A stretch of DNA of 64,000 nucleotides from Pseudomonas sediminis (lineage in GTDB: Bacteria; Pseudomonadota; Gammaproteobacteria; Pseudomonadales; Pseudomonadaceae), in contig NZ_CP154631.1 of the NCBI RefSeq assembly GCF_039555755.1, positions 4,030,001 through 4,094,000 on the forward strand, given 5' to 3'. Below are positions 1 through 64,000 of this stretch, piece after piece. The translations under genes were made by a program, and so were the position numbers. Position 1 is the first letter of the stretch, and every line of letters starts with the position of its first letter. The notes under the pieces are model-generated. The model was not told where the DNA came from. It saw only the letters and a list, made by a program, of their open reading frames with translations, and made no database searches.

Positions 1-340
1 AGCGGTTGTTAGTCTACGCAACTCTGTTCGTGCATAAATGTGACAAATCGTGAATCTTGTTTCTGCCTATGAAAAGGTATTTTGGTACTGCGGAAAATTG
101 ACAAGCTGAAGCAAGTAATTCCTATCCTTACTTGTCAACTCAAAATCCATCAATGATCGGTCGATACCGATCGCATTGGGCATCAAGGGGCGCTGTACTA
201 GGGCGTTTTTTCATTAGGGCAGGTTATGCCTCCAACGCAACGCGCATCCATTTTGGCATTTTGGATGTCATTAGTTTCGCTAGGTCTTCAGGTCTAAGCG
301 CCTTTTTAATTGTGACAATACACTCCGGGGTAGAGTTGTT
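1..340. other. Left-edge segment without a recognisable gene
   Basis: No protein that I recognise is encoded here. It is richer in A and T than the rest of the window. A small open frame starting near 132 runs straight into the insertion sequence and looks like chance. An imperfect dyad is visible: TTGACAAG at 99-106 and CAAGTAA at 112-118 face TTACTTGTCAA at 128-138. Its role is unknown. Confidence 0.5.
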
Positions 341-446
341 TGTTGCCGCTGACCGAAAACTGACCCAGTAGAGGCTGTTCTGCCGACTGAAAACTGACCC
401 AGGTGTTCAACTGCTTCTGCTCAATTTTTGAGCAGGAGAACACAGG

Positions 447-1955
447 GTGATCAGTATGGAAATGATGGGCAAAATTCGGCGGATGTATTTCCGCGACAAG
501 CTGTCGCTGCATGAGATAGCCAAGCGCACCGGGCTGGCGCGCAACACGATTCGCAAGTGGGTCAGAGCACCTGAGGCCAAGCAGCCGGTGTACCAACGCC
601 GCGCGCTCTTTAACAAACTCAGCCCTTTTCACGCCACGCTAGAGCAGGCGCTAAAAGCCGATTCGCTGCGCCCCAAGCAACAGCGGCGCAGTGCCAAGGC
701 GCTGTTGGCGCAAATCAAAGCCGATGGTTATGACGGTGGCTACAGCCAGCTCACCGCGTTTATCCGTGCCTGGCGAGGGGGACAGGGCAAGGCGTCGCAG
801 GCCTTTGTGCCGCTGACCTTTGCTCTTGGCGAGGCGTTTCAGTTTGACTGGAGCGAGGAAGGCTTGCTGGTCGGCGGCATTTACCGGCGTATGCAGGTGG
901 CACATCTGAAGCTGTGTGCCAGCCGTGCGTTCTGGCTTGTGGCGTATCCGAGCCAGGGCCATGAGATGTTATTTGACGCCCATACACGCTCGTTCGGCTC
1001 CTTGGGCGGCGTGCCGCGCCGGGGCATCTACGACAACATGAAGACGGCCGTCGACAAGGTCAATAAGGGCAAAGGCCGGACGGTGAATGCGCGCTTTGCG
1101 GTGATGTGCGCGCATTACCTGTTCGATCCGGACTTCTGCAACGTCGCCGCTGGTTGGGAAAAGGGCATCGTTGAAAAGAACGTGCAAGACAGCCGCAGGC
1201 GTATCTGGCTAGACGCCCAGGACTGCCAGTTTCACTCCTTCGAGGAACTCAATGCCTGGCTGGGCCAGCGCTGCCGCGCGCTTTGGAACGAGCTGACGCA
1301 CCCTCAATACAGCGGGCTGAGTGTAGCCGAAGTGCTGGAGTTGGAGCGCGCTGAACTGATGCCTGTGCCAGCGCCATTCGACGGTTACGTCGAGCGGCCT
1401 GCGCGGGTCTCCAGCACCTGCCTGGTCAGCGTCGGGCGCAACCGCTACTCGGTGCCATGTGAGTACGCGGGTAAGTGGGTCAGCAGCCGTTTGTATCCGA
1501 CGCGAATCGAGGTGGTGGCTGACGACGCGCTGATCGCCAGCCATGTCCGCTTGCTGGATCGCGACCAGGTCAGCTATGACTGGCAGCACTACCTCCCGCT
1601 GATCGAACGCAAGCCCGGTGCGCTGCGCAACGGCGCGCCCTTTGCTGATCTGCCGGCGCCGCTGCGTCAGCTTAAGCACGGTCTGGGGCGTCATGCCGGC
1701 GGTGACCGGATCATGGCGCAAGTCCTGGCTGCCGTACCGGTCGCCGGACTCGATGCCGTGCTGGTAGCCGTTGAGCTGGTACTGGAGAGCGGCAGCCTGA
1801 GCGCCGAACACATCCTCAATGTCGTGGCACGGCTGACAGCATCCGAACCACCACCCAGCGTCGAAACCCACTTGTCGCTCAAGGAAGCCCCCGTCGCTAA
1901 CACGGCGCGCTACGACCGCCTGCGTGGCCAGGCCGAGGAGGTCGGTCATGCGTGA
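447..1955 (+). CDS. istA: IS21-family transposase IstA
   Basis: DDE transposase of an IS21 element, acting on the element ends together with the IstB ATPase. The 502-residue product begins with a helix-turn-helix region (about residues 8-45, with [20 protein letters not shown]). It is followed by an integrase-like catalytic core with acidic residues in [20 protein letters not shown] and [10 protein letters not shown]. The GTG start at 447 lies eight bases after an AGGAG ribosome-binding site; an ATG at 456 is the alternative. The stop overlaps the istB start by 8 bp, so the two genes are translationally coupled. Length and order are normal for the family and the frame is intact. Confidence 0.93.
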
Positions 1956-2751
1956 TTTGATGGCGGAACTCAAGGAGCTGCGCCTGCACGGCATGGCCAC
2001 GGCCTGGGCGGAGTTAACTGCACAGGGTGAGTCGAACACAGCCTCGTCCAAGTGGCTGCTCGAACACCTGCTGGAACAAGAGCACACAGATCGCGCCATG
2101 CGCTCGGTGAGCCACCAGATGAACATGGCCAAGCTGCCGATGCACCGCGATCTGGCCGGCTTCGACTTCAGCGCCTCCAGCGCCGACGCTCGCTTGATCA
2201 GCGAGCTGGCCAGCCTGGCCTTTACCGACACCGCGCAGAACGTGGTGCTGATCGGTGGGCCAGGCACCGGTAAAACCCACCTGGCCACCGCACTGGCCGT
2301 GTCCGGCATCACCCGGCATGGCAAGCGCGTGCGCTTCTACTCCACGGTCGATCTGGTCAATCTGCTGGAGCGCGAAAAACACGACGGCAAAGCCGGGCGG
2401 ATCGCCCAGGCACTGCTGCGCATGGATCTGGTCATCCTCGACGAACTGGGTTATCTGCCGTTCAGCCAGGCTGGCGGTGCGTTGCTGTTTCACCTGCTGT
2501 CCAAGCTGTACGAACACACCAGCGTGGTGATCACCACCAACCTGAGCTTCGCCGAATGGTCGAGCGTGTTCGGCGACGCCAAGATGACCACCGCCCTGCT
2601 GGATCGGCTGACCCACCACTGCCACATCGTCGAAACCGGTAACGAGTCCTATCGCCTGCAACACAGTAGCTTGGCGGCCCAGGCCAAGATCAAATCACGG
2701 GAGCGAAAGCGTAAGGGCGGCCAGGAACCGGAGGACGATGAGTCGTTCTGA
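1948..2751 (+). CDS. istB: IS21-family helper ATPase IstB
   Basis: AAA+ ATPase of the DnaA/DnaC clan that assists IstA in target selection and strand transfer. The 267-residue product has a Walker A motif, [11 protein letters not shown], near residue 106 and a Walker B motif, [11 protein letters not shown], near 165, with the IstB-type N-terminal helical region before them. ATG 1948 is preferred over an upstream in-frame start because a GAGGAGG ribosome-binding site lies a few bases before it and the gene then overlaps istA by only 8 bp. The C-terminus is lysine- and arginine-rich, consistent with DNA contact. The gene appears intact, so the element may still be mobile. Confidence 0.93.
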
Positions 2752-2945
2752 TTTCATGGTGACGACGGCCTGCTGCATGGCTGCATGTGGCAGGTCTTCA
2801 ACAGCTGAACTGGGACAGCGAGGGAGTGGGTTCAAAAGCAGCTGCGCTGGTAGACTTATCCACAGTTGCTGGTAACAAAATCAGCAATCCGCCCTGGGTC
2901 AAATTTCAATCGGCAGGGTGGGTCAATTTTCCATCAGCGCCAACA

Positions 2946-3350
2946 GTTGGTGAAACCGTCGTTGACGAACAGGCCCTTGTGCCCGGTAACCGGGTGGGTA
3001 CGCACCACCGGGTGAACCACGGGCGGGTGGGTGCGTTGCACTTCGTGGTAATGCGCCAGGGCTTCGGGCGTATTGCCGAAGCGCTCCAGCGGGAAGGAGC
3101 GGGTGAAGTCGTGGGTGGCAGTGAGGCCGTCGAGCAATTGCTTCAGCGGCTGCGACAGGGCGTCATAGGCGGCGCTGCTGCTTGCCCAGAGGGTGTCGCC
3201 GCCGTAGGGCGGCAGGTGCTTGGCGGCGAGTACCGCGCCGAGGGCCGGAGTCTCCAGAAAGCTGACGTCGGTGTGCCAGATGGCATTGTCGCGCACGTCG
3301 GTCACGGCGGTGTCGAGCACGAGGATTTCAGGTTGCTCTGTCAAGTTGGG
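2946..3350 (-). pseudogene. tauD: Taurine dioxygenase (TauD) fragment
   Basis: The minus strand encodes about 130 residues from the middle of an alpha-ketoglutarate-dependent taurine dioxygenase. They include [17 protein letters not shown], the iron-binding HxD in [29 protein letters not shown] and [20 protein letters not shown]. Roughly the first 80 residues are missing (homology starts near 3345), as is everything after VNDGFTN, where the IS21 right end begins. The distal iron-ligand His and the 2-oxoglutarate-binding Arg are therefore lost and the product cannot be functional. No continuation is found on the other side of the IS. The fragment marks a junction between acquired DNA and an older sulfonate-metabolism locus. 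Confidence 0.85.
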
Positions 3351-3389
3351 CTAGCTGTCTGCTGTAGTCTACTTACCGGCAGACCGACA

Positions 3390-4772
3390 TCAGCTGGGAT
3401 GGGGGAGTTCAATGTGAAAGCCCGTGAGGCCAGCCGCTGAAGTACACCAAATGCGGCCTTTGTGAGCCTCGATTATGGATCGGGTGATGGCAAGCCCGAG
3501 CCCGGCATTGCTCGGGCTACCTTCGCGTCGAGCAGGGTCTACCCGGTAAAAGCGGTCGAAGAGTTTCTCTAGATGCTCCGAGCTGATTGTGTTCCCTGGG
3601 TTCTCGATGCTGAAGGTAGTTGAGTCCGCTGTCTGGCGGATCAGAACCGAAATTCTCTTTCCCGCCGGCGTGTAACGCAGCGCATTGGACAGCAAGTTGG
3701 ACAGCGCTCGATCAAGCATCAGCCGATCTCCTAGCACTTGGCCTTTGCCTATGAGCGAAAGTTCAATGCCGCGCTCTTCGGCCAGGAGGTGGTAGTAGTC
3801 AAACAGTTTGAAGATTACGTCAGCCAGTTCGATCCTGGCCTGCTCTGGGATGATCAGGCCATTATCAGCCTTGGCCAGGAACAGCATGTCATCGATCATG
3901 CGAGACATGCGCTTCAATTCCTCCAGGTTCGAGTACAGATTCTCCTCGTAGGCATTGATATCACGCTTCTTGCTCAGCACGACTTCAGTGTGGGTCATCA
4001 GGTTGCTTACGGGCGTGCGCAGCTCGTGTGCGATGTCAGCAGAGAAATTGGAGAGTCGAATGAAGGCCTCTTCAAGTCGGGCCAGCATCGCGTTGAAGGA
4101 CAGTACCAACTGCTGAAGTTCCTGTGGCACTGGTTCTAGAGGGATTCGTTCCTGTAACGAGCGAGCGGACATCCCGGAGGCTACATCAGTGACTTGCCGC
4201 AGGGGCCTAAGACCACTGCGAGCAACCACCCAGCCAAGCGCCGCACTGACCAAGGCACTGATGACCAATCCAATCCAGAACCATCGCTGCAGCGTGTCGA
4301 AAAAGTGCGTGTGATTGGTGACATCGAGAATCAGCAGAGCTGTAAGCGGTTCGGGTTGGTCAGTCACAGAGATTTGAGCCGTCATGCCCCGGTACATGTG
4401 CTCGTCTTTCTGCCACTCCCACATGCTCTGCTCATCGGCACGCCTGAAGCGTCCCGGCACTTCGACTGCTCTGGGGTCGGAAAAGAGCACTGCGCCGTCG
4501 CTGGCCAGGATGGTTGCGGCCAGATCCTGATGCGCCCCCAGTAAGGCTCGCAACTGCGGTAACTCCTCGGAGAGGTTAGCTCCGCTGCGAGCGTTGTTGA
4601 GAATGTGTTTGGCTGATTCGAGTTTTTCCACCAGGGCCTGCCGGTCCAGCATCTTAAAGTGGTGCTGGCTGAGCATGTTGAAGCTCAGCCCCGCTACTGT
4701 CAGGACGGCAATCACCGCGGACATGAACATCAAGCTCATCCGAGCGGTCAGCGAGAGGTGCTTCATATTCAC
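3390..4772 (-). CDS. copS: Copper sensor histidine kinase CopS
   Basis: Inner-membrane sensor kinase of the CusS/CopS heavy-metal group, partner of the adjacent CopR. The 460-residue product shows a first membrane segment (about 10-32), a periplasmic sensor domain, and a second membrane segment near 163-185 ([17 protein letters not shown]). These are followed by a HAMP linker, the phospho-acceptor box [12 protein letters not shown], the N box [10 protein letters not shown] and the G box [12 protein letters not shown]. It starts at GTG 4772, giving a GTGA overlap with the copR stop; ATG 4766 is an alternative. Together with copR it forms a two-gene operon reading away from the island. By family knowledge it responds to periplasmic copper; the ligand is not proven by sequence. 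Confidence 0.9.
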
Positions 4773-5446
4773 TCCGGCGCATCCATCATGTACCCCATGC
4801 CGCGGGCGGTATGGATCAGCTTGAGATCGAAATCGTCATCGATCTTGGCGCGCAGCCGACGTACAGCGACCTCAATGACGTTGGTGTCGCTGTCGAAGTT
4901 CATGTCCCACACCTGCGAAGCAATCAGCGATTTCGGGAGCACTTCGCCGCGCCGGCGCAGTAGCAGTTCCAGCAGTGAAAACTCCTTCGCGGTCAGGTCA
5001 ATTCTTTTCCCGCCACGGATCGCACGCCGCTTCATCAGATCGACTTCCAGATCGGCAATTTTCATGGTGGTCTGCGTCGGCGAACCATTACCTCTGCGCA
5101 ACAGCGTTCTGACCCTGGCCAGAAGCTCTGAGAAAGCAAATGGCTTGATCAGGTAGTCGTCCGCACCCAGCTCCAACCCTTTAACGCGGTCTTCCACACC
5201 ATCGCGTGCCGTCAAGAACAGTACGGGGACGTCTTTTCCTGCTGCGCGCAACATGCGCAGCACTTCCCAACCGTCCAGCCCAGGCATCATTACATCCAGA
5301 ATTAGCAGGTCATAGGCTTCGCTAAGTGCATGCTGAAGGGCATCTGTACCGGTCATAACCCGGTCGACATTGAACCCAGCCTCGGTGAGACCTTGCTGGA
5401 GGTACGTACCGGTTTTGGGTTCGTCTTCAGCTACCAGTAGTTTCAT
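4769..5446 (-). CDS. copR: Copper response regulator CopR
   Basis: OmpR/PhoB-type response regulator that activates copper-resistance promoters. The 225-residue product has a receiver domain with the acidic pocket E7-D8, the phosphorylation site Asp51 ([10 protein letters not shown]) and Lys in YLIKPFAF. The C-terminal winged-helix domain contains [14 protein letters not shown] 5446 is chosen over an in-frame ATG 15 bases upstream because a GGAG motif lies at proper spacing before it and homologues start with MKLL. It is divergent from the small exported gene at 5653, and a CopR-like box lies in the intergenic gap (5511-5525). Seven such boxes in the window indicate its likely targets. Confidence 0.93.
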
Positions 5447-5510
5447 GTGTGCAGACTCCAAAAGTCGGGTGGCCTGAGTTTGCAGGCAAACCGCGGCCCC
5501 AACCAGAAGC

Positions 5511-5564
5511 TTACGAAAATGTAATTCTGACTTCAGCTCACTGACAGGGTGGCTTGTCTAGGGT
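5511..5564 (+). promoter_or_regulatory. CopR-like box and promoter, upstream of 5653
   Basis: TTACGAAAATGTAAT at 5511-5525 matches the other boxes in this window and the imperfect palindrome reported for Pseudomonas CopR (TGACA-N4-TGTNAT). TCA follows at +8, TGACAGG at +17 and a TAGGGT -10 candidate at 5559-5564. This is the same spacing as at 6093, 6793 and 16213. It most likely drives the gene at 5653; it could also influence copRS on the other strand. Confidence 0.75.
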
Positions 5565-5652
5565 GCAAGCATGAGTACTAGGTTGTGCTCTCGGCCCTCG
5601 ACAGACCAAAAGCAGAGGTGCCGGCCATAGTTTGCACTGATGGAGACTGCCC

Positions 5653-6012
5653 ATGAAATCGCTGAAACCTTTGCTTCTGGTTGGTTCGCTACTGCTGTCT
5701 TCCATGGCTTGGGCCGAAGGGGGCAGCGACCGTGTATTCGAGCGCATCCAGCAGATGCGCGACAAAGCAGAAGCCGTGCTGATCCAGGCGGAGAAGGCCC
5801 CGGTCGGCGAGCGGCATGTGCACATGAAGGAGCATATGAACATGCTCGAAGACATCATGAGCCAGCTGCACAATGAACATCCCGCGCCAAACATGTCTGC
5901 CGAAGAGCATCTGGCCTGGATGGAAAAGCATGACAAGCTGGTAGACGACGTGCTGGCTCAAATGATCCGCGAGCACAAGCTAATGATGGCCGACAAAGAG
6001 TGCCATCGATAA
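5653..6012 (+). CDS. Small exported His/Met-rich protein (PtrA-like N-terminus)
   Basis: A 119-residue protein with a signal peptide (about 1-21, ending SMAWA) and a mature N-terminus EGGSDRVFERIQQMRDKAEA. The sequence after the signal is very like the AEGGADRTFARMEQ of the protein at 16332 and the AEGGADRVYGRMIQ of the one at 22877. That motif is known from the copper-induced PtrA family. The rest is helical and rich in His and Met (HVHMKEHMNM, DKLVDDVLAQMIREHK), which suits periplasmic copper binding. It is monocistronic between a CopR-like promoter and a strong terminator at 6060. The function is inferred from motif and context only. Confidence 0.72.
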   Translation: MKSLKPLLLVGSLLLSSMAWAEGGSDRVFERIQQMRDKAEAVLIQAEKAPVGERHVHMKEHMNMLEDIMSQLHNEHPAPNMSAEEHLAWMEKHDKLVDDVLAQMIREHKLMMADKECHR

Positions 6013-6059
6013 GGATTTTCCCATCTTCCAGGCCTTCCGTGATTGCTCCTTTGGCCTAG

Positions 6060-6086
6060 CGGCGCCTTTATGGCGCCGTGCTTTTT
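6060..6086 (+). terminator. Rho-independent terminator
   Basis: CGGCGCC, a TTTAT loop and GGCGCCG are followed by TGC and a T5 run. The hairpin ends the transcript of the small gene at 5653 and insulates the next CopR-type promoter. Confidence 0.85.
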
Positions 6087-6092
6087 CCCAGC

Positions 6093-6146
6093 TGACGCAA
6101 TTGTAGTTTTGGGGTCAGCGGCCTGGCAGCAAGCGGGGAATAGCAT
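6093..6146 (+). promoter_or_regulatory. CopR-like box and promoter, upstream of cupredoxin 6179
   Basis: TGACGCAATTGTAGT at 6093-6107 is the box. TCA follows at +8, TGGCAGC at +17, and a TAGCAT -10 candidate at 6141-6146, 33 bases after the box. The next start codon is at 6179, leaving a short leader. Spacing is identical to the boxes at 5511, 6793 and 16213. Confidence 0.75.
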
Positions 6147-6178
6147 GAGATTTCCAGCACCCATCTCGAGGTCTCACC

Positions 6179-6736
6179 ATGAAACGCTTACCCCTTAAAC
6201 TGCTGATCAGCACTCTGTTCATCAGCACCACCTTTCCGGCATTTGCCGAGGTCGGCGGCAGTAGCAATGGCATTGGGCAGCAGGCCCAGGCGACGCCAGC
6301 GACTCGCACCATCTTGGTAAAGATGGACGACATCAACTACAGCCAGAAAACGATCGATGTGAAGCCAGGTGAAACCGTGCGCTTCGTTCTGAAGAACGAG
6401 GGCGCGTTGATGCACGAGTTCAACATCGGGCAGGCAGCGTCCCAGCTGGAGCACCAGCGCAAGATGGCGTCCTTGGTCAAGGACGGCACACTGACCCCGA
6501 CCGGCATGGCCGAGCGCATTGTCTGGCATGAGCGTTATGGCACGGGAGACTCCAACCCTCCAGGCTATCCGGAAGTCATCAAAGCCAAGCATGACGACCC
6601 GAACGCGGTTCTCGTCGAGCCCGGCACAACCAAAGAGTTCGTGTGGACCTTCCCTAAGGCGGGCAGTTTGAGCTTCGCCTGTACATTGCCTGGGCATTAC
6701 CAGGCGGGGATGGTCGGTGAGTTTGCTCTGCGTTAG
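6179..6736 (+). CDS. Periplasmic cupredoxin-family protein
   Basis: A 185-residue exported blue-copper-like protein. A signal peptide (about 1-23, ending PAFA) precedes a cupredoxin fold. The type 1 copper ligands can be seen as His in LMHEFNIG and Cys, His and Met in FACTLPGHYQAGM. An insertion of about 60 residues between the strands carries extra His (WHERYG, KHDDPN). It probably binds or shuttles periplasmic copper. It is followed by a paralogue at 6884 with the same fold and its own CopR-type promoter, so the pair arose by duplication. The specific electron-transfer partner, if any, is unknown. Confidence 0.85.
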   Translation: MKRLPLKLLISTLFISTTFPAFAEVGGSSNGIGQQAQATPATRTILVKMDDINYSQKTIDVKPGETVRFVLKNEGALMHEFNIGQAASQLEHQRKMASLVKDGTLTPTGMAERIVWHERYGTGDSNPPGYPEVIKAKHDDPNAVLVEPGTTKEFVWTFPKAGSLSFACTLPGHYQAGMVGEFALR

Positions 6737-6742
6737 TCCGGC

Positions 6743-6782
6743 ATCGGTGCTATCCGTTGGCCGCGAGCTGGGTAGCACCGAT
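6743..6782 (+). terminator. Inverted repeat after cupredoxin gene
   Basis: ATCGGTGCTA at 6743-6752 and TAGCACCGAT at 6773-6782 are a perfect 10-bp inverted repeat just after the stop codon. There is no T run, so it may be a weak terminator or a transcript-stabilising hairpin. Confidence 0.5.
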
Positions 6783-6792
6783 CTGACGAACC

Positions 6793-6846
6793 TTACTGCG
6801 ATGTAGTTTTCACGTCAGCGTACCGCCAGCTGCACCTCATTAGCAT
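6793..6846 (+). promoter_or_regulatory. CopR-like box and promoter, upstream of cupredoxin 6884
   Basis: TTACTGCGATGTAGT at 6793-6807 is followed by TCA at +8, CGCCAGC at +17 and TAGCAT at 6841-6846. The box-to-minus-10 distance is 33 bases, identical to that upstream of the paralogue at 6179. Confidence 0.75.
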
Positions 6847-6883
6847 CGGGACTCATCCCTCCTCAACACCTCAGAGGCACACC

Positions 6884-7417
6884 ATGAAACTCAGACCCGC
6901 TTTCATAATCACCACCCTTGGCTTGCTGCTCAGTGCTGCCAATGCGCTGGCCAGCCCGGGCCACAAGAAAGACAGTATTGGGCAACCGGGAGACGGTCAG
7001 GCAGTAGATCGCACCATCGAAGTCCGGATGGGGGACATCTTCTTCGAACCCAAAGCAATGGAGATCAAAGCAGGCGAGACAGTTCGCTTCGTCCTGAAAA
7101 ATGACGGTGCACTGCTACACGAATTCAATCTTGGCAAAGCGGCATCCCATGCCGCGCACCAGAAAGAGATGGCCGCGATGTTTCAGAACGGCACGCTGTC
7201 CCCTACAGGTGCACATGACATGAGCAATATGGGCCATGCCATGGGCGGCATGAAGATGGTCGGTATGGAACACGATGACCCCAACAGTGTTCTTGTCGAA
7301 CCTGGAGCACGCGAAGAGTTGATCTGGACCTTCTCCGCCGCCACCGAACTGGAGTTCGCCTGCAATATTCCAGGACATTATCAGTCGGGAATGGTCGGTA
7401 AGGTGACCGTACGCTGA
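6884..7417 (+). CDS. Periplasmic cupredoxin-family protein (second copy)
   Basis: A 177-residue paralogue of the protein at 6179. It has a signal peptide (about 1-23, ending ALAS), a cupredoxin fold and ligand residues His in LLHEFNLG and Cys, His, Met in FACNIPGHYQSGM. The variable insertion is Met- and His-rich here (HDMSNMGHAMGGMKMVGMEH), unlike the first copy, which suggests an added Cu(I) or Cu(II) site. It is transcribed from its own CopR-type promoter. The small DUF2933 gene and the P-type ATPase follow within 80 and 335 bases and could be co-transcribed. Confidence 0.86.
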   Translation: MKLRPAFIITTLGLLLSAANALASPGHKKDSIGQPGDGQAVDRTIEVRMGDIFFEPKAMEIKAGETVRFVLKNDGALLHEFNLGKAASHAAHQKEMAAMFQNGTLSPTGAHDMSNMGHAMGGMKMVGMEHDDPNSVLVEPGAREELIWTFSAATELEFACNIPGHYQSGMVGKVTVR

Positions 7418-7496
7418 CGTTTATTGATACTCGCCAACTCCGTCCAGTCTGAGACACCTATTCTGATCCGGCCGCCATTGAAACGAGGCTATTGTC

Positions 7497-7745
7497 GTGG
7501 ACCATACCCATCACACCAGTACCACTGAGCCGCCTTTTTGGAAGAGCAAGATTGGCATTGCGCTGATCATGCTGGCCGTAATCGGCATCTTCTATGTAGC
7601 GCGTGAGCATTACGGTCATCTTTCGCAGGCCCTGCCGTACCTCATCCTGCTGCTATGCCCGCTGATGCATCTGTTTGGCCACAATCACGGCGGGCACTCC
7701 CACTCCAGCAGCACCGCTGTTTCCAAGGACGAAGAAAGGACATAG
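7497..7745 (+). CDS. DUF2933 small membrane protein
   Basis: An 82-residue protein with one or two membrane segments (about 17-33 and 43-59) and His-rich ends: HTHHTS at the N-terminus and [12 protein letters not shown] near the C-terminus. It resembles DUF2933 proteins that sit beside copper or silver exporters. It begins with GTG at 7497, preceded by CGAGG, and ends five bases before the P-type ATPase start, so the two are likely co-translated. It may hand metal to the ATPase or help its assembly. The molecular function is unknown. Confidence 0.75.
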
Positions 7746-7750
7746 ATCGC

Positions 7751-10114
7751 ATGCAAAAGACCTCCTGCCATCATGACCAGGATCATTCACATAACTCGCA
7801 CGCCCACTCCGAGAGCCAGCGCGACCCGGTGTGTGGCATGGAGGTCAAACCTGATGGCCCTTATCGCGAGAGCTTTGAAGGGAAGGCCTATCATTTCTGC
7901 AGTGCGAAGTGCCTAGAGAAATTCCAAGCAGATCCTCATCAGTACATGAGCCATCAGTCTCATGGGGAGCATCACCAGCACGCGACTCCAGCACCCACAT
8001 CGACACCTGTAGGTGCTGAATACACCTGCCCGATGCATCCAGAAATCCGTCAACCGGCTCCCGGAAACTGCCCGATCTGCGGGATGACGCTGGAACCTGT
8101 CATCCCGGAGCTGGAAGAGGAGGAAAATCCAGAGCTGAAGGACTTCTCGCTGCGGTTCTGGTGGACCCTACCGTTGACCGTCATCGTGACCGTATTGGCG
8201 ATGGCCGGCCATTCCTTGCAACTGTTTCATGGCACGACCCAGAACTGGGTCGAGCTGGCTCTGGCGACGCCCGTGACGCTATGGGGTGGCTGGGTATTCT
8301 TCACCCGCGGCATTGACTCCATCCGCCACCGCAGCCCCAACATGTGGACCCTGATCGGTTTGGGAACGGCCGCTGCCTACCTCTACAGCGTGGCCGCTAC
8401 CTTGGTTCCGCAGTGGTTTCCGGCGGCTTTTGCCCAGGACGGACGTATCGGCGTCTATTTTGAAGCAGCCGCGGTGATTATCTCACTCACGCTGTTGGGC
8501 CAAATGCTCGAACTCAAGGCCCGCTCGCAGACTTCGGCAGCCATCAAGTCACTGCTGAGGCTGGCACCAAAGACTGCGCGTCGCATCAAGCCCGATGGCC
8601 AGGAAGAAGATATTCCGCTGACACATGTCCATCAGGGCGACCACCTACGTGTCCGGCCGGGAGAGAAAGTCCCGGTGGACGGTACGGTTCTAGAGGGGGA
8701 GAGCGCCGTCGACGAGTCGATGCTTACCGGAGAACCGTTACCCGTGACCAAGCGGGTAGGGGATGCCCTTATCGGTGCCACCCTGAACACCCACGGCAGC
8801 CTGGTGATGGAGGCGCAGAAGGTCGGTGCCGAGACCATGCTGTCGCAGATCGTTCAGATGGTGGCCAGAGCCCAACGTTCCAAGGCCCCCATGCAGCGTA
8901 TGGCTGATGCGGTGGCAGGGTATTTCGTGGTCGGGGTGATCCTGATCGCGATTCTGACCTTCTTCGGCTGGGGGCTATTAGGGCCGGAATCAGGCTGGGT
9001 ATTTGGCCTGATCAATGCGGTGGCGGTGCTAATCATTGCGTGTCCCTGCGCTCTGGGTCTGGCAACCCCGATGTCCGTCATGGTTGCGACTGGCAAGGCC
9101 GCTAGCAGCGGTGTGTTGTTCCGCGATGCCAGCGCCATCGAAAATCTATGCAAGATCGACACGCTCATCGTCGACAAGACTGGAACCCTGACTGAGGGGC
9201 GTCCCGTATTTCATAGTGCGGAAGGGACAGGCGGTTACGACTCCAATGAAGTGCTGCGCCTGGCTGCTAGTCTCGACCAGGGTAGTGAGCACCCGCTGGC
9301 TCATGCCATCGTCGATCATGCGCGCGGTCAGGGCATTGCACTGGTCAAACCGGACACTTTCGAATCTGGCTCGGGTATTGGTGTGCGCGGCCAGGTCGAT
9401 GACCATCAGCTGCAGCTCGGCAACACAGCACTGATGGACGAGGCGGGCGTCGATATTACCCCGCTGCGCAATCGCGCCGAGCAACTGCGTCTGGAAGGCA
9501 TCAGCATCATCTATTTGGCCGTTGATGGTCGCCTGGCGGGACTCCTGGCCGTTTCCGATCCGATCAAGCCTACCTCTCAACAGGCTGTCTCCAAGCTTCA
9601 AAGCGAAGACGTAAAGGTCATCATGGCCACTGGTGATGGCCTCACCACAGCAAGAGCCGTGGCGAAGCAGCTCGGAATCGAGGAAGTGCATGGTGAGGTC
9701 AAACCGCAGGATAAGGAGAAACTGGTCGCCGATTTGCAGGGCTATGGCCGTCGTGTCGCCATGGCGGGTGACGGCATCAACGATGCGCCCGCCCTGGCCA
9801 GGTCTGACGTAGGTATCGCCATGGGCACCGGTACCGATGTGGCGATGAACAGCGCCCAAGTGACGCTGGTCAAGGGAGATCTGATGGGCATCCTGCGAGC
9901 GCGCACCCTGTCAGTGGCAACCGTGAAAAACATGAGGCAGAACCTCGCCTTTGCGTTCCTCTACAACGCGATGGGAATCCCGCTAGCAGCGGGGCTGCTG
10001 TACCCGCTGACGGGGCATCTTCTGTCGCCCTTGATTGCTGCGCTGGCGATGAGTGTCAGCTCGGCGTCGGTGGTCTTCAATGCTCTGAGGTTGAAATCAA
10101 CGGACATCGGATAG
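7751..10114 (+). CDS. Copper-translocating P-type ATPase, YHS/HMBD type
   Basis: A P1B-type ATPase of 787 residues that pumps Cu(I), possibly Ag(I), out of the cytoplasm. The N-terminus is His-rich and is followed by a YHS domain (DPVCGMEV and [12 protein letters not shown]). Next is a heavy-metal-binding domain (YTCPMHPEI and [10 protein letters not shown]), instead of the usual CXXC HMA domain. Core motifs are LTGEPLPV, the metal-site CPC in [13 protein letters not shown], the phosphorylated Asp in DKTGTL, SEHPLA and [10 protein letters not shown]. The start at 7751 follows an AAGGA site; an upstream in-frame start would overlap the DUF2933 gene. The architecture matches SilP/CopF-like ATPases. 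The gene is complete. Confidence 0.93.
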
Positions 10115-10156
10115 GCTTCCATACCACCGACCAGGTGATTATTCAGAAGCGCATCT

Positions 10157-10188
10157 GACCGGAAAATGCCGTACGGTAGTTTCCGGTC
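10157..10188. repeat. 32-bp near-perfect palindrome
   Basis: GACCGGAAA at 10157-10165 and TTTCCGGTC at 10180-10188 enclose a second palindromic core centred on CCGTACGG. It is 43 bp after the ATPase stop and about 100 bp before the anti-phage module. No T run follows on the plus strand, so a protein-binding site or recombination site is as likely as a terminator. A short CGAC/GTCG dyad follows at 10189-10202. Confidence 0.6.
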
Positions 10189-10287
10189 CGACCTATCTGT
10201 CGCAACACATAGTGACGAGGTGACGTTCGATGGACTGTTGCCGCTGCGGGTAGGAGACTGGTCGTCGTTAACCCATGAGGACTCTCC

Positions 10288-12015
10288 GTGGCCCGCATTC
10301 GCAGACTGATTATCAGCAACTTCCGATCTATCCAGGCGCTCGACTGGGTGCCGGCCCCAGGAATTAACTGCCTCATAGGTCCTGGCGATAGTGGAAAGTC
10401 CAGCATTCTAGATGCGATTGACCTTTGCGTCGGTGCCCGCCGGGGCGGCACGTTCGGCGACATGGACTTCTTCGCTCTGAACGTCGAAACACCCATCACC
10501 ATCAGTGTGACGCTTGGCGATTTGCCGGTATCGCTGATGGATATCGATGTTTACGGCGAGTTCTTGCGTGGATTCAATCCAGGAACGGGAGAAGTCGAAG
10601 ACGAACCGCGAGCGGGGCTGGAGACCGTTATCACCTTGCTCCTGCAAGTTGGTGCCGATTTGGAACCTACCTGGACACTTTTTTCTGAGCGTGCGGAGCA
10701 GCAGCAACTCGAACGCACTCTTCCCTGGAAGGAACGAGCGGCACTAGCACCCGCCCGTATCGGCAGCTTTGCGAGTTCGAACTTGTCGTGGAGTCGTGGC
10801 TCAGTGCTCAATCGACTTACCGATGAGCGCGCCGAGCTTGGTGCTGAACTGGCGCGCGCCGCTAGGCAAGCAAGAGCGAACTTTGGCAATCAAGCAGCCG
10901 AACATCTGACCCAGACGCTTGAGGTCGTGCAACGCACAGCACAGCATCTTGGCGTTTCGGTCGGGGCTATGCCTCAGGCGCTCCTTGACGCACATTCTGT
11001 GTCGATTGGCGAGGGGGCGATCGCGCTGCACAGTGAAACAGGTATTCCGCTGCGCTCCCTTGGCACGGGCTCGTCACGCTTGCTAGTGGCAGGGCTTCAA
11101 AGGGCTGCGGCCAGCGCCGCGCCAATTGCCCTGGTTGATGAGGTGGAATACGGGCTTGAACCTCATCGGCTCATGCGATTCCTGGACTCGCTGGGTGCAA
11201 AGGACGCTGCCGCTCCGTTGCAAGTGTTCATGACGACGCACTCGCCGGTCGCGCTGCGCGAGCTGTCCGGCAGCCAGTTATTCGTTGTTCGGTCAGCACC
11301 TCAGCGCCACAGTGTTATGCCAGCTGGGGAAGCCAACGAGGTACAAAGTACCCTTCGGAAGGACCCCGAAGCATTCCTCGCCAAATCCATCATCGTTTGC
11401 GAGGGGGCCAGCGAGGTTGGCTTCGCGCGTGGCCTTGACCAATGGTGGGTCAGTCTTGGCGCTACCTCATTCCTGGCCCATGGCGGCGCGTATGTGGACG
11501 CCGGCGGGGGAAGCCCCGATAACAGTCTTATCCGGGGAACAGCACTTCTGAACTTGGGTTACCGCGTGATGGTTTTTGTAGATGCCGACAAGCCTTCGAC
11601 CGCGGGGCTCGCTGAAGCATTCTTGGCCGCCGGCGGGCAAATTCTTACATGGCGACCAGGCCTCACGTTGGAGGACGAGATCTTCCGCCATCTCAGAGAG
11701 CAAGCACTCGATGCACTTCTGGCGAAAGCCGAAACAATAGTGGGTGCAGAGCTGATGAACGCACACATTCAGACGAAGTCCCAAGGCCGCGTGACGCTGA
11801 ACGATATCCGAGCCAAGCGACTCGTGGATGGGTACTCACCTGAGAGACGAGAGCTGCTGGGAACCGCATCCCGTATCCGCAACAGCGGCTGGTTCAAGTC
11901 GCTGACAACCTATCAGGAGGTTGCAAGGGACATCGTCGGTCCGTCTTTACAGAACGCCGAACCGGGCTTCATGGCAGTCACGAATCAGCTCTGGACGTTT
12001 ACAAGTGCCCCCTGA
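10288..12015 (+). CDS. gajA: OLD-family ATPase/TOPRIM nuclease, Gabija GajA-like
   Basis: A 575-residue protein with an ABC-type ATPase domain followed by a TOPRIM nuclease domain. Walker A is GPGDSGKSS near residue 31. The signature-like region is RSLGTGSSRLLVAG, Walker B is LVDEVEYGLEP and the H loop is FMTTHSPVAL. The TOPRIM domain shows the conserved Glu in IIVCEGASEVGF and a DxD in VMVFVDADKPS. Start is GTG 10288 after a GAGGA site. Length, domain order and the overlapping UvrD-like helicase downstream match the Gabija anti-phage system (GajA about 580 residues, cutting DNA when nucleotide is depleted). An orphan class 2 OLD nuclease is the alternative. Confidence 0.82.
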   Translation: MARIRRLIISNFRSIQALDWVPAPGINCLIGPGDSGKSSILDAIDLCVGARRGGTFGDMDFFALNVETPITISVTLGDLPVSLMDIDVYGEFLRGFNPGTGEVEDEPRAGLETVITLLLQVGADLEPTWTLFSERAEQQQLERTLPWKERAALAPARIGSFASSNLSWSRGSVLNRLTDERAELGAELARAARQARANFGNQAAEHLTQTLEVVQRTAQHLGVSVGAMPQALLDAHSVSIGEGAIALHSETGIPLRSLGTGSSRLLVAGLQRAAASAAPIALVDEVEYGLEPHRLMRFLDSLGAKDAAAPLQVFMTTHSPVALRELSGSQLFVVRSAPQRHSVMPAGEANEVQSTLRKDPEAFLAKSIIVCEGASEVGFARGLDQWWVSLGATSFLAHGGAYVDAGGGSPDNSLIRGTALLNLGYRVMVFVDADKPSTAGLAEAFLAAGGQILTWRPGLTLEDEIFRHLREQALDALLAKAETIVGAELMNAHIQTKSQGRVTLNDIRAKRLVDGYSPERRELLGTASRIRNSGWFKSLTTYQEVARDIVGPSLQNAEPGFMAVTNQLWTFTSAP

Positions 12016-13433
12016 GATTGATCTTTTCGCTATCGAGCGTGGCTCCATAACGGCCCCCGCAGGTTGTGGAAAAACGCAATTGATTGCCGAGACGCTCATC
12101 GCGCATACGCAGAGCAAACCCATCCTCGTCTTGACACATACGAACGCCGGCGTTGCGGCCTTACGGGCGCGCCTGAGACGAGCCGGTGTTCCTAACTCCG
12201 CATATCGAGTCTCCACCATTGACGGATTCTCGATGCGCCTGATCGCTAAGTTCCCAGCGCGAAGCGGCCATAACCCGCAGATCCTACAGCTGCATCAACC
12301 CAATACTGACTACCCGGCAATTCGGGAGGCCGCCATGCAGTTGTTGCAGGCCGGTCACCTCGCTCAGCCCCTTCGCGCCACCTATGCACGGTTGCTTGTC
12401 GACGAGTACCAAGACTGCAACGTCGTCCAGCACGCCATCGTGTCTGGTTTGGCCCAGGTGCTTCCGACCTGCGTGCTCGGTGACCCGATGCAAGCCATAT
12501 TCAGCTTCCGTGGCAATCGACTGGTGCATTGGGCGAATGAGGTGCAACCCCTGTTTCCCGCAGCGGGAGAGTTGAGGATACCGTGGCGCTGGCGGCTGGC
12601 TGGAGCTGAGAACCTCGGGCAGTGGCTGCTCGCCATAAGGCAACAACTTCAAGCTGGTCAGCCGGTGGATCTGCGCACGGCTCCAGCAGAAGTGCGTTGG
12701 GTGCAGCTAAACGCCGGAACCGAAGTTCAGCAGCGACTGGTGGCCGCGAGAACCGAAGCTCCCAACGCTCAGGGTAGCGTCCTCATCATCGGGGACTCCA
12801 TCAACGTGCAAGGTCGCCATCAGCTCACGAGCCAGACACCCGGTGCCATGGCCGTAGAAGCCGTCGACCTGAGAGATCTCGTCAACTTCGCCAGGAACTT
12901 TGACTTGCAGGGTGCCAATGCTCTGGCACAACTTGTGGAGTTTGCTTCCAGCGTAATGACGGGGGGTAGGTGCAGCAAACCTGCGAACGCGCGTGGAGTC
13001 GCTGCGTGCAGGAAGGGCCCGAACGCCTCCGACCGCGGCCGAGGCTGCGGCGATCGATTTCGTAGCAGCGCCAACATTGGGGCAAGCGCTCCGTGTGATC
13101 GATACGCTCGCTGAGCAGCACGGGGCACGTGTATACCGACCGGAGGCTCTGTACTGCTGCCGGTCTGCAATGCAAGCGGTGGTGGGAGGTGCTACCGACT
13201 TTCTGAGTGCAGCCATTCAAGCGCGAGAGCGCAATAGACACCTTGCCCGACCGATCGCAAGACGCTCTGTAGGCAGCACATTACTTCTCAAGGGGCTGGA
13301 GGCGGATGTCTCGGTTGTTCTGCATCCTGAGCTTATGACCCCCCAGAATCTATACGTCGCACTGACGAGGGGCGCAAGGCATGTCGTGGTGTGTTCACCA
13401 ACCCCCATCCTTACGCCCGTGGTAAACGGCTGA
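12005..13433 (+). pseudogene. gajB: UvrD-like helicase, Gabija GajB-like, frameshifted
   Basis: Superfamily 1 helicase split over two frames. The first frame (from GTG 12005, overlapping the nuclease stop by 11 bp) holds motif I APAGCGKTQLI, Ia LTHTNAGV, II LLVDEYQDCN, III GDPMQAIFSFRGN and IV WRWRL. The second frame (to 13433) holds motif V LLLKGLEAD and motif VI NLYVALTRGAR. Deleting one G from the G6 run at 12961-12966 restores an uninterrupted reading through MTGVGAANLRTRVESLR, giving about 475 residues, close to GajB. As written, the protein ends at 13114 without motifs V and VI. It may be a real mutation, a phase-variable tract or a sequencing error. Confidence 0.8.
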
Positions 13434-13455
13434 TCCTTTTGTAGCGCTTACGGGC

Positions 13456-13486
13456 TTGACCTTGCCATCGTGTCAAGGTCGATGCT
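13456..13486 (+). promoter_or_regulatory. CueR/MerR-type operator-promoter for copZ
   Basis: A -35 TTGACC at 13456-13461 and a -10 candidate GATGCT at 13481-13486 are separated by an over-long 19-bp spacer. Within it is the dyad ACCTTG-N9-CAAGGT (13459-13479). This is the arrangement used by CueR-type MerR activators, which sense cytoplasmic Cu(I). No cueR gene is seen in the window, so a host regulator would have to act here. Confidence 0.72.
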
Positions 13487-13530
13487 GTCCGTGCGGTAAC
13501 TTGAGCCGCGGACGAAATGAGGTGAAAGAC

Positions 13531-13731
13531 ATGTTTAGTCTGAGTGTTGCGGGGATGGGCTGTGGCAGTTGCGTGAGCAAAATCACGAAGGCCATTCAAG
13601 CTCTGGATCAGGATGCACGAGTAGAAGTGGATCGAGCGGCCGGCAAGGTCACCGTTGAGAGCACAGAAAGTGCCGAATCGATCCGCGAACTCATCCAGGA
13701 GCTTGGCTATTCGGCCCAGGTCAGCGCTTGA
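13531..13731 (+). CDS. copZ: Copper chaperone CopZ (HMA domain)
   Basis: A 66-residue single-domain heavy-metal-associated protein that carries Cu(I) in the cytoplasm to the P-type ATPase or to a CueR-type regulator. The metal site is GMGCGSC near residues 9-15, with the usual beta-alpha-beta-beta-alpha-beta pattern. ATG 13531 follows a GAGGTG site; an upstream in-frame start adds 25 unlikely residues and would include the -10 region of the promoter. It stands alone behind a MerR-type promoter and is convergent with the MNIO operon. The ATPase it would serve is now separated from it by the 3-kb anti-phage module. Confidence 0.9.
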   Translation: MFSLSVAGMGCGSCVSKITKAIQALDQDARVEVDRAAGKVTVESTESAESIRELIQELGYSAQVSA

Positions 13732-13750
13732 GCGCTGACCTGCTATCCCA

Positions 13751-14065
13751 CTAAATCTCCAGTTCTGAGAGCTCTTTTAGCCCTGGGATACTGGTGACCT
13801 CGTTGGTCATACCTTCTGAACCATCTCGGCCGCGAAGCCAGTTTGAGTGATCGCCTGGCTCGCGCATTTCCAGCGTGTCATAGGAGTACCGCTTGCGCTT
13901 GAACAGGCTTTTCAATGCAGCGAACTCGTGGCTTTTTTCGTCTTCTATGCCGACGACTTCTCCTGCAAGCCGCTCCCAGTGACCAACGCCGTCGGCCAGC
14001 ATTGCCTGATAGGTCTCCGGGTCAAGCAAGGCTTGCTGTTTGAAATGCATGATGCGGTGAGTCAT
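13751..14065 (-). CDS. Hypothetical protein, last gene of the MNIO operon
   Basis: A 104-residue soluble protein that I do not recognise. It starts MTHRIMHFKQQALL, contains KSHEFAALKSLFKRKRYSYDTLEM and has no signal peptide, membrane segment or cysteine. An upstream TTG start at 14086 would add seven residues. It is the last gene of the minus-strand operon, 50 bp after the DUF2063 gene, so it may take part in maturing or handling the modified peptide. It could also be an unrelated passenger. No function is assigned. Confidence 0.6.
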   Translation of the reverse strand: MTHRIMHFKQQALLDPETYQAMLADGVGHWERLAGEVVGIEDEKSHEFAALKSLFKRKRYSYDTLEMREPGDHSNWLRGRDGSEGMTNEVTSIPGLKELSELEI

Positions 14066-14115
14066 AGAAGCGCTCGGAGTGGCCAAAGAGAGAGCGCTAG
14101 CCTAAAGGTTCCGGG

Positions 14116-14910
14116 TCATTCGTGTAATAGCTGGCCGCGCTTTAGCAAACCGTCGTTGACCCACAACTTCAACCAGGTCGCGGCTTGCAAGGGAGCTTGC
14201 TCGCCATGCGTGGCGCTCAACGACTCGCAGAGTTCAGCGAACGATCCGCCCTCGATGAGAAACTGCAATGCCGAAGCCTCCGCTGGCTCCAGGCTCCGGT
14301 ACTGGCAGACGAGTTCATGACGCCAAACAAGACAGGCTAGGTTCGTTGGCAGGCGGGTAATATCAGGCAGCAAGCTGCCGGACTTGGCGGCTTTCCACAA
14401 CTCCAGCGTGTTGTACTGCAGCTGCAACCACCGAGCAGATGCAGTCAGGGAAACCCTGAGTGAAATCCAGTCTTCAGCCGAAAAATCACTCATGGTCTCC
14501 AGCGAAAGCGCTTCGACATCCTGAGCGTCGAAGGCCAGTGTAAAGGCCCATTCCAGTTCCGCGAGTTCGCGCATCGGCGATAGTTGGGGTTCTTCGACGT
14601 AGCTGCTAATGAACTCGGGCAGCTTCTCGCCCAGCCAGCGAATGCTGAAATGTCGTGGTGGCCAGGCGGCCAAGTAGGCCAGTGCGAGCTGCTCGAATGA
14701 TTCGTTGCCGATCCAGTGAAGCAGGGCAGGGAAGTCTTCTCGCAAGACCGCAAGCAGGCGCGAACGGTAAGCGTTGTGGTAGATCTGCAGGCCTTCGAGA
14801 GCACTCAGCGCTGTGCTACCTCGGATCTGCTCCAAAAGCTCGTTGGAGGGCAGGGCACTGTCACCTGTCAGGTAAGTTTCAAATGCAGTCTGTAGGGCGA
14901 TCAGGCTCAA
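14116..14910 (-). CDS. bufC: DUF2063 partner protein of the MNIO enzyme (BufC-like)
   Basis: A 264-residue protein of the DUF2063 (putative DNA-binding domain) family. Members are the usual partners of DUF692 enzymes, as in MbnC of methanobactin loci and BufC of bufferin loci. The N-terminal part shows the family pattern LQIYHNAYRSRLLAVLREDFPALLHWIG and WPPRHFSIRWLGEKLP. It presumably binds the precursor leader and presents it to the oxygenase. Its ATG overlaps the stop of the DUF692 gene by 4 bp, which implies tight coupling and a stoichiometric complex. It is cytoplasmic, with no signal. The assignment rests on family pattern plus operon order. Confidence 0.85.
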   Translation of the reverse strand: MSLIALQTAFETYLTGDSALPSNELLEQIRGSTALSALEGLQIYHNAYRSRLLAVLREDFPALLHWIGNESFEQLALAYLAAWPPRHFSIRWLGEKLPEFISSYVEEPQLSPMRELAELEWAFTLAFDAQDVEALSLETMSDFSAEDWISLRVSLTASARWLQLQYNTLELWKAAKSGSLLPDITRLPTNLACLVWRHELVCQYRSLEPAEASALQFLIEGGSFAELCESLSATHGEQAPLQAATWLKLWVNDGLLKRGQLLHE

Positions 14911-15743
14911 GGGGTGGCCCCCGATATCACAGATTTGGCGATAGCACGGGCATGTGCTAATTCGGACAACAGCTCTTCCAGCGGCGGAAACTGGTCATCC
15001 CGCTCGATCAAGGTCGATGTCGGGCCCAAGTAGCTCAAAGTCTTGCTGTAGAGAGACCAAACCGGATCAGCGATGGGCTGGTCATGGGTGTCGATGAGGT
15101 ACTGCCCGTAATCGCTGTGCCCGGCCAGGTGAATTTGCCGAATCCGCTCGTGCGGCAATTCCATGATGAACTGCCAAGGGTCGAAACCCTGGTTGCGCGA
15201 ACTGACGTAGACGTTGTTCACGTCGAGAAGCAGCTCGCACCCGGTCAGGTAACTGAGCTCCGAGAGGAACTGAGACTCGCTCATGCTGGATGTTGTCCAC
15301 TGCACGTAGGAGGAAACGTTCTCCAGCACGATGGGACGTTCCAAAACATCCTGCACCAAGCGCACCCGGGCCGCGACATGCAGCAGGCTCTCCTGGGTAA
15401 ACGGCAGCGGTAGCAGATCGTGAAGTTGATGGGCGTTGCCTCGACTCCAGCACAGGTGATCAGACACCCACTGAGGCTGCACCCGATCCGCCAGCTGCTT
15501 GAGCTGTCGTAGGTAGTCTATGTCCAAGGCATGTGAGCCGCCAATCGAAAGAGATACTCCGTGCATCACCAGGGGGTAGTGCTCGCCGATCGCATCAAGG
15601 AAGTAGAGAGCCTTGCCGCCCTCCACCAGGTAATTCTCGGAAATGATCTCGAACCAGTCGACCGCAGGCCGTTCCTCCAGGATCTGCCGGTAATACTCGT
15701 TACGAAGGCCAAGACCGAAACCCAGAGTTTTGCGCTTACTCAT
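14907..15743 (-). CDS. bufB: DUF692 multinuclear iron oxygenase (MNIO), BufB-like
   Basis: A 278-residue TIM-barrel enzyme of the DUF692/UPF0276 family. These enzymes use two or three iron ions to modify cysteines in ribosomal peptides, as MbnB and BufB do. Typical motifs are GLGLRNEYYRQI, WFEIISENYLVEGG, VMHGVSLSIGG, VSDHLCWS, LENVSSY, ELLLDVNNVYVSSRN and IHLAGH; they supply the His, Asp, Glu and Asn metal ligands. ATG 15743 is preferred because GGAG lies six bases before it; an in-frame GTG at 15773 would add ten residues. It lies between the Cys-rich precursor and the DUF2063 partner, so the three form a complete RiPP pathway. Confidence 0.9.
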   Translation of the reverse strand: MSKRKTLGFGLGLRNEYYRQILEERPAVDWFEIISENYLVEGGKALYFLDAIGEHYPLVMHGVSLSIGGSHALDIDYLRQLKQLADRVQPQWVSDHLCWSRGNAHQLHDLLPLPFTQESLLHVAARVRLVQDVLERPIVLENVSSYVQWTTSSMSESQFLSELSYLTGCELLLDVNNVYVSSRNQGFDPWQFIMELPHERIRQIHLAGHSDYGQYLIDTHDQPIADPVWSLYSKTLSYLGPTSTLIERDDQFPPLEELLSELAHARAIAKSVISGATP

Positions 15744-15787
15744 TCGAGACTCCAGCAGGGGAGTGGCATGCACTCCCCTGAACCGCC

Positions 15788-16048
15788 TTATTCGCTGGTT
15801 TTGCCACCGGCTTCGTCACATTTGGTCTGGGTCATCAACTTGAACCCTTGGCCTTTGCATTCGCCTTGGCCTTTGCAGTCGTTTTTCGCGGTCATGCAGT
15901 CGTTCTGCCCTTTGCAACCATTGATCCCGAAGCACTTCACTTCTGCTGCTTTGGTTTCCTGAGCAGCCTGGACGGGCAGGGTGGAGAACAGGCTGGCGGC
16001 CACCAGAGCCAAGGCTGCACCGGTAGCTACGTTGGATTTGTTCGACAT
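15788..16048 (-). CDS. bufA2: Bufferin-type copper-binding RiPP precursor (BufA2-like)
   Basis: An 86-residue precursor with a long signal peptide (about 1-29, ending PVQA). The Cys-rich mature part has six cysteines at 39, 45, 51, 58, 64 and 77 in repeating contexts: KCFGINGCKG, NDCMTA, NDCKGQ, GECKGQG and TKCDEAGG. This matches BufA2-type periplasmic metallophores, whose cysteines are converted by a DUF692 enzyme to heterocycles that bind copper. It heads a minus-strand operon with bufB and bufC and shares a 283-bp divergent promoter region with the gene at 16332. A CopR-like box at 16213 lies in that region. The chemical modification is inferred from the family, not visible in the DNA. Confidence 0.85.
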   Translation of the reverse strand: MSNKSNVATGAALALVAASLFSTLPVQAAQETKAAEVKCFGINGCKGQNDCMTAKNDCKGQGECKGQGFKLMTQTKCDEAGGKTSE

Positions 16049-16212
16049 AGTGGCTATCTCTCTTGATTGTTTGATGGTCGCGATCCGTCGGTGCGAATGA
16101 ACGAGTTAGCTCAGGCATTGCTACCGATCAGGCCCATGGAATCCGCAAGGCTGCGCGGGCAGGAAGACAGTACCGAGCCTTCAGGAGGGCCTACAAGAAA
16201 GAAATAGCAAAC

Positions 16213-16266
16213 TGACAGAACTGTAATGTTCGGATCAGGTTGCTGACAGGGCGTCGTGGTTAACGT
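16213..16266 (+). promoter_or_regulatory. CopR-like box and promoter in the bufA2/16332 divergent region
   Basis: TGACAGAACTGTAAT at 16213-16227 is the closest of the boxes to the published CopR palindrome. TCA follows at +8, TGACAGG at +17 and TAACGT at 16261-16266. The polarity and spacing point to the gene at 16332; the box also lies 165 bp upstream of bufA2 on the other strand and might serve both. Confidence 0.78.
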
Positions 16267-16331
16267 AGCAGCGAGCTTAACGCTCGTCCCCACTAGTTAC
16301 AGGGGCTTCTAAACTTCTGAGGATTAACGAA

Positions 16332-16538
16332 ATGAAATCGATCAAAACCCTGTTTGTAGTTGCTGCCCTGAGTGTTTCCAGCCTGGCGATGGCCGAAGGC
16401 GGTGCTGATCGCACGTTTGCACGCATGGAGCAGGCACGCCAGACGTCTCTGGAGGCCTACCGGGTGGCCCAGCAGCAGAAAGTTGAGGCTCCTGTAGCCA
16501 GCAGTCCAACCGAGCAAGCAGAGCACACCAACTGCTGA
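16332..16538 (+). CDS. PtrA-like small exported protein
   Basis: A 68-residue exported peptide. A signal peptide (about 1-21, ending LAMA) is followed by EGGADRTFARMEQARQTSLE, the conserved N-terminus of the copper-induced PtrA family. The tail ends in HTNC, with a single Cys. PtrA is known in P. aeruginosa as a copper-inducible protein reported to affect the type III regulator ExsA, although its periplasmic signal suggests a copper-related role. It lies directly behind the best CopR-like promoter of the window and upstream of copA. Paralogous N-termini occur at 5653 and 22877. Confidence 0.78.
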   Translation: MKSIKTLFVVAALSVSSLAMAEGGADRTFARMEQARQTSLEAYRVAQQQKVEAPVASSPTEQAEHTNC

Positions 16539-16549
16539 AGTCATCTACC

Positions 16550-16564
16550 TTACAGAAATGTAAT
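16550..16564 (+). promoter_or_regulatory. CopR-like box upstream of copA
   Basis: TTACAGAAATGTAAT, a 15-bp dyad, lies 168 bp before copA and 11 bp after the small gene at 16332. The conserved TCA and TGACAG at fixed spacing are not seen here, so the promoter behind it is weaker or arranged differently. Confidence 0.72.
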
Positions 16565-16732
16565 CACCCGGATGGTTGAAATATGGCAGTTTCATACTGC
16601 TCATCGTCGGTAAGGCATTGTGCAATGCACCGACGTGGAAAGTTGAGGGGCAAATCCCCGACATTGAAGCAGCCATGAACCCGAGACCGGGCACGCCATC
16701 ACCGGCTCATTTGACGGATTGGACAAAACGGC

Positions 16733-18526
16733 ATGCAAAGCAAAACCACAAGGCGCACCTTCGTCAAAGGCCTGGCAGCCACCGGTATTATCGGCGGACT
16801 TGGCCTGTGGCGCACGCCGGTCTGGGCGGTGAACAGCCCCGGCCAGCCCAACGTACTGACTGGTAACGAATTCGACCTATTCATCGGTGAAACCCCGGTG
16901 AACATCACCGGCGCAGCGCGCACGGCCATGACCATCAACGGCTCGCTCCCTGGGCCGATTCTTCGTTGGCGCGAAGGCGATACCGTCACATTGCGCGTGC
17001 GCAACCGCCTCAAGGAGGACACCTCCATCCATTGGCACGGCATCATCCTGCCGGCGAACATGGATGGTGTTCCTGGCCTGAGCTTCCATGGCATCGCCCC
17101 TGATGGCATGTATGAGTACAAGTTCAAGGTCAACCAGAACGGCACCTACTGGTATCACAGCCATTCTGGGCTCCAGGAGCAGGTCGGCGTATACGGTGCG
17201 CTGGTCATCGATGCCAAGGAGCCCGAGCCCTTCAGTTACGACCGTGATTACGTCGTGTTGCTGAGCGACTGGACGGATGAAAATCCAACGCGGGTACTGG
17301 CCAAGCTCAAGAAACAGTCGGACTACTACAACCAACACAAACGCACCGTTGGTGACTTCATCGATGACGTAAGCGAGATGGGTTGGTCCGCCGCCGTAGC
17401 CGACCGTAAGATGTGGGCCGAAATGAAGATGAGCCCGACTGATCTCGCCGACGTCAGTGGCTACACCTACACCTACCTGATGAACGGCCAGGCACCTGAT
17501 GGCAACTGGACCGGCATATTCAAACCAGGCGAAAAGATCCGCCTGCGGTTCATTAATGCCTCGGCTATGACCTATTTCGATGTGCGCATCCCAGGCCTGA
17601 AGATGACTGTGGTTGCGGCCGATGGTCTGCACGTCAAACCGGTCAGCGTCGACGAGTTCCGTATCGCCGTGGCCGAGACCTACGACGTGATCATCGAACC
17701 AGACAGCGAACAGGCCTATACCGTGTTTGCCCAATCCATGGACCGCACTGGCTATGCGCGCGGCACCCTTGCGGTACAGGAAGGGTTGAGTGCACCGGTA
17801 CCAAGCCCTGACCCGCGCCCACTGATTGCCATGGGTGACATGGGCATGGACCACGGCAGCATGGGCGGCATGGATCATGGGAGCATGCAGGGTGGCATGG
17901 CCGGCATGGATCACAGCCAGATGGCGGGAATGGATCATTCGGGCATGGCAGGCATGGCAGGCATGGCAGGCATGGCAGGCATGGCAGGCATGGCAGGTGC
18001 CATGCAGGCACACCCAGCCTCAGAGACCAACAACCCGCTGGTCGATATGCAAACCATGACACCAACGCATAAGTTGGACGACCCAGGTATTGGTTTGCGA
18101 GACAACGGCCGACGCGTCCTCACGTACTCTGACCTGCGCAGCACCTTCCCTGATCCGGACGGGCGTGAGCCAAGTCGCACCATCGAGCTGCACCTCACCG
18201 GGCATATGGAGAAATTCTCCTGGTCCTTCGATGGAATCAAGTTCTCTGACGCCGAGCCTCTGCGCCTCAAGTACGGCGAGCGTGTTCGCATCACGCTGGT
18301 CAACGACACCATGATGACTCACCCGATCCATCTTCATGGCATGTGGAGTGATCTGGAGGATGCGAACGGCAATTTCTTGGTGCGTAAACACACCATCGAC
18401 ATGCCGCCAGGTTCCAAGCGCAGCTATCGGGTGACCGCCGATGCGTTGGGGCGTTGGGCCTATCACTGCCACCTGTTGCTCCACATGGAAACGGGCATGT
18501 TCCGTGAAGTCCGTGTGGATGAGTAA
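16733..18526 (+). CDS. copA: Periplasmic multicopper oxidase CopA
   Basis: A 597-residue multicopper oxidase of the PcoA/CopA family, which oxidises Cu(I) and binds copper in the periplasm. A Tat signal (TTRRTFVKGLAATG) precedes three cupredoxin domains. Copper-site motifs are HWHG and WYHSHS in the first domain and HPIHLHG and HCHLLLHMETGM in the last. Between about residues 365 and 425 lies a Met-rich segment with MDHGSM, MDHSQM and a run of six GMA units, which presumably binds extra copper. The chosen ATG at 16733 directly precedes the Tat motif. It heads an operon with the small Met/His-rich gene, copB, the cytochrome and copG. Confidence 0.95.
   Translation: MQSKTTRRTFVKGLAATGIIGGLGLWRTPVWAVNSPGQPNVLTGNEFDLFIGETPVNITGAARTAMTINGSLPGPILRWREGDTVTLRVRNRLKEDTSIHWHGIILPANMDGVPGLSFHGIAPDGMYEYKFKVNQNGTYWYHSHSGLQEQVGVYGALVIDAKEPEPFSYDRDYVVLLSDWTDENPTRVLAKLKKQSDYYNQHKRTVGDFIDDVSEMGWSAAVADRKMWAEMKMSPTDLADVSGYTYTYLMNGQAPDGNWTGIFKPGEKIRLRFINASAMTYFDVRIPGLKMTVVAADGLHVKPVSVDEFRIAVAETYDVIIEPDSEQAYTVFAQSMDRTGYARGTLAVQEGLSAPVPSPDPRPLIAMGDMGMDHGSMGGMDHGSMQGGMAGMDHSQMAGMDHSGMAGMAGMAGMAGMAGMAGAMQAHPASETNNPLVDMQTMTPTHKLDDPGIGLRDNGRRVLTYSDLRSTFPDPDGREPSRTIELHLTGHMEKFSWSFDGIKFSDAEPLRLKYGERVRITLVNDTMMTHPIHLHGMWSDLEDANGNFLVRKHTIDMPPGSKRSYRVTADALGRWAYHCHLLLHMETGMFREVRVDE
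17942..17995 (+). repeat. Six tandem 9-bp repeats inside copA
   Basis: GGCATGGCA is repeated six times without interruption and encodes Gly-Met-Ala units. The units are multiples of three bases, so slippage changes the number of Met residues without breaking the frame. Confidence 0.92.
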
Positions 18527-18538
18527 AGGAGATTTCTG

Positions 18539-18850
18539 ATGAGTACTTTTATGAAGCGTAATGCCCTGTTTGGCAGCGCAGCGATGTTCAGTCTTTTGGC
18601 TGTTCTGCACGCGCCGACGTCATTTGCAGGTGAGGGGCACAGCGAGCACGAACAACATGCTGCCGAGTCGGCTGCGCCCGACGCCAGTGACAAGCCTGCA
18701 GATCAATCGAAAGGCAAGGCCGCTGGCCATCAGATGGATCATGGCGCCATGGATCATGAGGGTATGAACCATGACGATATGGGGCACGAGAAGATGATGG
18801 ATAAGCATGGCGGCACCGAAGCCGAAGCAGGTTCGAACCATGACCACTAG
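18539..18850 (+). CDS. Small Met/His-rich exported protein between copA and copB
   Basis: A 103-residue protein with a signal peptide (about 1-30, ending TSFA). Its acidic, Met/His-rich mature part has the repeats [22 protein letters not shown], which resemble the copper-binding repeats of CopA and CopB. ATG 18539 follows an AAAGGAG site 12 bp after the copA stop, and its end overlaps the copB start by 11 bp. It probably acts as a periplasmic copper sponge or passes copper between CopA and CopB. I do not know a firm family name for it. Confidence 0.75.
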
Positions 18851-19931
18851 GTTTTCACGCCCGTCCCTCATAGCGCTGGCCGTGTCGCTGAGTGCACTCA
18901 GCGGCGGCGTTACTTTGGCTGCGGAAGAAATGGATCATTCGGCAATGGGGCACGGCACCATGTCGATGGACCATAGCCAGATGAGCCACGGCGCTACCAA
19001 AGCGCCGATGGAGGGCATGGATCACAGCAAGATGGACCATGGTGCCATGCAGGGTGCTTCGGGCAGCATGGATCATAGCCAGATGGGCCACGGCCAGAGC
19101 CAAGAGAAGGCCCAGGCTATGGATCACAGCAAGATGGGGCATGGCGCCATGCAAGGACAGATGGAGGGCATGGATCATTCAAAGATGAACCATGGCTCCG
19201 CTGAAGCCCCGAGAACCACCAGCCGTACGCCGATTCCCGTTCTGACGGATGCTGATCGCCAAGCGGCTTTCCCGCCATTACCTGGCCACAAGGTTCACGA
19301 CAGCGCCATCAACAGTTTTTTCCTGCTCGATCAGCTCGAATACCAGGACGCAGATGAGGGCAGCACCCTGGCCTGGGATGCGTCGGGCTGGGTAGGCGGT
19401 GATATCAACCGGGTCTGGTTCCGCTCCGAAGGCGAGCGTACCAACGGCGTGACCGAGGATGCTGAATTACAGCTGCTGTACGGCCGCTCGATCGGCCCTT
19501 GGTGGGATGTCGTCGCGGGCGTTCGCCAGGACTTCAAACCGGAGTCGCCGCAGACTTGGGCCGCCTTCGGTATCCAGGGCATGGCGCTTTACGCCTTTGA
19601 GGCCGAAGCCACGGCCTTCGTCGGCGAGAATGGCCAAACTGCTGCCCGACTGGAGGGCGAGTACGACATTCTGCTGACCAACCGGCTGATTCTCCAGCCA
19701 ACTGCCGAAATGAACTTCTACGGCAAGAACGATCCTGAGCGAGGTGTGGGGTCTGGGTTGGCAAATACCGAGCTCGGCTTGCGTCTGCGTTACGAGATTG
19801 TCAGGCAGTTTGCCCCCTATATCGGGGTTTCCTGGAGCCGCTCCTATGGCAACACGGCGGACATGGTGCGCGACGAGGGCGGTGATGTAGACGAGGCGCG
19901 TTTTGTCGCCGGTATCCGGATGTGGTTTTAA
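18840..19931 (+). CDS. copB: Outer-membrane copper resistance protein CopB
   Basis: A 363-residue CopB/PcoB protein. After a signal peptide (about 1-27) comes a Met/His-rich region with at least eight MDHSKM- or MDHSQM-like units (about 30-120). A beta-barrel domain follows ([48 protein letters not shown]) and ends in a terminal Phe (RMWF), as outer-membrane barrels do. The start at 18840 gives an 11-bp overlap with the preceding gene; an upstream frame extension has no signal. It is thought to bind copper or let it cross the outer membrane together with CopA. The gene is intact. Confidence 0.92.
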
Positions 19932-19940
19932 GAACCTGAC

Positions 19941-20783
19941 ATGAAAAGAACAATTAAAACTTTGGTGGCGGCCGGCGTGGTCGGTAGCACAGCTGTCCTG
20001 GCCGGCGCCTACTTTGGCGTGGTCAACGTGGGGGCCGACGATCCCCATTTTCCTGCAGTGCATGCGTTTCTCACGATGGCCCGTGACCGCTCTATCAAAG
20101 TCCGTTCGCGGGACATCGAGGTTCCCAACCTGGATGATCAAGCTCTTATTCGCGCCGGTGCGGGCAACTACAACTCCATGTGTATCGGCTGTCATTTGGC
20201 GCCAGGTGTGGCGGAGACCGAGCTAAGCCAATCGCTTTATCCTGCGCCCCCCAACCTCGCCAAGATCGGTGTCGATGGCAATCCGTCAGCAGCGTTCTGG
20301 GTGATCAAGCATGGCATCAAGGCAACGGGTATGCCTGCGTGGGGCAAGAGCATGGGAGACGAGTACATCTGGGGCATGGTTGCCTTCCTCAACCAACTGC
20401 CGACGATGGATGCCAAGCAATACCAAACACTCGTCGCATCCAGTGGCGGCCATCAGCACGGTGGTGGGGAAACGCAGATGCATAACCATGAAGGACAGCA
20501 CGGCGACAACAAGCCTGGCCATCATGACAATAGTGGCGGTGGCGATGACCATCATGGATCAGGTGATGCTGGAGAGCCTGGTCATCACGATGCCGCGGCT
20601 ACGGATAGCGAGGGTGGCTCCGCACCTAAGGCAGGTCACCATTCGGATATGAGTGGCGATGACCACCATGCTGGAGATGAGGCGTCGTCCAACGGAGGTG
20701 ATCATCACGCCGAGCAGGCTCCGAACGCCTCGCCCAAGACCCACACCCACGCCGATGGCAAAGAGCACGTACATGAAAGCTAA
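19941..20783 (+). CDS. Cytochrome c with long His-rich tail
   Basis: A 280-residue c-type cytochrome. An N-terminal membrane anchor or signal (about 7-27) precedes one haem-binding motif CIGCH near residue 78. Met in KATGMPAWG is the probable axial ligand. After the haem domain (about 160 residues) comes a low-complexity tail with many HH pairs (GHHDNSGGGDDHHGSG, HHSDMSGDDHHAGD, THTHADGKEHVH), suited to Cu(II) or other metal binding. It starts 9 bp after copB and overlaps copG by 11 bp, so it belongs to the cop operon. It may take electrons released when copper is oxidised; that is inference from position. Confidence 0.85.
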   Translation: MKRTIKTLVAAGVVGSTAVLAGAYFGVVNVGADDPHFPAVHAFLTMARDRSIKVRSRDIEVPNLDDQALIRAGAGNYNSMCIGCHLAPGVAETELSQSLYPAPPNLAKIGVDGNPSAAFWVIKHGIKATGMPAWGKSMGDEYIWGMVAFLNQLPTMDAKQYQTLVASSGGHQHGGGETQMHNHEGQHGDNKPGHHDNSGGGDDHHGSGDAGEPGHHDAAATDSEGGSAPKAGHHSDMSGDDHHAGDEASSNGGDHHAEQAPNASPKTHTHADGKEHVHES

Positions 20784-21216
20784 ATATCTGGCCTTACTGG
20801 CCGCTCTCTCCGTCACGTCTGCGGTTCAAGCAGCTGATGCCCTGACGATTGATGTCCATCGTGATGCCAATTGCGGATGTTGCAAGAAGTGGATTTCACA
20901 CCTCGAAGCGAATGGCTTCAAAGTCGTCGACCATGTTGAAAGCAACATGACAGCAGTGAAGCAAAGACTGGGCGTCGCGCCACGGTTAGCGTCTTGCCAC
21001 ACCGCGGTGATTGACGGCAAGTTCGTCGAAGGTCATGTGCCGGCGGCTCAGGTCATCGAACTCACTAAGCGCGATGATCTGCTGGGCATCGCTGTTCCCG
21101 GGATGCCGGCGGGCTCCCCCGGCATGGAAGTCGATGGCGTACAGCATGCCTACCAGGTCATTGGCTTGACCAAGACGGGTTCTGATCAGGTCGTTGCAGA
21201 ATATCCCGCCCAGTAG
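20773..21216 (+). CDS. copG: DUF411 copper resistance protein CopG
   Basis: A 147-residue exported protein of the DUF411/CopG family. A signal peptide (about 1-20, ending AVQA) is followed by a thioredoxin-like fold with the metal-binding DANCGCCKKW and a second Cys in LASCHTAVIDG. CopG-type proteins bind Cu and can switch it between oxidation states through their cysteines. ATG 20773 overlaps the cytochrome gene by 11 bp; a longer in-frame reading from 20653 has no signal and overlaps 130 bp, so it was rejected. It is the last gene of the copA operon. Confidence 0.9.
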   Translation: MKAKYLALLAALSVTSAVQAADALTIDVHRDANCGCCKKWISHLEANGFKVVDHVESNMTAVKQRLGVAPRLASCHTAVIDGKFVEGHVPAAQVIELTKRDDLLGIAVPGMPAGSPGMEVDGVQHAYQVIGLTKTGSDQVVAEYPAQ

Positions 21217-21284
21217 TACTGCCTGCCAGCACGGCCGCTTGTGTGTAGTGGCCGACTCATTTTCATACGTCCTTTAACCTAAGT

Positions 21285-21306
21285 AAAAAAGGCGCCCTAG
21301 GGCGCC
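21285..21306 (-). terminator. Rho-independent terminator for the OprD-type porin
   Basis: GGCGCC-CTAG-GGCGCC at 21291-21306 is preceded on the plus strand by six A, so on the minus strand the hairpin is followed by T6. It ends the porin transcript and probably also limits read-through from copG. Confidence 0.82.
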
Positions 21307-21393
21307 AAGGGCTGTCTCCAAACCAAAGGAGCACTACGAGGGGACAGCAGGACCAAGGAGCGAGCGGGCAATCAACCCGCTCGCTTGCCAGGG

Positions 21394-22719
21394 TTAGAGA
21401 ACTTCCAGCGGGTACTCGACAATCAGGCGGAACTCATCCAAATCCGACTCGAAGTCGGTGGCGCGAGTCGTGGCTTGTCGAATGCGAAAGGACATGTCCT
21501 TCAACGACCCAGACTGCACAACGTACTTGGCCTCGATGTCCCGCTCCCAGCGCTTCTGGTTGGTCAACGGATCGCCGTTGTCATCACTGCGCATATAGAC
21601 TTCGTTGGCGTTGCTGTAGTCGGCATCCCAGCCCTGGGCATATCGAGTCATGAAGCTCAATCCAGGCACACCGAAAGGCTCCATATCCAGGTCATAGCGC
21701 ACTTGCCATGACTTCTCCTTCGGCGAGTTGAAGTCGCTGTACTGGATGGAGTTGTCGAGGTAGATGGAGTCCGATTGGCGCAAGTAGTCGAAGTCATCAT
21801 CGCCATTGTTGCGCTGGAGACCCACCAGCACTGTATGAGCGCCGAATTGGATGCCGACCTTGCCGCTCCAGATGTTGTTATCGAAGCTCCCGAGGAGCTG
21901 CCTCCCTTCATCGACCGCCTTGTAGTAGTTCAGCCCGCCGATCAAGGCGACATCGTCCGCAAGCGGGTAGCTCAGCGTGGTGCCCGCGTAATATTGATTC
22001 CAGGCATCCTTGAGGCGGCTGGTGTAGAGACTAAAGCCGACGTTGTCATTAAGCGTGTAATCACCACCGAAATAGGCGATCCATGGCGAGTCCACTTCGC
22101 CCGCGTAGAAGGTAGCGAAGCCGTCGCGCATGCTGCTGGTATTGGGTTGGCTCATCGAGTGGAGGCGACCGCCCTGAAGCGACAGTCCTTCCACGCTGCT
22201 GTTGACCACGGTGACACCTCGGAAACTCTCCGGTAAAAGCCGTGCATCACCGTATTGGACGACCGGGCTGACGGGAAAGACGTCGCCTGCCTTGATCTCG
22301 GTATCCATGAACCGAGCTTTCCCCGCGCCACCCAGTTTGGAGTAGTTATCCTCAGCCTGCCCGAGGCTGTTGTAAGGCAGCACATCGACTGAGCCACCGG
22401 CTCCTGAACGGCCGTCGCCAGTGTCAAGTTTAAGTCCTAGCATGGCAAAGGCATCGACACCGAAGCCTATGGTGCCCTCGGTGAAGCCAGACTCGAATCG
22501 GCCTATCACGCCATGCGCCCACTCTTCCGAATAGCCATTACCCGAGCTGCTGGACTGGCCTTTGCGGAAGTCACGGTTGAAGTAGAGATTTCGATTGAGG
22601 ATGGTCAGGCTGCTGCCTTCGATAAATCCCTCGCCTTTCTCGTCGGCGGCCATTGCAGCTTGCCCGGTACTGACGCTCAGAGTGAGCAGAGAAAGTCCTA
22701 ACAGGGTTCTGTTATTCAT
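21394..22719 (-). CDS. OprD-family outer-membrane porin
   Basis: A 441-residue porin of the OprD family, 18-strand barrels for small solutes. A signal peptide (about 1-24, ending AAMA) precedes typical OprD sequence: GFIEGSSLTILNRNLYFNRDF, GVIGRFESGFTEGTIGFGVDA, VVNSSVEGLSLQGGRLHSM, and a C-terminus EFRLIVEYPLEVL. It lies inside the copper island with a CopR-like box 127 bp upstream in its own orientation. It may therefore be a copper-regulated uptake or efflux-linked pore, or its expression may be lowered when copper is high. The substrate is unknown. It has its own terminator at 21285. Confidence 0.88.
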   Translation of the reverse strand: MNNRTLLGLSLLTLSVSTGQAAMAADEKGEGFIEGSSLTILNRNLYFNRDFRKGQSSSSGNGYSEEWAHGVIGRFESGFTEGTIGFGVDAFAMLGLKLDTGDGRSGAGGSVDVLPYNSLGQAEDNYSKLGGAGKARFMDTEIKAGDVFPVSPVVQYGDARLLPESFRGVTVVNSSVEGLSLQGGRLHSMSQPNTSSMRDGFATFYAGEVDSPWIAYFGGDYTLNDNVGFSLYTSRLKDAWNQYYAGTTLSYPLADDVALIGGLNYYKAVDEGRQLLGSFDNNIWSGKVGIQFGAHTVLVGLQRNNGDDDFDYLRQSDSIYLDNSIQYSDFNSPKEKSWQVRYDLDMEPFGVPGLSFMTRYAQGWDADYSNANEVYMRSDDNGDPLTNQKRWERDIEAKYVVQSGSLKDMSFRIRQATTRATDFESDLDEFRLIVEYPLEVL

Positions 22720-22845
22720 AAATGCTCCTGATGTTATTGGCAGTTGTCATTGTGTGGTCGCATATATGTGCCAAGCGCGCCGGGCATAGCCAGGCACGCC
22801 TTGGTCATATTTCCACATGCCAAATAACGTCAGGGTGACTTGGAA

Positions 22846-22860
22846 ATTACATTTCAGTCA
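22846..22860 (-). promoter_or_regulatory. CopR-like box upstream of the OprD-type porin
   Basis: Read on the minus strand the site is TGACTGAAATGTAAT, with TCA at the conserved +8 position. TGACAG at +17 is absent. It lies 127 bp before the porin start. Confidence 0.68.
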
Positions 22861-22876
22861 GCGCGATGTCATTTAT

Positions 22877-23209
22877 CTAGTTTTGATTAAGGCAACCTGT
22901 CCCGGCTGCCCGGTATTCAAGAATATTCAGATCGCCATTGGAGTCCTCGTAGGTCATCTGGGCCGGCATCACACCGCAGCTAGAGTCCGTCGGGGTAGTG
23001 GCCACGACCCTGGCGATATCGAGTTTCATGCCGTAGCGGTAATGAATAACTTCAGGCGGATTCTTTCCGTTAGCGGCAGCATACTCTTGCATGGCCTGCT
23101 CATTGGCCTGAATCATCCGACCATAAACACGATCAGCGCCGCCTTCTGCCAGAGTGGCAGAGGAAACAACCATAGCGGCAAGGGCTGCAATAACTTTGAG
23201 GCTTTTCAT
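22877..23209 (-). CDS. PtrA-like N-terminus fused to DUF2790
   Basis: A 110-residue exported protein. The signal peptide (about 1-21, ending ATLA) is followed by EGGADRVYGRMIQANEQAMQ, the motif shared with the PtrA-like proteins at 5653 and 16332. The C-terminal half fits DUF2790 (YRYGMKLDIARVV, CGVMPAQMTYEDSNGDLNILEYR), with two cysteines, at SSCGV and TGCLN, that could form a disulfide. DUF2790 proteins are small periplasmic proteins of Pseudomonas whose role is unknown. It is monocistronic behind a CopR-like box at 23278-23293. The fusion of both modules suggests that they work together in copper handling. Confidence 0.78.
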   Translation of the reverse strand: MKSLKVIAALAAMVVSSATLAEGGADRVYGRMIQANEQAMQEYAAANGKNPPEVIHYRYGMKLDIARVVATTPTDSSCGVMPAQMTYEDSNGDLNILEYRAAGTGCLNQN

Positions 23210-23277
23210 GTTTAATCACTCCTTCAAGGTGGTGATTAAAATATATCCGCTCAACCTGTCATAAAAATGAAGTCAAA

Positions 23278-23293
23278 GTTACATCGCTGTAAT
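23278..23293 (-). promoter_or_regulatory. CopR-like box upstream of the DUF2790 gene
   Basis: The plus-strand sequence is GTTACATCGCTGTAAT. On the minus strand the box is followed by TCA at +8 and TGACAGG at +17, exactly as at 5511 and 16213. An A/T-rich -10 region (TATATT) follows 11 bases after TGACA, one less than the 12 seen at the other sites. The start codon is 69 bases from the box. Confidence 0.75.
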
Positions 23294-23354
23294 GCTTCCT
23301 GCCGCGTTACCCGGGCGAGTCAGCTTGGCGCGTGGCTTGCCCGGGTTTGTAAAG

Positions 23355-26300
23355 CTATAGCTCCTGCGGTGCGCGAACCTTCTGTGTACGCTGCCTTCGC
23401 ATCAGCCAGTACGCGGCCGGCAAAACCAACATGGACATCAGCGGCGCGGTAATCATGCCGCCGACCATGGGCGCGGCGATGCGCTTCATCACTTCAGATC
23501 CGGCACCTCCGCCCCAGAGGATTGGCAACAGGCCGGCGATGATCACGGCCACCGTCATCACCTTGGGCCGCACGCGCAGCACTGCGCCTTCACGAATTGC
23601 CTCCAGTAGTGCCGGGTCACCGCTGCGCCCGGCATCCATACGTGCATGCCAGGCATTCTTCAGGTACAGCAGCATGATCACCCCAAATTCCGCCGAGACG
23701 CCGGCCAAGGCGATAAAGCCGACCCCAGTGGCAACCGACAGGTTGAAGCCGAACCAGTAGAGCAGCCAGATGCCGCCCGATAGGGCGAAGGGCAGGGTTG
23801 CCATGATCAGTAGGGCCTCACCGAAGCGGCTGAAGGTCAGGTAAAGCAGCACGAAGATGATCAACAAGGTCGCCGGTACCACCCAGGCCAGCCGTGCATT
23901 GGCGCGCTCCAGGAACTCGAACTGACCGGAGTAGGAGACGGTCATGCCAGCATCGAGTTGTACCTGCTCAGCTACGCGTTGCTGCAACTCGCGCACGGTC
24001 GATGCCAGGTCGCGCCCACGGACATCGACATAGACCCAACCGGACAGACGCCCGTTCTCGCTGCGCAGCATTGGCGGCCCTTCGGTCAGACTAACCTGGG
24101 CGACGGTGCCCAAGGTGATCTGCTGGCCGGCTTGCGTGAGGATCGGCATACGCCGTAGTGCCTGCGGACTGTCTCGCCACTCCTTGGGATAGCGCAGGTT
24201 GATCGGGAAGCGGGCCAGTCCTTCAACCGTCTCACCAATATTGCTGCCGCCGATGGCGCCCGATACCACCGCCTGCACATCGGCGATGCTCAGGCCATAG
24301 CGCGCCGCGGCCAGTCGATCGATCTGGATGTCCACGTAACGGCCGCCAGTAAGGCGTTCTGCCAAGGCCGAACTCACCCCAGGCACCTCTTTGGCCACGG
24401 CCTCGATATCGCGCGTTATGCGCTCGATGTCGACCAAGGAGGTTCCGGACACTTTCACCCCAATGGGGCTCTTGATCCCCGTCGCCAGCATGTCGATGCG
24501 GTTGCGGATGGGCGGCACCCAGATATTGGACAGCCCCGGAACTTTTACCGCGCGATCCAGTTCCTCGATCAGCTTTTCGGGTGTCATCCCCGCGCGCCAT
24601 TGATCGCGTGGTTTGAACTGCACCGTGGTCTCGAACATTTCCAGCGGTGCTGGATCGGTGGCGGTCTCTGCTCGCCCGGCCTTGCCGAATACCCGTGCCA
24701 CTTCGGGCACCGTGAGGATCATCCGGTTGGTTTGCTGCAGCAGCTGGGTTGCCTTGCTCGCCGGCAAGCCGGGCAGGGCCGAAGGCATGTACAACAGATC
24801 GCCTTCGTCCATGGGCGGCAGGAACTCTCCTCCGAGTCTGCTGAGGGGCCACAGACTGGACACAAAGACCAGCACGGCCAGCGCCAAGGTCACCTTGGGC
24901 CAGGCCAGCACCCACTCCAGCACCGGCCGGTATGCGCCGATCAGCCAGCGGTTCAAGGGGTTTTGCTGTTCGCTGGGGATATGCCCACGAATCCAGTAGC
25001 CCATCAGCACCGGTACCAGGGTGACCGAGAGGCCGGCGGCGGCGGCCATGGCATAGGTCTTGGTGAAGGCCAGAGGGCCGAACAGGCGCCCTTCCTGGGC
25101 CTCCAGGGTAAATACCGGGAGGAACGATAGGGTGATGATCAGCAGGCTGAAGAAGAGTGCCGGTCCGACTTCGGCTGCGGCTTCGCCGATCACTCGCCAG
25201 TGCGCCTCGCCTTGGAGCGGCTCATTGGGGTGCCGAGCCTTCCAGGCCTCGATGTGCTTGTGCGCGTTCTCGATCATCACCACGGCGGCATCGACCATGG
25301 CGCCGATGGCGATGGCGATCCCGCCGAGCGACATGATGTTGGCATTGACGCCCTGGTAGCGCATGACGATGAAGGCCATCAGGATGCCCAGGGGCAGGGT
25401 GATGATCGCCACCAGCGACGAACGCAGGTGCCAGAGAAAGATCAGGCAAACCAAGGCAACCACCACGAACTCTTCCAGCAGCTTGTAGCTGAGGTTGTCG
25501 ATGGCACGGTCGATCAGTTGCGAACGGTCATAGGTAGTGACCACTTCGACGCCGGTGGGCAGGCTGGCTTTCAGGCTGTCCAGCTTGGTCTTCACGGCAG
25601 CGATGGTGTCCCGGGCATTCTTGCCGGAGCGCAGGATGACCACGCCACCGACCACTTCACCCTGGCCGTCCAATTCGGCGATACCGCGACGCATCTCTGG
25701 CCCCAGTTGAATGGTGGCCACCTGGCCTAGCAGCACCGGAATTCCGCTTGCCGAAGCCCGCAGCGGCACATTGCGAAAATCATCCAGGCTCTCCAAATAG
25801 CCCGAGGCCCGCACCATGTACTCGCGCTCCGCCAGCTCCAGGATGGCGCCGCCGGTTTCCTGATTGGCGCTCTTCAGCGCCGCTTCGACCTCCTGCTGAG
25901 TTACCCCATAAGCCACCAGCTTCTGGGGATCGAGCAGCACTTGGTATTGCTTGACCATGCCGCCGAGGGTGGCCACTTCGGCTACGTTGGGCAGGCTCTT
26001 GAGTTCGTACTTAAGGAACCAGTCCTGCAGTGCCCGCAGCTGGGCAAGATCATGCTGGCCGCTGCGGTCGACCAAGGCGTACTGGTAGATCCAGCCCACG
26101 CCGGTGGCATCCGGCCCAAGGGTGGTGGTAACACCCTCGGGCAGGCGTTCCTGCGCCTGGTTGAGGTACTCCAGCACCCGCGAGCGTGCCCAGTAGAGGT
26201 CGGTATCGTCCTCGAACAGCACATAAACGAAGGAGTCGCCGAAGAACGAGTAGCCGCGCACTGTCTTCGCCCCCGGCACCGAGAGCATGGTGGTGGCCAG

Positions 26301-26504
26301 CGGGTAGGTCACCTGGTTCTCGACAATCTGCGGTGCCTGCCCGGGGAAGCTTGTGCGGATGATGACCTGGGTGTCGGACAGATCCGGCAGTGCATCCAAC
26401 GGCGTGTTGCGCAGCGACCAGATGCCCAGGGCGGTGATGAACAGGGTCGCCAGCAGCACCAGAAAGCGATTGCCGATAGACCAGTGGATCAGGCGTGCGA
26501 TCAT
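23355..26504 (-). CDS. cusA: RND copper/silver efflux pump CusA
   Basis: A 1049-residue inner-membrane RND transporter of the heavy-metal-efflux group that drives Cu(I)/Ag(I) out with protons. There are twelve membrane segments in two sets and two large periplasmic loops. The segment [17 protein letters not shown] carries a Met at the place of one of the copper-site Met residues of CusA, and [10 protein letters not shown] is also typical. Proton-relay acidic residues lie in [16 protein letters not shown]. The start overlaps the cusB stop by 4 bp. With cusB and cusC it forms one minus-strand operon at the right end of the island. Cu(I)/Ag(I) specificity is supported by the Met motif rather than proven. 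Confidence 0.93.
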
Positions 26505-27961
26505 GGCTGGTCTCCTTCCTTGCTGAGCTGCTCGATCATCAGGCCGGAGTTTTTCTGGCGGGCGCCGATACGTACGTGATCTCCTGGCTTAAGTCCCACA
26601 GCTACTTCTGAGCTGACCAATGGAAAAGCCATGGTCATACCTGGCATATTCAGGCTCTCGAAGGGCCCGTGCTCCAGGGTGACTGACTCCGCGTCCAGAG
26701 CACGAATCACACCATGGGCCTCATGTAGTTCCTTCTTATTGTCCTGCTCGGCATGGCTGGCCATGACACCCTGTAGGCTGGCCTCCGAATCGATGAGGAA
26801 CTGGCCGGAGGTAACGACCGCCTGACCCTCCTCAAGACCGGACAACACCTCCAGACGCCCATCAGCCTCGCGGCCCAAGGTTATTTCCAGGGGGCGGTAG
26901 CGCCCATCGCCTTCTACCAGCATCACCAACGCACGCTTCCCGGTGCGAATCACGGCTTCACTCGGCACAAGAAGCGTGGATTGTTCGACGGCACTGTTCA
27001 GGCGTACGGCGGCGAACATGCCGGGGCGCAACTTACCGGCAGGGTTGGGTAGCTCGCTGCGTACCGTGAGCGTGCGTGTTTGCGGATCGGCACTCGGCAG
27101 CAAGGCTATGACGCGGCCCAGCAGCGGTCGATCAGGAAAGGCCGTCAGGTTGGCGCGGATCTCGTCCCCGACCTGGATACTTCCGGCCATGGCCTCGGGT
27201 ATCGCCGCATCGAGCCAGACACTGGATAGCCCGTTAATCAACGCCAGATCCTGCCCGGCTTCGACGGTCATCCCGGCGCGTACCTGCAAGGCTTGGAGCT
27301 CGCCGCTGATAGGTGTGGTGAGTGTTTGCACCGCCCGTGGTTTGCCGCTGCGGCGGACCTGCTCGATCAACGTTTGAGGCATGCCAAGCAGGCGCAGGCG
27401 CTCTTGGGCCGCACTTATCAAGCGAGTGTCAGCGGTACGCAGTACCGCCAGGAACTCCAACTGCGCGGCGGACCATTCGGGAATCAGCAGGTCGACCAGG
27501 GGGGCTCCGGCAGGCAGCACATCGCCCGGGGCGCGACCGTAAACCCGCTCGACGAATCCGCCGGCGCGGGCCTGGAGGTTCGCCACTTCTCGCTGGTTAT
27601 AGGCCAGGGAACCCACCGCCTCGATATCCGAGGGCAGTACACCTCGGATCACCATCGAGGTTCGCATTCCGAGGTTCTGCACGGCTTGAGCGGGGATGCT
27701 CAGGACAGACGGATCCTGCTCGGATCCTGCGTATTTAGGGACAAGTTCCATATCCATGAAAGGTGACTTGCCCGGTTTATCGAAGCGCTGCTCAGGCTGC
27801 ATAGGGTCGTACCAATAGAGCACCTTGCGCTCGTCCGTCGGTGCGGAGCTAGGCAGTAGCTCGTGTTTGGCTTGCCGCTGGGCCAGCCAGTAGCCACCGC
27901 CCGCCGCGCCAATGCCCACGGTCAGCACGGCGACCGCAAAACCAAATGTCGATATCTTCAT
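26501..27961 (-). CDS. cusB: Membrane-fusion protein CusB with C-terminal CusF-like domain
   Basis: A 486-residue periplasmic adaptor joining CusA and CusC. An N-terminal anchor (about 8-28) is followed by a heavy-metal-binding motif, [11 protein letters not shown] and [12 protein letters not shown], and then the hairpin, lipoyl and beta-barrel regions of the family. The last 75 residues, after [10 protein letters not shown], form a CusF-like metallochaperone domain ([20 protein letters not shown] and [10 protein letters not shown]). In free CusF a Trp lies near the copper-binding Met residues. Here the corresponding region reads LNMPGMTM, with Met where Trp would be expected. The gene overlaps cusC and cusA by 4 bp each. 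A separate cusF gene is not found. Confidence 0.92.
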
Positions 27962-29220
27962 TTCAGGCCCTCCACATAGGCGTAGTACAGGCTTGCGGAG
28001 AGCTGGCTCAACTTGCGCTGCTGTTCAATCTGCCGCAGCTGCGCCTCAATCAGGTCGCGCTGGGCAGTAATAACGGATGTGAGCTGGCTGTTACCGGCTT
28101 GGTAGGCGGCCAGTTCGAGATCGGCACGTTTGCTTGCAAGCGGGATCAAGGTTTTTTCGGTGCGTGACAAGGTCCTGCGCAGTTGCTCAAGCCCGGCAAT
28201 ACCGCCTTCCAGCTCAGCCTGATGGGCGCGCAGTAATGCTTCCTGCTCGGCTTCCATCTGCGACACGCTTTCTTGTCTGGCGTTGATCTTGGGCCCCTGA
28301 CGTGTGCCTACGAACAACGGCAGGTCGAACGTGAATTGCACCATCACCATATCGCCGAACTGGTTGTCGCGATTGTTGTAGGCAAACTCAACACCCCAGT
28401 CGGGGGTCTTCTCGGCGATGGCCTCGTTCAGCTCGGCGCTAGCCTCGCCGACTCGGGCGGAGGCAGCGCGCAACTCAGGGTGTGAGGCAATGCGTTGCTG
28501 CAGGTGCGGTGCCACCAGGTTCAGATTGGGAACACCTCCTTGCAAAGGCTGGTCAGCCTCGTTGCCTATCCAGCGGCGCAGCTTGGCACGAGCTACTGCC
28601 ACATCGCGATTCAGTTCATCTCGCCGATCTTGTAACGCCAAAGCTTCCTGGTCGGCCTGCAACAGCTCGCCAGGCTGAGCACTACCGCCGGCAATTAGCG
28701 ATTGCACGGTCGAGCGGAGCATCTCGATCTGACGGTCCAGTTGATCGAAGAGGCCAACACTGCGTTCGGCGTAGTACACGTCCAGCCAGCTCACTGCCGT
28801 CTGGCGCTTGATTTCCAACTGCATGGCACGCTGCTCGGCCTCGGCCCGCGTCATGGAGGCTTCGGCCAGTTGGCGACGGGCCAGACGCTTGTCGCCGTTT
28901 GGTACCTCCTGCATGAGTCCAATGCGGCGCATGGTCATGGAGTCACGATTAAGTGTGTAACGGTCAGGGCCTTCGATCGGCAGGTTGTCGATGCCTAGAA
29001 TCAGCTTGGGATCGGGCAAGGCGTCTGCGGGCCCTACAGCCTGCTGTGCCGATGCCACCTGCGCCTGGCGCGCGAGGTTCTCAGGGGCACTCTGTTCGGC
29101 CAGAGCTTGGGCTCGTTCGAAGGTTAGGGGCTGTGCCTGCGCGGCAAGCCAGGGAGCTGCCCAGAATGCGGCAGCCAACACGCCGAGATAGCCACGGCGT
29201 GGAAAAAGGAAAGCGGACAT
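27958..29220 (-). CDS. cusC: TolC-family outer-membrane channel CusC
   Basis: A 420-residue outer-membrane efflux protein with an N-terminal signal (about 1-29, ending AAQAQ) and no lipobox. The two helical repeats typical of TolC are visible, for example SAQQAVGPADALPDPKLILG and ARVGEASAELNEAIAEKTPDW. Coiled-coil stretches rich in Gln, Glu and Leu lie around 95-150 and 280-380. It is the first gene of the cusCBA operon and forms the exit duct for copper. No clear CopR box is found in the 93 bp before it, so transcription may begin upstream of the small gene at 29313. Confidence 0.9.
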   Translation of the reverse strand: MSAFLFPRRGYLGVLAAAFWAAPWLAAQAQPLTFERAQALAEQSAPENLARQAQVASAQQAVGPADALPDPKLILGIDNLPIEGPDRYTLNRDSMTMRRIGLMQEVPNGDKRLARRQLAEASMTRAEAEQRAMQLEIKRQTAVSWLDVYYAERSVGLFDQLDRQIEMLRSTVQSLIAGGSAQPGELLQADQEALALQDRRDELNRDVAVARAKLRRWIGNEADQPLQGGVPNLNLVAPHLQQRIASHPELRAASARVGEASAELNEAIAEKTPDWGVEFAYNNRDNQFGDMVMVQFTFDLPLFVGTRQGPKINARQESVSQMEAEQEALLRAHQAELEGGIAGLEQLRRTLSRTEKTLIPLASKRADLELAAYQAGNSQLTSVITAQRDLIEAQLRQIEQQRKLSQLSASLYYAYVEGLK

Positions 29221-29312
29221 GCTTTCGCCTCCAATGCGATTGATCGAGGTCGCAGCTACGAAACGTGGTCGCGACGATGCGCCTGACTGTAAGGCGCGGG
29301 ATGATCACGGCA

Positions 29313-29657
29313 TTAGACGAAACGAGGAGGGCGCCAGAGTCCTGCGGGCTCTCGCTTAATCACCGACTGGGTCAGCAATATCTCGGGGCGTGAGGGGAGA
29401 GGGGATATGCTCTTGATCACGGTGGTCTGGAGAAGTCCTCCGGTCTTGCATTCCTGGCCGGATTTGCAGGGGGACTTATTGGCCACCCCATCAGACGTGT
29501 CCATTTGCTCGCAGCACGGAGCATCGACCATTGCATGGCCCTGATGATCGGCGCTCTGCATCGGGCAAGGTTGTGCCGGCATGCTGAAAGCCACACCGCC
29601 GAAGGTCGGCAGCACGAGGCTAGCAATCATTAGCAGGATCAATCCAATCCGACGCAC
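29313..29657 (-). CDS. Small Cys-rich exported protein upstream of cusC
   Basis: A 114-residue protein with a signal peptide (about 1-25). Its mature part contains PAQPCPMQSADHQGHAM, APCCEQMD and SPCKSGQECKTGG: seven cysteines with neighbouring Met and His. Similar short Cys/Met/His proteins often precede czc- or cus-type RND operons. The residue pattern suits periplasmic metal capture before delivery to CusB. It lies 92 bp before cusC on the same strand, so it may be the first gene of the operon. I do not assign a family name. Confidence 0.65.
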   Translation of the reverse strand: MRRIGLILLMIASLVLPTFGGVAFSMPAQPCPMQSADHQGHAMVDAPCCEQMDTSDGVANKSPCKSGQECKTGGLLQTTVIKSISPLPSRPEILLTQSVIKREPAGLWRPPRFV

Positions 29658-30006
29658 AGCAATTCACCAGGCGGGGCAATAGGCCGACGATAGCAGATTG
29701 CCCCGAGGCATGAACGCTCCTTTTGGCAATAGTGTTGATTTGGATCAAATAGAGTGTCATGCAGGGTATCAATCGGGCTCAACTGGTAGCTCCGTTTAAC
29801 CGGATTTCTCAAGCTCGTAGGGTTCGCACCACCCGCTAGGCGCGCTAGCACAAGACCGGCCTCGCTAGCCGTTCAGTCGAGCCCCAAGTAGGAATTGGGG
29901 GCCTGGTCAAACATACTGTTGCTTAGGCGAGATGCAGGGGCTGCCTGCTTCGAGCAGGCCCAATCAGGCACCAAAAGCGAATTCTATAATCGCTCTATAA
30001 TCACTT
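29658..30006. other. Intergenic gap, no gene seen
   Basis: About 350 bp between the cus operon and an IS3 remnant. It should contain the promoter of the cus operon. No box matching the CopR pattern with both halves is visible. A TATAATCGCTCTATAATCAC stretch with a doubled TATAATC lies at its right end (about 29985-30004). Confidence 0.45.
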
Positions 30007-30357
30007 TGAATCGCCCCGGGTTTCGTGGAGGCCTCAACTCTTGAGAAGATGAGGCAATGAGAAAGACGACTACCTACTCCCCTGAAGTCCGTGAACGTGC
30101 CGTGCGCATGGTTCTGGAGCACCTGAACGACTACCCCTCCGAGTGGGCGGCCATTGAGGCCATTGCCCCGAAGATCGGCTGTGCAGCGCAAACTCTGCAT
30201 GGCTGGATTCGTCGCCATCAGACCGACGCCGGCCAACGTCCTGGGCCGACCACTGACGAGCGCGAACGCATCAAAGCCCTGGAGCGAGAGAATCGCGAGC
30301 TGCGCAAGGCTAACGAGATCCTGCGCCTGGCCAGTGCGTATTTTGCCCAGGCGGAGC
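30007..30357 (+). mobile_element. IS3-family remnant (left end and orfA only)
   Basis: A terminal sequence TGAATCGCCCCGGGTTTCG begins at 30007 and is followed by an orfA-like gene that loses similarity near 30357. The orfB part and right end are absent. The break falls directly against a cytochrome P450 fragment on the other strand, so a deletion removed both partners. Confidence 0.78.
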
Positions 30358-30386
30358 GGCATAGAATTTCGCGAGCAATCTCGTAG
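30057..30386 (+). pseudogene. Truncated IS3-family transposase OrfA
   Basis: The 109-residue frame begins with the IS3-type DNA-binding domain ([36 protein letters not shown]) and its leucine-zipper region ([22 protein letters not shown]). It then reads ASAYFAQAE before leaving the family sequence. The final ten residues come from the adjoining P450 fragment on the opposite strand. Without OrfB no transposase can be made, so it is a relic. Confidence 0.82.
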
Positions 30387-30784
30387 AGGACGATTGACTC
30401 ACCGGGACGCCAAGTTCGCGCATACTCCCTCCAACGAACCTCGCTCAACTCTGCTAGTTCCTGCACGTTCGCGGGTGTGAGCACTCCCATGAAGAGGGCC
30501 TTTCGGTGACGATGCGCATCACCGTCCAAACCTTGGACACCGTCTTGTCCGAATAAGGTTTTTTGCAGTCGCTTGGGCGCAGCGTTCTGGCGAACGAATC
30601 GGTCAGGGTCGCAAATCAAGCGAGCAGCTTCGGCACCTGTTAGGCACAGAGTTTTCTGTAATATCAAGCGAGTTTGAAACACAGGCGATTGATGAAACTT
30701 ACTGCGCGTGGAGATAAATCGGTAGGGATCTCGCAAAAAGGCCCAAGTACTGTCCAATCCGGTGTCACGCGGTATGTTTGGCAT
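30357..30784 (-). pseudogene. Cytochrome P450 N-terminal fragment
   Basis: About 142 residues of a P450, probably of the bacterial fatty-acid peroxygenase type (CYP152-like). Recognisable stretches are IPRDTGLDSTWAFLRDPYRF, TLCLTGAEAARLICDPDRFV, LFGQDGVQGLDGDAHRHRK and [18 protein letters not shown] 30784 follows GGTGGAG at good spacing. Homology stops at the junction with the IS3 remnant, so the oxygen-binding helix and the Cys haem ligand are missing and the protein is inactive. A family match to CYP152 is by pattern only. Confidence 0.75.
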
Positions 30785-30805
30785 TGCTGACTCCACCCGT
30801 TCTAG

Positions 30806-31714
30806 CTACGTGTTGCGGATTTCATCCTGCTCTGAAGAATTGTGACCGGCCGGGTAAGCAGATGTTGGATGAACAGGATCAATAAATTGCCCGAAATAAT
30901 TTCTGGGGTAGTCCTTTTCATGCAATCCAACCTCAGCCTCGCCCAGCTTCCCGGCGCTGTCGTAGAAGGTTCCAAACATCTGATCCCACACAGTTGAAAA
31001 CTCACCGAAGTTGACCTGAGCGTCTTCGAAGTCGCGCTTATGGTGCCAACGATGGACCTCAGCAACCCCTAGCACATGCCGCAGCCAACCCACGCTGTAG
31101 TCCAGGTTCGAATGCTGAAAGGCCAGATGGACGGTTAGGATCCCAAACCACGTTGCGACTACGGCAGACGGAGCTCCAGATATGAGCAAAACCACCAGCC
31201 CCGGCCCGGCCATCAACGCCGCATGCAGAGGATGTCGACGTTCTCCGTTCATCCAGTAGAGCCGCTCAGCGCTGTGATGGATCATGTGAAAGCGCCACAG
31301 CCAATGCACCCGGTGGCTGATGCGGTGCATCACATACAGGCTCAAGTCGAGCACGGCGGCGACTAGTAGCAATTGCAGCCACAATGGGCTCTCGATCGGA
31401 AAGAGCCGAACCGAAGCCGGTACCGCATCGCCTAACTTAGCCAGAAATTCTGCAGTAAATTGAATGACAGACAGGTTCACCAGCATGTGCAGCAGATCCG
31501 TCAGGGTGTCCTGATGATCTTCCAGCCAGGCTCGCCGAAAAGGCTGGATGCGCTCCAAGCCAGCAATGAGTAGCAGCCCCGCCGCGGCGACTATGGGTGT
31601 GGTGGGCCAATACGGTATACCTGCATACAGCGCCCAAATCATGAAGGAGGCACAGCCGCCAAACACAAGTGGATAGCTCAGCCACCGTATGGCGAATCGC
31701 AAGGGAATAGACAT
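30806..31714 (-). CDS. Sterol desaturase/fatty-acid hydroxylase family membrane protein
   Basis: A 302-residue integral membrane di-iron enzyme. Its four to five membrane segments carry the three His clusters of the fatty-acid hydroxylase superfamily: HRISH near residue 131, HMIHH near 144 and HRWHH near 222. The members hydroxylate or desaturate lipids, sterols or carotenoids. Here the substrate is unknown. It is separated by 68 bp from the araC-type gene on the same strand and may be controlled by it. It ends just before the P450 fragment, which also points to a lost lipid-modifying locus. The frame is intact. Confidence 0.85.
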   Translation of the reverse strand: MSIPLRFAIRWLSYPLVFGGCASFMIWALYAGIPYWPTTPIVAAAGLLLIAGLERIQPFRRAWLEDHQDTLTDLLHMLVNLSVIQFTAEFLAKLGDAVPASVRLFPIESPLWLQLLLVAAVLDLSLYVMHRISHRVHWLWRFHMIHHSAERLYWMNGERRHPLHAALMAGPGLVVLLISGAPSAVVATWFGILTVHLAFQHSNLDYSVGWLRHVLGVAEVHRWHHKRDFEDAQVNFGEFSTVWDQMFGTFYDSAGKLGEAEVGLHEKDYPRNYFGQFIDPVHPTSAYPAGHNSSEQDEIRNT

Positions 31715-31782
31715 CGCTCAGCTCCTGAGTAGGGAGCCATGACTGTATGTGGGAAGGTCCGCTTTCGGCTTGAACGAAAGAG

Positions 31783-32529
31783 CTACGACCCCTGAAGATC
31801 GACTTCAGCCAGGGCGGAGGAAGGATCGATGCCCAGCAGTGCCCGGAATGTCCGGGAGAAATGTGCCGAGTCAGAAAAGCCCGCCTCATGGGCCGCTTCA
31901 GTGAGTAGACCCCCTTTGGCTAGGTGCTGTAGGGCTTGTGTGAGACGTAACCATTTCGCATAGCTGCGCAGCGGCAAGCCTGTCTGTTCCACGAACCAAT
32001 GGGAAAACCGTGTAGGGGATAAATGCACCAACGCGGCCATTTCTTCGCGCCTCATTTGGCCTCTATGCAGCGCTTCAATCACCTTTGTCAAGCGAGGATC
32101 TGGAATCGGTGGATCGGGTAGCCGCAGTGCCTGGCGCACCCCCGTCCTAACCTGGAGAGCGGTATGTCCTGTCTCGCGCAGCATATCGATAATCGCTACT
32201 ACGTCCGCCGGGGCGATCACGACTACCCTTGCTTCTTCGGTACCCCGCATAGTTGGGGCTTCATCGGATAGTGCATCCAGATAGATCGACAGCACTCGAC
32301 CAGCACTGATCCGGTGTTTCAGGCCCGCGGCGATGAAGATGGCAGCCCCTGTTTGAATGCCCAACGGGGTTTCAACCGATACAGGTGAATCGAGGCCCAC
32401 TGAAATCTGATGCGCCTGATGGTGGTGCCACTCCTGGTGGCCGGCACGGCCATGAAAGATGCCGATGCCGGGCCCTATCCAGGCCTGGCCTGCCCAGCGT
32501 ACGGTATCCGTTGAGAGCGAGCCTTTCAT
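31783..32529 (-). CDS. AraC-family transcriptional regulator
   Basis: A 248-residue regulator with a cupin-like N-terminal sensor half (about 1-110) and a C-terminal pair of helix-turn-helix motifs. The second half contains LSPTRFSHWFVEQTGLPLRSY and EAAHEAGFSDSAHFSRTFRALLG, the hallmark of AraC proteins. Its ATG overlaps the lspA stop by 4 bp, so it is in the DUF3703-lspA operon under the CadR-type operator at 33416. It could control the downstream hydroxylase gene. The inducer is unknown; the first half has few conserved features. Confidence 0.87.
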   Translation of the reverse strand: MKGSLSTDTVRWAGQAWIGPGIGIFHGRAGHQEWHHHQAHQISVGLDSPVSVETPLGIQTGAAIFIAAGLKHRISAGRVLSIYLDALSDEAPTMRGTEEARVVVIAPADVVAIIDMLRETGHTALQVRTGVRQALRLPDPPIPDPRLTKVIEALHRGQMRREEMAALVHLSPTRFSHWFVEQTGLPLRSYAKWLRLTQALQHLAKGGLLTEAAHEAGFSDSAHFSRTFRALLGIDPSSALAEVDLQGS

Positions 32530-33035
32530 TCGTTGACTCGGCCGGCTTCCGCATTTGGGCTTAGCAAACTGCTCAGGATCAACATGGCGGCGCCACCGAC
32601 GATAGCAATATCCGCCAGGTTAAACGCAGGCCAATGCCAGGACAGCCAGTAAAAATCCAGGTAGTCGATTACATGGCCTCGAAATGCGCGATCAATCAGA
32701 TTCCCAACTGCCCCGCCCAAGATAAGGCTATAGCCTAGGGCTTCGCTTTTGGCTCTGCGTTTACGCAATATCAGAGCCAGCACGATCGAAACGACCAAAG
32801 CTATGACAATGAAGAAGTAACGCTGCCAACCACCCGCGTCAGCCAGGAAGCTGAACGCTGCACCGGTATTCCAGAAGTGAACCAGGTTGAAGAACGGGGT
32901 GAGAGGAATCACGGTGCCGACCGGGAGCGAACCCGTAATTGCGCTTTTCAACGCTAGGTCGGCCGAGGCAATGGCTAGCGATAGCATCCACCAGAACCCA
33001 GGAGCAACAAGAGGTGATCTAGGAGACGACCTCAT
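32526..33035 (-). CDS. lspA: Signal peptidase II, accessory copy
   Basis: A 169-residue lipoprotein signal peptidase with four membrane segments. The catalytic Asp residues lie in GGAVGNLIDRAF and FNLADIAIVGG. ATG 33035 follows AAGGAG and overlaps the DUF3703 stop by 4 bp; longer readings are unlikely. An lspA copy in a metal operon recalls PbrC of the lead-resistance operon of Cupriavidus, where it works with PbrB. Here no pbrB is visible, so its role in metal resistance is open. It is unlike a housekeeping lspA in location, which is normally beside ileS. Confidence 0.9.
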   Translation of the reverse strand: MRSSPRSPLVAPGFWWMLSLAIASADLALKSAITGSLPVGTVIPLTPFFNLVHFWNTGAAFSFLADAGGWQRYFFIVIALVVSIVLALILRKRRAKSEALGYSLILGGAVGNLIDRAFRGHVIDYLDFYWLSWHWPAFNLADIAIVGGAAMLILSSLLSPNAEAGRVNE

Positions 33036-33379
33036 TGCATTTCTCCTTGAAGAAGTCGCTGCAGCTCCGGTGAAATAGGCATCGGCGCAAAAGCACTGAC
33101 CCTGGCGCGCCCGCTGTTTCCGAGCGGCACCCAGATCTTCGAGAACAGCAGGGCCGCCATGATTCGCGGTACTTGGCTGAGCACCTTTCGTAAGTCGCGC
33201 AACTGCCAGCCGGCCCTCAGCATCAGCCAATGGCTCTGAGCATGAAGAATAGGCATTCGCTGGCTCAATATGTGGGCTCGCTCCAGCCAGGAGAAAGCCT
33301 CGGTTGGCGCCTCTTCATTAAGTGCTTTCCTAGCCTGGAAGAAGGCCTCATCAATGGCAATGCTGAGAGCGGTATTCAT
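33032..33379 (-). CDS. DUF3703 protein
   Basis: A 115-residue soluble protein of DUF3703, seen repeatedly beside metal-resistance regulators and lspA. It has TPR-like helical character (AFSWLERAHILSQRMPILHAQSHWLML). It is the first gene of the operon DUF3703-lspA-araC and lies 37 bp from a perfect CadR-type operator. The function is unknown. Confidence 0.8.
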   Translation of the reverse strand: MNTALSIAIDEAFFQARKALNEEAPTEAFSWLERAHILSQRMPILHAQSHWLMLRAGWQLRDLRKVLSQVPRIMAALLFSKIWVPLGNSGRARVSAFAPMPISPELQRLLQGEMQ

Positions 33380-33415
33380 CTGGATCTCACTTACGCAGTA
33401 GATGCCCGAGTGAAC

Positions 33416-33438
33416 ACCCTATAGCTGCTATAGGGTCA
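33416..33438 (-). promoter_or_regulatory. CadR/PbrR-type operator for the DUF3703-lspA-araC operon
   Basis: ACCCTATAG-CTG-CTATAGGGT at 33416-33436 is a perfect 21-bp dyad. A minus-strand -35 TTGACC overlaps its edge (33433-33438). It matches known CadR-type operator sequence (ACCCTATAGTGGCTACAGGGT in P. putida). Confidence 0.85.
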
Positions 33439-33486
33439 AGCGCTATGGGCGATTCAAGACGACGCAAAAATGACTTTATGTCGGAA

Positions 33487-33894
33487 TTACGAAAGAGGTT
33501 TGTCGCCCCCCAGCAGGCCCGAAAGTATCCCGCAGTCCAGACTTTGTCGTTCGTTATCGCAGCAACCTCGCAACGTCACCAGCTGGTTTTCGAGAGCATG
33601 TAAGGATGCGATCTGAGCCCTTACCTGTGCGATATGTCTATCAAGGAGCTCATTAACCGCAACGCAGGGTTGCTGCGGCTGTTCCTGATAGCTCTGCAAA
33701 ACACCAATTTCTTCCAGTGACATGCCAAAAGAGCGGCATCGGCGAATGAACAGCAGTTTGTCCGCATGGTCTGCTTTATAGGTTCGATAGCCATTGTCCT
33801 CGCGTTCGGGCGGTGGAAGCAGTCCCTGACGTTCATAAAAACGAATCGTCTGAGTGTCCACTCCTGTCCGCTGTGCAAGTTGACCGATGCGCAT
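33487..33894 (-). CDS. cadR: Cd(II)/Pb(II)-responsive MerR regulator
   Basis: A 135-residue MerR-family activator. The N-terminal winged helix reads MRIGQLAQRTGVDTQTIRFYE, followed by a coiled coil. Metal-binding cysteines are Cys77 (QQPCVAV), Cys112 (GCCDN) and Cys121 (LDCG), the arrangement used by CadR and PbrR for soft divalent metals. It is divergent from the CDF transporter at 33996, and both sides have matching dyads (33416 and 33935), so it probably activates two promoters. Distinguishing Cd from Pb specificity is not possible by eye. Confidence 0.9.
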   Translation of the reverse strand: MRIGQLAQRTGVDTQTIRFYERQGLLPPPEREDNGYRTYKADHADKLLFIRRCRSFGMSLEEIGVLQSYQEQPQQPCVAVNELLDRHIAQVRAQIASLHALENQLVTLRGCCDNERQSLDCGILSGLLGGDKPLS

Positions 33895-33931
33895 GGTCTG
33901 TCCCTTGGTAAAAAAGCCAGTATATCCAGGC

Positions 33932-33962
33932 TTGACCCTATAGCCACTACATGGTTCTTAAT
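33932..33962 (+). promoter_or_regulatory. CadR/PbrR-type operator-promoter for the CDF gene
   Basis: A -35 TTGACC (33932-33937), an over-long 19-bp spacer and a -10 CTTAAT (33957-33962) enclose the dyad ACCCTATAG-CCA-CTACATGGT (33935-33955). This is the MerR-type promoter geometry. The start codon of the transporter is at 33996 after AGGAGAGG. Confidence 0.85.
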
Positions 33963-33995
33963 CGGTAGAATCAAGTCCTATAGGAGAGGCGAGTC

Positions 33996-34889
33996 ATGAC
34001 TTCTTGTGATAAATCCTGTGGCTGTGGCCCTGAGCCGGTAAGCACTGAAGCGGCAGCCGCGCCTTCGAATGAAGGGACTTGGGTCAGCAGTTTTTCTGTG
34101 CCCAAGATGGATTGCCCGTCAGAAGAGCGAATGATTCGGCTCGCGCTCAATGGCTTTTCTGAACTCAATTCGCTGTCCTTTGATCTGAGCAGCAGACAGG
34201 TACGCGCTTTCCATGACGGTCCGGTTGACCAGATCGCAACCAAGCTGGAATCACTTGGTTTGGGGGCAACATTGCTCGGTACTCAACCGGCCAGCCAGGA
34301 AGCAGCTTCGGCCAATAGCGCCAGTGAAGAGCTGACTGCTTCCAAGGAGGCTGGCTCGCTCAAAATCCTGCTCGGTATCAATGCCACGATGTTTGTCATC
34401 GAGTTGGGCGTAGGCTTGATTGCTCAGTCGACGGGTCTGATCGCCGACTCGCTGGACATGTTTGCTGATGCTGCCGTCTATGGTCTGGCTCTCTTTGCGG
34501 TCGGTCGGGCTGCGCAGCTGCAGGTTCGCGCTGCGCACCTGGCGGGTTTTATCCAGATCGTGTTGGCTCTGGGGGTACTCGTGGAGGTGGTTAGGCGCTT
34601 CATCTATGGCAGCGAACCTGAGTCGATGCTGATGATGGGGATTGGCTTAGTTGCACTCGTCGCGAACGTCAGCTGTCTCTTATTGATCTACGGCCATCGT
34701 GAAGGCGGTGCACACATGAAAGCGAGTTGGATTTTTTCGGCCAACGATGTGATCGCGAATATTGGTGTTATCGCCGCTGGAGCTCTGGTTGCGTGGACAG
34801 GCTCTTCCTATCCAGATTTGGTGATTGGTACGGTAGTTGGCCTCATCGTACTCAACGGTGCGCGCCGAATCCTGGCATTGAAAGCCTGA
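33996..34889 (+). CDS. CDF-family metal cation transporter
   Basis: A 297-residue inner-membrane exporter of the cation diffusion facilitator type. The N-terminus is Cys-rich (CDKSCGCGPEP) and is followed by an HMA-like region with MDCPSEE. Six membrane segments start at about residue 125. The metal site residues are seen in ADSLDMFADA and a second pair in SANDVIANIG, where the usual His is replaced by Asn. It lacks the long cytoplasmic C-terminal domain. With the adjacent MerR regulator it probably exports Cd, Pb or Zn. The unusual second metal pair may shift the specificity. Confidence 0.87.
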   Translation: MTSCDKSCGCGPEPVSTEAAAAPSNEGTWVSSFSVPKMDCPSEERMIRLALNGFSELNSLSFDLSSRQVRAFHDGPVDQIATKLESLGLGATLLGTQPASQEAASANSASEELTASKEAGSLKILLGINATMFVIELGVGLIAQSTGLIADSLDMFADAAVYGLALFAVGRAAQLQVRAAHLAGFIQIVLALGVLVEVVRRFIYGSEPESMLMMGIGLVALVANVSCLLLIYGHREGGAHMKASWIFSANDVIANIGVIAAGALVAWTGSSYPDLVIGTVVGLIVLNGARRILALKA

Positions 34890-34938
34890 CCAACCGGATC
34901 GACAGCACCCCCATTTTCCAAACAGAGACGCGTAGCTT

Positions 34939-35235
34939 GTGAGTGACGTTGAGACGGCTGAGATAGAACAGCTGATGGCTGGATTGGACGGCAAAATTGC
35001 CGAAGGGCATGCCGCCCAGAGTCGCGATGCTGCTTATGCCGTCTATGTGAAGCTCGCGTCGCTTCGTGAACAGCTCCCAGCCCAGCCTGATGTCAGTAAA
35101 ATCCTCACAGAAGTCGGGGTGGAGAAGGCCTTGGAGCAAGCCAGCCAGAAGGCCTGGCGACTCTATGAGGCCTTTTACCTCGAAGTGCAGTATGACTTGG
35201 AATGGGCGAGCAGCCGCAGCTACGAAGACGCTTAG
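34939..35235 (+). CDS. Hypothetical protein
   Basis: A 98-residue soluble, acidic, helical protein starting with GTG 34939. It reads VETAEIEQLMAGLDGKIAEG and ends with YDLEWASSRSYEDA. There is no signal peptide, membrane segment or Cys. It follows the CDF gene by 50 bp and may be co-transcribed. I do not recognise a family. Confidence 0.55.
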   Translation: MSDVETAEIEQLMAGLDGKIAEGHAAQSRDAAYAVYVKLASLREQLPAQPDVSKILTEVGVEKALEQASQKAWRLYEAFYLEVQYDLEWASSRSYEDA

Positions 35236-35327
35236 AAATTCTTCCTTGAAAGATGAGAAGCGGCGAATGGGCCACGGGTGATACCTGGCCTAAACGAATC
35301 CAACGCGCCATAAATGAGGTTTCCACT

Positions 35328-35846
35328 ATGCAGCATCGAACTACCAGATGGTTGTCTGCCGTTTTTATCGCTTTGGCGATGGCACCCTGCTTCGCTGCGA
35401 CGAACACACCCCCCAAAGTATTTGGCTGGGTGGAGGAAGGACTGATTCAGCCGGACAACATCTCCGTAAAAATCAAATTGGATACGGGGGCCTTGACCTC
35501 ATCGATGGATGCGAAGGACCTGGAAAGGTTTGAAAAGGACGGCGAGAAATGGGTCCGCTTCAACGTGGAAGTCAAAGACAGTGAGACCGGCAAGATGGCC
35601 AATTCATCATTTGAGCGCAGGGTCATTCGCAATGTGAAGGTGCGTGGTGCGGGCGGCGCTGAGAAAAGGCCAGTTGTAGTCATGCAAATGTGCATCGGGT
35701 CACGTATTTATAGTGAGGAGTTTTCGCTCAAGGATCGAGGCAAGATGAATTATCCAGTCCTTATCGGCCGCCGCACACTGGCGCGTATCGGTGCGGTTGA
35801 TGCCTCCCAGACATTCACCATGGAGCCGCGATGTGGCAAATCATGA
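35328..35846 (+). CDS. Retropepsin-like zinc protease family, exported
   Basis: A 172-residue protein with a signal peptide (about 1-22, ending CFA). It carries a domain of the family called ATP-dependent zinc protease (Pfam Zn_protease), which has an aspartic-protease-like fold. The motif KLDTGALTSSMDA contains the DTGA signature, and YPVLIGRRTL is also conserved. ATG 35328 follows GAGG; the upstream in-frame extension lacks a signal. It partly overlaps the translated region leading to the next gene. The activity in this family is not well established. Confidence 0.75.
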   Translation: MQHRTTRWLSAVFIALAMAPCFAATNTPPKVFGWVEEGLIQPDNISVKIKLDTGALTSSMDAKDLERFEKDGEKWVRFNVEVKDSETGKMANSSFERRVIRNVKVRGAGGAEKRPVVVMQMCIGSRIYSEEFSLKDRGKMNYPVLIGRRTLARIGAVDASQTFTMEPRCGKS

Positions 35847-35868
35847 CCCTGAGACGCAACCTCTTGTC

Positions 35869-36402
35869 ATGACTTTAGTTAGATTTGCTCTGCCATTGGT
35901 TTCGGTAGTCATAAGTTTATTGATCGCCTTCCAGACCTATGCAACTGACCTCAATGTGGAATGGCCAGAAGGCTGGAGTAGCTCGCGCCAGCCCGCTCTG
36001 CTGGATGCACAGGGACAGCCTACCGGCTCGCGCCAGAGAGCTGTATTACAGGACAAGGATGGCAACCAACTAGCGGCAATGGAGGTCACACGTCTAGCCG
36101 TGCCAAAAGAGCATGCCGTGAGCATCGAGAACGTTATCGCGACTATGCGCAAAGCGTTGCAGTTCCACTATGCCCAGCTCGGGCTCCTGGCGAACTGCAC
36201 CAAGCCGACTGAAACAGCACTTGGCGACCTGCGTGGTCTTCAAGTTATGTGCACCATGACTGCACGAGGTGAGACGGTACTTAAACACGCATTGGTCACT
36301 GCCGCAGGAGGGCAAGTAGCCTACTCACTGGAATACGCTGCAGTTCCCATAGCGTTCTCTGAGCATTTGCAAGAGTTCCTCCAGGTGCGCAAGTTACTCT
36401 GA
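35869..36402 (+). CDS. Exported DUF4946-like protein
   Basis: A 177-residue protein with a signal peptide (about 1-25, ending TYA). A globular domain follows, recalling DUF4946: DLNVEWPEGW, two Cys (LANCTKPTE and QVMCTMTARGE) and VAYSLEYAAVP. The start at 35869 is 22 bp after the preceding stop; GTG 35833 is an overlapping alternative. It is likely a periplasmic protein. Function unknown. Confidence 0.65.
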   Translation: MTLVRFALPLVSVVISLLIAFQTYATDLNVEWPEGWSSSRQPALLDAQGQPTGSRQRAVLQDKDGNQLAAMEVTRLAVPKEHAVSIENVIATMRKALQFHYAQLGLLANCTKPTETALGDLRGLQVMCTMTARGETVLKHALVTAAGGQVAYSLEYAAVPIAFSEHLQEFLQVRKLL

Positions 36403-36427
36403 TTTTCTGTGCCTGTGTCGCCACTCC

Positions 36428-37405
36428 TTAGGGAGAACTTGGCAGCTGAGTCAAAGAGCCTGCATCCAGGTTGAAAGGGATGACGGGCTTTGCAGCCAGA
36501 CCGCCAAATGAGACGGCGGGATCAATGTAGCGCATCGCCGACTTGATGTCCTTCCAGCCGACGTAGGTCATCAGGGCCTTGAGGTCCCAACCATTGGCCG
36601 TGGCCCAGGTGGCGAAGCCTCGGCGTAGCGAATGGCTGGTGTACAACTCGGCTGAGATACCGGCGCTTTGCAGGATTTGGCGCAACAAGCTGATCAGGCT
36701 GCCGGGATGCAGGGCCTCGCTGCCCAGATGCCCCCAACGATCCAGGCGACAGAACACTGCGCCGCGGGCGATGCCGGCGACACTGATCCAGTCGAGATAG
36801 GCCTGTACTGGGCACAGGCGTTTCAGGGCCGGTGCGTAATGGGTCGTGCCGAGGTTTTCCCGGTCACTCTTGCTCTGCGGCAGGAACAGGCTCATGCCAG
36901 CACCGGCTTCGGCCTGGATATGCTCGACCTGCAGTCGACAGAGTTCGTCACTGCGAAAACCCCGCCAGAAGCCGATTAATAGCAGCGCCGCATCACGCCG
37001 GCTGCGCCGCAGGCTTGCCAAATTGCCGGACTGCTGAGCTCGTTCGGCCTCCTGATTCAGCCAGTGAACCGCCTGTTCCAGGTGTTGCAACTGCAACGGT
37101 GCAGCTTGCTTGGCTTGTGCCGGATGCAAGGTGCGGATGCCTTTGAGCACCTGTCGCACCGTGGGCGTCTTGGTCGGATCAGGAAAGCCCTGGGTGATAT
37201 GCCACTGAGCCAAAGCAGCCAGGCGCTGTTTGAGCGTGTTGCTGCTTAGGGTGTCGGCGTAGTCCACCAGGTAGCGCACGATGCTATCGCTGGTGGCGGG
37301 TAGAAAGCCGCCCCAGCTCACTTCGAAGTGCTCGATGGCCGACTGATAACTGCGACGGGTGTTTTCCCGCGTACCGGCTTGCAGATAGCGCTCGACGTCT
37401 TTCAT
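36428..37405 (-). CDS. tnpS: Cointegrate-resolution tyrosine recombinase TnpS
   Basis: A 325-residue tyrosine recombinase that looks like TnpS of Tn4651-type Tn3-family transposons. It has a SAM-like N-terminal domain (TRENTRRSYQSAIEHFE). The full catalytic set is present: Arg in GFWRGFRSDEL, His and Arg in HSLRRGFATW, Trp in VGWKDI and the nucleophile Tyr in SAMRYIDP. TnpS and TnpT act at the res (rst) site between their divergent genes to resolve cointegrates. That geometry is exactly kept here. No tnpA transposase is present in the window, so the pair is either orphaned or serves an element outside. Confidence 0.85.
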   Translation of the reverse strand: MKDVERYLQAGTRENTRRSYQSAIEHFEVSWGGFLPATSDSIVRYLVDYADTLSSNTLKQRLAALAQWHITQGFPDPTKTPTVRQVLKGIRTLHPAQAKQAAPLQLQHLEQAVHWLNQEAERAQQSGNLASLRRSRRDAALLLIGFWRGFRSDELCRLQVEHIQAEAGAGMSLFLPQSKSDRENLGTTHYAPALKRLCPVQAYLDWISVAGIARGAVFCRLDRWGHLGSEALHPGSLISLLRQILQSAGISAELYTSHSLRRGFATWATANGWDLKALMTYVGWKDIKSAMRYIDPAVSFGGLAAKPVIPFNLDAGSLTQLPSSP

Positions 37406-37584
37406 CGCTCGAAATGCCCTTTGTGTACGGGAAAACGGCAGCTAAGCGGCCGTTTGTGCCAGTCTTATTGAATAACCCTCCATTATCTTATCTGATTTAT
37501 TCGCTTTGAACGCGCTTTACATCAATCAAAATTAGTATGTAAATACATGGTATGTAATCCACTACGAAATCGTAGGAGCAGACC
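37406..37584. other. Putative Tn4651-type resolution site between tnpS and tnpT
   Basis: The 179-bp gap between the divergent genes is A/T-rich. It has a doubled GTATGTAA (37535-37542 and 37550-37557) around a TGTAAATACA dyad near the tnpT start. In Tn4651 the recombination core lies in this gap. The exact core cannot be fixed by eye. Confidence 0.65.
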
Positions 37585-38583
37585 ATGGCCCGCGGCGGCA
37601 TCAACAAGGCACTGGTTCAGAAAGCGCGACAGGCGATCCTGGCGCGAGGCGAGAACCCGAGCATCGACGCGGTACGGGTTGAACTGGGCAATACCGGCTC
37701 GAAAACCACCATTCACCGCTACCTGAAAGAGCTCGAAGACGCCGAGCGCGGCCGGGATGCGGGCTCAATCCCGCTCAGCGAACAGTTGGCCAACCTGGTC
37801 GGCCAACTGGCAGATCAGCTAGAGGAGGATGCGCAGGCCACCGTGGCCCAGGAGCGCGAACATCTGGCACGCGAACGGCTCGATTTCCAGAACCAGGCTC
37901 GGCTGGCCGAAGGCCGAATCCAGCAGTTGGAAAGCCTGAGCAGCGGGCTCACGGAACAGCTCCGGACTGCCCAGCAAGCACTACAGCAGGAGCAGCAGCA
38001 ACGCCAACAGGCCCAGATCGAGAATGCCCGCTTGCTGCAGGCCAACCGCGACCTGGAGGAGCGCCTGCAGGACCGCGATGGGCAGATTCGCTCGCTGGAG
38101 GAAAAGCATCAGCACGCACGCGACGCCTTGGAGCACTATCGCCAGGCCAGCAAGGAGCAGCGCGAGCAGGAACAACGTCGACACGAGACGCAGGTACAGC
38201 AGCTGCAATTGGAACTGCGGCAATTGCAGCAGACCTTGATAATCAAGCAGGACGAGCTGACCCAATTGAACCGCGACAATGCGCGTCTGCTAGCTGAGGC
38301 GCGGCAACTGCAAAAAGAGCAACATGCGCAGCAACAGCTACTGGCGCAGAAAACTCAGGCCCTGGATGCCTCGCAGAACGCGCTGGCCGGTGCCGAGCGC
38401 TCGAATGAAACCCTGGAACAGCGTTGTTGCACATTGCAGGAGGAGGTATCCCGGCTGGGCACAGCCTCTGTGATCCAGACGCAGCAGGCGCAGGGCCTGC
38501 AGGAGCGCCTGATCGAAGCCAATGCACAGTTGAAGCTACTCGGGGCGCCGCTTGCGAACAGCGATAGCGCACCGAGCACATGA
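37585..38583 (+). CDS. tnpT: Cointegrate-resolution accessory protein TnpT (KfrA-like)
   Basis: A 332-residue protein with a KfrA-type N-terminal DNA-binding domain (VQKARQAILARGENPSIDAVRVEL, GSKTTIHRYLKELE). A Gln/Glu-rich coiled coil follows over about residues 75-320. Length, divergent position and composition match TnpT, the partner of TnpS in Tn4651. TnpT binds the resolution site and is thought to hold the two partner sites together. Intact. Confidence 0.85.
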   Translation: MARGGINKALVQKARQAILARGENPSIDAVRVELGNTGSKTTIHRYLKELEDAERGRDAGSIPLSEQLANLVGQLADQLEEDAQATVAQEREHLARERLDFQNQARLAEGRIQQLESLSSGLTEQLRTAQQALQQEQQQRQQAQIENARLLQANRDLEERLQDRDGQIRSLEEKHQHARDALEHYRQASKEQREQEQRRHETQVQQLQLELRQLQQTLIIKQDELTQLNRDNARLLAEARQLQKEQHAQQQLLAQKTQALDASQNALAGAERSNETLEQRCCTLQEEVSRLGTASVIQTQQAQGLQERLIEANAQLKLLGAPLANSDSAPST

Positions 38584-38621
38584 ACCGGCACACTGAGTCC
38601 ATGTGCTGAGTGGAGGTGAAG

Positions 38622-39128
38622 ATGACACTACTTGAGACTGCCAATGAGGGGGCCGCCGAACCTGTCCGTTTGACTACACCGCTAGACCAGGCCATTGGTA
38701 ATCTGTTCGCCCGGGCCTTGCCGCTACTGGATGGCAACCCACCAGGCTCGCTCAAGGTCTTCGTCTTCGGCGGCTGCGCGGTGCACCTGCTCACCCATGC
38801 GCGTGGTAGTGCGGACATCGATGCGGAGATCGAGGCTGCCCGCGTGCTGCGCAAGGACGAGATCATGGCCGTCTACACACCGCCAGAGGGTTATGAGGAC
38901 AGAGACGGCCGCGACTTGCAGGTTTATCTGGATCAGAACTACACCAATGCCCTCGGGCCACTGCACGAGGACTACCGCGAGCGCGCCATCCCCATGGAGG
39001 GTTTCGAGGGTGAGCAGCCGCTGCATATCTTCGTTGCCGCCGGCGTGGATCTAGCAATATCCAAACTCGGCCGCTTTACGGAAAACGATCAATTTGATAT
39101 CCAACAGCTCATCGAATGTGTCGAATAG
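38622..39128 (+). CDS. Nucleotidyltransferase-like (DUF6036-type) protein, possibly truncated
   Basis: A 168-residue protein with a nucleotidyltransferase-like region: [26 protein letters not shown], then [19 protein letters not shown]. Such passenger genes occur beside the tnpS/tnpT modules and in toxin-antitoxin settings. ATG 38622 follows TGGAGGTGAAG. The end after LIECVE may be an early stop, because similar-looking codons continue in frame for eight residues before a second stop. Function as a toxin is inferred only. Confidence 0.62.
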
Positions 39129-39269
39129 CGATTGGCAGGTCTTGAAATCGCATAGATCCAAGCTTCCTCCATGGATGGCTGAAGCGATTGGGCGCGAAGC
39201 AGTCTTTGCTGAGAAGGGATTCTAATATTCGTTTAAATACAATAATTTAGAGAACGAATGTCCTAATTT

Positions 39270-39539
39270 TTGCCTTATCTCGGCATGACCCCTCGCTTGG
39301 CTCGCGTAGCCGCCGGCGACGCTATCGCGGGAATCTCTCTCGTGCCGGTCTCGGCACATGACGTCGTTGGTGGCCATGCTCTGCTGATCGGGGCTGGCGG
39401 TGTGTTGCTTAACCAAGATGGCGTGCCAGTGATTTACGACTCAGAGGCCCGGATGAAAAGAGTGTCGCTACGTTGCTTCGGTGGAGCACCCAGTGCGTGT
39501 AGCGCGTTAGCCCATAGAGATTGGGGAAAGCTCTTTTGA
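39270..39539 (+). pseudogene. Inositol-monophosphatase-family C-terminal fragment
   Basis: About 85 residues match the end of an inositol monophosphatase-like enzyme: ARVAAGDAIAGISLVPVSAHD, then GGHALLIGAGGVLLNQDG and RCFGGAPSACSALAHRDW. The N-terminal two thirds, with the metal-binding acidic residues, are absent. There is no plausible start. It is a remnant left by recombination next to the tnpS/tnpT module. Confidence 0.7.
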
Positions 39540-39691
39540 AGGCTCGGCGGAACGATGCTTACTGGTGAATATGCGTATTTTTTTGCACCTTTACCAATGA
39601 CCGCTTAAGGCCTCTAGAATGGGCACTTCAGAGATGGCAGATGTGCTGTTTTGCAGATTTATTTGCAGATTTCGACGGGCAGCAGACCCCT

Positions 39692-40954
39692 TTAGCTGTC
39701 ACTCTCTTCACCGGGTACCGTGGCGGTGTAGCGTGCTATATCACGTATCCGAAGAGCGGCTTGTAACTCAAAAGTATTGAGGTTCGGTGAGGCAAGCCTG
39801 GCAGAGGTGTTGCGGATCCACTGGAGCGATGCCGATCGCAACTGATCAACCTCCATTTCACTCCACCCGTCCTGCCGCATTCGAACAAGGGCCAAATCAA
39901 ACACCGGCTGGAGGAGTCCGCGGATGTGGTGGTCGGACAATCCTGGTCGCCCTCCCAGGGTACATAGCAGAGGTACGGCCTCGTCGTCGGAGGGCAGGGG
40001 AGGTAGGTTTAAAATGCGCCGGTAACGTGCAAGGTAAACATCCAGGTACTGCTGCGGCGCACGAACTCTGTCTACCAACCGGGCGCCTTTACGCAGATAG
40101 AGCCACCAGAGACCAGCAGCGTCCCTGCGAAAATCCTTCATCGCCAGAGCGTCGCGCCCTTTGCCTGATAAATCGGATACGTTCAGGTACATGGCGTAAA
40201 CGGTGGCGAGGATGAACAGCGTCCGCTCATGTCGGACGTCTTCTGAAGCCATACCAGCTGCTGTATCAATCACGTATAGCCATTGATCCTTGCTTAGCGA
40301 ACGCGCTCCATTGCTCCCTGGAATACGTCTTCCCCGTGAAGGAAGGCGGTTAGAGTCGAATGGGTTGACCTCGGTTAGATCCTCACCAACGGCATAGACA
40401 AAGAGGCATTTGCATACAGATATGCACTTATTAAGGGTCGCCTGAGATAGGCCCAATGGTGGGCCGGATAGCGGAGGAGGGGTGCATCCTGAGGAGGTAG
40501 ATCGATCGCTTTTGGGATTGTGCCAATTGAAAGGCCGCCAGTCGGCATTGACCATGTAGCTGTCTGACTCATGCGCCATCCGACTGCCAATGCGAGTGAA
40601 CCTGTCCCTTACAACCGGCCCAACCCAGCTGCTCGGCGGCTTAAGGCAGAATGCTACGAAGCTCTCGCTATCCGAGTGGTTGAGCTCTAGGAGCGGCTTC
40701 TGGGCCTCCAGGAGCGACCAAAGGAGTAAGCGCTCTGCATGAGTGCGGTAGCTGTTGAATGTTGTCTCGTTATCGCTGCAGGTTTTTAGGAAAGCACGTA
40801 CTGCAACGTATCCCTCCTTGGCGCGAAACGCCGCTGGAAACCCTTCCAGAAATGCGCGCACCTCAGGTAGCTCATATCGCAGCTCTGGGGATTGAAACTC
40901 GAGCTTTTTGAAGCGAGTAAGCACCTCAAAAAGAGGTTGTGGCGCGATCTTCAT
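39692..40954 (-). CDS. Tyrosine-recombinase-like integrase 1, degenerate
   Basis: A 420-residue protein related to the one at 42636. Shared stretches include FNSYRTHAERLLLWS, FCLKPPSSWVG, LPPLPSDDEAVPLL and GGRPGLSDHHIRGL. The first catalytic Arg position (YLRAADL in the paralogue) reads YLNVSDL here, and the HxxR box reads LQWIRNTSARL without His. Arg is kept and a Tyr is present in RDIARYTA. It may be inactive or an accessory recombinase. It begins 11 bp from the IS3 left end, so its promoter may have been lost. Confidence 0.72.
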   Translation of the reverse strand: MKIAPQPLFEVLTRFKKLEFQSPELRYELPEVRAFLEGFPAAFRAKEGYVAVRAFLKTCSDNETTFNSYRTHAERLLLWSLLEAQKPLLELNHSDSESFVAFCLKPPSSWVGPVVRDRFTRIGSRMAHESDSYMVNADWRPFNWHNPKSDRSTSSGCTPPPLSGPPLGLSQATLNKCISVCKCLFVYAVGEDLTEVNPFDSNRLPSRGRRIPGSNGARSLSKDQWLYVIDTAAGMASEDVRHERTLFILATVYAMYLNVSDLSGKGRDALAMKDFRRDAAGLWWLYLRKGARLVDRVRAPQQYLDVYLARYRRILNLPPLPSDDEAVPLLCTLGGRPGLSDHHIRGLLQPVFDLALVRMRQDGWSEMEVDQLRSASLQWIRNTSARLASPNLNTFELQAALRIRDIARYTATVPGEESDS

Positions 40955-40969
40955 GACGTTGATCGGGTT

Positions 40970-41830
40970 CTACCCCATTTCCACGGACGGCTTGAAAAGG
41001 GCTGAAAACTTCAGATCTTGCCGGGCGACTCTACGACGCATACGTGGGTTATGAAACCGCTCGATGTAATCGAATAAATCCGCCCGGGCCTCATCGCGAG
41101 TCCGATACGACTGGTGAGCAACACGCTCCCGTTTGAGCTGACCGAAGAAGCCCTCACAGGCGGCGTTGTCGCCGCAATGACCGACGGCACTCATGCTGCA
41201 GATCAGCGTGTTGCGATTCAAAAAGCGCTGATAGTCCGCACTGGTGAATTGGCTACCGCGATCCGAATGCAGGATCACTGACCAGTCACCTTGGCGCTGC
41301 CAGATCGCCATCTCCACCGCTCGAATCACCATCAGCCGATCTTGGCGGTGGTGCATCGACCAACCGATCACCAGCTTGCTGTACAAGTCGAGCACCACGC
41401 ATAGGAAGAGTTTGCCTTCCAGTGTGGCTATTTCCGTGATGTCCGTGACCCACTTGCGCTCCGGCTCCTGCGCAGTGAAATCGCGCTCCAGCAGATTTTT
41501 CACACCTGCTGGACGGCCGCTGGCGGCTCTTCCAAACCCACGCCTCTTCCGGCGTGGCCAGCCTTGAATTCGCTCAGCCGCCATCAGGCGAGCAACGCGG
41601 TTCAGGCTCACAGTTTCGCCCTCGTCGAGCAGATCCTCGTGCATACGTGGCGCTCCGATCACACCACGACTGTCCTCGTGAATCTCTCGAATGCGCTTCA
41701 CCAAGCGCGCATTCTCTCGAGCGCGGGGGCTTGGATCACGATCCTGCCAGGCGTAATAGCCACTGGCAGAAACCTTAAGGCAACGGCACATCAGGCGTAC
41801 CGGGTACTCGTTGCGGCAGCGCTGGATCAC
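40970..41830 (-). CDS. IS3-family transposase OrfB
   Basis: A 286-residue catalytic half of the transposase with an HTH_21 region ([29 protein letters not shown]) and an rve integrase core. The DDE residues are Asp in [10 protein letters not shown], Asp in [12 protein letters not shown] and Glu in [14 protein letters not shown]. The GTG at 41830 is the formal start, but the main product should be an OrfAB fusion made by -1 frameshifting at 41878-41884. The reading frame upstream of the GTG is open back to that site. Confidence 0.9.
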
Positions 41831-42129
41831 CGTGTACCGCTCGATGACTCCCTGGCAAAGTACGCTGCCGCGTCTCTTAAAAAATCACGTTCCTTGGTCA
41901 CTCGGGCCAGCTCGCGCTTGAGGCGGGCAAGCTCCTCATCCCGCGGACTTCCCGTTCCTGGGAAGGCTTTCTCCATACCCGGTTGTGCTTCCCGAACCCA
42001 GCGGTTTAGCAAGCTCGGGGCCACTCCAATCTCTTGGGCAATTTGGCGGCAACTGGTCTCTGAACGACGAGCCAGTTCAACGGCTTCCCGCTTGAATTCG
42101 GGACTGTATTTCTTGCGTTTCATGAACAC
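41827..42129 (-). CDS. IS3-family OrfA
   Basis: A 100-residue DNA-binding subunit with a helix-turn-helix ([33 protein letters not shown]) and a leucine-zipper part ([21 protein letters not shown]). It overlaps orfB by 4 bp at its stop. The start at 42129 lies 56 bp inside the element end. Confidence 0.9.
41878..41884 (-). other. Probable programmed -1 frameshift site, TTTTTTA
   Basis: On the minus strand, GAT TTT TTA AGA in orfA gives a slippery T6A. A -1 slip here joins orfA to the open orfB frame ahead of GTG 41830, yielding OrfAB. The site lies within the DFLRD codons of orfA. Confidence 0.68.
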
Positions 42130-42296
42130 TCCTTCTGCTCAATATGAGCTTACTCGAAAGTGTCCGTGTTAACGGGGTAGAACCCATCCCGGCTCTAAGC
42201 CCTAAGAGCCATCGGCGTGCGTACCCGAGCGCGACGTGCGTTGTACTCATTCAGGCTAGTACCGGGTGCTTAGGGGATCAACTGATCGAGAGATGC

Positions 42297-42526
42297 GTGA
42301 CCGAATCGAATGGACGCTCCGGTGAACTGAAGATTAGAAACGGCGAAGCACGTGAACCAAAGATTCGAAATGGAACGGCAATCCATGAACTGAAGATTAG
42401 AAATCGGATTTTTTCGTGAACCAAAGATTGGAAACGGGAGGGCACAGAGTGAACCGAAGGTTAGAAACGGAGAGCTCAATCCCGTTTCGAATCTGTAGTT
42501 ACCAGAAATTCGAATCTTTAGTTCAG
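42297..42526 (+). repeat. Array of 22-bp repeats: five direct and two inverted
   Basis: The consensus is GTGAACYRAAGATTMGAAAC followed by GG. Direct copies lie at 42322-42343, 42352-42373, 42385-42407 (one extra base), 42416-42437 and 42449-42470. Start-to-start steps are 30-33 bp. Inverted copies lie at 42481-42502 and 42505-42526. A degenerate copy may lie at 42297-42313. The spacers of 8-11 bp are unrelated in sequence. The array lies between IS3 and the integrase at 42636. It looks like a multi-site protein-binding region (recombinase, transposase end or iteron), not a CRISPR. Confidence 0.85.
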
Positions 42527-42549
42527 ATCACTGTAGATGCGCCTAAATA

Positions 42550-42612
42550 GGTACTTTCCGGCCAGTATAGAGTAATATCCGGGTCTGGTGATTATCGGAT
42601 ATTACAAGTACC
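42550..42612. repeat. Nested inverted repeat downstream of the array
   Basis: An outer pair GGTACTT (42550-42556) and AAGTACC (42606-42612) encloses an inner 9-bp pair TAATATCCG (42573-42581) and CGGATATTA (42596-42604). It lies 24 bp beyond the stop of integrase 2. It could be a crossover site for that enzyme or a terminator stem; no T run follows. Confidence 0.7.
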
Positions 42613-42635
42613 TTGACCGCAAGCTGGTCGTTACT

Positions 42636-43817
42636 TCACTCACGGTAATATCTGCCGTAGGTGTAAGCGATACTCGTAATACGTAGATCTCGCTGCAGTT
42701 CGGCGGGGTCGCGGGTTTGAGCAGCACTCCTCGCGCCACTGTCCCTCAAAAACCTGAGGCTAGATCCAAGTAAAACATTCCAATGATCACCACATTCTCC
42801 TGAAGAGGTAATAGCCGCATGCACCTGTCTGAGAGCTCCTTGAACAATATCTCGAATTTGACGAACAGAAAGCCCCGGACGCCCATAGCTAGTCTCCAAC
42901 ATGGGTACTCCCTCATCTTGCTCCGGCAACGGCGATAGACCTCGGCTTTTCCGGTAGCGTTTCAGATAGGGCAAGAATTTTGGGTTGACTGCGAGCCTTT
43001 GCGACGGCGTGCCTGGAGCATCTAGCACCAGCCACCACTTGCCGTCCTCAAGCACGAAGCAATCCATACTTGGACAGTATTCGCCAGATTTTGCGAGATC
43101 CGCAGCTCGCAAGTACATAAAAACCGTCGCCGCCACTATAAAAAGAGCACGCTCGTCTGTCGGATTGACTACTGCGCGGCACTCTAGAATCCGTAATACA
43201 TGATATAGCTGGTCTGAACTAAGATATCTGCGAACAGGGTAAATCCCACTCTCTGCATTTCCATTGTGCGATCGAGACGCAGTGACAGGATTGAGTGCTG
43301 CCGCATCTTCTGCATGGAGAAAATTGTAAAAAGAACTACAGATGCTGTGTATCTGTCGCAAGGTACCCGTAAACGGTCGATAGGAGTCAGCCTCTGTTTG
43401 GCTTCGAATATCGAAAGGTCGCCAGCCTTCGTTAAAAGTCCAATTCCCATCATCTTGAATAAATCGGACCGCCGGCGAAGCACCGACCCAATTCGAAGGT
43501 GGCTTTTTGCAGAAAGAGAGGAACTGTCCAAATTGATCACGGTTTAACGTCAACGCCGATTTTCCGGCAAAAACCCAGCTCCAAAGAAGCAAGCGCTCAA
43601 CAAATGTACGGTAATTACCGAAAGTCCCCGGGGCACGGTTATGGCGCGCAAGGAAGCGCAGGCTCCATTTAAAATCCTTCTCGACATCAAGCTCAGTCGA
43701 GAAACTCTTGAGGTAGGCCGCAACACAGGGGTAGCGAGCATAATACTGCTCGATGCCCAGGACCATTGACTCGGGACCGGCAAAGAGTGGATGCGGGTCT
43801 ATGGTGTATGCTGGCAT
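42636..43817 (-). CDS. Tyrosine-recombinase-like integrase 2
   Basis: A 393-residue paralogue of the protein at 39692. The first Arg is retained (FMYLRAADLAKSG), and the end reads SSLRFLRDSGARS and IAYTYGRYYRE, supplying Arg and Tyr but not the usual His of the HxxR box. The N-terminal half contains NYRTFVERLLLWSW and FCKKPPSNWVG, as in integrase 1. Lower G+C, visible in AT-rich codons, sets it apart from the core genes at 44.4 kb on. The adjacent repeat array and nested dyad are its likely DNA targets. Confidence 0.75.
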   Translation of the reverse strand: MPAYTIDPHPLFAGPESMVLGIEQYYARYPCVAAYLKSFSTELDVEKDFKWSLRFLARHNRAPGTFGNYRTFVERLLLWSWVFAGKSALTLNRDQFGQFLSFCKKPPSNWVGASPAVRFIQDDGNWTFNEGWRPFDIRSQTEADSYRPFTGTLRQIHSICSSFYNFLHAEDAAALNPVTASRSHNGNAESGIYPVRRYLSSDQLYHVLRILECRAVVNPTDERALFIVAATVFMYLRAADLAKSGEYCPSMDCFVLEDGKWWLVLDAPGTPSQRLAVNPKFLPYLKRYRKSRGLSPLPEQDEGVPMLETSYGRPGLSVRQIRDIVQGALRQVHAAITSSGECGDHWNVLLGSSLRFLRDSGARSAAQTRDPAELQRDLRITSIAYTYGRYYRE

Positions 43818-44354
43818 CGGAGACTCCAGCGGCCGGTGGCGAAATCTAGAGTTGCTTTCCGTAACCGTAGCAGAGCATTTCTAGTCTTGTTTTTATTTTT
43901 TTTAACCAGTCAAAATTGCTTCAGGAGTCCACTTTTTTGACTGTATATCGGCGGGCAACGAAAGGGTCTCTAGGATCCTGCAGCTTCCATATCATTGATT
44001 AATCTGTATTTTTTTTGAGCAAGATTTGTCTCTTTTATTGTCAGGAGCCACATGAGAGGTCCATCTCACCCAATAAGTTATTTAACATAATATACATTAT
44101 GCGAAGCCTAGGATGAAAAGGGTCACCAGTTCCAGCCAGGCTTCCAGACACCTGAAACGCCGGGCTTCATCGTTCCATGATCCATATACTCCCATACAAC
44201 ACGACGGATCGTATGGGTTGGTTGTACGTAGATCGCGATTTCCTGGATCGACACGACTCTCCGGACTGATTTATTCGGCTGACTCGGCCGCGTCTCGGTA
44301 ACCAGGTTGAGCACCTTATCGCGATTCTCTTGACCCATGCGTCGGCTCAAATAA
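43818..44354. other. AT-rich gap between integrase 2 and the imu cassette
   Basis: About 540 bp with long T and A runs in its first 280 bp and a CATAAT-atac-ATTATG dyad at 44086-44101. Two short overlapping frames (44113-44301 plus and 44123-44350 minus) encode nothing that I recognise. The lexA2-type repressor gene that usually precedes imuA in Pseudomonas is absent. This looks like the right boundary of the acquired region. Confidence 0.6.
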
Positions 44355-44356
44355 TA

Positions 44357-44372
44357 CTGTATTCATATACAG
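44357..44372 (+). promoter_or_regulatory. LexA (SOS) box upstream of imuA
   Basis: CTGTATTCATATACAG matches the LexA consensus CTGT-N8-ACAG and extends to a 20-bp dyad TACTGTATTCATATACAGTA. It lies 18 bp before the imuA start, so LexA binding would block the promoter. Confidence 0.92.
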
Positions 44373-44389
44373 TATTTGGTTGCTACTCC

Positions 44390-45007
44390 ATGCCATCCGT
44401 GGTCGCGCTTGACCGGTTGATCGATGCTCGTCGTGTATGGCGAGGCCAGGTCGTTTCATCGCCATCGGGCGCCAATTTCTCAACCGGACATCATTTTCTC
44501 GACGCCGTACTGCCAGGTGGCGGCTGGCCCCAAGCTGCCCTCAGTGAAGTTCTCACGGCGGCGCCTGGCATCGGCGAGCTGCGCTTGTTGTGGCCGACCC
44601 TTGCTAGCCTGACGGTTTCAGGCGAACGAGTGGTGCTGATATCCCCTCCTCATCTGCCCTACCCTCAGGCCTGGATTGATGCCGGCGTTGATCTACGCCA
44701 ATTGAGCATTATCCAGGCAGATGGCCGCGATGCTCTGTGGGCTGCCGAACAATGTTTGCGTTCGGGGAGTTGTGGCGCGGTGTTGAGCTGGTTGCGTCAG
44801 GCCGATGATCGCTCGCTGAGGCGTCTGCAGGTGGCAGCTGCTACTGGGCAAACCCTGGCTTTCGCCTATCGGCCGCAGGCAGAAGCGGCCAATCCTTCAC
44901 CGGCAGCACTACGGCTGGTGCTCGACAGCCAGCCAGCACAGCTGCGGGTGATCAAGTGTCGCGGTGGTTTGCCGCCGGCTCAGCCGCTCGCGCTTGCCTG
45001 GCATTGA
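44390..45007 (+). CDS. imuA: Mutasome protein ImuA
   Basis: A 205-residue RecA/SulA-like protein of the ImuA family that helps DnaE2 and ImuB copy damaged DNA after SOS induction. The typical sequence includes STGHHFLDAVLPGGGWPQAALSEVL, RVVLISPPHLPYPQAWIDAG and LRLVLDSQPAQLRVIKCRGGLPPAQP. ATG 44390 is 18 bp after the LexA box; an upstream start at 44330 would include the operator. It begins the imuA-imuB-dnaE2 operon. Confidence 0.92.
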   Translation: MPSVVALDRLIDARRVWRGQVVSSPSGANFSTGHHFLDAVLPGGGWPQAALSEVLTAAPGIGELRLLWPTLASLTVSGERVVLISPPHLPYPQAWIDAGVDLRQLSIIQADGRDALWAAEQCLRSGSCGAVLSWLRQADDRSLRRLQVAAATGQTLAFAYRPQAEAANPSPAALRLVLDSQPAQLRVIKCRGGLPPAQPLALAWH

Positions 45008-45014
45008 GCCTGCC

Positions 45015-46424
45015 ATGCTCTGGGCTTGCATCCTGTTGCCACAGTTGCCCATGGACGGCGTGCAGCGTCACCGCGCCAACCCCGACGAGCCGTTGGTGCT
45101 GCTCAACGGCTCGCCACAACGGCGCGTTCTACAGGCGGTCAACCCGGCAGCCCGAGCCCTGGGGCTGAAGCCCGGCCAGTCACTGACTGCAGCGCAGGCG
45201 CTGACACGCGGGTTTGCCACGGCAGAATACGATCTGGCAGCCATCGAGCGCTGGCAGCAGTTTCTGGCTGCCTGGGCCTATGGGTTCAGTGCCCAGGTCA
45301 GCCTGCACTATCCGCGCTGTCTGCTGCTGGAGGTGCAGTCCAGTCTGGGACTGTTCGGCCCCTGGCCGCGTTTCGAAGCACGCCTGCGCGCCGAGCTTTC
45401 GGCGCTGGCCTTCCAGCACCGTATTGCCGTCGCGCCGAATCCGGCAGCAGCCCGAGTGCTGGTCAATATCGGTGATGGGTTGATGGCCAGTGATGAGCGG
45501 ATGCTCAAGCAGATGCTCGATCCCTTGCCAGTGGATCGACTCGGGCTATCCGCCACGCTGACCACGGCCTTCAATCGCATGGGGCTCAGGCAGTTGCGGC
45601 AGCTGTTGGCTCTGCCGCGTGACAGCCTGGCCAAGCGTTTCCCTGCCGAAGTGCTACGTCATCTCGATACCCTCTCTGGCCAGCGCCCGTTAGCGCTGGA
45701 TTTCTTCATGCCTGCGGATGTTTTCGATACCCGTATCGAGCTGAATTTCGAGGTGGAATCGCATCAGGCACTGCTGTTCCCGTTGCGCCGGCTGACAGCC
45801 GATCTGGCGGCTTACCTGGCCTGTCGTGATAGTGGCGTGCAGCGTTTCACCCTGCATCTGGAACACCGCGCGGGTGCCGATACGCAGATACAGGTGGGTC
45901 TGCTCAGCGCCGAGCGTGATCCCGGCATGCTGTTCGAGCTGACGCGCGGCCGTCTGGAACATCAGCAGCTACCAGCCCCGGTGCTGGCCGTGCGGCTGGA
46001 GGCGCGTGAATTGCCGACCTTCGCGCCGCAGCATCAGCAACTGTTCGACGAGCGTCCACAGCAGAACCAGCCCTGGGAGCAATTACGCGAGCGGCTAAGG
46101 GCGCGCCTCGGTGATGACGCCCTGCATGGCCTCGGTGCCAGAGCCGATCACCGTCCCGAGCGTGCCTGGATGAACGACTCGACCAGCCCCTTGCTGCCTC
46201 CCAACGGCCCGCGGCCGGGCTGGCTGTTGAGCGAACCCCAGCCGTTGCGCGAAGGCTCACTGCGCATCCTCTCCGGCCCGGAGCGCATCGAGTCCGGCTG
46301 GTGGGATGGCGAGGATGTGCGCCGCGACTATTACGTGGTGCAGACCCGTGCTGGGCAGCGCGGCTGGGCGTATCGGCCAGTCGGCAGTGATGGGCCGTTG
46401 CTGCTGCACGGCTGGTTCGCATGA
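45015..46424 (+). CDS. imuB: Y-family polymerase-like ImuB
   Basis: A 469-residue catalytically degenerate Y-family polymerase homologue. It links ImuA, DnaE2 and the beta clamp. The N-terminal part, [19 protein letters not shown], lacks the acidic metal site DxD of true polymerases. The middle keeps the Y-family finger and little-finger features ([35 protein letters not shown]). The C-terminal tail contains [23 protein letters not shown] 45015 lies 7 bp after the imuA stop and the end overlaps dnaE2 by 4 bp. Confidence 0.93.
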
Positions 46425-49400
46425 GCGATTACGCCGAGCTGCATTGCCTGTCGAACTTCAGCTTCCAGCGCGGCGCGTCCAGTGCGCAGGAATTGTTCGA
46501 GCGTGCGGCAAGGCTGAACTATCGCGCCTTGGCGATCACCGATGAATGCACCCTGGCCGGTATCGTGCGCGCCTGGGAGGCATCGAAGAAAACCGGGGTA
46601 AAGCTGATAGTGGGCAGCGAAGTGCAGATCGAGAAAGGCCCGAAGCTGGTGCTGCTGGCCGAGAGCCTGGTGGGCTATCAGGCGCTATGCGGCCTGATCA
46701 CCCGGGCGCGACGCAGGGCGACAAAGGGCACCTATCGGCTGTTGCACGAGGATTTCGTGGTACCGCTCGATGGTCTTTTGGCCATCTGGCTCAGCGAAGG
46801 CGAAGCCACCGCCCTGCCCTGGCTTCGCTCGGTGTTCCCCGAGCGGCTGTGGCTGGGCGTCGAGCTGCATCGCGGTGCGGACGATAGCGCGCGTCTGCAG
46901 CGCCTGCTCGAACTGGCCGCCGTCCATGACTTGCCGGCGGTGGCCTGTGGCGATGTACACATGCATGCCCGTGGCCGCCGCGCCCTGCAGGACTGCATGA
47001 CCGCCATCCGTCATCATCTACCCGTGGCCGAGGCCGGTGCCCATCTATTCGCCAATGGCGAGCGGCATCTACGCCGGCTTGAGGAACTGGGCGAGCTGTA
47101 TCCGCCCGAGCTGCTTGCGCAATCGCTGTGCATCGCCGAGCGCTGCAGTTTCGATCTCAGCCAACTGAATTATCACTACCCGCACGAGCTGGTGCCTGCA
47201 GAGCATAATCCCACCTCCTGGCTACGCGTTCTGGTGGAGCGCGGCGCTGACGAGCGCTGGCCTGATGGAGTGCCGGATAGGGCCCGCACACAGATCGAGC
47301 ACGAGCTGGCGCTGATCGCCGAGCTGGAATACGAAAGCTACTTTCTGACCGTTCACGACATCGTCCGCTTCGCCCGCGAGCAGCACATCCTCTGCCAGGG
47401 CCGGGGTTCGGCGGCCAACTCCAGCGTCTGCTTCGCGCTCGGCATCACCGAGCTAGACCCTACCGAAAGCAGGCTGTTGTTCGAGCGCTTTCTCTCCCGC
47501 GAGCGCAACGAGCCGCCGGATATCGACGTCGATTTCGAGCACGAACGGCGCGAGGAAGTCATCCAGTACGTGTTTCGTCGCTACGGTCGAACGCGTGCGG
47601 CGCTCACCGCCGTGGTCAACACCTATCACGGCGCCGGGGCGATACGTGATGTCGCCAAGGCCCTTGGCTTGCCGCCGGATCAGGTCAATGCGCTGGCCGA
47701 TTGCTGTGGCCGCTGGAGCAGTGGCCCACCAACGCCGGAACGCCTACAGGAGGCGGGTTTCGATCCGGAGAATCCGCTGCTCAGACGCGTGCTGATCCTG
47801 ACCGGCGAGCTGATCGGTTTCCCCCGGCACCTGTCGCAGCATCCGGGCGGCTTCGTCATTTCCGAGCACGCGCTCGACACCCTGGTGCCGGTGGAGAACG
47901 CGACCATGGCCGAGCGCACCGTCATCCAGTGGGACAAGGACGATCTGGACAGGGTCGGCCTGCTCAAGGTCGACGTCCTGGCCCTGGGCATGCTCAGCGC
48001 CCTGCGCCGTTGTTTCGGCCTGATCGAGCGCTACCGCGGCACGCAGTGGACGCTGGCCACTTTGCCCAAGGAAGACCCGGCCACCTACGCCATGATCAGC
48101 CGCGCAGATACCATCGGCGCCTTCCAGATCGAGTCACGCGCGCAGATGGCAATGCTGCCGCGCCTGCGCCCAAACACTTTCTACGACCTGGTGATTCAGG
48201 TGGCCATCGTCCGTCCGGGGCCGATCCAGGGTGACATGGTGCACCCGTACCTGCGTCGGCGAAACGGCGAAGAACCCATCGACTATCCCTCGGATGAACT
48301 CAAGCCGGTCTTCGCGCGCACGCTCGGCGTGCCGCTGTTTCAGGAGCAGGTCATGGAGCTGGCCATCGTCGCCGCCGACTACACGCCCGGCGAGGCGGAT
48401 GAACTACGCCGCAGCATGGCTGCCTGGAAACGTCATGGCGGGCTCGAACCACATCGTCAGCGACTCACTTCGCGCATGCTGGAAAAGGGTTACACGCAGG
48501 CGTTCACCGAGCGGATCTTCCGCCAGATCGAGGGCTTCGGTAGTTACGGTTTTCCCGAGTCGCACGCAGCCAGCTTCGCCCTGCTCGCCTATGCCAGTTG
48601 CTGGCTGAAGTGCCACGAGCCCGCTGCCTATGCCTGCGCTCTGGTCAACAGCTGGCCGATGGGCTTCTACAGCCCCGATCAGGTGTTGCAGGACGCACGG
48701 AGGCATGATGTCGAGGTGCGCCCCGTGGACGTACGCTACAGCGACTGGGATTGCAGCCTGGAGCCCGATGAACATGGCGAGCCGGCCATCCGCCTGGGCC
48801 TGAGGATGATTCGTGGCATGCGCGAAGACGACGCGCGCCGTATCGAACAGTCGCGCCAGTGCGGCGCATTCCGAGATGTCGAAGACCTCAGCATACGTGC
48901 AAGCCTGGATGTATCGGCGCGCGAGCGCCTGGCCGATGCAGGCGCACTCGGCGGCCTGGTTGGCCACCGCTATCAGGCGCGCTGGGCGATGGCTGGCGTC
49001 GAGGAACAATTACCGCTGTTCGCCGGTGTATCTACGCCGAATGAAGCCGCTCCGGGCCTGCCTGCCCCATCGCAGGGGGAAGATCTGTTGACCGACTATG
49101 CGACGCTCGGCACCACCCTCGGCCCGCACCCTCTGGCCCTGCTGCGCCAAACTCTACGGGCACGGCGCTGCCGGAGCTCGCGTGAATTGCAGACCGTCGA
49201 GCATGGCCGTCCTGTCAGCGTGGCCGGTCTGGTGATAGGCAGGCAAAGGCCGCAAACCGCCAGCGGGGTCATTTTCGTCACGCTCGAAGATGAGTTCGGC
49301 CTGGTCAATGTGGTCGTCTGGCATGACCTGGCCGAGCGCCAGCGGCGAGTCTTGGTGCAGTCGCAGATGCTGCGCATCGACGGTCATCTGGAGGCGGAAG

Positions 49401-49489
49401 ATGGCGTCCGCCATGTGATCGCGGGGCGTCTGACGGATATGACGGAGCTGCTGACCGGGTTGGACATACGCAGCCGCGACTTTCATTGA
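46421..49489 (+). CDS. dnaE2: Error-prone DNA polymerase DnaE2
   Basis: A 1022-residue C-family translesion polymerase. The PHP domain starts [19 protein letters not shown]. The polymerase active site includes [20 protein letters not shown] with the catalytic Asp residues and [20 protein letters not shown]. The C-terminal OB-fold region reads [18 protein letters not shown]. The ATGA overlap with imuB couples translation. Length is typical for DnaE2, shorter than replicative DnaE. It is induced through the LexA box at 44357. Confidence 0.95.
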
Positions 49490-49828
49490 ATCACTCGTCT
49501 GGCCAGCACTCACCGCAGGCCAAGAAGATAAAAAAAAGGCCGCACTGGATCACCAGGCGGCCACAAGTCGTCTTAACCAAAGGAGATGAAGTGGAGCCAA
49601 GGCGACGGCTTTCGGGAGTGATGCAAAACCGCCGCCCCTGGAATCTTCATCGGGGTGAAGCCTATCGTCGATCGACTGCAACAGCGCATCGAAGTCATTG
49701 ATAGTGATCATCAATCAGCTCGAATAGTGCATCGGCAGACGGGGTGATAACTCTAAGCGCGCCCTCTGGGCCGGGCCTTACCTCGCTGTGAGGCGCGTTT
49801 AGAACAGCACACAACACCGGGAGCACCC
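49490..49828. other. Intergenic region after dnaE2, with hairpin
   Basis: No gene is seen in these 339 bp. A stem GGCCGC-aCTGGatcaCCAG-GCGGCC lies at 49538-49562, preceded on the plus strand by A8. It would act as a terminator on the minus strand, where no gene is visible, or as a bidirectional stop. The stretch 49563-49828 should contain the promoter of the porin at 49829. Confidence 0.55.
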
Positions 49829-51082
49829 ATGCACAAGAAGCACTGTCTCGCGCTGGCTTGCAGCCTCGCGTTGGGCGGGCAGTTGGCGCACGCCAGCAGC
49901 CAGTCCGAGTCCAACGGTTTCGTCGAAGACGCCAGCCTCAATCTGTTGCTGCGCAACGCCTACTTCAACCGTGATTACAAAGACAATACCAACGACGCCA
50001 AGACCTGGGGTCAGGGCTTCATCGCCACCTTCGAGTCCGGTTTTACCCAAGGTACCGTCGGCTTCGGCGTCGATGCCTTCGGTCTGCTCGGGGTCAAGCT
50101 CGACAGCGGCCGCGGCCGCAACTATCGCGCCTTCTTCGACACCGATAGCGAAGGCCGTCCGGTGGACGACCTGTCCCAGGCCGGCGGCGCGGTGAAGCTG
50201 CGCGTCTCCAATACCGTGATCAAGTACGGCAACCAGTTCCCTTCCCTGCCGGTTCTGGCCCATGACGACAGCCGTCTGCTGCCACAGACCTTCACCGGCA
50301 CGCTGGTTACCAGCAACGAGATCGAAGGCCTGGAGCTGAACGCCGGTCGTTTCACCGCTGACAGCCCGATGGGCGACTCGGCGCGCGATCCTAATCGCCT
50401 CAAGAGTATCGACGTGCTCGGCGGCAGCTACGCCGTCAGCGATGACCTGAGCCTGGCGATGTATCACGCCGATCTCGAGGACATGTACAAACGCTACTAC
50501 GCCAACGTCAATTACAACCTGGCGCTGGCGGCCGATCAGGCGCTGAACTTCGACTTCAACATCTACCGCACCAAGTACGACACCGGCTCGGTGGCCGCAA
50601 TCGATCTCGGCGGTGACGGCCAGGGTGATCGCAACACCATCTGGAGTCTGGCGGCCAAGTACAGCATCGGCGCTCATGCCTTCATCGTCGCGCATCAGCG
50701 CAACAGCGGCGATGCCGGCTTCGCCTATGACTACGGCGATGGCGGTTCCAGTATCTACCTGGCCAACTCCTACTACTCGGACTTCAACTTGAAGGACGAG
50801 CGCTCCTGGCAGGCCAGCTACGAGCTGGATTTCACCGAGTATGGCGTGCCGGGTCTGCGTTACAAGTTCGCTTATGTACGCGGTGACAACATCGATACCG
50901 GCAACGACAACAACGGCACCGAGCGCGAGATCTTCAACCAGATCGGCTACACCATCCAGAGTGGGGCCGCCAAGGATCTGCACCTGCGCTTGCGTAACTC
51001 CATCTACCGTTCCAGCACCGATGTTGGGCCAGATCTCAACGAGATTCGCGCTTTCGTCGAATACCCGCTGAGCATCCTCTGA
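49829..51082 (+). CDS. OprD-family outer-membrane porin
   Basis: A 417-residue porin. The signal peptide (about 1-22, ending LAHA) precedes the OprD pattern: NGFVEDASLNLLLRNAYFNRD, GQGFIATFESGFTQGTVGFG, IEGLELNAGRFTADSPM, HQRNSGDAGFAYDYGDGGSS, and a terminal strand EIRAFVEYPLSIL. It resembles the island porin at 21394 in overall design, but the two are clearly different proteins. The substrate is unknown (OprD relatives carry amino acids or organic acids). A hairpin terminator follows at 51090. Confidence 0.92.
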   Translation: MHKKHCLALACSLALGGQLAHASSQSESNGFVEDASLNLLLRNAYFNRDYKDNTNDAKTWGQGFIATFESGFTQGTVGFGVDAFGLLGVKLDSGRGRNYRAFFDTDSEGRPVDDLSQAGGAVKLRVSNTVIKYGNQFPSLPVLAHDDSRLLPQTFTGTLVTSNEIEGLELNAGRFTADSPMGDSARDPNRLKSIDVLGGSYAVSDDLSLAMYHADLEDMYKRYYANVNYNLALAADQALNFDFNIYRTKYDTGSVAAIDLGGDGQGDRNTIWSLAAKYSIGAHAFIVAHQRNSGDAGFAYDYGDGGSSIYLANSYYSDFNLKDERSWQASYELDFTEYGVPGLRYKFAYVRGDNIDTGNDNNGTEREIFNQIGYTIQSGAAKDLHLRLRNSIYRSSTDVGPDLNEIRAFVEYPLSIL

Positions 51083-51089
51083 TGGTCGC

Positions 51090-51111
51090 TGCCCCGGCCT
51101 TGGCCGGGGCA
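51090..51111 (+). terminator. Hairpin after porin gene
   Basis: TGCCCCGGCC-TT-GGCCGGGGCA is a perfect inverted repeat 8 bp after the stop codon. No T run follows. It probably ends the porin transcript and that of the convergent remnant. Confidence 0.65.
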
Positions 51112-51115
51112 GTTC

Positions 51116-51307
51116 TCAACCACGCAGAGCTTGCGCAACGGCCCTCGCGGCATCCTCGATAGCCCGTTCCTCATAGGGCGCAAACCCCATTACCAGTCCC
51201 GGCCATCGCGGATTGACGCAGTAACTCGCCAGTGGCTGCGCGTCGATACCGGCAGCCTGCAAACGCGCGATTGCGCGCCAACTGGGCCAACCCGCCCTGC
51301 AACTCAC
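51116..51307 (-). pseudogene. C-terminal fragment of a PLP aminotransferase-fold regulator (MocR/PdxR-like)
   Basis: About 60 residues resemble the end of a GntR/MocR-type regulator: IARLQAAGIDAQPLASYCVN, then RWPGLVMGFAPYEERAIEDA and ARAVAQAL. A normal protein is about 470 residues, so nearly all is missing. The upstream 60-70 bp may carry more of it in a shifted frame. It is not functional. Confidence 0.55.
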
Positions 51308-51501
51308 CGGGTTTGTTGCGAAACCCCGTCAGCGATATGCCACCGTAACGGCCAATACCTCCAATCGTGCTCATGCTGTGCTCCTTGACTGAGTTGCAAT
51401 TGCCAGGCGCACTTAACCAATTGAAGGTATTGAATATTTAGATAGATAAGGATGACGAGGCAAGCCCTTGCCGCTGGTGGCAAGGGCTTGCAGGGGCAGG
51501 C

Positions 51502-52395
51502 TTAGTGCTGACCGCTCATTTGCCGGAAGGCATCGAGCAGTGCCTGACTGAGATCGACCGAGGAGAACTTGGTCAGCACCGCGTTGGCACCGACCGAGCG
51601 TGCTTTCTCGGTATTCATGGTGCTGTCCAGCGAGGTGTGTAGTAGCACGTAGGTATCGGCGATATCGGGGCTGCGACGAATTTCCTGAACCAGGCTGTAG
51701 CCGTCCATCTCCGGCATCTCGATGTCCGAGACCAGCAGCTCGAATGGCATGCCGGCCTGATGGTATTCATGCAGTTGTTGCAGGGCAGCCTGGGCGCTGC
51801 GCACTGCGGTGCAGTCGAGCCCCAGTTGGCGCAGCACGTTAAGGGTCTGTTGCAGCGCAACTTGCGAGTCGTCGACCAACAGCACGCGGCGGCCTTGTAA
51901 CAAGCGCGCGTCCTGGCCATCGAGCAGTTGCCCAACTGGCGCCTCTTCCAGTGCTGGGGCGATATCGTGCAGCACCTTCTCGATATCGAGAATCTGCACG
52001 ATGGCGCCATCGATCTGGGTCACGCCAGTGATGAAGGCCCGATTACCGGCCCCGGCAGGTGGAGGACGCACGTCGCGGGTGGAGCACTGCACGATACGCT
52101 CCACACTTTTCACATGCAGGCCCTGACGCGAGCGACTCAGCTCGGTAACAATCAGGCAGCCGTCGTCTTCGTCAGCCGCACCGCGCTCGCCGATGGCGCG
52201 CGCCAGGTCGATCACCGTCATCGCGGCGCCGCGCAAAGTGGCGATGCCGCGAACATTGGGGTGACGATTAGGCAGTTTGGTCAAGGCCGGACAGGGAATG
52301 ATCTCATTGACCTTGAGCAGGTTGATCCCCAGCAGGCGGCCGCTATGCAAACGAAACAACAACAGCGATAGCGCGTCGCCGATGACCATACTCAT
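51502..52395 (-). CDS. cheV: Chemotaxis coupling protein CheV
   Basis: A 297-residue CheW-receiver hybrid. The N-terminal CheW domain (about 8-150) has LFRLHSGRLLGINLLKVNEI and NVRGIATLRGAAMTVIDLARAIG. The C-terminal receiver domain has VLLVDDSQVALQQT, the phosphoacceptor Asp in LLVSDIEMPEMDG and Lys in AVLTKFSSVD. CheV couples chemoreceptors to CheA and adapts by phosphorylation. The gene stands alone on the minus strand, not in a che cluster, as several Pseudomonas cheV genes do. Confidence 0.9.
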   Translation of the reverse strand: MSMVIGDALSLLLFRLHSGRLLGINLLKVNEIIPCPALTKLPNRHPNVRGIATLRGAAMTVIDLARAIGERGAADEDDGCLIVTELSRSRQGLHVKSVERIVQCSTRDVRPPPAGAGNRAFITGVTQIDGAIVQILDIEKVLHDIAPALEEAPVGQLLDGQDARLLQGRRVLLVDDSQVALQQTLNVLRQLGLDCTAVRSAQAALQQLHEYHQAGMPFELLVSDIEMPEMDGYSLVQEIRRSPDIADTYVLLHTSLDSTMNTEKARSVGANAVLTKFSSVDLSQALLDAFRQMSGQH

Positions 52396-52456
52396 GCCAC
52401 TTTCCTTGAAAGAACGATTAGACCTACCGGATATAGCGACCGGGTGGCCACGGACT

Positions 52457-53479
52457 TTAATCCGTGGCCAGTTTCAGGGCCACTCGCCCGCGATTAGGGC
52501 AGGTTTCCATGTAGCGATGCGCTTCGACGAAGTCTTCGAAATCGAACACCTTATCGATCACCGGCGTCAGCAAACGGTCCGCCGTCATCTGGTTGATGTG
52601 CGTAAGTGCGCGCTGCACAGCATCATTGTTCGGCTCGATCCCCAGTTCCGGGCAGCCAGTGAAATCCAGCACGCAGTGACGGAAAAACTGCAGGTGCTTC
52701 TTGAAGGCTGCGCAGGCAGGAAATGCCGTGTCGTTGCCGCCATTAATACCGTACAGGATCAACTTGCCGCGCGGTGCAGCGATATCACCCAGTAGCTTCA
52801 TCTGCGGGCCGGCACACTGGTCGAGAATCACCTCGACACCCTTGCCCTCGGTGTAGCGCTCGACTTCCAGGACCAGGTCCTGCTCTTCGGTCGCGATCAC
52901 CTTGTCCGCACCCAGGCCACGCAGGAACTCGCGATCCTCCGAGGAACTGGTGGAGGCGATGACCTTGGCACCCAGTGCCTTGGCCAGTTGCACGGTTTGC
53001 GGCGCCATGCAGTGGCTAGCCTCGGTGATCAGTACATGCTGGCCGGGCTTCAGATGCGCGAGGTCGATCAGCGCCAGATAGCCGAACAGCAGGCTGGTGT
53101 AATGCACGCTGGCCTCGACCGGGCTGAGCACGTCGGGATAACGGGTCAGGGCGTGGCTGGGCATCAGCACCAGATCGCCCCAGGTCGGATAACGATTCGG
53201 CGTGCCCGCCGGGAAGCCGGCAACGGCGGCGCCGACGTCGAAGTTGCTCACGCCGTCACCCAGCGCGGCCACTGTACCGGCCAATTCAAAACCGGTGCCG
53301 GCCGGGAGCTTGGCCTGTTCGGACGCCAGGTTCTGCCGCCACAGCACGTCCTTCCAGCCCAGGCCGACTGCCTGCACACGCACCAAGACTTCGCCAGGGC
53401 CGGGCACAGGGGTCGGAACCTCTTCGTACTGGAGCACATCGGCATCGCCGAACTTATGAAAACGGATCATGCGGGACAT
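52457..53479 (-). CDS. mexS: Zinc-type quinone oxidoreductase MexS
   Basis: A 340-residue medium-chain dehydrogenase. GroES-like domain: MIRFHKFGDADVLQYEEVP, VGLGWKDVLWRQN and GTGFELAGTVAALG. Rossmann part: ALIDLAHLKPGQHVLITEAS and LAKALGAKVIASTSS. In P. aeruginosa the homologue mexS (qrh) lies next to and divergent from mexT, and its loss raises MexEF-OprN. The same layout here supports the name. It probably detoxifies an electrophile that would otherwise trigger MexT. The gene has no zinc-ligand set characteristic of true alcohol dehydrogenases. Confidence 0.88.
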   Translation of the reverse strand: MSRMIRFHKFGDADVLQYEEVPTPVPGPGEVLVRVQAVGLGWKDVLWRQNLASEQAKLPAGTGFELAGTVAALGDGVSNFDVGAAVAGFPAGTPNRYPTWGDLVLMPSHALTRYPDVLSPVEASVHYTSLLFGYLALIDLAHLKPGQHVLITEASHCMAPQTVQLAKALGAKVIASTSSSEDREFLRGLGADKVIATEEQDLVLEVERYTEGKGVEVILDQCAGPQMKLLGDIAAPRGKLILYGINGGNDTAFPACAAFKKHLQFFRHCVLDFTGCPELGIEPNNDAVQRALTHINQMTADRLLTPVIDKVFDFEDFVEAHRYMETCPNRGRVALKLATD

Positions 53480-53553
53480 CGCTTACCTCGAGCTTGATCG
53501 CGGATTAACACTTCAATGACTGTGGACTCTATCCGCTGTGCGGCGGCGACACT

Positions 53554-53578
53554 ATCAGACTCTATCGATAGTCTTCAT
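53554..53578. promoter_or_regulatory. MexT (nod-box-like) site between mexS and mexT
   Basis: ATCA-GACTCT-ATCGAT-AGTC-TTCAT resembles the published MexT site ATCA-N5-GTCGAT-N4-ACYAT with one extra spacer base. Its CTATCGATAG core is palindromic. It lies 75 bp before mexS and 120 bp before mexT. Confidence 0.62.
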
Positions 53579-53697
53579 GCCTGTCAGTGATTCAGCAGCT
53601 TTCAATCCGCTGCACACTGCCCGTACTATTGCCTGGGCAAAGGCTCTCATTTGCAGCGCCGCGCTGACAAGGCCCGTATCCCTCGAATGGTACCCGG

Positions 53698-54612
53698 ATG
53701 AACCGCAACGACCTGCGCCGCCTCGATCTGAACCTGTTGATTGTCTTCGAGACCTTGATGCACGAGCGCAGCGTGACGCGAGCAGCGGAGAAGCTGTTTC
53801 TCGGCCAGCCCGCCATCAGTGCGGCGCTGGCTCGTCTGCGTACCCTGTTCGATGACCCACTGTTCGTGCGTACCGGGCGCAGCATGGAACCGACACCGCG
53901 CGCGCAGGAGATCTTCGCCCTGCTCTCGCCGGCGCTGGACTCGATCTCCACTGCTGTCAGCCGCGCCGCCGACTTCGATCCTGCCACCAGCAAAGCGATA
54001 TTTCGCATCGGCCTGTCCGATGACGTCGAGTTCGCCCTGCTGCCCGCCCTCCTGCGCCGTCTGCGCGCTGAAGCCCCCGGCGTGGTGCTGGTGATTCGCC
54101 GCACCAACTACCTGATGATGCCGGGGCTGTTGGCTTCAGGCGAAATCTCGGTGGGCGTCGCCTACACCGAGGAACTTCCGGCCAACGCCAAGCGCAAGAT
54201 TCTCCGCCGCAGCAAGGCCAAACTGCTGCGTGCCGACACCGTACCCGGTGCGCTCAGCCTTGATGATTATTGCGCGCGCCCGCATGCGCTGGTGTCCTTC
54301 GCCGGCGACCTCACCGGCTTCATCGACGATGAACTGGCCAAGGTCGGGCGTGAGCGCCACATCGTACTGGCCGTTCCGCAGTTCAACGGTCTGGCCACCC
54401 TGCTGGCGGAAACCGATATCGTCGCCAGCGTGCCGGATTACACCGCCGCTGCCTTGACCGCAGCCGGCGGCCTGCGCGCCGAGGATCTGCCGCTGGAAAC
54501 GCAGACCTTCGAGCTGCACATGGCCTGGCGCGGCGCCCAAGACAATGACCCGGCCGAGCGCTGGCTACGTTCGCGTATTCAGATGTTCTGCGGCGACCCG
54601 GATAGCCTTTGA
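53698..54612 (+). CDS. mexT: LysR-type regulator MexT
   Basis: A 304-residue LysR regulator that activates mexEF-oprN. The sequence follows P. aeruginosa MexT closely: LDLNLLIVFETLMHERSVTR, AAEKLFLGQPAISAALARLR, GLSDDVEFALLPALLRRLRA and AWRGAQDNDPAERWLRSRI, including length. The winged helix-turn-helix occupies about residues 8-65 and the effector domain the rest. The frame is complete, whereas many P. aeruginosa strains carry small inactivating changes here. The activity state cannot be told by sequence. Confidence 0.95.
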   Translation: MNRNDLRRLDLNLLIVFETLMHERSVTRAAEKLFLGQPAISAALARLRTLFDDPLFVRTGRSMEPTPRAQEIFALLSPALDSISTAVSRAADFDPATSKAIFRIGLSDDVEFALLPALLRRLRAEAPGVVLVIRRTNYLMMPGLLASGEISVGVAYTEELPANAKRKILRRSKAKLLRADTVPGALSLDDYCARPHALVSFAGDLTGFIDDELAKVGRERHIVLAVPQFNGLATLLAETDIVASVPDYTAAALTAAGGLRAEDLPLETQTFELHMAWRGAQDNDPAERWLRSRIQMFCGDPDSL

Positions 54613-54696
54613 TAAATATCTGGAAACGCACCATCCAAGTGTCTCCAGGAACCTTGGTGCACCCTCATAGATCAAAATTGATATAAGTCCGTCTTT

Positions 54697-54720
54697 ATCA
54701 TTCCCGATGATGTTCAAATT
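54697..54720 (+). promoter_or_regulatory. Possible MexT site upstream of mexE
   Basis: ATCA-TTCCC-GATGAT-GTTC-AAATT lies 78 bp before mexE. It keeps the ATCA, G-GAT and final T of the MexT site. The match is partial, so the call is tentative. Confidence 0.45.
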
Positions 54721-54797
54721 CATGGCATTCGATTCGTAGCCCTCCAAGTCTCGTCGCAGACTCCGCCAATCCACAAATCCGACTGGCGGAGTCACCC

Positions 54798-56036
54798 ATG
54801 GAACAGCAGCACAAGTACATCTGGATATTCCCCCTGGCCCTCGCCGGCGTCCTCGCACTCAGCGGCTGCGAACAGGCTGAGCAGAGTCAGGCGCAAATGC
54901 CCGCACCCAAGGTCAGCGTTGCCGAAGTGATCGAGCAGCCGATCAACGAATGGGACGAGTTCACCGGGCGCCTCGAAGCACCGCAGTCCGTCGAAATCCG
55001 CCCACGCGTCTCCGGTTACATCGACAAGGTCGCCTTCGACGAAGGCACGCTGGTGAAGAAAGGCAATCTGCTGTTCCAGATCGACCCGCGTCCGTTCCAG
55101 GCCGAGGTCAAACGCCTCGAAGCCCAACTGCAACAGGCCCGCGCCAGCCAGGCCCGTGCCGCCAACGAAGCCCGCCGCGGCGAACGCCTGCGCCAGAGCA
55201 ACGCCATCTCCGCAGAATTGGCCGATGCTCGCGCCAGCGCCGCCACCGAAGCTCAGGCTCAGGTCGCCGCAATCGCCGCCGAGTTGGAAAACGCCCGCCT
55301 CAACCTCAGTTTCACCCGCATCACTGCGCCCATCGACGGTCGCGTAAGCCGCGCCGAAATCACCGAAGGCAACCTGGTCGGTGCCGGCGAGAGCCTGCTG
55401 ACCTCGGTGGTCTCCACCGACAAGGTCTACGCCTACTTCGATGCCGATGAGCGCGCCTTCCTCAAGTATGTCGAGCTGGCCCGTCAGTCCGGCTCCGACG
55501 CCCGTGGTGCCAGCCCGGTATACCTCGGTCTGTCCGATGAAGCCGGCCACCCGCATCTGGGCCAGCTGGACTTTCTCGACAACCAGGTCAACCCGCGTAC
55601 CGGCACCATTCGTGGTCGCGCCGTATTCGACAATCAGGACGGCCGTTTTACCCCGGGCCTGTACGCGCGCCTGAAGCTGGTGGGCAGCAAGCCCTACGCC
55701 GCCACTCTGATCAAGGACGAAGCCGTCGGCACCGACCTGGGCAAGAAGTACGTGTTGGTGCTGGGCGACAATAACGCCGTGGCCTATCGCACCATCGAGC
55801 TGGGTTCGAAGCTCGAAGGCCTGCGCATCGTCCGCAGCGGCCTGAGCAAGGGCGAGAAGATCGTGGTCAACGGTCTGCAGCGCGCCATGCCCGGCGCCAC
55901 CGTCGACCCGCAACCCGTGGCCATGGCCGATGACAGCACCCTCGAGCAACTGGCGCGCCTGCGTCAGGCCGTCGATGCAAGCCAGGCCCCGCGTATCGCC
56001 GCCGACCACATCGACGCTCGCGCGCCGCGCGGCTGA
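54798..56036 (+). CDS. mexE: RND efflux membrane-fusion lipoprotein MexE
   Basis: A 412-residue periplasmic adaptor. The signal ends in the lipobox LSGC (Cys29), followed by the barrel-sandwich, lipoyl (SVEIRPRVSGYIDKVAFDEG and FTRITAPIDGRVSRAEITEG) and beta-barrel domains. ATG 54798 follows GGCGGAG. It joins MexF to OprN for export of chloramphenicol, trimethoprim, quinolones and related compounds, as known for the P. aeruginosa pump. It is 28 bp from mexF and forms one operon with mexF and oprN. Confidence 0.94.
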   Translation: MEQQHKYIWIFPLALAGVLALSGCEQAEQSQAQMPAPKVSVAEVIEQPINEWDEFTGRLEAPQSVEIRPRVSGYIDKVAFDEGTLVKKGNLLFQIDPRPFQAEVKRLEAQLQQARASQARAANEARRGERLRQSNAISAELADARASAATEAQAQVAAIAAELENARLNLSFTRITAPIDGRVSRAEITEGNLVGAGESLLTSVVSTDKVYAYFDADERAFLKYVELARQSGSDARGASPVYLGLSDEAGHPHLGQLDFLDNQVNPRTGTIRGRAVFDNQDGRFTPGLYARLKLVGSKPYAATLIKDEAVGTDLGKKYVLVLGDNNAVAYRTIELGSKLEGLRIVRSGLSKGEKIVVNGLQRAMPGATVDPQPVAMADDSTLEQLARLRQAVDASQAPRIAADHIDARAPRG

Positions 56037-56064
56037 TAACGCCTGCGCGACTTGAGGAACCCCC

Positions 56065-59000
56065 ATGAATTTCTCGCAATTCTTTATCCAGCGGCCGATC
56101 TTCGCCGCCGTGCTGTCGCTGCTGATCCTGATTGGCGGCGCCATCTCGCTGTTTCAACTGCCGATAAGTGAATACCCGGAGGTGGTGCCGCCGACCGTGG
56201 TGGTGCGTGCCGACTTCCCCGGTGCCAACCCCAAGGTGATCGGTGAAACTGTTGCCTCGCCGCTGGAACAGGCCATCGTCGGCGTCGAGGGCATGCTCTA
56301 CATGTCGTCACAATCGACCATCGATGGCCGCCTGACGCTGACCGTGACCTTCGCTCTGGGTACCGATCTGGACAACGCCCAGGTGCAGGTACAGAACCGC
56401 GTCACCCGCACCATGCCGACCCTGCCTACCGAGGTGCAGCGTCTCGGTGTGACCGTGGATAAGGCCTCCCCGGACCTGACCATGGTGGTGCACCTGACCT
56501 CACCGGATCAGCGCTACGACATGCTCTACCTGTCCAACTACGCCGCGCTCAACGTCAAGGACGAGCTGGCGCGCCTGGATGGTGTGGGCGACGTGCAGCT
56601 GTTCGGCATGGGCAACTACTCGCTGCGCGTCTGGCTGGATCCGAACAAGGTGGCCTCGCGTGGCCTGACCGCTACCGATGTGGTCACCGCCATTCGTGAG
56701 CAGAACCGCCAGGTCGCCGCTGGTGCCCTCGGCGCGCCGCCTTCCGATGCCGGCAACAGCTTCCAGCTGTCGATCAACGCCCAAGGCCGCCTGGTCAGCG
56801 AGGAAGAGTTCGAGAACATCATCATCCGCGTCGGTGACAACGGCGAGATTACCCGTCTGCGCGACATTGCCCGCGTCGAGCTGGGCTCCAACCAGTACGC
56901 CCTGCGCTCGTTGCTGGACAACCAGCCGGCGGTCGCCATCCCGGTGTTCCAACGTCCCGGCTCCAACGCCATCGATATTTCCGACTCGGTGCGCGAACGC
57001 ATGGCCGAGCTGAAACAAAGCTTTCCGCAGGGCATGGACTACGAGATCGTCTACGACCCGACCATCTTCGTGCGTGGTTCCATCGAAGCGGTGGTGCATA
57101 CCCTGCTCGAAGCCATCGTGCTGGTGGTGCTGGTGGTGATCCTGTTCCTGCAAACCTGGCGCGCTTCGATCATCCCGCTGGCCGCCGTGCCGGTCTCGCT
57201 GATCGGCACCTTCGCGGTGATGCACCTGTTCGGCTTCTCGCTCAACGCCCTGTCACTGTTCGGTCTGGTGCTGGCCATCGGCATCGTGGTGGACGATGCC
57301 ATCGTCGTGGTGGAGAACGTCGAACGCAATATCGCCCTGGGCAAGTCGCCGGTAGACGCTACCCGGCAGGCGATGAAGGAGGTGACCGGCCCTATCGTCG
57401 CCACCGCCCTGGTGCTGTGCGCCGTGTTCATCCCGACGGCCTTCATTTCCGGCCTTACCGGGCAGTTCTACCAGCAGTTCGCGCTGACCATCGCCATTTC
57501 CACGGTGATCTCGGCAATCAACTCGCTGACCCTGTCGCCAGCACTCGCTGCCATCCTGCTCAAGGATCACCACGCGCCGAAAGATGCCTTCTCGCGTGGG
57601 CTCGACAACCTATTCGGTGGTTGGCTGTTCGCCCCGTTCAACCGCATGTTCGAGCGCGCCAGCAACCGTTACGTCGGCACCGTGCGTCGCGTGCTGCGTG
57701 GTAGCAGCATCGCCATGCTGATTTATGGTGGCCTGCTGGTACTCGGCTACCTGGGTTTCTCCAGCACTCCGGCCGGCTTCGTGCCGCAGCAGGACAAGCA
57801 GTACCTGGTGGCCTTCGCCCAACTGCCGGACGCCGCGACGCTGGATCGCACCGAAACAGTCATCAAGCGCATGAGCGAGATCGCCGGCCAGCATCCGGGG
57901 GTGGAAAACACCGTGGCTTTCCCTGGCCTGTCGATCAACGGCTTCACCAACAGCCCCAACAGCGGCATCGTTTTCACCCCGCTCAAGCCTTTTGATGAAC
58001 GCACCGATCCGTCGTTGAGCGCCACGGCTATCGCCGCCGAACTCAATGCGCAGTTCGCCGATATTCAGGACGCCTACATCGCCATCTTCCCGCCGCCACC
58101 GGTACAGGGGCTGGGCACCATCGGCGGCTTCCGCCTGCAGATTCAGGATCGCGGCAACCTGGGCTACGAAGAGCTGTATACGCAGACCCAGAACATCCTC
58201 AACAAGGCCCGGCAGTTGCCGGAGCTGAACCCGATGTCGGTGTTCACCAGCTATCAGGTCAACGTGCCGCCGGTCGATGCCGCCATCGACCGGGAGAAGG
58301 CCAAGACCCATGGCGTGGCCATCAGCGACATCTTCGACACCTTGCAGGTGTACCTGGGCTCGCTGTATGCCAACGACTTCAACCGCTTCGGCCGTACCTA
58401 CCAGGTCAACGTCCAGGCTGACCAGCAGTTCCGCCTGGAGCCGGAGCAGATCGGCCAGCTCAAGGTGCGCAACAACCGTGGCGAGATGGTGCCGCTGTCG
58501 ACCTTCGTCAAGGTCGATGACAGCGCAGGCCCGGATCGGGTGATGCACTACAACGGCTTCCTCACTGCCGAGATCAACGGTGCCGCCGCGCCGGGCTACA
58601 GCTCGGGCCAGGCCGAGGCGGCCATAGCCAAATTGCTGGAAGAAGAACTGCCAATCGGCATGACCTTCGAGTGGACCGATCTGACCTACCAGCAGATTCT
58701 CGCCGGCAATACCGCGATCTTCATCTTCCCGCTCTGCGTGCTGCTGGCGTTCCTGGTGCTGGCGGCTCAGTACGAAAGCTGGAGTCTGCCGCTGGCGGTG
58801 ATCCTGATCGTACCGACCGTACTGCTCGCCGCCATCACCGGCGTAATTATGGCCGGCATCGACAACAACATCTTCACCCAGATCGGCCTGATCGTGCTGG
58901 TGGGCCTGGCCTGCAAGAACGCCATTCTGCTGGTGGAGTTCGCCAAGGACAAACAGGAAGAAGGCATGGATCGCGTCGCTGCCGTGCTGGAAGCCTGCCG

Positions 59001-59244
59001 CCTGCGTCTGCGCCCGATCCTGATGACCTCCATCGCCTTCATCATGGGCGTGGTGCCACTGGTTCTCTCCTCCGGTGCCGGAGCCGAGATGCGCCATGCC
59101 ATGGGCGTGGCGGTGTTCAGCGGGATGATCGGCGTGACCTTCTTCGGCCTGCTGCTGACGCCGGTGTTCTATGTCCTGATCCGTGGTTTCGTGGAAAAAC
59201 GCGCAGCCCGCAAAGCCGTCAGCCTGCGGGAGTCGCATGCATGA
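56065..59244 (+). CDS. mexF: RND multidrug transporter MexF
   Basis: A 1059-residue hydrophobe/amphiphile-efflux RND pump. Twelve membrane segments and two large periplasmic loops are present. Proton-relay residues lie in GIVVDDAIVVVENVERN (Asp-Asp), and the family sequence GLACKNAILLVEFAKD is kept. It starts MNFSQFFIQRPIFAAVLS, typical of MexF/MexB-type pumps. The stop overlaps the oprN start by 4 bp. It exports drugs and precursors of the quinolone signal in P. aeruginosa. The gene is complete. Confidence 0.95.
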   Translation: MNFSQFFIQRPIFAAVLSLLILIGGAISLFQLPISEYPEVVPPTVVVRADFPGANPKVIGETVASPLEQAIVGVEGMLYMSSQSTIDGRLTLTVTFALGTDLDNAQVQVQNRVTRTMPTLPTEVQRLGVTVDKASPDLTMVVHLTSPDQRYDMLYLSNYAALNVKDELARLDGVGDVQLFGMGNYSLRVWLDPNKVASRGLTATDVVTAIREQNRQVAAGALGAPPSDAGNSFQLSINAQGRLVSEEEFENIIIRVGDNGEITRLRDIARVELGSNQYALRSLLDNQPAVAIPVFQRPGSNAIDISDSVRERMAELKQSFPQGMDYEIVYDPTIFVRGSIEAVVHTLLEAIVLVVLVVILFLQTWRASIIPLAAVPVSLIGTFAVMHLFGFSLNALSLFGLVLAIGIVVDDAIVVVENVERNIALGKSPVDATRQAMKEVTGPIVATALVLCAVFIPTAFISGLTGQFYQQFALTIAISTVISAINSLTLSPALAAILLKDHHAPKDAFSRGLDNLFGGWLFAPFNRMFERASNRYVGTVRRVLRGSSIAMLIYGGLLVLGYLGFSSTPAGFVPQQDKQYLVAFAQLPDAATLDRTETVIKRMSEIAGQHPGVENTVAFPGLSINGFTNSPNSGIVFTPLKPFDERTDPSLSATAIAAELNAQFADIQDAYIAIFPPPPVQGLGTIGGFRLQIQDRGNLGYEELYTQTQNILNKARQLPELNPMSVFTSYQVNVPPVDAAIDREKAKTHGVAISDIFDTLQVYLGSLYANDFNRFGRTYQVNVQADQQFRLEPEQIGQLKVRNNRGEMVPLSTFVKVDDSAGPDRVMHYNGFLTAEINGAAAPGYSSGQAEAAIAKLLEEELPIGMTFEWTDLTYQQILAGNTAIFIFPLCVLLAFLVLAAQYESWSLPLAVILIVPTVLLAAITGVIMAGIDNNIFTQIGLIVLVGLACKNAILLVEFAKDKQEEGMDRVAAVLEACRLRLRPILMTSIAFIMGVVPLVLSSGAGAEMRHAMGVAVFSGMIGVTFFGLLLTPVFYVLIRGFVEKRAARKAVSLRESHA

Positions 59245-60629
59245 AAGCCTTTGCCCCCGCTCTGCTGACCCTGGCGCTATCGGCCTGCGCCGTCGGCCCT
59301 GACTACCGGGCACCTGCTACCGAGCCCGCGCGCTTCAAGGCGCTGGAGGCGGCCGAGTACGACCGCAGCCGCTTCGAAGCCACCTGGTGGCAGCAGTTCG
59401 ACGACCCGACGCTGAACCAACTGGTGCAGCGCTCGCTTGCGGACAACCGCGAGTTGCGCGTGGCGTTCAACCGCCTGCGTGCAGCGCGGGCGATTCGTGA
59501 TGACGTGGCCAACGACCGCCTGCCCACCGTTACCAGCCGCGCCAGTGGTGAGTTCGGCAAGGCCCAGCAGCCCCCGACCACGGACGAGCGCGTTCGTCAG
59601 GAACGCTACGACCTGGGCCTGGACATGGCCTGGGAAGTGGATCTGTTCGGTCGCATCCAGCGCCAGTTGGAAGCCAGCGAGGCGCGCCTCGAAGTGGCCG
59701 AAGCCGACTATTACCAGTTGCAGGTCAGCCTGATCGCCGAGTTGGTCGATGCCTACGGCACCCTGCGCGGTGCGCAACTGCGCGAGCGCATCGCCCGCGA
59801 CAACCTGAAGAACCAGCAGCACTCACGCGCCATCACCGAGCAGTTGCGCGATGCCGGGGTCGGCACCGAGCTCGATGTGCTACGTGCCGACGCACGCCTG
59901 GCCGACACCGAGGCCAGCCTGCCGCAACTGCAGGCGCAACAGGTACGGGCGCAGAACCGTATCGCCACCCTGCTCGGCCAACGCCCGGAGCAATTGCAGA
60001 TCGATCTGTCGCCCAAACCGCTACCGGTGATTGCCAAGGCGTTGCCCATCGGCAACCCGGGCGAACTGTTGCGCCGCCGCCCGGATATCCAGGCGGCTGA
60101 ACGACAGCTGGCAGCGGCGACCGCTGAGGTGGGTGTGGCGACGGCAGACCTGTTCCCGCGGGTCAGCCTCTCCGGCTTTCTAGGCTTCACCGCTGGTCGT
60201 GGCTCGCTACTGGGCGCCTCGGCGGCGCGGGCCTGGGGCGTAGCGCCGAGCATCAGCTGGGCGGCGTTCGATCTGGGCAGCGTGCGCGCCCGTCTGCGGG
60301 GAGCCGAAGCCGAAGCCGACGGTGCTCTGGCGCAATACGAGCAGCAGGTACTGCTGGCCCTGGAAGAATCGGAAAACGCCTTCAGCGATTACGGTAAACG
60401 CCAGCAACGTCTGATCGCCCTGGTTCGCCAGGCTGAAGCCAGCCGTGCGGCAGCGGATCAGGCCGCGATTCGCTATCGCGAAGGCACAACGGATTTTCTC
60501 GTGTTGCTAGATGCCGAACGCGAACGCCTGGCTGCCGAAGATGCCCAGGCAGTGGCCGAAGTCGAGCTGTACAGCGGCATCGTCGCTATCTACAAGGCGC
60601 TCGGCGGTGGCTGGCAACCGCCGGCCTGA
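59241..60629 (+). CDS. oprN: RND efflux outer-membrane lipoprotein OprN
   Basis: A 462-residue NodT-type outer-membrane channel. The signal ends in LSAC, a lipobox with Cys16. The two OEP repeats are visible (DDPTLNQLVQRSLADNRELR, VEVDLFGRIQRQLEASEARL-like sequence, and a second from NPGELLRRRPDIQAAERQL). ATG 59241 is inside mexF and the overlap is 4 bp (ATGA). A much longer open frame from 58671 is only an extension across mexF. It closes the mexEF-oprN operon and is followed by a terminator. Confidence 0.94.
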   Translation: MKAFAPALLTLALSACAVGPDYRAPATEPARFKALEAAEYDRSRFEATWWQQFDDPTLNQLVQRSLADNRELRVAFNRLRAARAIRDDVANDRLPTVTSRASGEFGKAQQPPTTDERVRQERYDLGLDMAWEVDLFGRIQRQLEASEARLEVAEADYYQLQVSLIAELVDAYGTLRGAQLRERIARDNLKNQQHSRAITEQLRDAGVGTELDVLRADARLADTEASLPQLQAQQVRAQNRIATLLGQRPEQLQIDLSPKPLPVIAKALPIGNPGELLRRRPDIQAAERQLAAATAEVGVATADLFPRVSLSGFLGFTAGRGSLLGASAARAWGVAPSISWAAFDLGSVRARLRGAEAEADGALAQYEQQVLLALEESENAFSDYGKRQQRLIALVRQAEASRAAADQAAIRYREGTTDFLVLLDAERERLAAEDAQAVAEVELYSGIVAIYKALGGGWQPPA

Positions 60630-60669
60630 ACCCTCTCTCCAGGGAGCGGCCCAGCTCCGCTGCTCCTTT

Positions 60670-60706
60670 AGCCCTGGTCGCGCCTGGCGTGTCCGGGGCT
60701 TTTTTA
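60670..60706 (+). terminator. Rho-independent terminator of mexEF-oprN
   Basis: AGCCCTGG at 60670 pairs with CCGGGGCT ending at 60700, with one mismatch, and is followed by T5-6. It lies 41 bp after the oprN stop. Confidence 0.8.
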
Positions 60707-60726
60707 TGCGACGCCGTGAAGCCCTT

Positions 60727-61600
60727 TCACGCGCTCTGGTCGCACTCGACGCGGTTACGTCCACCTTGTTTGGCCCGGTACAGGGCTGCATCGGCCCGTT
60801 GCAGAAGCTGCTGCGGATCCCCTCCCGCAGTGGTCTGCATCGCGGCCACGCCAATGCTCAGGGTGACGCGAGCGTAGGGCGAGCCGCTATGGGCAAGGTT
60901 CAGACTAGCCATGGCGGCGATCAGTTTTTCGGCCCGTTGCAGCGCGCCGGCCAACGCGGTGCCCGGCGCCAGGAAGACGAACTCCTCCCCTCCGTAGCGG
61001 GCAACGAAATCCGTCGAGCGCGCCAGCGTCGCCGCCAGTGTCTGCGCGTTCTGACGCAAACAAGCATCGCCTGCCGGGTGCCCGTAGAGGTCGTTGTAGG
61101 CCTTGAACCAATCCACATCCATGATGGCCAGCGCCCGCGGCGCAGCATTGCGTTGCCCCTGTCACCATTGTCGCGTGAGTTCGGCATCGAACTGCCGGCG
61201 GTTGCCGATATTCGTCAATGCGTCGGTCACGCTGAGATTTTCCAGGCGTTGATTGAGTCGCTGCAGTTCCTGCGTGCGTTCCTGCACACGCTGCCCCAGT
61301 TCACGCTCGGAGCGCTGCAGGGTCTCTACCAGTTGTGCCTGGGTTTGCAGCAGTTGCGCCTGGGTGCGCGTCTTTTCCTGACGCATGACGTTGATGCGGT
61401 CGGCCAGGGCAAAGGCCAGCAGGAGCATCTCCAGCGATGAGCCCAACTGCAGACCATCGACGGTGAATACGTTGTTCGGTAGCACGCCCATGACACGCAG
61501 CGTGGTGGTGGCGCCACCGAGTATCAGCAGGCCAAAGGCTGCAAGGAAAAAATAGGCGCTGCGCTGACGAGTGCGATGGCGAATATCGCCAACGCCGTGA
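60727..61600 (-). pseudogene. Decayed 7TM/GGDEF diguanylate cyclase
   Basis: The GGDEF domain itself looks intact in sequence (LSVTDALTNIGNRRQFDAEL, IMDVDWFKAYNDLYGHPAGD and the active-site YGGEEF). However, an in-frame TGA at 61162-61164 splits it just after LTRQW. Removing the stop restores WxQGQRNAAPRALAIMDVDW without any frame change, so it is a point nonsense mutation, likely CGA to TGA. Farther upstream the membrane part (LAAFGLLILGGATTTLRVMG) loses its frame near 61565, and homology ends near 61600. The protein would have made cyclic di-GMP; it no longer can. Confidence 0.78.
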
Positions 61601-61604
61601 GCAG

Positions 61605-61887
61605 GTTGAACATTCGGGTGTTTTCCGTGGCCGGCAACAAGATGTTCGCCATTATCGATTCACTCGGTGAGGGGCTGGCCTTCAAGGTCGATGCTGACCT
61701 GTTTCTCGGCTATATCGACCGCCCCGGCATCCGCCCTGCCCCTTACCTGGCTCGCGCTCGCTGGATCAGCATGAATGCGCGGCAATTGCCGCTCGGCGAC
61801 GACGAGCTGCGCCAACTGCTGACGCGCTCGCATCAACTGGTGGTTCGCAAACTGCCAAAACGTCTGCAGCCGGGGTTGCTGCTATAA
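61605..61887 (+). pseudogene. MmcQ/YjbR-family C-terminal fragment
   Basis: About 90 residues fit the YjbR/MmcQ fold: VFSVAGNKMFAI, LAFKVDADLFLGYIDRPGIR, APYLARARWISMNARQLPLG and DDELRQLLTRSHQLVVRKLP. The first 30-35 residues of the family are missing, and the sequence before 61605 belongs to the membrane part of the opposed GGDEF gene. A deletion therefore fused two converging gene ends. A start at 61576 could still express the fragment. Confidence 0.7.
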
Positions 61888-62739
61888 GGGCGCAGCCATT
61901 TGCAGATGGATCACGCGGCGCTGCTGCAGGCTGATCGGTGGCTCGAAAATCTGGCGATAGTGTTCTCTGGCCAGGCGGCGTATCAGCCCACTGCGCTGCG
62001 CCTGTGGCAGCAGCGTCTGCAGCAGGCTGTGCAGCTCAGGGTATGCCGGCGAGACGTAGAGGACATGATCCTGTGGGTAGCTGAACAGCAGGTGGCGCTC
62101 CACCTCCAGATCGGTATGCTGCGTCCACTCATGCGCCATTTCATGGGCGCCACGGGGCAGGTAATCGATCAGGCGCGTCGTCGAGGCCACCATGCGGTAC
62201 AGTCGTTTCCAGTCGCCCTCGATGGTCTCCACCGGCAGATCATTGGCCACCCAGATGGCCCTATCCGCCCAGGCCGCTCCCATGCCAGCCACCTGCTGCA
62301 GGCGGCGAAAGTCCTCCAGGCTGTGCACGTTGTCATACAAGGCCTGCCTGCCCTTGGGGATGAACAAAATGCGCTGGTTGACCAGGTTGTCGGTCATGCC
62401 CACCCGCACCGGCAAGAACCTGCGCTCACGCGCCTGCGTCGGGCCAAGGATCAGGGCGCTGATATCCCCACGCTGCAGCATGACCTCCAGGCGCGTCATG
62501 GGAGGGTTGCCACGCTCGCGTACCGTGACGCCATGGCCTCCGAGAGCCAGAGTCTGCTCGAGCACTTGTCGGATATAGGCAACTGACTCAGGCGTCCCGC
62601 CCAGCGTCAGCTGCACCTCGGTAGAGGCGTACACGGGCCCAAGCAGGCAACACAGCAGCCACAGACCCGCTACCCGAATACGGGGCCTCAGATGCGGTGC
62701 AGCAGCGGGTTTGCCGGTTCTTTTCATTCTTGTTGTCAT
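61882..62739 (-). CDS. Periplasmic solute-binding-like protein
   Basis: A 285-residue exported protein of the family-3-like periplasmic substrate-binding type. A signal peptide (LWLLCCLLGPVYA) ends near residue 38. The mature part contains LTLGGTPESVAYIRQVLEQT, NLVNQRILFIPKGRQALYDN and YPQDHVLYVSPAYPELHSLL. It has no neighbouring ABC permease, so it may be a sensor or orphan binder. The start at 62739 is chosen because the sequence before it is not signal-like; 62727 and 62820 are alternatives. The ligand is unknown. Confidence 0.68.
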   Translation of the reverse strand: MTTRMKRTGKPAAAPHLRPRIRVAGLWLLCCLLGPVYASTEVQLTLGGTPESVAYIRQVLEQTLALGGHGVTVRERGNPPMTRLEVMLQRGDISALILGPTQARERRFLPVRVGMTDNLVNQRILFIPKGRQALYDNVHSLEDFRRLQQVAGMGAAWADRAIWVANDLPVETIEGDWKRLYRMVASTTRLIDYLPRGAHEMAHEWTQHTDLEVERHLLFSYPQDHVLYVSPAYPELHSLLQTLLPQAQRSGLIRRLAREHYRQIFEPPISLQQRRVIHLQMAAPL

Positions 62740-62844
62740 AGCCACGTTGTGCTCGCCAGGCAGGCGGGGTCCCTCTCTGGCAGGCTTGGAGCGCCAACAT
62801 AGCCGCTTGGCACACTGCAATGCCAGTTCCGCAGCAAGCTGTCC

Positions 62845-63567
62845 CTAGCGCACCAATGAGGGCAGGTGGTGTAGTACGTAGGCGCCATCGAACAGCAGCA
62901 GGTCGATCCAGAGTAGCTGGTGCAAGCCGACGATCAGCCAGAAAACCGTCTGATAGGAGGCCTTGCGCGTCTTGTGACGGAAGACTTGTTGAGCGATTAG
63001 CGCGCCTGGCCAGCCACCAAGCAGTTCGACCAGATGCAGGGTGTTCTCCGGCGTACGCTGAGCACCGATCTGGGCGTTGCGTTTGTCCAGCCAGTACTGC
63101 ACGAAGCTCAGCAGGCTGGCCGACAGGTACAGCGGCGCCAGCCACCAGAGCCCCTTGCCGAACAGCTGCAGGGCAGCGAGCACTGGCAATACGCAGAGCA
63201 AGGCAAACAGGACGATCTTGCTGCCTGGACTGTGGGTGCCTCCCGACTGTGTCGCCGCTCTGCGTGCAGGTTTGGCAGCGGGTTTTGGCCGCGCCGGCGC
63301 AGCATTGTCCGGCGTTTTCGGCTTGCGCCGGATGGCCTGACGGTCGAGGCTCAGTTCGCCGGCCAGACGCAGGTGCGCGGCACGTGGCCGACCACGCTCG
63401 TCGCGCCCTTCGATGAACAGCACATCGTCCCCTGGCTGCGGGCGGCGATCACCGCGCATGACGGAAATGTGCGCGAAAACGTCAGCACCGCCGTTTGCCG
63501 GCTGGATGAAGCCAAAGCCCTTGGCGTCATCCCAGCTTTTCAGGCGTCCCTTGCGCTCGTTGTCCAT
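62845..63567 (-). CDS. Cold-shock domain/DUF1294 membrane protein
   Basis: A 240-residue two-part protein. The N-terminal cold-shock domain has GRLKSWDDAKGFGFIQPANG and DVFAHISVMRGD. After a basic, Pro/Ala-rich linker comes a DUF1294 membrane domain with four segments and DKRNAQIGAQRTPENTLHLV and LGGWPGALIAQQVFRHKTRK. ATG 63567 overlaps the uppP stop by 1 bp. Such fusions are common in Pseudomonas; they may bind nucleic acid at the membrane. Function unproven. Confidence 0.88.
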   Translation of the reverse strand: MDNERKGRLKSWDDAKGFGFIQPANGGADVFAHISVMRGDRRPQPGDDVLFIEGRDERGRPRAAHLRLAGELSLDRQAIRRKPKTPDNAAPARPKPAAKPARRAATQSGGTHSPGSKIVLFALLCVLPVLAALQLFGKGLWWLAPLYLSASLLSFVQYWLDKRNAQIGAQRTPENTLHLVELLGGWPGALIAQQVFRHKTRKASYQTVFWLIVGLHQLLWIDLLLFDGAYVLHHLPSLVR

Positions 63568-64000
63568 CACGGCTGAGCGGTGCTCCAGTCGATCAGGTGC
63601 AACTGCCAGGTCGCCAGAATCACCAGGCCGAAGGCAATGCGATACCAAGCGAATACCGCATAGCTGTGGTTGGTGATGAACTTGAGCAAGGCACGCACGG
63701 TGATCATCGCCACGATGAAGGTGCTGACGAAGCCAATGGCGAAGATTGGCAAGTCGCTCATCTGCAGAATGTCGCGGTACTTGAACAGCGAATAGACCGT
63801 GGCCGCCACCATAGTCGGCATGGCAAGGAAGAAGGAAAACTCGGTCGCGGCCTTGCGCGACAACCCGAAGACCAGGCCGCCGATGATGGTAGCGCCCGAA
63901 CGCGACGTACCTGGAATCAGCGCCAGGCACTGGGCGAAACCGACCTTCAGGGCCAGCTTCCAGTCCATGTCGTCGACCGTTTCGGCCTGGATGGTATGAT
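63567..64000 (-). CDS. uppP: Undecaprenyl-diphosphatase UppP, partial
   Basis: The C-terminal 144 residues of the integral membrane phosphatase BacA/UppP, which recycles the peptidoglycan lipid carrier. The conserved [10 protein letters not shown] motif, with active-site residues, lies about 25 residues into the visible part, and several membrane segments follow. The 5' end lies beyond the right edge (base 64000), where the frame remains open. It overlaps the cold-shock/DUF1294 gene by 1 bp. Confidence 0.93.

What the first reader, a model, noticed from the sequence alone, without database searches (positions are those of the whole stretch)
13751..16331. A complete bufferin-type MNIO RiPP operon within a copper island
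A Cys-rich, Sec-exported precursor (six cysteines in repeating CKGQ-like contexts), a DUF692 iron oxygenase and a DUF2063 partner lie in order, with 4-bp coupling between the last two. Their promoter region holds the best CopR-like box of the window. This suggests a copper-induced, modified periplasmic copper-binding peptide working with CopA/CopB. The six-Cys precursor and the extra small downstream gene (13751-14065) may define a variant.
Basis: partly seen in the sequence, partly recalled or inferred. Interest (0 to 1): 0.82.

Follow-up and report, generated by a model that had tools for sequence, protein, structure and literature searches.

The report
Copper-island bufferin operon, CopR-box promoter
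A copper-resistance island in Pseudomonas carries a complete set of genes for a bufferin, a known kind of modified copper-binding peptide, and its promoter region holds a copper-regulator site where many relatives have a sigma-factor-type site.

Summary
The finding is real and its main reading holds: window 14116-16048 (minus strand) is a complete bufA2-bufB-bufC operon. BufA2 and BufB pass NCBI's curated equivalog cut-offs; BufC is a DUF2063 protein. It lies in a copper island (CopRS, two cupredoxins, Cu-ATPase, CopZ, PtrA, CopA, CopB). Six cysteines are the family norm (31 of 31 distinct precursors), not a variant.

Two differences are real. (1) The bufA-ptrA gap holds the genome's only exact CopR-consensus site, present in 18 of 18 island copies compared, absent within 2 mismatches from 32 of 32 non-island bufA2 upstreams (31 distinct). 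Those often carry an ECF-type motif, TGTAACG-N16-CTCTA: at least 72 of 98 non-island places against 0 of 16 island places. Genome-wide the motif is hardly commoner than its backward control (161 against 139); the evidence is its position. (2) The third cysteine is Cys-Met where most relatives have Cys-Lys.

The fourth gene is linked to this island's bufABC (26 of 26 named loci) but is no bufferin core gene; its role is unknown. CopR binding, peptide modification and copper binding were not tested.

The parts
15788..16048 (-). bufA2: precursor peptide, 86 aa, Sec-type signal sequence (by eye), six Cys
   Evidence: NF050166 Cu_RiPP_BufA2 92.3 bits, cut-off 60
14907..15743 (-). bufB: MNIO (DUF692) maturase, 278 aa; ERDD motif of the Cys-Lys subgroup
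   Evidence: NF050167 MNIO_BufB 374.6 bits, cut-off 310; PF05114 369.5 bits; aligned with 3BWW over residues 8-212 and 215-262
14116..14910 (-). bufC: DUF2063 partner protein, TTG start overlapping the bufB stop by 4 bp
   Evidence: PF09836 72.3 bits, cut-off 27.2; HvfC model 30.5 bits, below its cut-off of 142
13751..14065 (-). ORF4: 104-aa conserved protein of unknown function, 50 bp downstream of bufC
   Evidence: no Pfam, NCBIfam or PADLOC match; next to bufABC in 26 of 26 named loci; dN/dS 0.14 and 0.13 in the two of four pairs with measurable dS
16212..16227 (.). CopR-type box CTGACAGAACTGTAAT
   Evidence: only exact consensus match in the genome; exact in 18 of 18 compared island copies
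16191..16249 (.). strongly conserved block around the CopR box, between bufA and ptrA
   Evidence: alignment of eight distinct 260-bp island upstreams
16332..16538 (+). ptrA: PtrA-like protein, divergent from bufA
   Evidence: NF041599 83.5 bits, cut-off 31
16549..16564 (.). second CopR-type box (one mismatch) upstream of copA
16733..18526 (+). copA: copper-resistance multicopper oxidase
   Evidence: TIGR01480 993.7 bits, cut-off 478.95
18807..19931 (+). copB: copper-resistance protein B
   Evidence: PF05275 309.9 bits, cut-off 27
13531..13731 (+). copZ-like heavy-metal-associated domain protein, convergent with ORF4
   Evidence: PF00403 62 bits, cut-off 24.8; CopZ models only below their cut-offs
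7655..10114 (+). copper-translocating P-type ATPase
   Evidence: TIGR01511 598.4 bits, cut-off 397
6884..7417 (+). cupredoxin, CopI-like
   Evidence: NF051440 241.2 bits, below its cut-off of 280
6179..6736 (+). cupredoxin, CopI-like
   Evidence: NF051440 203.5 bits, below its cut-off of 280
4769..5461 (-). CopR-type heavy-metal response regulator of the island
   Evidence: TIGR01387 340.9 bits, cut-off 279.2
3390..4772 (-). CopS-type heavy-metal sensor kinase of the island
   Evidence: TIGR01386 482.7 bits, cut-off 292.55

Best explanation
A BufA2-type bufferin operon on a mobile Pseudomonas copper island. BufB with its partner BufC oxidises cysteines of the BufA2 precursor in the cytoplasm, most likely to 5-thiooxazoles at the Cys-Lys sites C2, C4 and C5; the modified peptide is exported by Sec and binds excess copper in the periplasm, beside PtrA, CopA and CopB. 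Transcription is most likely switched on by the island's own CopRS through the box at 16212-16227, instead of by the ECF-sigma-type promoter that appears upstream of many other bufferin operons in the family. Shown here: gene identities, gene order, catalytic motifs, the exact box and its conservation, and the absence of the exact ECF-type motif from the island copies compared. Inferred: CopR binding and induction, the ECF nature of the other motif, the modification, export, copper binding, and the direction of the promoter exchange.
For: BufA2 and BufB equivalog matches above curated cut-offs; PF05114 and DUF2063. BufB keeps conserved MNIO segments of 3BWW (EN, HG-SLS, SDHL, EN, LDVNN, IH-AGH, DTH, ERD) and has Asp where 3BWW has Phe (ERDD), the reported mark of Cys-Lys MNIOs (PMC13097082 section 14). 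Copper-island neighbours. Exact CopR site, unique in the genome, in 18 of 18 compared island copies and in 0 of 32 non-island bufA2 upstreams (31 distinct) within 2 mismatches; 26 of 26 named island loci hold an exact site (partly the same strains). TGTAACG-N16-CTCTA in 28 of 31 distinct non-island 350-bp upstreams, 0 of 9 distinct island upstreams, 0 of 9,300 single-base shuffles; at least 72 of 98 against 0 of 16 places. Purifying selection: dN/dS about 0.03 for BufA and 0.06 for BufB. In print: bufferins chelate copper in the periplasm and help growth under copper stress (PMC12452194).
Against: No expression, binding or mass data. The box lies in a divergent gap and may serve ptrA mainly: in the named locus L099 it lies far from bufA, on the ptrA side, although in L054 and L089 it stays with bufA while ptrA is moved away, and in L053 it stays with bufA where no ptrA follows. 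The sigma-70 scan found no promoter in the region. BufC scores below the HvfC cut-off. The chemistry of Buf2 bufferins was not yet identified in the 2025 survey. Up to 26 of 98 non-island places lack the exact ECF-type motif, and genome-wide that motif is hardly commoner than its backward control (161 against 139), so its meaning rests on position alone. Island copies are close relatives, not independent events.
Confidence: 0.8

Rival explanations
1. The operon is a bufferin operon, but the CopR box belongs to ptrA; bufABC is expressed from another, constitutive or differently controlled promoter.
For: Divergent gap of 283 bp with one exact box; in L099 the box lies on the ptrA side, about 3 kb from bufA.
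Against: In L054 and L089 the box stays on the bufA side while ptrA is moved away; in L053 the box stays though no ptrA follows; the conserved block reaches to the bufA side of the box. That such sites often serve both sides is general knowledge.
Confidence: 0.2
2. The island peptide is exported largely unmodified and binds copper through free thiols.
For: C1, C3 and C6 have no following Lys; no modification data exist for this clade.
Against: bufB and bufC are matched in 26 of 26 named island loci (coverage 1.00, but 0.92 of bufC in L098 and L099; reading frames not checked one by one), with dN/dS about 0.06 for BufB; [quoted passage not shown]
Confidence: 0.05
3. ORF4 is a dedicated fourth bufferin gene (maturation, export or handling of the peptide).
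For: Adjacent and co-oriented, linked in 26 of 26 named loci, dN/dS 0.13-0.14.
Against: 79 of 95 genomes with BufA2 over the cut-off have no strong ORF4 match; distant homologues lie beside restriction-type genes (L070, L071) and conjugation-type genes (L072), named by eye; its start is 50 bp from bufC; its frame is broken in G179.
Confidence: 0.2
4. ORF4 is a passenger or mobile-element gene without a role in the bufferin.
For: Contexts of its distant homologues; in 369 genomes of the class only the own copy and one very weak match were found, in 398 of the family 20 matches.
Against: Purifying selection and linkage to this island.
Confidence: 0.6

Closest known systems
BufA2/Buf2 bufferins (Buf_6/12Cys; PMC12452194)
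   Same: bufABC gene order, Sec-type precursor with six Cys, MNIO plus DUF2063 partner, copper context
   Different: exact CopR box where many family members have an ECF-type motif; third core site Cys-Met; an extra conserved gene; mobile island location
GI-7 copper islet of Pseudomonas aeruginosa (PMC5695207, PMC8872213; passages)
   Same: two cupredoxins, copper ATPase, CopZ, CopA, CopB, UvrD helicase and endonuclease are listed for it; the same kinds of genes lie here
   Different: the passages I read name no DUF692, bufferin or MNIO genes; the GI-7 sequence was not compared, so whether it carries bufABC is inference
ECF-controlled DUF692-DUF2063 operons of Caulobacter (sigma-F, PMC3511200) and Sinorhizobium (RpoE7, PMC6180224); passages
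   Same: bufferin-type gene sets; -35 element with GTAAC
   Different: sigma-F uses GTAACC-N16-CGAA; the island upstreams have no TGTAACG-N16-CTCTA (at least 4 mismatches) and have a CopR box
Captophorins of the Lys-Cys type (fontiphorin, oxazolin, gonophorin; PMC13097082)
   Same: MNIO with a DUF2063 partner, Cys-rich precursor
   Different: EGKCG repeats and Phe after the catalytic Asp; here Cys-Lys sites and Asp
GIG operon of Legionella and Cupriavidus (PMC5413113; passages)
   Same: DUF692-DUF2063 operon; copper- and gold-responsive promoter in Legionella
   Different: DUF2282 (Buf1) precursor and a DoxX gene; here a BufA2 precursor and no DoxX among the four genes

Membership tests
BufA2/Buf2 bufferin operon | precursor matches the BufA2 model above its cut-off | tested here: met
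   92.3 bits against 60
BufA2/Buf2 bufferin operon | six (or twelve) conserved Cys in the precursor | tested here: met
   six Cys in 5 of 5 distinct island and 26 of 26 distinct other precursors
BufA2/Buf2 bufferin operon | Sec signal sequence | tested here: inconclusive
   the N-terminus has the form by eye and the BufA2 model covers residues 11-84; no signal-peptide predictor was available
BufA2/Buf2 bufferin operon | MNIO maturase of the BufB type | tested here: met
   374.6 bits against 310; conserved segments aligned with 3BWW
BufA2/Buf2 bufferin operon | gene order ABC | tested here: met
[quoted passage not shown]
   DUF2063 met (72.3 bits); the C-terminal part is covered only by an HvfC match under its cut-off (30.5 against 142 bits); no PDB sequence match at E 0.1
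BufA2/Buf2 bufferin operon | Cys-derived modification and copper binding | not testable with these tools
   needs mass spectrometry and copper-binding assays
Cys-Lys captophorin MNIO | Asp at the position of FonB Phe250 | tested here: met
   window ERDD against ERDF in 3BWW; ERDD in 21 of 21 distinct island hits and 22 of 31 distinct other hits, the other 9 not matching the search expression
CopR regulon | CopR consensus CTGACAn5GTAAT upstream | tested here: met
   exact, unique in the genome
CopR regulon | copper- and CopR-dependent expression | not testable with these tools
   needs a reporter fusion
ECF-type bufferin promoter | TGTAACG-N16-CTCTA upstream of bufA | tested here: not met
   4 or 5 mismatches at best in 19 island rows, 18 distinct copies, 350 bp each; 0 of 16 island places
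Lys-Cys (EGKCG) captophorins | EGKCG repeats in the precursor | tested here: not met
   sequence
Buf1 (DUF2282) bufferins | PF10048 match, four Cys | tested here: not met
   no PF10048 match for the precursor up to E 0.1 and none in the own genome; six Cys. Against this: the database's precomputed domains list PF10048 for many BufA2 relatives
GI-7 islet | same sequence and gene set | tested here: inconclusive
   kinds of genes agree with the published list (passage); the GI-7 sequence was not compared

The most novel reading that the evidence does not exclude
The island bufferin is a self-contained mobile module that left the ECF-sigma regulon of chromosomal bufA1 and bufA2 and joined the island's CopRS regulon, so that it works in hosts without that regulon; and its third core site, Cys-Met, is left as a thiol/thioether copper(I) site, giving a peptide with three thiooxazoles plus a sulfur pair rather than four thiooxazoles.
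Probability: 0.25. Interest if true: 0.6.

Novelty: new variant of a known kind. Interest (0 to 1): 0.45.

Why it matters
A copper island with the kinds of genes listed for GI-7, whose copper resistance is credited in the passages I read to CopA, CopB and transporters, also encodes a bufferin; part of its copper protection may come from a modified peptide. The contrast between an ECF-type motif on many non-island bufferin operons and a CopR box on the mobile copy makes it testable how a metallophore is rewired when it becomes mobile, and the Cys-Met site is a natural test of what the residue after Cys does in MNIO chemistry.

Tried and rejected

Limits of the ECF-type motif. In 398 genomes it occurs 161 times in 114 genomes, its backward control 139 times in 116 genomes (summed), so number alone shows nothing. 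The one search list was cut at 150 places; of these 64 precede a BufA2 place, 33 a DUF2282 place and 53 neither. For DUF2282 I copied only the 33 rows that I saw to lie near a site; the many other listed rows were not copied, so 33 is a numerator without a denominator. Eight more BufA2 places with the motif come (checked): 72 of 98. Of the 53, the G079 site precedes a BufA1-like gene and operon, and the G071 site precedes DUF692-, DUF2063- and DoxX-like genes in the same order (by eye), the DUF2282 rows of both being outside the cut list; the rest were not looked at, apart from one G020 site of other spacing that showed no such operon. Own genome: no exact motif; with one mismatch 8 hits against 21 of the control. 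with looser spacing gave one own-genome hit against one of the control. The Fisher tests (0 of 16 against 64 of 98, p 3.8e-7; against 72 of 98, p 1.3e-8) ignore relatedness.

Papers. PMC12452194: abstract, sections 4, 13, 14, 21 and passages. PMC13097082: sections 7, 14 and passages. PMC11195947: outline with abstract, and passages. PMC12538549, PMC8872213, PMC5695207, PMC12847981, PMC5413113, PMC3511200, PMC6180224: passages only. The founding bufferin paper (PNAS 2024) is not held and was not read. That GI-7 papers name no bufferin genes rests on passages. Searches for a published link of bufferins with CopR or with Pseudomonas islands, or for the TGTAAC motif, gave no such report by title or abstract in their listings; the listed papers were not all opened.
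Full report
What is there. bufA (15788-16048) codes for 86 residues; bufB (14907-15743) and bufC (14116-14910) overlap by 4 bp (TTGA); ORF4 (13751-14065) follows after 50 bp. BufA reaches 92.3 bits against NCBI's BufA2 model (cut-off 60), BufB 374.6 against the BufB model (cut-off 310), BufC 72.3 against DUF2063 (cut-off 27.2). BufC scores only 30.5 against the HvfC model (cut-off 142), so its C-terminal domain is only weakly placed. The genome has one MNIO gene, this one.

Surroundings. The neighbours are a CopRS pair, two CopI-like cupredoxins (below the curated cut-off), a copper P-type ATPase, a CopZ-like protein, PtrA, CopA and CopB. A published table for the GI-7 copper islet of P. aeruginosa lists two cupredoxins, a copper ATPase, CopZ, CopA, CopB, UvrD helicase and an endonuclease (PMC5695207, passage), the same kinds of genes. 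Related copies lie on six Pseudomonas plasmids at 86.3-86.7% identity and in 26 named contigs labelled Pseudomonas, Halopseudomonas or Atopomonas. The window's genome is near P. mendocina: the genome labelled same species (G334) has a contig of 37,826 bp, the length of the P. mendocina FFL34 contig (inference).

The enzyme. BufB aligns with the solved MNIO 3BWW and keeps its conserved segments (that they hold the iron ligands is general knowledge of the family). After ERD it has Asp where 3BWW has Phe. PMC13097082 (section 14 read) reports this exchange for MNIOs that act on Cys-Lys sites. ERDD was found in 21 of 21 distinct island hits and 22 of 31 distinct other hits; the remaining 9 did not match the search expression and were not examined further.

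The precursor. All 31 distinct precursors compared have six Cys (5 island, 26 other), as do about 90% of Buf2 precursors in print (PMC12452194 section 14). The island clade differs in context: C1 is KCFG in 5 of 5 island sequences and HCYG in 24 of 26 others; C3 is DCMT in 5 of 5 and DCKT in 24 of 26. Of 201 homologues found in a wider search, 120 are listed and 115 could be parsed: C3 is Cys-Lys in 94, Cys-Met in 17, other in 4; 14 of the 17 Cys-Met cases are among the 19 top-ranked. If the Lys matters for modification, the island peptide has three favoured sites, not four; this is inference.

The promoter. The CopR consensus CTGACAn5GTAAT is quoted in PMC11195947 (passage). The site at 16212-16227 fits it exactly, is the only exact match in the window and in the genome, and is exact in all 18 distinct island copies whose upstream I had (19 rows, window and L001 being one copy) and somewhere in each of the 26 named loci (partly the same strains; in L099 on the ptrA side). 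Among 32 non-island bufA2 upstreams of 350 bp (31 distinct) none has a match within 2 mismatches. A block of about 60 bp around the box is conserved between island types that differ elsewhere.

What the others have instead. Of 31 distinct non-island upstreams, 28 carry TGTAACG-N16-CTCTA with the same spacing, 74-93 bp before the start codon that I chose; 0 of 9,300 single-base shuffles and 0 of 9 distinct island upstreams do. In 398 Pseudomonadaceae genomes the motif occurs 161 times in 114 genomes, but its backward control 139 times in 116, so the total count is no evidence; the position is. Of the 150 places listed, 64 lie 77-97 bp before a BufA2 match, at least 33 lie 158-167 bp before a DUF2282 (BufA1) match, and 53 before neither in the rows I had. 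Of the 114 BufA2 places over the cut-off that I copied, 0 of 16 island and 64 of 98 non-island places have it in the cut list, 72 of 98 with eight more seen. Caulobacter sigma-F controls two DUF2282-DUF692-DUF2063 gene sets, with the binding sequence GTAACC-N16-CGAA (PMC3511200, passages), and Sinorhizobium RpoE7 a DUF692-DUF2063 operon whose promoter holds TGTAAC (PMC6180224, passage). The motif is therefore probably an ECF-sigma promoter, and the island copy has a CopR site in its place. The host genome has no exact motif.

ORF4. In 398 genomes 20 have a match, 16 of them strong; all 16 are among the 95 genomes with BufA2 over the cut-off, and the 15 fetched regions show it next to bufABC. 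All 26 named loci have bufA, bufB and bufC matches beside it. Two weaker homologues (47% and 46%) lie beside restriction-type genes and a third among conjugation-type genes, named by eye; the fourth (G249) was not looked at. dN/dS is 0.14 and 0.13 in the two of four pairs with measurable dS; the frame is broken in G179. It is a conserved gene of this island with no known role.

How it most likely works. Copper in the periplasm activates CopS and CopR; CopR induces bufABC, ptrA and copAB; BufB and BufC modify BufA2; the peptide goes out through Sec and buffers copper. Gene content and sites are shown; each functional step is inferred from relatives.

Verdict. A true bufferin operon of a known class, with a variant promoter region and one variant core site; the six-Cys argument falls and the fourth gene stays unexplained.

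Noticed in passing
window 10288-12015 and 11921-13430 (+): A Gabija-type defence pair sits inside the copper island: GajA 790 bits; GajB is split over two overlapping open frames (643.8 and 165.2 bits) in this genome. GajA is matched in 18 of 26 named island loci, some of which are cut by the locus end.
   Followed up: partly
L057, L058, L062: Beside copZ, where other islands have the Gabija genes, these three carry a MerR-type regulator, a heavy-metal P-type ATPase and a porin-like gene (named by eye), so the slot is variable.
   Followed up: partly
L053, L054 (plasmids), L089, L099: The bufA-ptrA gap is interrupted in some copies: an ISPa41 element upstream of bufA in L053 (no ptrA follows) and L054, box on the bufA side; in L089 a longer gap with the box near bufA; in L099 a longer gap with the box near ptrA.
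   Followed up: partly
L057, L062, L063: DNA identity to the window falls along the operon (copZ and ORF4 100%, bufC 98-99%, bufB 90-96%, bufA 87%), which suggests recombination inside it.
   Followed up: no
398 Pseudomonadaceae genomes; for example L119, L120, L122: TGTAACG-N16-CTCTA precedes both bufA1-type and bufA2 operons at unlinked places in the same genomes, which points to a shared ECF-sigma regulon; the sigma gene was not identified, and total counts do not exceed the backward control by much.
   Followed up: partly
window 22846-22861 (-) and 5510-5525 (+): Further CopR-like sites with one and two mismatches, near the start of the porin-like gene at 21394-22719 and of copR; 18 sites within two mismatches in the window against a shuffle mean of 9.15.
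   Followed up: no
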